Shown here in pieces: positions 1-21,982 of a stretch of 21,982 bases of DNA. This DNA comes from a virus. Within the stretch, counting starts at the first letter, position 1. Each line of letters begins with the position of its first letter. The notes under the pieces were generated by a model that searched no databases, had not been told where the DNA came from, and was given only the letters and a program-made list of their open reading frames with translations. The DNA lies in the IMG/VR virus record IMGVR_UViG_3300005941_000054, positions 1 through 21,982 of that record. The stretch is one strand, 5' to 3'. The position numbers and the translations under genes are program-made.

Positions 1-3000
1 GCCGGCATCTGCAACTGCTGATTTTTGTAATCTAAAACCTGGAGTTGAATAATTTTCAGTAGCTCCCAAATGAGCGGTTAATTGACTATTAAAACCGCCG
101 GTAAAACTTGAAGATACAATTTGCCCTCCTGCTCCATTTGCGGCAGGGTTATTGGAGTCGCTGCTTCCCATTGTTAAGCTATGAGTTATGACCGCATTGT
201 CCGCAAGCAGTAAATTAGTTGCCACGCTTTGAAATTCGGCTCCGAACTTCTTCCAATAATCGTCTGTTTGAGCATGCGTTCCTGGAGCTACAACCAAGCT
301 CGACGGCCCGCTATTTTTCATAGCTATATAATGATGCCCATTTGCTCCTGCTGGAGATGAGGAATTATCGTAATAGACTAGATCTCCCCTCAATTCCTCT
401 GCCGTGTCGGACCCTTGATTGCCATCCTCCATTCCGATATAATTCTTGCCGGCATCCCAGACGCCTCTATAAACAGGCGTTTTTCCTGTTGGTCCAGCAG
501 CTCCAGCAGCTCCATTCGCAAGCATGCTTACTGTTGTTGAATGTTCGGTGCTGGTGCCTATGCCAGAAGCGTATATGATAACAGACTGAAAGTCAATAAC
601 ATCATCAGTTCCGTGAATGATTTTGTCAAAACCTGCGGCGTTGGTTTTTCTATCCCCAACTTTAAACGTAGCGGTTGCGACTTTAGTGTCTGAATTGAAA
701 TAAGTATTGCTTGGTTGGTACTCAAAACCATAAGCATTATAACCATTTGAATAGTCAGTATAATTAAATATGTTAGTTCCATCCGGAAGTTCCATTTTAA
801 ACCTAACGTCGCTTGCGGTAATATCGCTATTGTTAAATCTTACGGTAATGTTTAAAGTTTGAAGTAGCTCTGGGTCAAAAACGCCATCTTCAGCCTCATC
901 GTAATTAAAAACCGCAGGCTCCGCATTCATTGACATTACGGTCAACTCGGAGCCGTCCTTTTGTCTTATATTTCCGTGAATAGTTAACTCGTCCTCCTCA
1001 AAAAACAACTTGCCCCTTTCTGTTTTAAAAATAAAAGAACCGTTTCCGCTGATCGCAAAACCTGCTCCTGGAGCGTCCACACAATCATATCCATATCCGC
1101 CTACATCGTTTAGCAATCCAAAACCAGCGCTTCTGATTTGTCCGCTGTTAGCGTCTCCACCCACCTGAATATCTTGAGATTGTATTACAGAAGATCTTAT
1201 TTTATCGGCCGTTAAATTATGTATTTTTGCATTGGTTATCGCAGCTTCTTCTATATGGGCCGTACCTATCGTTGCGTTCGCAAAAGCGTGCCACATTGGG
1301 GTTGGGGTCCCCCCAGCATTCCTTGCGATTATAAAATCATTATCATCAAGAAGTTTTGGCTTCTCTAAATCCATATCTGTACCTACGTAAGCAGATGGGT
1401 CGCTTGTTTCCCCTTCTCCAGCCGGGTGGTAATCAGAAACTCTATACTGTCCAGAGAACTGAATACTACGAAGGGGGTTCGTGATAGCAGAGCTTACGGA
1501 AACCTCTTCCAGAATTTCTATATCATCTCCGTTTAAAGGGGCTTGAGAAAATGATCTTTCGAGAGTTATTGTGGCATAATTAGCAAACTTCTGATAATTA
1601 GAGATTTTTCTTTCTTGAGTATCTAGCAAGCCATTCTTAAATCGTATATAATGATTATTGTATTGATTAGCTACTCCTAAATCATAATAAGTTTCCTTGA
1701 TAGAAAATTGGCTTCTTGATATGTTTTGCGCTCCATCGATTTCTGCGTGGATTAATCTTACAACTTTATCTCCTGGAGGAGCAAGCCCTAACATCGAGTA
1801 CTGTTCTGCGGTCAAGGCGGACATATCACTCCTCTTCCAATAAATATATTTAGCTGTACTTAATCCCTGACTAGTCTTTAATCCGTAAGTATCGTTATGG
1901 CCAATAACATAACCAACTCCGTCACTATATACAAAATGTCGGTCCCAGGCAACTTCCCCTCCGTATGGCTGGTTAGCTGTAAAAGGGTTGTTTGGAACTA
2001 AAGCTAGAGTGTTTGGAAATGTTTGGGTTATGTTTTGCTCAAAATCTGAAACATCTGTGGTTCTAGCCTGCCCCAAGGTTAAGTTCAAACCTATGATATC
2101 ATTAGAGGATCCTAGGTTAGCGTCGCCAGTAAACGGACCTTTATTGCCTGCGTGATCCACAGGTCTAACCCAAAAATATCTTTTATCATTAGGTTCTCCT
2201 TGATGCGTTATTTGCACGCTTGGAGATATTGCTGAAATATTTAAAACGTTTGTTGCGTTGGTTATTCCCAAAGCTGGGTCATTAATCTCTGTAGGTATTG
2301 GCCCGACACTGGCCAGGTCTCCAGTTATTCTTCTGTATCCTGATAAATTTCTTGTTTCGTCGAGAGTCGTATCCTCAGTTCCAAAATAAAGATAGTTATC
2401 TTCCGACTCCCAAACCTCGTAATGGCTTATGTCGTTTGGGGAAGTGTTGATTATATTATTTACAGAATCAAATTCTGCATCAGGCATTTTCCAATTCAAG
2501 AAATAATTTCTAAAAGCCGTATCTCCCTTAAAATCTTTAACAGGGCCAGGGATCGCATCTTCTGTTGTTGAGAAAACTGGCCCCATGTATCCATTTTCGT
2601 TCTGGTTATTGTATCCATGAGGATAAACCAAAACTCTCTCAAGATCTCCTTGATTATCTGTTACGTTAAATAAGTCGCCGCTACCAAAAGAGTCAAAAGG
2701 AAGAAGTTTATAGTAATAACCGGTTATTTGATGACCTAAACCTGGAACGTTTGGTATTGGAGGCGAATCAGTGACTGAAGTAATATTTTCCCCAAACGTA
2801 GAGTCTCCGGGGCCTAATATTTCTGAAATAAAAGAGCCCGCCCCAGAACCAGGAAAACCATTCGAATCTAGTATTGAAAAAACCGGATCACTAGATCTGT
2901 AGAGTTGAAGCTTTGTTGTTTGTTCTCTTGAGCCATAAGCATAATTAAAATTAAAATGAACTTGGGTGACATTGCTCAAGGAGTCGACTTGAAAGCCTTG

Positions 3001-5730
3001 AGGCAATATACTAGGCTCTGGGTTATTACCAACGATCTTTCTTGAATTTAAAATTTGACCCAAAGGGCTTAAAATCGCCAACTCAAGGCCGACGCTTCTT
3101 TTTCCGCTTTCTGGAATCCCTTCGTGTTTAAAAATTCTATCGTCAAAACCTGTATTTAACTCCCAATAAGGAATCCACTGAGAGGCTTGGTATGAAGAGT
3201 TTATTTGTGAAGAGCTGTCAACTACAGCTTCAAGAGGCGCCCCTATCGGGTTGTTAGCTAAGCATTTATATATAGCTCCGTTAGAAAATACCTTGTCGCC
3301 GATTTGATGGCTTGTTGAGAAGTTGTTTAACTGACCATCGGTATTAGTCCAATAACTACTATTGCTCAAGCTTGGAACTTTTGCTCCTGCAGGCGTGTTC
3401 GGACCGCTTGAATCGATTCCGCTCCATATATCATTAGCGTATACAACAAAATCAAGGCTAGAAAAATCATCAAACTGCGACCAATTACGAATGGGAAAAT
3501 CGTAATTCTCAGCAAGCAGAGAATATTTGTTGGATGTCTCTGGGTTTTGGGCTTGCCAATGAGAGCTTCCTGTAGAAGGAAGTATCTCTGAAGACTGCGG
3601 CACTGCGTTTATGGCTTTGTAAATATCTGCAGGAACATCCGAAAAAGCCGAAGCGCTTCTCCAATGATTTATTCCAGTTCCTGGAGATATATAATCAGAA
3701 ACTGTCTGTTGAGTAATGCATGTATATAAAGACCCTTCATGTAAAACGCTATCGCCAACATCGAAAAACTTTCCTCCATTATAAATTTCGGTGTTGCCGT
3801 TTGGAGATATAACTAAATCACCAACGGAATAGTTTTGAAGTTCGTTATATAAGCCAAGGACATCGCCCGCATCGGGACCTATAATTTCGTTATTAGCAGA
3901 TCCAACAACAGAATAAACACCGCTTTGATAAGTAAATAAATCAGAGCAATTCAAACCGTTTCTGAATAAATAGTTAGTGCTAGAATCCCAAAAACCTATA
4001 GAAGGAGAGGTTAACCTAAAAGAGTTGCTGGCGGTTTCGCTTGTGGCTCTGTACAATGAGTTATCGAATATTACATGATCGCCATTATTATACTGGCCAG
4101 AAAAAGAAAAATCTTCGCTCTCAGGAAAACCTCCAACTTTATAAATTGAGTTGTTTATCGCCCTTGTGTATTCGTAAGTCTCAAAAACTTTTGTGCCAGG
4201 AAGATCTTCAGATATATTTTCAACTCCATTTTCGGTTACAGACGTTCTAGAATTCAAGCCTTCAGTTATTCCAGTTAGAAATGAATTCGTATCACTATCG
4301 TACAAAGATCCGCTTATACCAAGAATAGTGGGCTTATCAGTTGCGCCAACTAAAAATTTATATTGATTTAAATCTACTAAATTATTATCTTGATCAGTTA
4401 TATTCCAACGAAAAATTAAATCATCACCTCTTTCTATAAAATTTAAATTATCGATCTTGACATCAGACTTAAAATAAGCTAACGCGCCTCCTGGATGTAA
4501 ACCGGTTTCAGTTAGATTGACTCTTACTCCTGTACCATAACCATCAATAGGCACAAAAGAATAATAATAATTATATCCCCATATTTGATTAAATTCTTTA
4601 TTGTTTTGAGTTACATCTTCTTGAGTGAAAGAATGGTCTATCACTGGCCCTATATTTGTCCAATAGCTAGTGTCGCTTGTATTTATATTTGGAAAGCTGG
4701 AATATATGTAATTTTGTATACATTCAAATACAATTGAATTGTGAACGACTTTATCTCCGACTCTATAATTATTGTGCTTTTCCCAAATAGGGGCTCTACT
4801 CAGGCTTTCGTAATGATCTATGCTTTGTTGAAGGTTATAAGGATCGTATATTTCTTCGTCGCCAGGAATAGCGAGAGATGAGATTTGAGCTGCATAAAAA
4901 TCGGTATCTTGAGAGGACCAACTAAAAGACATTTTTGCCCCCCTTAAATTATAGCTTAATGAGTCAACTGTAGGTAAATAATTTATTCCAGTCAATACCC
5001 CGGTTGCTTGACGACCAAACGCGTCGTTAGAGACAACTTCCAACGCAAGAGTTCTGTCTAGACTTAATTGCTCTACCGTGTCGCTGGACAAGTTAAAAGA
5101 AAACCCTGTATAGCCATGCATCATATCGGATACTGACGAAGTATCTAGAGCTGTCTGAAGAGCTATCGAACTATTTAATTGTGCATCAGAAATTATATCG
5201 CCATTTTCTGTATTCCTGATCTGGAGAGAAAAATCCTTCAAAAACTTATCTCCGAGCAATTCATTCCCCAATGATCTCCCTTCTTTAGCGTGGCCTGGAG
5301 GGGGAGATAGCCTCCATTCTATCTCTACATTCCTGTTGATATATTCAGAGTTAACTGCTAATAAATTACCAGTCTCAGAAGGTTCTATTTCGATAGTGCT
5401 TCCTATGTTTGAATCTTCTGGAAGATTTGAAACTTTGATTTCGGAAAATGTAAAAGTGTCATCAAACAATGGGGGACTAATAGATATCTTTTCCTCAAGA
5501 AATTCAGAGCGAATACCTACGTCGCTTACCGCAAATATTCTAATTGAAAAAATGCCATAATTACCATTTAAGGATATAGTTTTTTGGGCGGTTTCTCCTT
5601 CAAAATCTACAAGCTTACTTCCTTTCCCTAGGTTGTATTGAAATGAGTAATTGTCGGACGAGCCAATCACTTCGTAATTAGCCTTGAGATCGTTTACATC
5701 AAACTGAATTCCTATTGCGGTAGATAGCAT
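1..5730 (-). CDS. Central tail fibre / C-terminal part of gpJ, 3'-partial
   Basis: The reading frame from the ATG at 5728-5730 is open for 1910 codons to the window edge with no stop, so the C-terminus lies outside. It starts 3 nt after the stop of the tip-hub gene, in the same frame. Visible parts in order: fibronectin-like beta domains (about 5730-4860); a series of Trp/Tyr-rich modules with Y-x-x-G-D-x-V followed by Y-x-C and a closing W (about 4795-3165); more fibronectin-like domains (about 3160-2050); the gpJ-typical stretch with IGTAHIEEAAITNAKI and NLTADKI (about 1300-1195), which in the lambda J family precedes the terminal fibre; four Gly-X-Y triplets (478-513); and a last carbohydrate-binding-like module (about 235-475). 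By position and motifs it forms the trimeric central fibre that touches the host receptor. This role is inferred. No Shine-Dalgarno is evident before the ATG, so reinitiation after the upstream gene is likely. At over 1910 residues it is far longer than the equivalent part of lambda gpJ. Confidence 0.85.
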   Translation of the reverse strand, partial: MLSTAIGIQFDVNDLKANYEVIGSSDNYSFQYNLGKGSKLVDFEGETAQKTISLNGNYGIFSIRIFAVSDVGIRSEFLEEKISISPPLFDDTFTFSEIKVSNLPEDSNIGSTIEIEPSETGNLLAVNSEYINRNVEIEWRLSPPPGHAKEGRSLGNELLGDKFLKDFSLQIRNTENGDIISDAQLNSSIALQTALDTSSVSDMMHGYTGFSFNLSSDTVEQLSLDRTLALEVVSNDAFGRQATGVLTGINYLPTVDSLSYNLRGAKMSFSWSSQDTDFYAAQISSLAIPGDEEIYDPYNLQQSIDHYESLSRAPIWEKHNNYRVGDKVVHNSIVFECIQNYIYSSFPNINTSDTSYWTNIGPVIDHSFTQEDVTQNNKEFNQIWGYNYYYSFVPIDGYGTGVRVNLTETGLHPGGALAYFKSDVKIDNLNFIERGDDLIFRWNITDQDNNLVDLNQYKFLVGATDKPTILGISGSLYDSDTNSFLTGITEGLNSRTSVTENGVENISEDLPGTKVFETYEYTRAINNSIYKVGGFPESEDFSFSGQYNNGDHVIFDNSLYRATSETASNSFRLTSPSIGFWDSSTNYLFRNGLNCSDLFTYQSGVYSVVGSANNEIIGPDAGDVLGLYNELQNYSVGDLVISPNGNTEIYNGGKFFDVGDSVLHEGSLYTCITQQTVSDYISPGTGINHWRSASAFSDVPADIYKAINAVPQSSEILPSTGSSHWQAQNPETSNKYSLLAENYDFPIRNWSQFDDFSSLDFVVYANDIWSGIDSSGPNTPAGAKVPSLSNSSYWTNTDGQLNNFSTSHQIGDKVFSNGAIYKCLANNPIGAPLEAVVDSSSQINSSYQASQWIPYWELNTGFDDRIFKHEGIPESGKRSVGLELAILSPLGQILNSRKIVGNNPEPSILPQGFQVDSLSNVTQVHFNFNYAYGSREQTTKLQLYRSSDPVFSILDSNGFPGSGAGSFISEILGPGDSTFGENITSVTDSPPIPNVPGLGHQITGYYYKLLPFDSFGSGDLFNVTDNQGDLERVLVYPHGYNNQNENGYMGPVFSTTEDAIPGPVKDFKGDTAFRNYFLNWKMPDAEFDSVNNIINTSPNDISHYEVWESEDNYLYFGTEDTTLDETRNLSGYRRITGDLASVGPIPTEINDPALGITNATNVLNISAISPSVQITHQGEPNDKRYFWVRPVDHAGNKGPFTGDANLGSSNDIIGLNLTLGQARTTDVSDFEQNITQTFPNTLALVPNNPFTANQPYGGEVAWDRHFVYSDGVGYVIGHNDTYGLKTSQGLSTAKYIYWKRSDMSALTAEQYSMLGLAPPGDKVVRLIHAEIDGAQNISRSQFSIKETYYDLGVANQYNNHYIRFKNGLLDTQERKISNYQKFANYATITLERSFSQAPLNGDDIEILEEVSVSSAITNPLRSIQFSGQYRVSDYHPAGEGETSDPSAYVGTDMDLEKPKLLDDNDFIIARNAGGTPTPMWHAFANATIGTAHIEEAAITNAKIHNLTADKIRSSVIQSQDIQVGGDANSGQIRSAGFGLLNDVGGYGYDCVDAPGAGFAISGNGSFIFKTERGKLFFEEDELTIHGNIRQKDGSELTVMSMNAEPAVFNYDEAEDGVFDPELLQTLNITVRFNNSDITASDVRFKMELPDGTNIFNYTDYSNGYNAYGFEYQPSNTYFNSDTKVATATFKVGDRKTNAAGFDKIIHGTDDVIDFQSVIIYASGIGTSTEHSTTVSMLANGAAGAAGPTGKTPVYRGVWDAGKNYIGMEDGNQGSDTAEELRGDLVYYDNSSSPAGANGHHYIAMKNSGPSSLVVAPGTHAQTDDYWKKFGAEFQSVATNLLLADNAVITHSLTMGSSDSNNPAANGAGGQIVSSSFTGGFNSQLTAHLGATENYSTPGFRLQKSAVADAG
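235..475 (-). other. C-terminal carbohydrate-binding-like module of fibre
   Basis: This follows four Gly-X-Y triplets (478-513). It encodes PVYRGVWDAGKNY, then GDLVYYDN, HHYIAMKNSG and DDYWKKFG. This is the same plan as the fibre array modules, and a type often seen at phage fibre ends. Confidence 0.55.
478..513 (-). repeat. Short collagen-like Gly-X-Y stretch
   Basis: Four consecutive triplets, GAAGAAGPTGKT, precede the terminal module of the fibre. This is a short trimeric linker type common in phage fibres. Confidence 0.6.
3165..4795 (-). repeat. Array of carbohydrate-binding-like modules in fibre
   Basis: At least four, perhaps five, units share Y-x-x-G-D-x-V, a strand with Y-x-C or F-x-C, Pro, and a closing W. 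Clear cores are YRVGDKVV (unit about 4655-4795), YNNGDHVIF (about 3985-4110), FDVGDSVLHEGSLYTC (3661-3780) and HQIGDKVFSNGAIYKC (about 3165-3330). A weaker unit lies at about 3340-3490. The look is that of chitin-binding type 3 (CBM5/12) modules. Actual ligand binding is not shown. Confidence 0.6.
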
Positions 5731-5736
5731 TTCTTA
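5728..5736 (-). other. In-frame stop/start junction splitting gpJ
   Basis: The order on the coding strand is TAA, GAA, ATG in one frame: the tip-hub stop at 5734-5736, one sense codon, then the fibre start at 5728-5730. There is no clear ribosome binding site for the second gene. The short spacing suits termination-reinitiation. The context is not one of the known efficient readthrough contexts. Confidence 0.85.
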
Positions 5737-8700
5737 TATCGTTAAATCGGTTAATATTAAAGTGTCAGGAGCTTCAGGTATTCTCATATCTGCTTGAGGC
5801 GGTATAGGCATAACTGGTTGCCGCACAACTGTTTGTTTATCGACTGCGTCGAATTTGGATTGATTATATTCAAGACCAACAATTTCATACCTATTCTGAG
5901 ATTTTTCTTTTACACTCATTGTTCTAAATAGTTGCCCTTCTAAAACCCTTTCTGCCTCAGAAGAAGGGGGAGGCGTGAAAGAAATTTTGCCATAGGAAGT
6001 TATATTGCTAGAGTTTAGTTTAGAGACGAGAGGGGAAGAGTTTACCAATTCAAATTGATAATCATTTATTTTAATCAAGGCCCAAGGGTCAACGGATGTA
6101 GTCCATCGTTTATCTACATTATCATACACATAAACAACATTTACATAATCGTCAAAATCCCCAGAAGAATCTGTTACACCTTCAATAAATACTTCTTGAC
6201 CGTCTTTTATAATTTCTGCATGAGTTTCGCTAAGATTTATCCTTATGGATTCCTTAGCTTGCAATGAAGAGGCTGCATTTAAATAATCAAAAGAGTCTAT
6301 GTTTATTTCTTTATAATACCCCGACTCGGTAAGGGTTTCCCTTCTTTGGTTTAAGCTGAGCCCTCCTAAATCTGAAGGGCTAGAATTTGTTAGATTAGAT
6401 CTTGGTACTCCGACCACTTGATTCATCAATAGGTGGCTTCTGATAAAATAGCCTTGAATGCTAGAAGATTTTTGTACTATAATGTATTTATTGTCGTTTA
6501 AAATATAGCTGTCTCCGATTTGTTTTGTAAGGTCAGAATCATAAACAAAAAACTCGATTAGGCTTAGCCGATCATCGTAATAAGGGATAACCCAGCCGCT
6601 TGCGGTATTGGATTCAGAATATAATGAATAAAAAAACCAATAAGTTTCCTTGAGTGAATCGTTGGTCCATATCCAACCGCTAGACGGAGTACCTGTTGAT
6701 GATGCAGTATAAAACCAAAAACCATCATCTCCTGAAGACTTCTTTAACTCTCCAAGATATACCCAACCTAATTGGGTAGCGTACCCCCAATCATTGCTGA
6801 AGGGTCTAAGCCAACCAAGCCAAGATGAAATCTCCCAACCCTTGAATTGATCTGAATCTTCGTTAGACATTAAATCCAACTTGTCTACAAGCACTTGCTC
6901 GAGCTCTTCTTCTGTTTTTGCGGCCATCAATCCCTTGGCGCTCCAAGATGATCCAATCATTACTTTAGTTAAAGCTTCTTTTGTTTTTTCTTCGTCTTCT
7001 GGGCATATATAGTGCAAACCGCCATCGTTCCCAAGGGTATCTAAACCGTGACTTGAAACATTCACCTCGTCTCCTGCTGCGGAAGAGCTTATTTTGAAAG
7101 TGTGCTTTGTTGAGCTCTTTATATAATAAGCGGTGCTCCCTCTTCTACCCATGCTTATACCAGAAGGGAGGGACCCCTCTGTTGTGAATCTAATCCTATC
7201 GCCGTCAACAAAGCCATGATTAAATATTGAAAACGTATTGTCTGACAAAGATATCTCAAAAGGAATCTTTAAATAAAAATCGCTCGCTATTACGCTTTGT
7301 CCTTGTGGCCCTTTTTTTACTATATCTGAGTTGTATCCAATAGAGCATTCGAATTTAATTACTTGAGGAACTGAAACGGATTCTATTTCAGCATCTTGAT
7401 CAAGAGAAGCTCGCTCAAAAGGCGCTCTTAAATTTAATTTTTGTTCCGTAGAGTTAGTAAGTCCGGTGCATACCGTTAATTCAACCATGGATACAAACGG
7501 CTCATCAAGCATATGTTTGTCCAGCAATATATATGGAGAATATATATCAAAAGATCCCTTCGGCACCCTATTTCCCCCAGACTGTTCAAATTCGTATGTC
7601 TTTGTATAGAATTTTATATCTAAAATCCTGCCGCTTTTCGACTTGCCCACTCTCATTTCATCTGAAATTTCGAAAATCGATCCGGGATATAAATACGAAG
7701 CTTCGGCAGAGGTCTCAAAAGAAACAGTTTCTGTTTCTAGTTGAGTGGTATACAAAACCCACTTAGCAAGCCTCCTTGCCTGGCTAGAGGAAGTTATCCC
7801 AAACCCCAAAGTTTCCTTTTCCTTGAACCCGAAAGTTCTAATCGCGTTTTTATCTTCTTCCTGAACGGTTGCAGGCTTAAAGCTGTCGTCTTTATTGTTG
7901 TATCTAACAATAGAGCTTGTTATTTTTTGGTCTTTGCTTACGCCAGAGTATGCAAAACCGTCGACACTCACGTTTGAATTATTAAATAGTTGAATAGGGT
8001 TTTTGTATGAATCCTGAATTGCCATGATTTTGCCATTATAAAAAGTAACAATTCCCCGGAATATAGATGCCATATTATTAATAAGCTGAAGAGCCTCTGA
8101 TTCGTCGGTTATGTACAAGTTTGAAGAAAACCTTGGCTCAACTATGGCATGATTAATTTGAACCGCACAGCCGCCAATGGTTTTAATGGAATCCCCTTCT
8201 TGAAACGACGAGCTCAAACCGCTTAAATCTGGACCCGAGACAATGAGCGTCCCCCCTCCATTTTTATTCGGGTTGCTTGATACAATATCTCTCTGCTCTA
8301 TTTTGATTTCGCCAGATAATTGTACAGCCCTTAACTGCAATTGTAATATAGCTTCGCTTTTATTTGCTCCGGTTAAAGCTGCAATATCTTGACTTCTTGA
8401 TGGAACGAAAAAAGCTATCTTTTTGCCTTTAAACTGATCCCCTGTCCCAAAATCCTTAATAAAATCATCGGAGCTGTACGAGCTTTGGTCTATAGTTATA
8501 CTAAAAGAGTCTGACTTGCTGCTTGAATCAACTTCGGATGTAAAATTCACAGGAGAATTTGAGGAGGTTTCTATTTCGTAATCGGTTCTAACTAATTCGT
8601 CGCAGTATTTTGATATTTTATATAATTGCCATTTATCAATATACTCTTCATATAAACCATATTTACCAACTCCATATCTAGCGTTAGACAATAAATCATA

Positions 8701-10404
8701 AAAAACCCAAGCGGGATTATCGGTCCAATGTTTATCCTCATCATCGATTGAATGTATAGACGAAAAAGAATCTGACTGACCTTTAAACAATCCATTCCAA
8801 GGGCCATCATAATGTTTTGATATTGGGTCATAATTCGAAGGAATTAAAACTTTCTTTAACTTCGCATGGTAAGATCTGTCGGGTAAATTTGAAAAATTCT
8901 TACTGTCAAATTTGAGTTTCACGATAGCGCTATGAGGATAAAGCAAAGGCTCTTCTATGTATTCAGCGACAGAAGATAACTTCAAGCTTCTGTCTCTGCC
9001 TATGCCCCCTAAAGCTCCTTTTACGGAGGGGTCGTATTCGTTGCTTAGTTTTATTAATTTAAAAGTGATGCCTCTTGAGCTTATTTTTGGTCGCTCGAAG
9101 TTGATAACAATATCAAAAGCGTAGAGTGAAGTGCAAAGGCCTGTAACTATAAACTTGTTACTTTCGTCTGTTTTTATAGCTCCCAACGTGTCATCAAAAC
9201 TAACCGTACACCCAGAGCTTGAAGACAAAACGTTATGTTCGACATAGTCCTTCTCCATCAATATTACAAATTGAACATTGTTACCCTGGTTAGATCCGTC
9301 ATCATTCTGAATTGACAAGCTTGTATTCATTTCGATTCGGATTTTATTAACGTTTTTATTTGCCACAAAATGGGCCGCTATTTTGGCCCCGTTTTTCTTT
9401 GCGGATGACGCACTGTCTCTATGCTCAGCGTTTTCTTCGTTGTTTGTGTAAGGCCCAGCTCCGTATAATAATACGCCATGCTCAATCACAAAACAATTAA
9501 AATCTGAAATAATTAAGGTGTCTTTTTCTTCTCCCTTTTTTATTACAGGTTGCTCGCCGTTTTCGTTGAGTATGTAATTCGCAGTCCCAACTTCGGCTTC
9601 GCTTATAGGTGTATTTACAACTGGAACGTTATTTAAAAAAATACCCTCCCGAAGATCGGAAGAGCTTCTTTTTTTTCTGGTTCGCCCCCCGAAGTTTCTT
9701 TTTAGATAGTCTCCGCCGTCTGCTATATTGCCATTCTGATCACAAAGTCCAGCTATCGGACCCTCACTTAATAAATCCAAAAACTCTATCTCAGTATAAG
9801 ATTCCAAGACATGATCCTTCCCAGGTATGGATTTTCTTTTTGATATTTTGTGTTGAGATATATTTGTCGCTCCTATTTTTAATCTTCCATAGCCCAAAGG
9901 CACTGCAACGCCTTGGCTTTGCCTATTGGCTGTTCCCTTGAGTAAATAAGATTTTGTTGTTGTGGGGGTTTTTCTTTCGGGCGGCTTAAATAATGCTTTC
10001 ATTATCGCGCCAACAACAAAAGATACAGCAACGGCCACAACTATTTTACCAACAAGAGTTAATCCGCCCGCAGTTGTTCCACCAACAAATAAAACTGTCA
10101 TTATAACTGCCGCATTGCCTTGCGGCGCGGGAACAATATGCATTTCTTGCTTCTTGTCCTTTATTTCAACCATGGACTCGGAGATCATATGGTTTTTTAA
10201 TTCTTTTTTTGAAGAAATATTGATTGGGGATTTATTTAAAACAGCATACTCAACACCGTCCCTTTGACTTCTAGCGAGGTACTCAAGAAATCCTTCTTTA
10301 TTGGCTTCTATAGCGGCAAAAACTTCCACAGCTGAGTCCGCGTTCAAGCTCCACTTTCGACCAAAGCGTTTTCCGAGCTTTCCATATAAATATACCGTTT
10401 TCAT
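5734..10404 (-). CDS. Tail tip hub protein, gpI-gpJ fusion
   Basis: This 1556-residue protein carries gpI and the N-terminal hub of gpJ in one chain. Residues 1-190 look like lambda gpI: a start resembling L-Y-G-x-L-G-x-R-F-G, an HIVP motif near residue 90, a hydrophobic Gly/Ala/Val segment at about 98-140, and a close resembling QGVAVPLGYGRLKIG. The hub follows, with the gpJ hallmark NPAWVFYDLLSNARYGVG near residue 560 and a second hallmark, ITDESEALQLINNMASIFRG, near 760-780. A beta module with HGFVDGDRIRF lies at about 1050-1125. A Trp-rich module lies at 1189-1279. The region at about 1477-1518 (VLEGQLFRTMSVKEK, then YEIVGLEYN) matches the gpJ segment just before the fibronectin part. The protein should close the tail tip and mount the fibre encoded next. 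The ATG is preceded by AAGG with 4 nt spacing. The gpI/gpJ identity is by recalled family pattern and gene order. Confidence 0.88.
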   Translation of the reverse strand: MKTVYLYGKLGKRFGRKWSLNADSAVEVFAAIEANKEGFLEYLARSQRDGVEYAVLNKSPINISSKKELKNHMISESMVEIKDKKQEMHIVPAPQGNAAVIMTVLFVGGTTAGGLTLVGKIVVAVAVSFVVGAIMKALFKPPERKTPTTTKSYLLKGTANRQSQGVAVPLGYGRLKIGATNISQHKISKRKSIPGKDHVLESYTEIEFLDLLSEGPIAGLCDQNGNIADGGDYLKRNFGGRTRKKRSSSDLREGIFLNNVPVVNTPISEAEVGTANYILNENGEQPVIKKGEEKDTLIISDFNCFVIEHGVLLYGAGPYTNNEENAEHRDSASSAKKNGAKIAAHFVANKNVNKIRIEMNTSLSIQNDDGSNQGNNVQFVILMEKDYVEHNVLSSSSGCTVSFDDTLGAIKTDESNKFIVTGLCTSLYAFDIVINFERPKISSRGITFKLIKLSNEYDPSVKGALGGIGRDRSLKLSSVAEYIEEPLLYPHSAIVKLKFDSKNFSNLPDRSYHAKLKKVLIPSNYDPISKHYDGPWNGLFKGQSDSFSSIHSIDDEDKHWTDNPAWVFYDLLSNARYGVGKYGLYEEYIDKWQLYKISKYCDELVRTDYEIETSSNSPVNFTSEVDSSSKSDSFSITIDQSSYSSDDFIKDFGTGDQFKGKKIAFFVPSRSQDIAALTGANKSEAILQLQLRAVQLSGEIKIEQRDIVSSNPNKNGGGTLIVSGPDLSGLSSSFQEGDSIKTIGGCAVQINHAIVEPRFSSNLYITDESEALQLINNMASIFRGIVTFYNGKIMAIQDSYKNPIQLFNNSNVSVDGFAYSGVSKDQKITSSIVRYNNKDDSFKPATVQEEDKNAIRTFGFKEKETLGFGITSSSQARRLAKWVLYTTQLETETVSFETSAEASYLYPGSIFEISDEMRVGKSKSGRILDIKFYTKTYEFEQSGGNRVPKGSFDIYSPYILLDKHMLDEPFVSMVELTVCTGLTNSTEQKLNLRAPFERASLDQDAEIESVSVPQVIKFECSIGYNSDIVKKGPQGQSVIASDFYLKIPFEISLSDNTFSIFNHGFVDGDRIRFTTEGSLPSGISMGRRGSTAYYIKSSTKHTFKISSSAAGDEVNVSSHGLDTLGNDGGLHYICPEDEEKTKEALTKVMIGSSWSAKGLMAAKTEEELEQVLVDKLDLMSNEDSDQFKGWEISSWLGWLRPFSNDWGYATQLGWVYLGELKKSSGDDGFWFYTASSTGTPSSGWIWTNDSLKETYWFFYSLYSESNTASGWVIPYYDDRLSLIEFFVYDSDLTKQIGDSYILNDNKYIIVQKSSSIQGYFIRSHLLMNQVVGVPRSNLTNSSPSDLGGLSLNQRRETLTESGYYKEINIDSFDYLNAASSLQAKESIRINLSETHAEIIKDGQEVFIEGVTDSSGDFDDYVNVVYVYDNVDKRWTTSVDPWALIKINDYQFELVNSSPLVSKLNSSNITSYGKISFTPPPSSEAERVLEGQLFRTMSVKEKSQNRYEIVGLEYNQSKFDAVDKQTVVRQPVMPIPPQADMRIPEAPDTLILTDLTI
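6568..6840 (-). other. Trp-rich surface module in tip protein
   Basis: Residues 1189-1279 of the gpI-gpJ fusion hold about fifteen aromatic positions in the pattern W-L-G-W-L, W-G-Y, LGWVYLG, FWFY, GWIWT, YWFFYS, GWV. This resembles a short C-terminal module I recall from secreted or surface proteins of marine Verrucomicrobia and relatives. The match is from memory. Confidence 0.55.
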
Positions 10405-10420
10405 TTGACCTTAAACCTTA
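10405..10420 (-). promoter_or_regulatory. Ribosome binding region of gpI-gpJ gene
   Basis: The 21-nt gap before the hub gene is the only real intergenic space in the window. It holds two TTTAAGG-like repeats. The nearer AAGG is 4 nt and the farther 11 nt from the ATG at 10404. Confidence 0.45.
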
Positions 10421-10425
10421 AATAA

Positions 10426-10782
10426 CTATACACTTATATTATTGTATATACCAAATTCATCATCTCTAATACTATAGATCAAAAATGGGATACATAATTC
10501 ATCAGAATATAGCTTATCTGTAATAGATGGTTTAACTGAGCAATTCACATGAGAATGATAAACATATAAAACTTTATTTTCTATAAAAATATTTAAATTA
10601 ATAATAAAATGATACTCAGGAAAAGGGCTTTCGTTTTTGCAAGGCAAAACCTTTAAGCCTGAAGTGGACTCAACGATCAAACCACAACTTTCTTTTACTA
10701 AAGATTCAAGGCAATGCGTTTTGACCTGCCGAAGTACAGCCTTATCCAACCGGATATCTTTCTGTGCCAGGAAAACCTCCAA
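10426..10782 (-). CDS. JAMM/MPN+ metallopeptidase-like tail protein, gpK position
   Basis: About 118 residues. The zinc site of JAMM peptidases is complete: E31 in KESCGL, H76-S-H78, seven residues, S86, two residues, D89. In lambda, gpK joins a JAMM domain to an NlpC/P60 peptidoglycan hydrolase; here only the JAMM half is present. Its place between the L-type and J-type genes fits a tail-tip assembly factor, but its substrate is unknown for this family of phage proteins. The frame contains no ATG at all, so initiation must use another codon. TTG at 10780-10782 has AAAGGA 7 nt upstream. CTG at 10768-10770 has GGAGG 5 nt upstream. TTG at 10747-10749 would remove the first 11 residues. The chosen start overlaps the preceding gene by 41 bp. 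Function confidence is high; start confidence is low. Confidence 0.8.
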   Translation of the reverse strand: MEVFLAQKDIRLDKAVLRQVKTHCLESLVKESCGLIVESTSGLKVLPCKNESPFPEYHFIINLNIFIENKVLYVYHSHVNCSVKPSITDKLYSDELCIPFLIYSIRDDEFGIYNNISV

Positions 10783-11821
10783 ACCTTAATCCTTTATGAG
10801 TTATATTTGTTTTATTATAATCGGTGATATCTCTAGATCCACCTAGAGAATCCTCATGAGACTTAGAGAACCTTTTCTTGCAAGAGTCTATTGTTTTCTG
10901 ACATTCGTCTTTCACCCAATGGTTGATGTCGAAAAACGGTATATGATCAGATGCGATAGCGTGGGTTTTTATACATAAAAAAACAACAGGGGTTGACTTG
11001 TAAGGGTCGGTCGAGCTTTGGGGGATTATTTTCACCAATCTGCCAGAATCGTACCCACCTGGAACTTGTTCGTTATCCAAGAATCCATGCTTGCTCCATT
11101 TGGGAATATCTTCTAATCCATTGCTATAATAATTATGAGCATATTTTTGTGTTAAGTCTCGACCTTCGGTATCTTCTATAGCCAAGCCTTTGTAACCGCA
11201 ACCAATAGAACATCTATACATCCAAGAACAATGAGAAGGCATTACTATTCTAGCTGGGACAGCTGACCCCTGAAGCTCCAGAGAAGAAACAAGCTCAAAA
11301 GTAATGACGTTTTTGTTTTCTACCGTCTTCTTGTTTACGAAAAATATATCGTCAGGAAAGTGTGAATTTGGATCGGATTCCCCAAAAGGATTCTTCCCAG
11401 ATTCGTTTAAATTTCTGTTTTGAAAGTTTTCATCATCAAGAAATTTAACAAAAGTTCTTTTTCTAGTTATTTTGCAATTAGCAAAATCCTTATTTGATCT
11501 TACGATTTTGGACAAAAGCCCCTCGGGATTAGCTATTGATATTGTTGGCCTCGGAAGCCTTCCGTCAGACTGGCTTTCGAAGCCCTCCATCTTTACAGGC
11601 AAAGGTTGGTAAGCGTTACCCTGCCAATAAACAGGGTTGCTTGAATTTTTCATTGGGGAAAATCTATATACAGGATCTGCACCTAGATTAACTCCGTATA
11701 AATCCTTAAGCATTTCAAAGTTTGATTGAAGATTACTAAAATCGATTTCGTACATATCCACGACCGAATCGGGAGTGATTGAAACCAATTGTTTATTAAA
11801 GTTTGATTCTGATTTTGCCAT
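10742..11821 (-). CDS. gpL-like minor tail protein with Cys cluster
   Basis: This 359-residue protein follows the lambda gpL plan. The N-terminal tube-like domain has the family pattern VYWQGNAYQPLPVKMEGFE and GRLPRPTISIANPEG at residues 64-101. A cysteine site follows: C198, C204 and C208 in CSWMYRCSIGCGYKG, then C307 and C314 in ECQKTIDSCKKRF. The chain ends with RFGGFPG at 346-352, another family hallmark. In lambda gpL the four-cysteine site binds an iron-sulphur cluster; here one extra Cys is present near it, so which four bind is open. The protein is longer than lambda gpL (232 residues). Part of the excess is an inserted Trp/Tyr-rich module at 241-307 between the two Cys groups. It probably forms a ring linking tube and tip. 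It begins 2 nt after the preceding gene. Confidence 0.87.
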   Translation of the reverse strand: MAKSESNFNKQLVSITPDSVVDMYEIDFSNLQSNFEMLKDLYGVNLGADPVYRFSPMKNSSNPVYWQGNAYQPLPVKMEGFESQSDGRLPRPTISIANPEGLLSKIVRSNKDFANCKITRKRTFVKFLDDENFQNRNLNESGKNPFGESDPNSHFPDDIFFVNKKTVENKNVITFELVSSLELQGSAVPARIVMPSHCSWMYRCSIGCGYKGLAIEDTEGRDLTQKYAHNYYSNGLEDIPKWSKHGFLDNEQVPGGYDSGRLVKIIPQSSTDPYKSTPVVFLCIKTHAIASDHIPFFDINHWVKDECQKTIDSCKKRFSKSHEDSLGGSRDITDYNKTNITHKGLRFGGFPGTERYPVG

Positions 11822-11823
11822 AA

Positions 11824-14112
11824 TTATTTTTCTGCTGCGACGAATATTTTTAATTCGCCTTTTTGGAGATGGCTTGACGCAGAGCTTCTTATATATAGAT
11901 CTCCAAAATAGTATTTATTCACAAGCTCCACAAGAATAATGTCTGAATTATTGTCCACTATTTCATTTGTGAATTCATCAATCAATTCGACATTCACGTC
12001 TGAATTGTTAATTCCGAAAAACTCAATATCAATATAACCCTCCTCTCCCGCCTCAATTATTGTTTTTTGATTATTGATAAAGAAATTTTCAATTGCGAAT
12101 TTGTCACACTCTCTGTATGCAGTATTAAACGGCTCGCTTACTCCGGATTTTATTTGTCCCCTATTATTTTGAAAAAAAGTATTTGGAACTGAATTAACGA
12201 TTTCGGACTTATAGTTCCCGAAAGAGCCCGTAACCACAGTAAACATCTGCCCGCCATCGCTAACGCCAGGAGTATAAGACTTGCTTAGCTTTATTGTTTT
12301 ACCGTTGAGTCCAAAAGGAAACCCTGCAGACGGAAGGTCGTATATGTAATCTTCTTTATCAAGACCTTCGCCAATAAAAGGAACGTTTGCGCCTCCGCCC
12401 TGACCTATAATAGAAAAACTCCCAAGATCTCTCTCTATGGCTTCTGCGCTAATCAACGTTAAAGGCTTATCTCCGATATTCATTAGTTTAACCCTCGCCT
12501 TACCTTTCTCTCCGGGAATTATTTGCTCTCCCTGGTCTTTGATTGAAAACGATATCGGAGATGTGAATATTAATTCTGCTTCTGCCAATTCTGGGGGCGT
12601 ATCTAAATTAGTGAAATCTTGCTCATCTATATTAAACGGAAATTGCTCGAATCGAGCGGATACGCTATGATTATTCTTGTAATTATAAGTGTGACTCCAC
12701 TCTTGGCACACAAAGTTTTGTTTTCTATTATATGGAGCGGGAGGGGTAAAGTTAAAAGGCTTGTGCCCCAGTCTCTGCTCAAGAAAATGAAGTATAGCAT
12801 AAGCTTCTTCGTCGTCTCTGTTATTGAATTGCAAGTCCAAACTTAAAAGACTTTCATTTATGCCGTCATTATAAATCTGAAGATACCCCCCTAATTCTAT
12901 TTCGCTCATTCTTGGCTTTTGGTCAACGTTTAGCCCTAGAGATGGCTTCCAAAAGAAATCGCGAGTCCAATAACCTGTGTGTAAATCTTTCTTGTAATTA
13001 AGTCGGCCATTAAACCCTGTGGTTATCTCGGCGGGAACTTTATTGCTGGTGCTTGAATCGCTGTGCCAATAATAATATGAATGATTGCCAGTGTAAAAAG
13101 CTACATCATTTCTTTCGTAAACCATTGTCGGATCAAACGCCTCAGCTTTCCTTATAAACAACTGCTCAGATTTCCTCAACGAAGAAGTGTCCAAGTTTCT
13201 AAGCTTTAAGCTTACATTGTTGCTGTTTTCAAAACTTAAAGCGTGATTAAATTCGGAGCAATAAAAAGTCTTGGCTTCATTTTCTGTTGACCGATAAGGG
13301 TTAAACATCGCGTTTCCGTCCCATCGAAACCCTGATATTCCTTGTTTGTATTTGAGATTAGGAGAAGAGGCGTCAACCTCTAATTGCCCCAAATGGTTTT
13401 CTACAAAATGTATTATAGAATTAGCTTCTTTATTTGTTCTGTTATCGAATTTTAAATTAACTTCAAACGTTAATGCGTTTATTCCTTTTGGCTGCAGGAT
13501 GTAGTAGCCATTTCCATATTCATGCTTTATATTGTTCGCTTTAAAATTAACTGTCGATCCATAATCTGCGTCGTAAAAAAACTTATTGCTTGTCCACAAA
13601 TCTGGATTAGATTCAGGGTACGCATTGATTGTTGAGATTGTTAGAACATTAGCGGAGGAAGGTTCGTAATTTTCTATAAAACTAGTTTCGGATGTCCCCT
13701 TTATTTTTATTGCTGCACCAGTTAAGCCTTGAACAGTGGTGCTTGTGTAATTTTTTTGTATATTTAATATAGAATAAGTTCCATCGCTAGATCCAGTAGA
13801 TCCAGCTATATTTATTATGTTTCCAGGTTTAAATGTTGCGTTTAGATCGTCGGGCCTATTAAACTCATCAATAATATAATGAGAATTAGCTGCGACCTCA
13901 TGAGGAAGTAATGTAAATCTTTGATCGTCTGAGACAGAGACTCCGCCACCGAAAACCATATTTTGCTTTGCATAATAATATAATCCATCGCCTGTGGCAT
14001 AAACAAAATCAAACTGTTCGTAATTTTGTCCTGTTTGAAAAACTCCGCTATAATTAACGAGGTTTCCCATTCTTCCTTCAGAAACATCTGAGCCTGGAGC
14101 GGATATTGTCAT
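11824..14112 (-). CDS. Minor tail protein with two tandem gpM-like domains
   Basis: This 762-residue protein has two related copies of a domain resembling lambda gpM (phage minor tail protein family). Copy 1 (residues 176-307) has EYGNGYYILQPKGIN, then NKEANSIIHFVENHLG and TFYCSEFNHALSF. Copy 2 (384-492) has ELGGYLQIYNDGIN, then EEAYAILHFLEQRLG, FNFTPP and NFVCQEWSHTYNY. Each copy is preceded by a Tyr-rich carbohydrate-binding-like module (20-56 and 327-388). Residues about 95-145 form a small beta module with GNIINIAGS and SDGTYSI. The C-terminal part (about 515-762) looks Ig-like, with a stretch PGEKGKARVKLMNIGDKPL typical of ASH/choice-of-anchor folds. Lambda gpM is only 109 residues. A duplicated gpM could make a pseudo-hexameric ring from three chains at the end of the tube, with the extra domains exposed outside. 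The domain calls come from recalled patterns and the ring model is inference. Confidence 0.78.
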   Translation of the reverse strand: MTISAPGSDVSEGRMGNLVNYSGVFQTGQNYEQFDFVYATGDGLYYYAKQNMVFGGGVSVSDDQRFTLLPHEVAANSHYIIDEFNRPDDLNATFKPGNIINIAGSTGSSDGTYSILNIQKNYTSTTVQGLTGAAIKIKGTSETSFIENYEPSSANVLTISTINAYPESNPDLWTSNKFFYDADYGSTVNFKANNIKHEYGNGYYILQPKGINALTFEVNLKFDNRTNKEANSIIHFVENHLGQLEVDASSPNLKYKQGISGFRWDGNAMFNPYRSTENEAKTFYCSEFNHALSFENSNNVSLKLRNLDTSSLRKSEQLFIRKAEAFDPTMVYERNDVAFYTGNHSYYYWHSDSSTSNKVPAEITTGFNGRLNYKKDLHTGYWTRDFFWKPSLGLNVDQKPRMSEIELGGYLQIYNDGINESLLSLDLQFNNRDDEEAYAILHFLEQRLGHKPFNFTPPAPYNRKQNFVCQEWSHTYNYKNNHSVSARFEQFPFNIDEQDFTNLDTPPELAEAELIFTSPISFSIKDQGEQIIPGEKGKARVKLMNIGDKPLTLISAEAIERDLGSFSIIGQGGGANVPFIGEGLDKEDYIYDLPSAGFPFGLNGKTIKLSKSYTPGVSDGGQMFTVVTGSFGNYKSEIVNSVPNTFFQNNRGQIKSGVSEPFNTAYRECDKFAIENFFINNQKTIIEAGEEGYIDIEFFGINNSDVNVELIDEFTNEIVDNNSDIILVELVNKYYFGDLYIRSSASSHLQKGELKIFVAAEK
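12637..12963 (-). repeat. gpM-like domain, copy 2
   Basis: Residues 384-492 of the minor tail protein. This copy is closer to lambda gpM: it opens with FFWKPSLG and keeps F-x-F-T-P-P before the FVCQEWSHT strand. Confidence 0.72.
13192..13587 (-). repeat. gpM-like domain, copy 1
   Basis: Residues 176-307 of the minor tail protein. Shared with copy 2: Y-G/G-G-Y, then G-I-N, L-x-F-x-N-R, EA-x-x-I-x-HF-x-E-x-x-LG, and C-x-E-x-x-H. The DNA has diverged, so this is an old duplication. Confidence 0.7.
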
Positions 14113-14114
14113 GA

Positions 14115-15032
14115 TTATTTAATTATCTGCTTTACAGATATTGAACCCATTGCATGCGAACTTTCTGATATTGATATTGATTGGCTATGTATTTTTCCAG
14201 AGCAAGAGAAATTGGCTATCTTTTCTCCCTGCAGGCTGTATAAAAAAGCTTGTATAGTAGAGTCGTTTAAACCTTCAGGGGTTGTTCCTGATTGGTAATT
14301 TCCGTCTGGATTTAAATTTCTTACTATATCGTTGGATTCTATATTCATCTCCGCTTCAATATTCTCAATTGATACGCGAGTAGGAACCACTCCATTCGCG
14401 GTTGTATTAATAGAGGTATGTTCGCCGTCTTTTATATGATTATGTACCTTCCTTCCCACTATTATATTATAATTTAATTTAGATACCTCAAATTGTTTTT
14501 TATTTGCAGTGTCCATATTTGTATTACTTGCCTTGACTTCTCCAAATGATTTCAAGCCATGGGCCGGATCAATACTTAATTCTTGAAACCTTCTATCTGC
14601 TGTTTTTAATATAGTACCATATATATCATAACTTGCATTAGCTTGTATAACTTGAAAAGGAGAAATACTAAAACTAAAATTATTTAAATACATATTATCA
14701 AATAGATAACGACCTACTATATTTCCATCAATAGGATCTTCACTCATACCATCTTTTATTTCAAATAATCTATCAATAGAATTAATAGTATTATTTTGTT
14801 TAAAAAATTCAGCAGTAATTACAAAAGAAATATCGAGCTTGCCGCGAAGACCTGCGGTGGCTGCAAAATTAACGAATTCGGTTTTTGCTCCGACTATCGA
14901 TAGATCAAGATCTCCATATACTCTTTCTGGCTCGAGAGTTGGAGTTATTGATAAATTGGCAGACTGAACCATTAGATCTTTGCCTCCCAAAGAAATCTTA
15001 CCATCTTCAAATCTTAAAAAAGGCTTGCTCAT
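14115..15032 (-). CDS. Tail tube-like / distal ring protein B
   Basis: A 305-residue protein rich in beta-strand-like alternating segments, with few Cys and no signal peptide or membrane segment. Its ATG overlaps the stop of the preceding gene in an ATGA, which implies translational coupling. A 2-nt gap separates it from the gpM-like gene. It seems to share a plan with the preceding 293-residue protein: an early strand pair, a G-L-R-G-K-L-D-I-S-F type strand, a mid-protein Y-L-F-D-N-x-Y loop, then a strand ending in Y-D-I-Y-G. This suggests an old duplication, although identity is low. Position between tape measure and M/L genes suggests a tube-fold ring at the tip end of the tail rather than the bulk tube protein, which in lambda lies upstream of the tape measure. 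Exact function is not recognised. Confidence 0.6.
   Translation of the reverse strand: MSKPFLRFEDGKISLGGKDLMVQSANLSITPTLEPERVYGDLDLSIVGAKTEFVNFAATAGLRGKLDISFVITAEFFKQNNTINSIDRLFEIKDGMSEDPIDGNIVGRYLFDNMYLNNFSFSISPFQVIQANASYDIYGTILKTADRRFQELSIDPAHGLKSFGEVKASNTNMDTANKKQFEVSKLNYNIIVGRKVHNHIKDGEHTSINTTANGVVPTRVSIENIEAEMNIESNDIVRNLNPDGNYQSGTTPEGLNDSTIQAFLYSLQGEKIANFSCSGKIHSQSISISESSHAMGSISVKQIIK
15029..15032 (-). other. ATGA start/stop overlap
   Basis: The stop of ring protein A (TGA) and the start of ring protein B (ATG) share four bases. This is a classic sign of coupled translation, which would keep the two products at similar levels. Confidence 0.9.
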
Positions 15033-15910
15033 ATTACTGGATTATGAAGGGTCTCATATGATTTATAAGTTAAAGATATACTCATTTCTCCTTCGACCGA
15101 TGATGTTATAGATTCGCTTATTAATCTAGCCTTAACGCCAGTAAAAGAATTAATAACTTCTTTTGTTTTAGAATCTTTTATTTGAATAACGACATCGCTT
15201 TCTGGAGCTGCTCTGAGGCGATCCTTGGTTTGTCTTACTTCGTATTCATTTACAATCATTGTGAAATTGATATCTGTTTCGATTGGATAAATTGTATCGA
15301 TTTGTATTGGATCATGATTTTCATAAGTGGTCTTGCTGTCGGCATACCATTCGGCCTCGGTGCCTTTTGGGATTGCATACATTGGCTGCAAATTTAAAGC
15401 TCTACTAAAGCTGAAATCTGTTACTGCATCTGTTGAAAAATCGCTTACGTTTATTGAAATGCTCGCTTGGTCAGTGAATTGTATGGCGGGATGAGGTTTG
15501 GTAGCTTCTTGAATTAATATTCCGCTTCCTAGATCTCCAAATACAGTGATATCAGTTTCAATGTCAGGAAGATCGCCTACTGTGCAGTTGACTGCATAAC
15601 GAGTAATTCTTCCTTTTGTGAACCCAAAACCCTTTGTGTTATTGTCATACAAAATTGACCCACTTATTTCATTTTCGTCGTAGGCATACTGTCCAACTAC
15701 ATTCAGGTCCAGTATAGGATCCCTGCTTACCATCTTTCTTGAAATCGAAAAATTACCCTCAAGAGGTCCGTTAACAAAAGCGTCTATAAATCCTACACCA
15801 GCAACTTTTATTGGTTTTTCTGTTATTCCGTAACTTCCATTAACATTTACTACTCCAGAAAGAGCGGTATTGTTTACAACTATAGTTTGTTCATAATTTG
15901 AGAAAGTCAT
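15029..15910 (-). CDS. Tail tube-like / distal ring protein A
   Basis: A 293-residue protein beginning 2 nt after the tape measure stop (TGA-TC-ATG). It is predicted by eye to be almost all beta, with many Ser/Thr/Val/Ile strands, and has no membrane segment. Landmarks are NGPLEGNFSISRKM near residue 48, the loop SILYDNNTKGFGFTKGRI near 85-102, and a C-terminal strand pair ending in EGEMSISLTYKSYE. A tail-tube-like fold would fit the length and location. It is probably a distant paralogue of the next gene, with which it overlaps by 4 bp, so the two may form a stacked or mixed ring. I do not recognise a named family with certainty. A distal tail (Dit-like) or adhesin-bearing ring is an alternative. 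Confidence 0.6.
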   Translation of the reverse strand: MTFSNYEQTIVVNNTALSGVVNVNGSYGITEKPIKVAGVGFIDAFVNGPLEGNFSISRKMVSRDPILDLNVVGQYAYDENEISGSILYDNNTKGFGFTKGRITRYAVNCTVGDLPDIETDITVFGDLGSGILIQEATKPHPAIQFTDQASISINVSDFSTDAVTDFSFSRALNLQPMYAIPKGTEAEWYADSKTTYENHDPIQIDTIYPIETDINFTMIVNEYEVRQTKDRLRAAPESDVVIQIKDSKTKEVINSFTGVKARLISESITSSVEGEMSISLTYKSYETLHNPVI

Positions 15911-15912
15911 GA

Positions 15913-18900
15913 TCAGTCACTCAACAAGCCTCCTGGTCGCTTTTCGTCCATTATTACAGAAATAACTTGCTGCTTTACCTTTTCTGCTAGCTGTGAGCTT
16001 TTTTCTTGGTCCGCCGATGAATCTTTTGGGTTAGCTCCTCCTTCATCGTTCTTTTTCTCTGATTTCCCACTTCCCTTGTCCATATTAACTGTTATGTTAA
16101 TATTATTTGTATTTCCTCCAGAAGTTCCAGTTTCTGAGCTTTCTGTTAAGGGGGTTACTGCTCCGCCATCATTAAATTTTCCTGCGTTGATTCGGTCAAG
16201 CATTGGCCTTCCAAGTTGACGAGCGCTACTTGCACGAATTACATATTCTCCTTCGCTGAGCATTGCGGGAATTTGATCGATACCAGACTTGCCAGCTATG
16301 TGGCCGCCGTTGGCATAACCATTTATTTTTCCTCCTCTATAAGAGGTTCTGTATTCCGAGGAGAAGTCCTCTGCCAGCAGAGAACCGTAATCGTAACTAT
16401 TTGATCCGAATTGTCTATCGTTTAGGCTTGACCCTTTACCAAAAACCTTAAAAGGATTAAAGCTTCTTGTGTTTTGTACGTTATCATATCCGGTAGCATC
16501 AACGCCACGCCTAAGGCTTACTTGCTCACCAAAAGAATTAGTCGCAGATCTCACACCTGCTGGAGTATCATTGGTGTAGCCATCTGCTCTTGCATCAGCA
16601 GTTAGCCCCCCACCTTCAATAGCTGCACTTGCAAGAGATCCAATCCCAACGCTTAAAGCGGTACCTACGATCATTTGCATTAAAGCTCTTTTTTTGGCTT
16701 TTTTCTCGGCTTCTTTTCTCATTCTTTCTTGAATAATACCTTTTGTATATTGAGTATCCTCTTGAAGCCCTAAGTTTCCAGATTGTCCGCTATAGAAAAA
16801 TCCAGACATTGCTTGGGTTTGATATCTTCTTCCTGTGTTGTAACCTTCTCCTCCTCCAAAATTTGCAGCGAGAGCGGATCCTGGCTGAGCCTCGTCCGGT
16901 TTTCCTCCATTTGAATAACCTGGAAGCTTTCCTCCCGCATTAAGGCGATGCATGAATCCGCCACCGTATTTTTTCACAGCGTCGCGACCCATTACATATT
17001 CACCATTAGTAACCATTGCAGGAACTCCGCCTCCTTTAGAATATTTTCTTACTCCTCCTCCGCTAGAAAACGGTAAAGCTCCAACGATTGCATCGGCAGC
17101 TTTGCCAAGATAAGCTTTTTGGATTGCTCCAAGAAAATTCATTGCAATATTATTCATAACATCGCTCAAGTCATCGGCTTTATTTATTGCTGCTTGCATT
17201 CCATCAACAAGGCCGTCTCTAAATTGATGTGTTAATTCGTCTCCGAGTGTATACTCCATCATAGCGGCGTTCTTTGCTATATCTATTTTAGCATCCCTAG
17301 CTCCCTCCCCAAAAGCGCCTGGGCCGGTTTTTCTGCGGTATTCATCCTCTCTTATTTTCTGCAATTTTTTTTCTTTTTCTATTCTCTCTTTAGTAGCGAA
17401 CAGTTGTTCTTGAAGTTTTTCAATAATGTCGTCCTCTTGTTTGGATGTTTGAGCTTTTGCATCGGTAATTGATTGTTGCAGGTCTTTTAACTCTTGCAAC
17501 GCCTGAAGTTCTTCTCCTTGTGGTTTTTTAAAAAGTAACTCATTAATGTAATTCTCTCCGCCCTTATCCTCAAATTCCTTACTCATAGAGTCAATAGCCG
17601 CTGAAGACATACCTTTTAATTTTGATGGGTCAGCCGCAATTTCCAATCTTTGCTCTTTAGTTAAACCTTTATCAGTTGCCAGTTTTTGCATTTCTGAAAC
17701 TGCGCTTTTTGTATATGATTCACGAATACCTTGCTGTCTTTCCTTGACTAATCTTCCCTGTTCTGCGAAAGTTGCATCTTGAGTTTGAGGCCTGGCTCCA
17801 AATCTAGCAGCGGTAATTTCAGAAGCTATTGCCCTGGATTGAGCAGCATTATCTAACCCACGGATGTAAGCTTGCATCTCTCTATTAACATCGACCATTA
17901 GGTCTTTTTGTTTGGCGATCTTACTGTTGAGGTTTTTTTGAGCCTCGCTCTGGTCGTCAGAAAGAGTTTGTTGCCGTTTCAATTTATCCAATGAATTGTC
18001 ATATAATAAATTTCTATTTTCTATTATTTTGTTTGCCGCATCTCCTTTTATATTAAGGTTGTCTAAAATTATCAATAATTCTTTAGCGTCCATTGCTGCC
18101 AATTTATTAGTCAAATCTACAGTCTTAACTTGTCCGACGCTTGCGTATTGTTTGCCTTTGCCGATTTCATCTTTAAATAGCTCCTGTTTTAAAGCTTGCT
18201 TCAGGTTTCGGTCTTTGCCGATATCCGAAAGGATCCCTGCCTTTTTGGCGTCTACAGCAGCCTGGGCGCCTAACTCATAAGCCTGACTAGCTTTTAATAA
18301 ACTTTTATTATACTGAATTCTAACTTTTTGTTCCTCGCTTATCAAACCGCCGAGAATCTTTTCTTGAGAATTTAATAAGTTAGATTGTTCTAGATATTTT
18401 GATTTTATATCGACCTGGGCCCCATAAGCGGCTTGTTGAGCAGTAATCATAGCCTTCTGAATATCAAGCTGAAGAATTAAGGCTTCGACTTGCGCTGCTT
18501 TTTTATTATTATATTCACTTTGTATTCTTTCGGATTGCTTATTAAGTGCGGCCTTAATAGCTTCCTCGGACAAAATTTGCTTGCCGATTTTGCCGCCAAC
18601 ATCAACTTCTTTACCCTTCAAGAGATTAGCGTATTGAACTTTATCCAAGTAGCCTGTACCCCCTTTCTTTTCGCCAAAATCGTAAGCAAAACTTGACCTT
18701 TTTTCGTTCTCCATTAGATAGTCGATGATTTCCCCTCTAGAATCTTTTTGCGATTGACGCATGCGATCCCGCTTCTCGAAAAGCTGTTCGCTCATGGGGG
18801 CGTCTTGATCTTGGCTCATCCCCATAAAATCTTTAGATTGTTTTTGATATTGATAGGATTTTCTCAATGTCATTAAAATAGTATTTTTTCTTTCCCCTTT

Positions 18901-21900
18901 GGTTAATTCGTTTTCTGGTTTAGATAATAAGTCGTAGTTGACGGGGTATCGCTTTGTTGAGGCCTTCACCTGCTTTGCAATCGCGGCCTCATCGACGTAA
19001 GATTTGTTTGTCTTAAAGATCTTCGCCAATTTTTCAAGACTCTCTGGCAGCTCAATCTTTTTTGTTGATCCTTTTATACCGTCAATAACCGAGCTATCTC
19101 CAGTCAACCCAAGGTTTTTAACAGCTTGCTCCGTTATCCCCGCCGAAGATAATGTTTGGTTTAATTCTTCCCCTTGAATTATTTGAGATATAGCGTTCGA
19201 CGCAGACTGTGTTTGGTTTTTTATTTCTTGTTGCGTTTTCGCTTGTAAAGCTTTTGTATTTGCTTCATTTGCATCCGTCCAACCTTTAATCCCTCCAACT
19301 AGCCCGCCAATACCTATAACTAATGGAGCTGCGGGCCCAAACATTGGGGCAATCATGCTTGCCATCATAGCTCCGGAAGCGGCACCGTTTAAGACTCCGC
19401 CTGCAGCGTACATGCCTTGATTCCCCCCTTCGGCACCCATTCCTCCGCTCTGCAAGAACCCTGCGGCCATCGGCGCGCCCATCATCATCATCATGCCTTT
19501 ATTGCCAGAGAAAGAGTTTCCGAGAGCTTGACTAAATCTACCCATCTTGCCCCCGACGCCAGGTGCAGGAGAGTTTAGGAGGGCAGTCTTTTTTTGCGTA
19601 GCTTTATTTAAATTTTTGGTGGTGTCTCTTATTTTTCTCTCAACAGCGGCGTGCTCTCTAGTTCCTTGAGTGAGCGTGGTTAGCTCTTGTCTGTGTGTCT
19701 CGATCGCTTTTGTTCTTGATTTGATTCTATCGGTCTCTCTTTTTATTGCATTAGTGCGTTCTGTCGTAGCCTTTTTCCAGTTTTTTCCAAAACCACTTTC
19801 GCCGATAGCAGTTTTTGCTTTCTCTATTGGATTAAAATAATTCGGAACATATCCATTAGCAGCGCCAATCACATCGCGCAGACCATTTGGTTCGTCGTGT
19901 GTATTGGTTACGCCTAAACCAATTGGATTACTTTTGCCCATAAGGGCTGGGTGAGAGCCAACACGAATTTGAGAAACTGGAACGCCAGCAGCTTTTTCGC
20001 GGCCTATCGCATCAGATAGTGGATCGGCGAAGTTGGGAATGTGGCCGTAAGCTTTAAACTCGTTTAAAATCTTCATTGGAAGCTTGCCGCTTGAACCCGC
20101 CGCTGCGCTTTTATGAAGTTTTGCCTCTATGTACCTCAATTTATCGTCGCCAATAAATTTTGCAACATTCTTAGCATCTTCGCCGATAAAGTCGAAAGGG
20201 GCCTGTGAATCGGAAACTTTCTTATTGCTTAAAGACCCTCGAACTGCGGCTTCAAGAATTCCGCCCAGCATAGAGCCATCCATGTGAGTTTTTAAAACTC
20301 CAGTGCCGGCCTTTCCAATCTTTCCACCAAACATATCAACCCCAACCTCATGAGAAAATCTATCAAAACCCTGCCCGACATGTTTATAAAGTTTTTTTTC
20401 TAAAGTTGATTTCCCTAATATCTGCTCTATTTGACTAGCGTCGCCATCACTAACTTCATAAACAGGTTTTGTTTTCAAGGTTGCGGAAACGAGCGGAGAA
20501 TAAGCGCCCTTCTTGCTTAGCTGCTTTACGAGGCTCGGCTTTAACTTTTTATTTAAAGCTATCTTTGCTGGAGCAGATAACGAGGAGTATTTTTGCTTAT
20601 ATTCCTTTGGCCCAGCCGAATCCCCAGGGCCAAAACCTAAAAGAACCCCCATTTGACTTGTCTCGGGAAACAAATTGTTTAAATTTATTTTCTTTATGTC
20701 GCTAGTATTAGAAGTAGTTCTTTTATTCCCCGTACTTTTTCTATTGTAAGTTCTCGCATAATTAGGAACATATCCTCCCGCCGCATACGGATCAAATCCA
20801 TGAACATCCCCAAATGCTTGCTGATAGTTTTTTCCAGCCTTGCTTGAATGAGGAGGCATAATTGCAGGTTGGCTCATGCCTTTGAAATTCTTTACTTTTT
20901 CTGCGCTGTTGTATATAACCGAACCTTCGCCAGGCATATTCATCGAACGAATTGTTCCGGCCGCATATCCTCCTCGCGCAGCTTGCTCGCGTTCTGGATC
21001 TGCAAAATTTGGAATGTGTCCGCCCGCTCTTCCCTTTCGAGGAGCAAGATTTGCATTGTACCCTCTTGCATACAAACCGCCGGCAACACTTTTTGATACA
21101 GAATTTAACATATTAGCTTCTATAACTTGCGCCTTCAAAAGGCTAAGGATTATTTTTTCTTTTTCTGTTCTAGAAATATCAGTTCGCAACATTTCCTTGC
21201 TGATTGCTGCGTTTTGCCCAAACAAAGTAACAAGAGAAGTTTGTATTGCCTTTTGCTTGTGAGCTTCGCTTGTTACCCCAATCAAAGATTTTAAACTTTG
21301 ATTTGCATAAACCAAAGCTTTTGCAAACAACTTGATAAATACGGCAGAAATAATAACCAAACCCGGACCGGTTATTATGTTACCCAAGCCCTTTAAAAAA
21401 CCTTGAGCGAAATCGCTACCAGTGGATTCTCCACCACCAAGCATTTCATTTGCTCCTTCAGCCAATCCCTTGAATACATTCAAAACTTTTTCCATTCCTG
21501 GGGCAAGCATAATTTCTCCAATCTGTGCGCTTAATTCTTTTAAAGCTAGTCCGGTTTCTGTGGCCATTGCAGACATGGTCTGCCTTAATTGATCGTTTTT
21601 ATCTATAGCTTCCGTTGTTGCTCCTGCAGAAATTTGTGTGGCATTTGCAAGTATACCGTTTTGCTTCGCAGCGTCACTCAGCACAGCTTTTAATATGTTG
21701 ATTTGAAAAACTCCACCAACCGTCTGAGCTATTTGCGCTTTTTGAGATTCTGTTAGATGATCAAAAGTGTTAGCGAGATCAGTTAAAATTCTTCTTGCGC
21801 CAATCGTATTGCCTTCTAAATCTCTTACAGCGATACCTAAATTCTCTAATTGATTAAGAGTGTCCGACCTTCCGATCCGAGTAAATATTGTTTTAAAAGA

Positions 21901-21982
21901 ATTACCGATCACTTTACCGCCTCGAGCGGTTTGTTGTTGAGCTGCAGTAACAAGACCAACCAATTCATCAATATCTACTCCA
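15913..21982 (-). CDS. Tail tape measure protein, 5'-partial
   Basis: The frame is open to the right edge, so the true start is outside; the TTG at 21961-21963 is not the start. At least 2022 residues are visible. The first part (about 21700-21982) matches the TP901-type tape measure core, with RSDTLNQLENLGIAVRDLEG followed by ILTDLANTFDHL. Hydrophobic segments lie at about 21300-21400, 19280-19400 and 16610-16690, as expected for a protein that may insert in the host membrane on DNA ejection. Two IPNF motifs and two VPNY motifs bracket an inserted region with a nuclease-like signature (19831-21021). A long charged helical region with coiled-coil character covers about 17300-18700. The C-terminus carries two copies of the V/I-P-A-M-x-x-x-G-E-Y-V-[MI] motif common in tape measures. 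It sets tail length and guides DNA ejection. At about 0.15 nm per residue, 2022 residues would imply a tail near or above 300 nm if all acted as ruler. Confidence 0.93.
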   Translation of the reverse strand, partial: GVDIDELVGLVTAAQQQTARGGKVIGNSFKTIFTRIGRSDTLNQLENLGIAVRDLEGNTIGARRILTDLANTFDHLTESQKAQIAQTVGGVFQINILKAVLSDAAKQNGILANATQISAGATTEAIDKNDQLRQTMSAMATETGLALKELSAQIGEIMLAPGMEKVLNVFKGLAEGANEMLGGGESTGSDFAQGFLKGLGNIITGPGLVIISAVFIKLFAKALVYANQSLKSLIGVTSEAHKQKAIQTSLVTLFGQNAAISKEMLRTDISRTEKEKIILSLLKAQVIEANMLNSVSKSVAGGLYARGYNANLAPRKGRAGGHIPNFADPEREQAARGGYAAGTIRSMNMPGEGSVIYNSAEKVKNFKGMSQPAIMPPHSSKAGKNYQQAFGDVHGFDPYAAGGYVPNYARTYNRKSTGNKRTTSNTSDIKKINLNNLFPETSQMGVLLGFGPGDSAGPKEYKQKYSSLSAPAKIALNKKLKPSLVKQLSKKGAYSPLVSATLKTKPVYEVSDGDASQIEQILGKSTLEKKLYKHVGQGFDRFSHEVGVDMFGGKIGKAGTGVLKTHMDGSMLGGILEAAVRGSLSNKKVSDSQAPFDFIGEDAKNVAKFIGDDKLRYIEAKLHKSAAAGSSGKLPMKILNEFKAYGHIPNFADPLSDAIGREKAAGVPVSQIRVGSHPALMGKSNPIGLGVTNTHDEPNGLRDVIGAANGYVPNYFNPIEKAKTAIGESGFGKNWKKATTERTNAIKRETDRIKSRTKAIETHRQELTTLTQGTREHAAVERKIRDTTKNLNKATQKKTALLNSPAPGVGGKMGRFSQALGNSFSGNKGMMMMMGAPMAAGFLQSGGMGAEGGNQGMYAAGGVLNGAASGAMMASMIAPMFGPAAPLVIGIGGLVGGIKGWTDANEANTKALQAKTQQEIKNQTQSASNAISQIIQGEELNQTLSSAGITEQAVKNLGLTGDSSVIDGIKGSTKKIELPESLEKLAKIFKTNKSYVDEAAIAKQVKASTKRYPVNYDLLSKPENELTKGERKNTILMTLRKSYQYQKQSKDFMGMSQDQDAPMSEQLFEKRDRMRQSQKDSRGEIIDYLMENEKRSSFAYDFGEKKGGTGYLDKVQYANLLKGKEVDVGGKIGKQILSEEAIKAALNKQSERIQSEYNNKKAAQVEALILQLDIQKAMITAQQAAYGAQVDIKSKYLEQSNLLNSQEKILGGLISEEQKVRIQYNKSLLKASQAYELGAQAAVDAKKAGILSDIGKDRNLKQALKQELFKDEIGKGKQYASVGQVKTVDLTNKLAAMDAKELLIILDNLNIKGDAANKIIENRNLLYDNSLDKLKRQQTLSDDQSEAQKNLNSKIAKQKDLMVDVNREMQAYIRGLDNAAQSRAIASEITAARFGARPQTQDATFAEQGRLVKERQQGIRESYTKSAVSEMQKLATDKGLTKEQRLEIAADPSKLKGMSSAAIDSMSKEFEDKGGENYINELLFKKPQGEELQALQELKDLQQSITDAKAQTSKQEDDIIEKLQEQLFATKERIEKEKKLQKIREDEYRRKTGPGAFGEGARDAKIDIAKNAAMMEYTLGDELTHQFRDGLVDGMQAAINKADDLSDVMNNIAMNFLGAIQKAYLGKAADAIVGALPFSSGGGVRKYSKGGGVPAMVTNGEYVMGRDAVKKYGGGFMHRLNAGGKLPGYSNGGKPDEAQPGSALAANFGGGEGYNTGRRYQTQAMSGFFYSGQSGNLGLQEDTQYTKGIIQERMRKEAEKKAKKRALMQMIVGTALSVGIGSLASAAIEGGGLTADARADGYTNDTPAGVRSATNSFGEQVSLRRGVDATGYDNVQNTRSFNPFKVFGKGSSLNDRQFGSNSYDYGSLLAEDFSSEYRTSYRGGKINGYANGGHIAGKSGIDQIPAMLSEGEYVIRASSARQLGRPMLDRINAGKFNDGGAVTPLTESSETGTSGGNTNNINITVNMDKGSGKSEKKNDEGGANPKDSSADQEKSSQLAEKVKQQVISVIMDEKRPGGLLSD
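16165..16320 (-). repeat. Tape measure C-terminal IPAM motif, copy 2
   Basis: This encodes GGHIAGKSGIDQ, then IPAMLSEGEYVIRASSARQ and LDRINAGKFNDGG. It is the second copy of the motif at 16930-17070, about 0.7 kb apart, separated by a Gly/Ser-rich region and one hydrophobic helix. Confidence 0.75.
16930..17070 (-). repeat. Tape measure C-terminal VPAM motif, copy 1
   Basis: This encodes a Gly-rich lead, then VPAMVTNGEYVMGRDAV and HRLNAGG. It aligns with the copy at 16165-16320 over PAM, GEYV and the R-[LI]-N-A-G close. The motif is common near tape measure C-termini. Confidence 0.75.
19831..19863 (-). repeat. VPNY motif copy 2 (AANGYVPNYFN)
   Basis: This encodes AANGYVPNYFN and closes the second IPNF-VPNY unit. 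After it the protein switches to a highly charged helical stretch. Confidence 0.85.
20020..20046 (-). repeat. IPNF motif copy 2 (GHIPNFADP)
   Basis: This encodes GHIPNFADP, identical at protein level to copy 1. It directly follows the nuclease-like insert. Confidence 0.85.
20047..20748 (-). other. PD-(D/E)XK nuclease-like domain inside tape measure
   Basis: Between a VPNY motif and an IPNF motif lies a globular-looking segment. Its second half shows the order expected of the PD-(D/E)XK fold: a helix with E (codon at 20251-20253, in GGILEAAVRG), a strand with D (20191-20193, in PFDFIGED), and a strand with E-x-K (20119-20127, in YIEAKLHKS), followed by a helix. The first half (after 20250 on the coding strand's upstream side) is Lys-rich and unrecognised. 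The assignment rests on motif order and spacing only. Confidence 0.5.
20752..20784 (-). repeat. VPNY motif copy 1 (AAGGYVPNYAR)
   Basis: This encodes AAGGYVPNYAR, related to AANGYVPNYFN at 19831-19863. It marks the N-terminal boundary of the nuclease-like insert. Confidence 0.85.
20995..21021 (-). repeat. IPNF motif copy 1 (GHIPNFADP)
   Basis: This encodes GHIPNFADP in the tape measure. The same nine residues recur at 20020-20046. A VPNY-type motif follows each copy downstream, so the two motifs alternate. Confidence 0.85.

Follow-up and report, generated by a model that had tools for sequence, protein, structure and literature searches.

A CBM5/12-like module in the tail fibre, ring protein and hub protein of an uncultured marine virus family

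A small module whose shape is related to that of chitin-binding domains occurs in the tail fibre, in both halves of the gpM-like ring protein and in the gpL-like hub protein of a marine virus family. The window, i.e. the whole stretch of 21,982 nucleotides that was analysed, comes from one member of this family (IMG/VR record IMGVR_UViG_3300005941_000054). Viruses with these tail genes are an uncultured marine family infecting bacteria. An earlier note on this DNA had placed units of the fibre type at residues 20-56 and 327-388 of gpM and, marked as "possibly", at residues 241-307 of gpL. All three locations proved correct, and the gpL unit is the clearest case. The gpL unit is predicted to have a CBM5/12-like fold and the gpM units may have one; none is classed as a chitin-binding CBM. 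The features are summarized in Table 1.

Table 1. Features of the fibre, gpL-like and gpM-like genes in the window (residue numbers in brackets).
Feature	Position	Strand	Basis
Fibre ORF, open at contig end	1-5730	-	CBM_5_12
Fibre unit F6, first loop longer	238..477	-	fibre profile
Fibre unit F5	3166..3327	-	fibre profile
Fibre unit F4	3334..3489	-	fibre profile
Fibre unit F3	3649..3783	-	fibre profile
Fibre unit F2	3979..4128	-	fibre profile
Fibre unit F1	4645..4800	-	fibre profile; CBM_5_12 alone E 8e-5
gpL-like hub protein, 359 aa, Fe-S-type C-terminal domain	10742..11821	-	PF05100, E 6.8e-46
gpL cysteines C307, C314	10880..10903	-	53/53; spacing as lambda Cys205, Cys212
gpL unit (238-306)	10904..11110	-	hhalign vs fibre 94.7%; model fold match
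gpL cysteines C198, C204, C208	11198..11230	-	53/53
gpM-like protein, 762 aa, fused double distal-tail (Dit) protein	11824..14112	-	PF05939, two stretches
gpM C-terminal part (508-762), beta-sandwich	11827..12591	-	Z up to 11.2
gpM domain 2 (385-495)	12628..12960	-	PF05939 386-490; lambda gpM 8iyk_E
gpM unit 2 (318-384)	12961..13161	-	hhalign vs fibre 65.8%, 46 columns
gpM domain 1 (175-312)	13177..13590	-	second PF05939 stretch; hhalign to domain 2
gpM unit 1, end, containing core W173 (166-174)	13591..13617	-	W173 in 48/48
Insertion in unit 1 last loop (57-165), predicted beta-rich	13618..13944	-	model secondary structure
gpM unit 1, first part (17-56)	13945..14064	-	fibre profile match 25-51; comparison with unit 2

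Detection of the module in three tail genes

The fibre as a whole scores 46.2 bits against CBM_5_12, above the curated cut-off of 26.2, and its units fall within the CBM_5_12 superfamily by profile; 24 of 43 individual units match CBM_5_12 alone. A profile of fibre units only was begun with six seeds from the window, and its final HMM was built from 151 units. The final search recovered 154 units in 38 of 40 non-redundant fibre ORFs. Against PDB sequences this profile finds chitin deacetylases (E 1.6e-11) and ChiA1 (1ed7, E 6.6e-6).

The families compared with it were drawn from 142 gpM and 143 gpL ORF matches, reduced to complete ORFs and by shared 5-mers to 49 gpM and 56 gpL sequences; before alignment 1 gpM and 3 gpL fragments were removed by length, leaving 48 and 53. 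With a match set at domain E<0.01 (Z=1), the fibre-only profile matches 33/49 gpM and 37/56 gpL, and none of the control tail proteins gpJ (0/44), p5 (0/40) and p6 (0/41). Reversed sequences gave matches in 1/49 gpM, 0/56 gpL, 0/44 gpJ, 1/40 p5 and 1/41 p6, and five-fold shuffles gave 5, 2, 9, 4 and 6 matched sequences, respectively. The window proteins were matched at residues 25-51 (E 6.5e-4) and 325-353 (E 0.027) of gpM and at 280-303 (E 0.0034) of gpL. Across the gpM family, 32/48 members have a match at one or both sites (site 1 in 25, site 2 in 15, both in 8) and one further match lies elsewhere; in gpL, 36/53 members have a match within the site and one more match lies one residue beyond the set limit. 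Within the family a single profile thus reaches both gpM sites and the gpL site, which supports the earlier note's reading of one module in three tail genes.

In hhalign, where every E-value refers to a single comparison, the fibre units align with the gpL unit at 94.7% (E 6e-8, 45 columns) and with gpM unit 2 at 65.8% (E 5.7e-5, 46 columns), whereas gpM unit 1 gives a weak 27.7%. The two gpM units align with each other in register (94.1%, E 1.3e-7), and direct comparison of the gpL unit with the gpM units gives only 0.1-3.8%. Through these alignments with the fibre profile the gpL and gpM units are putative members of the CBM_5_12 superfamily. When 87 tiles were ranked by profile-profile comparison, the top six were the claimed regions, and the 79 tiles set aside as null reached a maximum score of 15.5 and a maximum probability of 12.7%.

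A tree of the units, which are short, was built without gpM unit 1 and with gpL units only partly aligned to the fibre model. Its deep branches mostly have low support, and the one result taken from it is that fibre units cluster by position within the fibre across genomes and not by genome. The gpK-like protein and gpJ, located between gpL and the fibre, are without the module. A second, Trp-rich module was observed in gpJ (44/44), gpM (21/48) and fibre (5/40) sequences. Among bacterial genomes, 163 pattern matches yielded gpM relatives in one MAG contig, and a search of named phages for relatives of the fibre region or the gpL C-terminal region gave no match.

Units in the ring protein and in the hub protein

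In the gpM-like protein two Dits are fused, and each of its gpM domains is immediately preceded by a unit. PF05939 matches the window protein in two stretches (E 3.9e-25, best stretch 386-490), domain 1 aligns with domain 2 (hhalign 99.0%, E 8e-18) and the model of residues 175-494 superposes on the double Dits of phage Chi (8vjh_B, Z 12.3) and Pseudomonas phage JBD30 (gp49, Z 12.1), so that Pfam, hhalign and model agree on two Dit domains in a single chain. Domain 2 resembles lambda gpM (8iyk_E, Z 9.7, 32% identity). The C-terminal part matches varied beta-sandwich domains, a common fold. With a unit ahead of both gpM domains, a joint duplication of unit and gpM domain is the probable origin of the pair, and it explains the gpM pair better than the domain shuffling suggested earlier. 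The proteins p5 and p6 were considered as further double tube proteins and rejected; neither contains an internal repeat or matches the gpM domains, and the link between the two is only weak.

The core residues of both gpM units are kept throughout the family. In unit 1, Y31, D35 and Y47 occur in 48/48 members and Y46 in 47/48; in unit 2, Y332, D336, Y347, Y348 and W382 occur in 48/48. Residues 166-174 align with the end of the fibre unit only very weakly by profile. The strand spacing of the modelled gpM units appears similar to that of the CBM5/12 fold. The structural matches listed for the gpM model lie outside the units; the list contains no CBM fold but is filled by other domains, and it speaks neither for nor against such a fold in the units. 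A CBM_5_12 Pfam scan matched 0/35 gpM, and the unit-2 profile found just one doubtful lectin match and no chitinase among PDB sequences. The structure alignments covered 35/48 gpM (up to 1120 aa) and 53 gpL.

The last loop of the gpM unit varies greatly in length, and the gpM domains do not. The unit-1 loop segment from Y47 to W173 spans 123-1068 aa across 48 members, whereas the domain-1 segment 173-315 has a constant 143 aa in 48/48 and domain 2 has 112-113 aa; the segment from residue 496 to the end ranges from 229 to 1412 aa. These lengths suggest that the loop acts as an insertion port. The unit-2 loop of one gpM member (L145) holds a matrixin protease (PF00413, E 3.9e-13), and that of another (L141) holds a nested extra unit of the fibre type (E 1.2e-6). 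The long unit-1 inserts (24 alignment segments of >300 residues) contain 0 fibre-type units at E<0.01.

The hub protein belongs to the lambda gpL family, with PF05100 and the cysteines C198, C208, C307 and C314 in 53/53 members and a model that matches lambda gpL (8iyk_L, Z 16.7). By position, C198 and C208 appear to be the counterparts of Fe-S ligands 1 and 2 in lambda gpL, and on this presumed correspondence of ligands the unit sits between Fe-S cysteines 2 and 3. The spacer between these cysteines is 97-135 residues in this virus family (24/53 gpL measured), unlike the 22 residues between Cys182 and Cys205 of lambda gpL. Among 13 gpL of named phages, 12 have a spacer of 21-25 residues, none has a unit below E 0.1, and the 260-residue spacer of Synechococcus phage S-CBS4 is unrelated. 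The model of residues 240-305 superposes, with rmsd 1.5 A over 45 residues (Z 5.6), on the CBM of a Vibrio chitin deacetylase (4nyy) and matches several chitin deacetylase CBMs with modest Z (5.1-5.6 over ~45 residues), so the unit is predicted to have the three-dimensional CBM5/12 fold. The unit core residues checked are present in 53/53 gpL. CBM_5_12 matches 1/53 gpL directly, and the gpL-unit profile found no match among PDB sequences.

Binding residues and comparison with known tails

The literature assigns a core role to Tyr and Trp in CBM5/12 domains, and these core residues of the CBM_5_12 superfamily are present here. The exposed Trp that contacts chitin in chitin-binding members is absent from gpL. 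All 53 gpL contain the motif C-x3-H, then five residues (six in one), then X-x-P-x6-W, in which the contact position X is H, F or Y in 49/53 and never Trp. Fibre units keep the core aromatics, but only 4/154 show a Trp around the ligand loop. In gpM unit 2 a Trp follows the YY strand and comes ahead of the last Trp in 41 of 45 matched members (of 48), with a spacing unlike that of the deacetylases. The earlier term "carbohydrate-binding" therefore holds at the level of the fold, but not for the canonical contact residue, and carbohydrate binding by the modules is putative.

Fused double Dits and CBM-decorated tails are already known. In JBD30, gp49 is reported to form a trimer whose subunits each have two beta-sandwich domains; the trimer reduces sixfold to threefold symmetry, and each Dit domain carries one OB decoration. 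The present gpM likewise has two Dit-type domains per chain; but whereas the OB domains of JBD30 lie within each sandwich domain, the CBM5/12-like modules here come ahead of the gpM domains. Lambda shares clear homologues of gpM domain 2 and gpL and the cysteine pattern of the Fe-S domain, but its gpM is single and forms a ring of six copies. In the lactococcal 936 phages CBMs also decorate the virion, at the neck, the major tail protein and the evolved Dit, and two of them are reported to bind host cells; these phages have a Gram-positive host and another tail tip; here the tip is lambda-type and CBM5/12-like units occur in the ring and Fe-S domain. The fold of the gpL unit and the sequence profile of the fibre units resemble the CBM5/12 of chitinase A1 and Vibrio chitin deacetylases, in which, unlike here, the contact Trp is retained. 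No report of a fused double Dit together with CBM5/12-like modules in ring, Fe-S domain and fibre was found in the literature; open-licence papers yielded none joining minor tail protein L with a carbohydrate-binding module, and none joining distal tail protein, insertion, metalloprotease and siphophage.

Origin and role of the modules

The best explanation as a whole, which is rather probable, is that a small beta module of the CBM5/12 superfamily is used across the outer face of a lambda-type tail tip as its standard adaptor. Sequence and model show an array of modules in the fibre, a ring protein of two fused Dits in which every gpM domain has one module immediately ahead of it, and one module in the C-terminal Fe-S-type domain of the hub, between the presumed counterparts of Fe-S ligands 2 and 3. 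By analogy with JBD30, three fused ring proteins may stand in for lambda's six gpM and make the transition from the sixfold tube to the threefold tip. Six modules would then surround the tube end, with three on the hub and more on the fibres. The earlier picture of a tail tip decorated along its length likewise depends on the known lambda tip. The modules may contact host surface glycans weakly and multivalently, and the last loop of the ring module would admit inserted domains with the ring left undisturbed. The two ring copies probably stem from tandem duplication of module and gpM domain, and the fibre and gpL copies may be older relatives through domain shuffling.

Purely structural modules, in which the CBM5/12-like fold binds no glycan and serves as a spacer and a socket for domains, are possible, though clearly short of an even chance. 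The invariant core aromatics, the missing canonical contact Trp and the position of the gpM units, which hold inserted domains and abut ring domains, fit such a role; the ring-bearing residue at the gpL contact position in most members and the additional Trp in most gpM unit-2 sequences, even at a spacing other than that of the deacetylases, argue against it. It is unlikely that the gpM units lack homology to the fibre units and are small beta hairpins resembling them in motif (Y, D, V, YY, W). The low unit-1 value, the empty CBM_5_12 scan and the lack of a PDB chitinase for unit 2 would agree with this, but the 46 columns shared by unit 2 and the fibre profile score above the null tiles, and matches recur at the two gpM sites in two-thirds of the family.

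It is very unlikely that fibre units were copied recently into gpM and gpL inside this operon. The nested fibre-type unit in L141 and the variation of the Trp-rich module among gpM and fibre lineages are more recent module traffic; the three claimed units are not, as their core residues stay at fixed places in 48/48 gpM and 53/53 gpL, and fibre units from different genomes group by position. For these units, shuffling of domains in the operon thus survives as an old event and not as a recent one. Chance similarity of motifs was rejected on the tile ranking and controls and is hardly credible; single-sequence scores are low and shuffled controls contain a few matches, but the matches are site-specific and the gpL fold match was obtained without the fibre profile.

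Returning to the adaptor, a wider version holds that the CBM5/12-like fold is a universal tip connector, in which the ligand loop became a port in the ring and the load of adhesion or enzyme domains is exchangeable on a fixed ring; this is put forward tentatively, at somewhat less than an even chance. If true, the fold would cap both halves of the double Dit ring, run through the Fe-S lobe of the hub and recur along the fibre, and the port would accept additional modules, beta domains or a protease. Candidate sites are H293 of gpL for binding and the Y348-W382 loop of gpM for domain insertion. There are hints that the Fe-S domain of gpL, on the outside of the lambda tip, may be a site of module display. 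For this uncultured marine virus family, the finding would mean that a tail tip can be redecorated by modules on a constant ring.

Fibre-type units in the gpM-like and gpL-like proteins

The fibre profile was seeded with the six units of the window fibre and extended through six search rounds over 40 non-redundant fibre ORFs of relatives. Most of the relatives are metagenome contigs retrieved by searching with proteins of the window; where loci of one contig overlapped, they were collapsed by shared 5-mers. The profile found 154 units in 38 of the 40 ORFs, with a consensus typical of CBM5/12. The window fibre lies above the CBM_5_12 cut-off, and 24 of 43 fibre units match this family when taken alone. 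Against the PDB, the profile matches Vibrio chitin deacetylases (E 1.6e-11) and chitinase A1 (E 6.6e-6), each hhalign and HMMER E-value here and below being for a single comparison.

This fibre-only profile matches 33 of 49 gpM and 37 of 56 gpL proteins and, at the same limit, none of the 125 proteins of the three control families; reversed and shuffled control sequences gave few matches, but above zero. The matches cluster at two sites in gpM (site 1 in 25, site 2 in 15, both in 8; n = 48) and at one site in gpL (36 of 53 members). In profile-profile comparison with the fibre, the gpL unit is strong (94.7%), gpM unit 2 medium (65.8%) and gpM unit 1 weak (27.7%); the two gpM units match each other strongly (94.1%), and the gpL unit matches them weakly. 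The earlier note had placed the fibre module in gpM and possibly gpL. It is found at these places by the fibre-only profile, with gpJ, p5 and p6 as controls without a match, and the regions named are the six top-ranked of 87 profile-profile tiles.

The predicted gpL model has a mean pLDDT of 73, with approximately 68-94 (blocks of ten) in the unit. Residues within 237-308 superpose on deacetylase CBMs (Z 5.1-5.6, 1.4-2.9 Å, 45-50 residues), a fold match independent of the fibre profile. In the structure-library comparison of gpM the match list is taken up by other domains, so that the gpM units themselves went unmatched.

Setting of the units in the tail proteins

Tail genes of the window, an IMG/VR virus fragment, all on the minus strand
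Feature	Positions	Strand	Remarks
Tape measure	15913-21963	-	Named from position and content
p6	15029-15910	-	About 300 aa; between tape measure and gpM
p5	14115-15032	-	About 300 aa; between tape measure and gpM
gpM-like protein	11824-14112	-	
gpL-like protein	10742-11821	-	
Small JAB-domain protein, gpK-like	10426-10782	-	118 aa; overlaps gpL end
gpJ protein	5734-10404	-	
Fibre	1-5730	-	Open at contig end

The p5-p6 stretch (window 14115-15910) has no convincing Pfam or PHROG match; both proteins are conserved in the family and weakly related to each other. The N-terminal residues 1-185 of gpJ match phrog_32 (tail assembly protein), and a gpI-gpJ fusion is possible.

The gpM-like protein contains two gpM domains (domain 1 against domain 2, hhalign 99.0%), each directly preceded by one unit, and the two units are in register (11-42 aligned with 11-42). 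Duplication of unit plus gpM domain would be the simplest reading of the pair. Residues 175-494 of the gpM model match single chains of phages Chi and JBD30. The JBD30 subunit is described as carrying two beta-sandwich domains and assembling into a trimer that lowers the symmetry. Two Dit-type (distal tail protein) domains per single chain appear in both JBD30/Chi and the gpM-like protein, whereas the corresponding lambda ring is described as six gpM in two conformers.

Five cysteines (C198, C204, C208, C307 and C314) are kept in 53 of 53 gpL proteins. C198, C208, C307 and C314 probably match in position the Fe-S ligands given for lambda gpL (Cys173, 182, 205 and 212), so that the unit would fill the spacer that separates ligand 2 from ligand 3. 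Of 13 named phages, 12 have a spacer of 21-25 residues; that of Synechococcus phage S-CBS4 has 260, and its insert has no unit match. The spacer therefore accepts inserts elsewhere too. In the lambda tip the Fe-S domain is described as lying on the outside.

Possible carbohydrate binding

The deacetylase loop Trp is, on our reading of known CBM5/12 structures, presumably a chitin-contact residue. It is missing in gpL at unchanged spacing (H, then the contact position six on, P, W): of 53 proteins, 41 have H at the contact position, 5 have F, 3 have Y and 4 have another residue. Trp occurs in the contact-loop region of 4 of 154 fibre units. Given this absence and rarity, binding of the units to chitin itself is judged unlikely. 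The core Tyr and Trp are kept; in CBM5 the core is built from a Tyr and a Trp, and chitin is contacted by two neighbouring aromatics plus a third. Binding of another glycan is possible, as is a structural role. Of the CBMs in the tail and neck of lactococcal phages, two are reported to have bound host cells when tested.

Fixed units and moving modules

Across 48 gpM proteins the two gpM domain segments keep their length, at 143 and 112-113 aa, but the unit-1 loop ranges from 123 to 1068 aa and the C-terminal part from 229 to 1412 aa. Unit 2 has 66-72 aa in 45 of 48 and is longer in three relatives: L145 has a matrixin insert (PF00413, E 3.9e-13), L141 a fibre-type unit inside (E 1.2e-6) and L033 a further insert. 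The L145 insert, at about residues 785-886 of its gpM (L145:2858-7993), is a metalloprotease of the matrixin type that carries an HExxHxxGxxH motif and is nested in the tail-ring protein. Another relative's gpM (L133:355-8001; 2549 residues) has an RCC1-like propeller near the N-terminus (residues 112-383).

The Trp-rich module of gpJ is present in 44 of 44 gpJ proteins (window gpJ residues 1187-1263, window 6616-6846), 21 of 48 gpM and 5 of 40 fibres, with no match in gpL, p5, p6 or reversed sequences. By segment lengths, its six best gpM matches (relatives L068, L071, L145, L063, L079 and L022) lie inside the unit-1 loop. This recurrence across gpJ, gpM and fibre means that modules do move between tail genes. 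The domain shuffling within the operon that the earlier note proposed holds only as an old event for the units from which it was argued, and later movement is seen in the Trp-rich module and the nested L141 unit: modules move among these tail genes, while the three units, two in gpM and one in gpL, are fixed.
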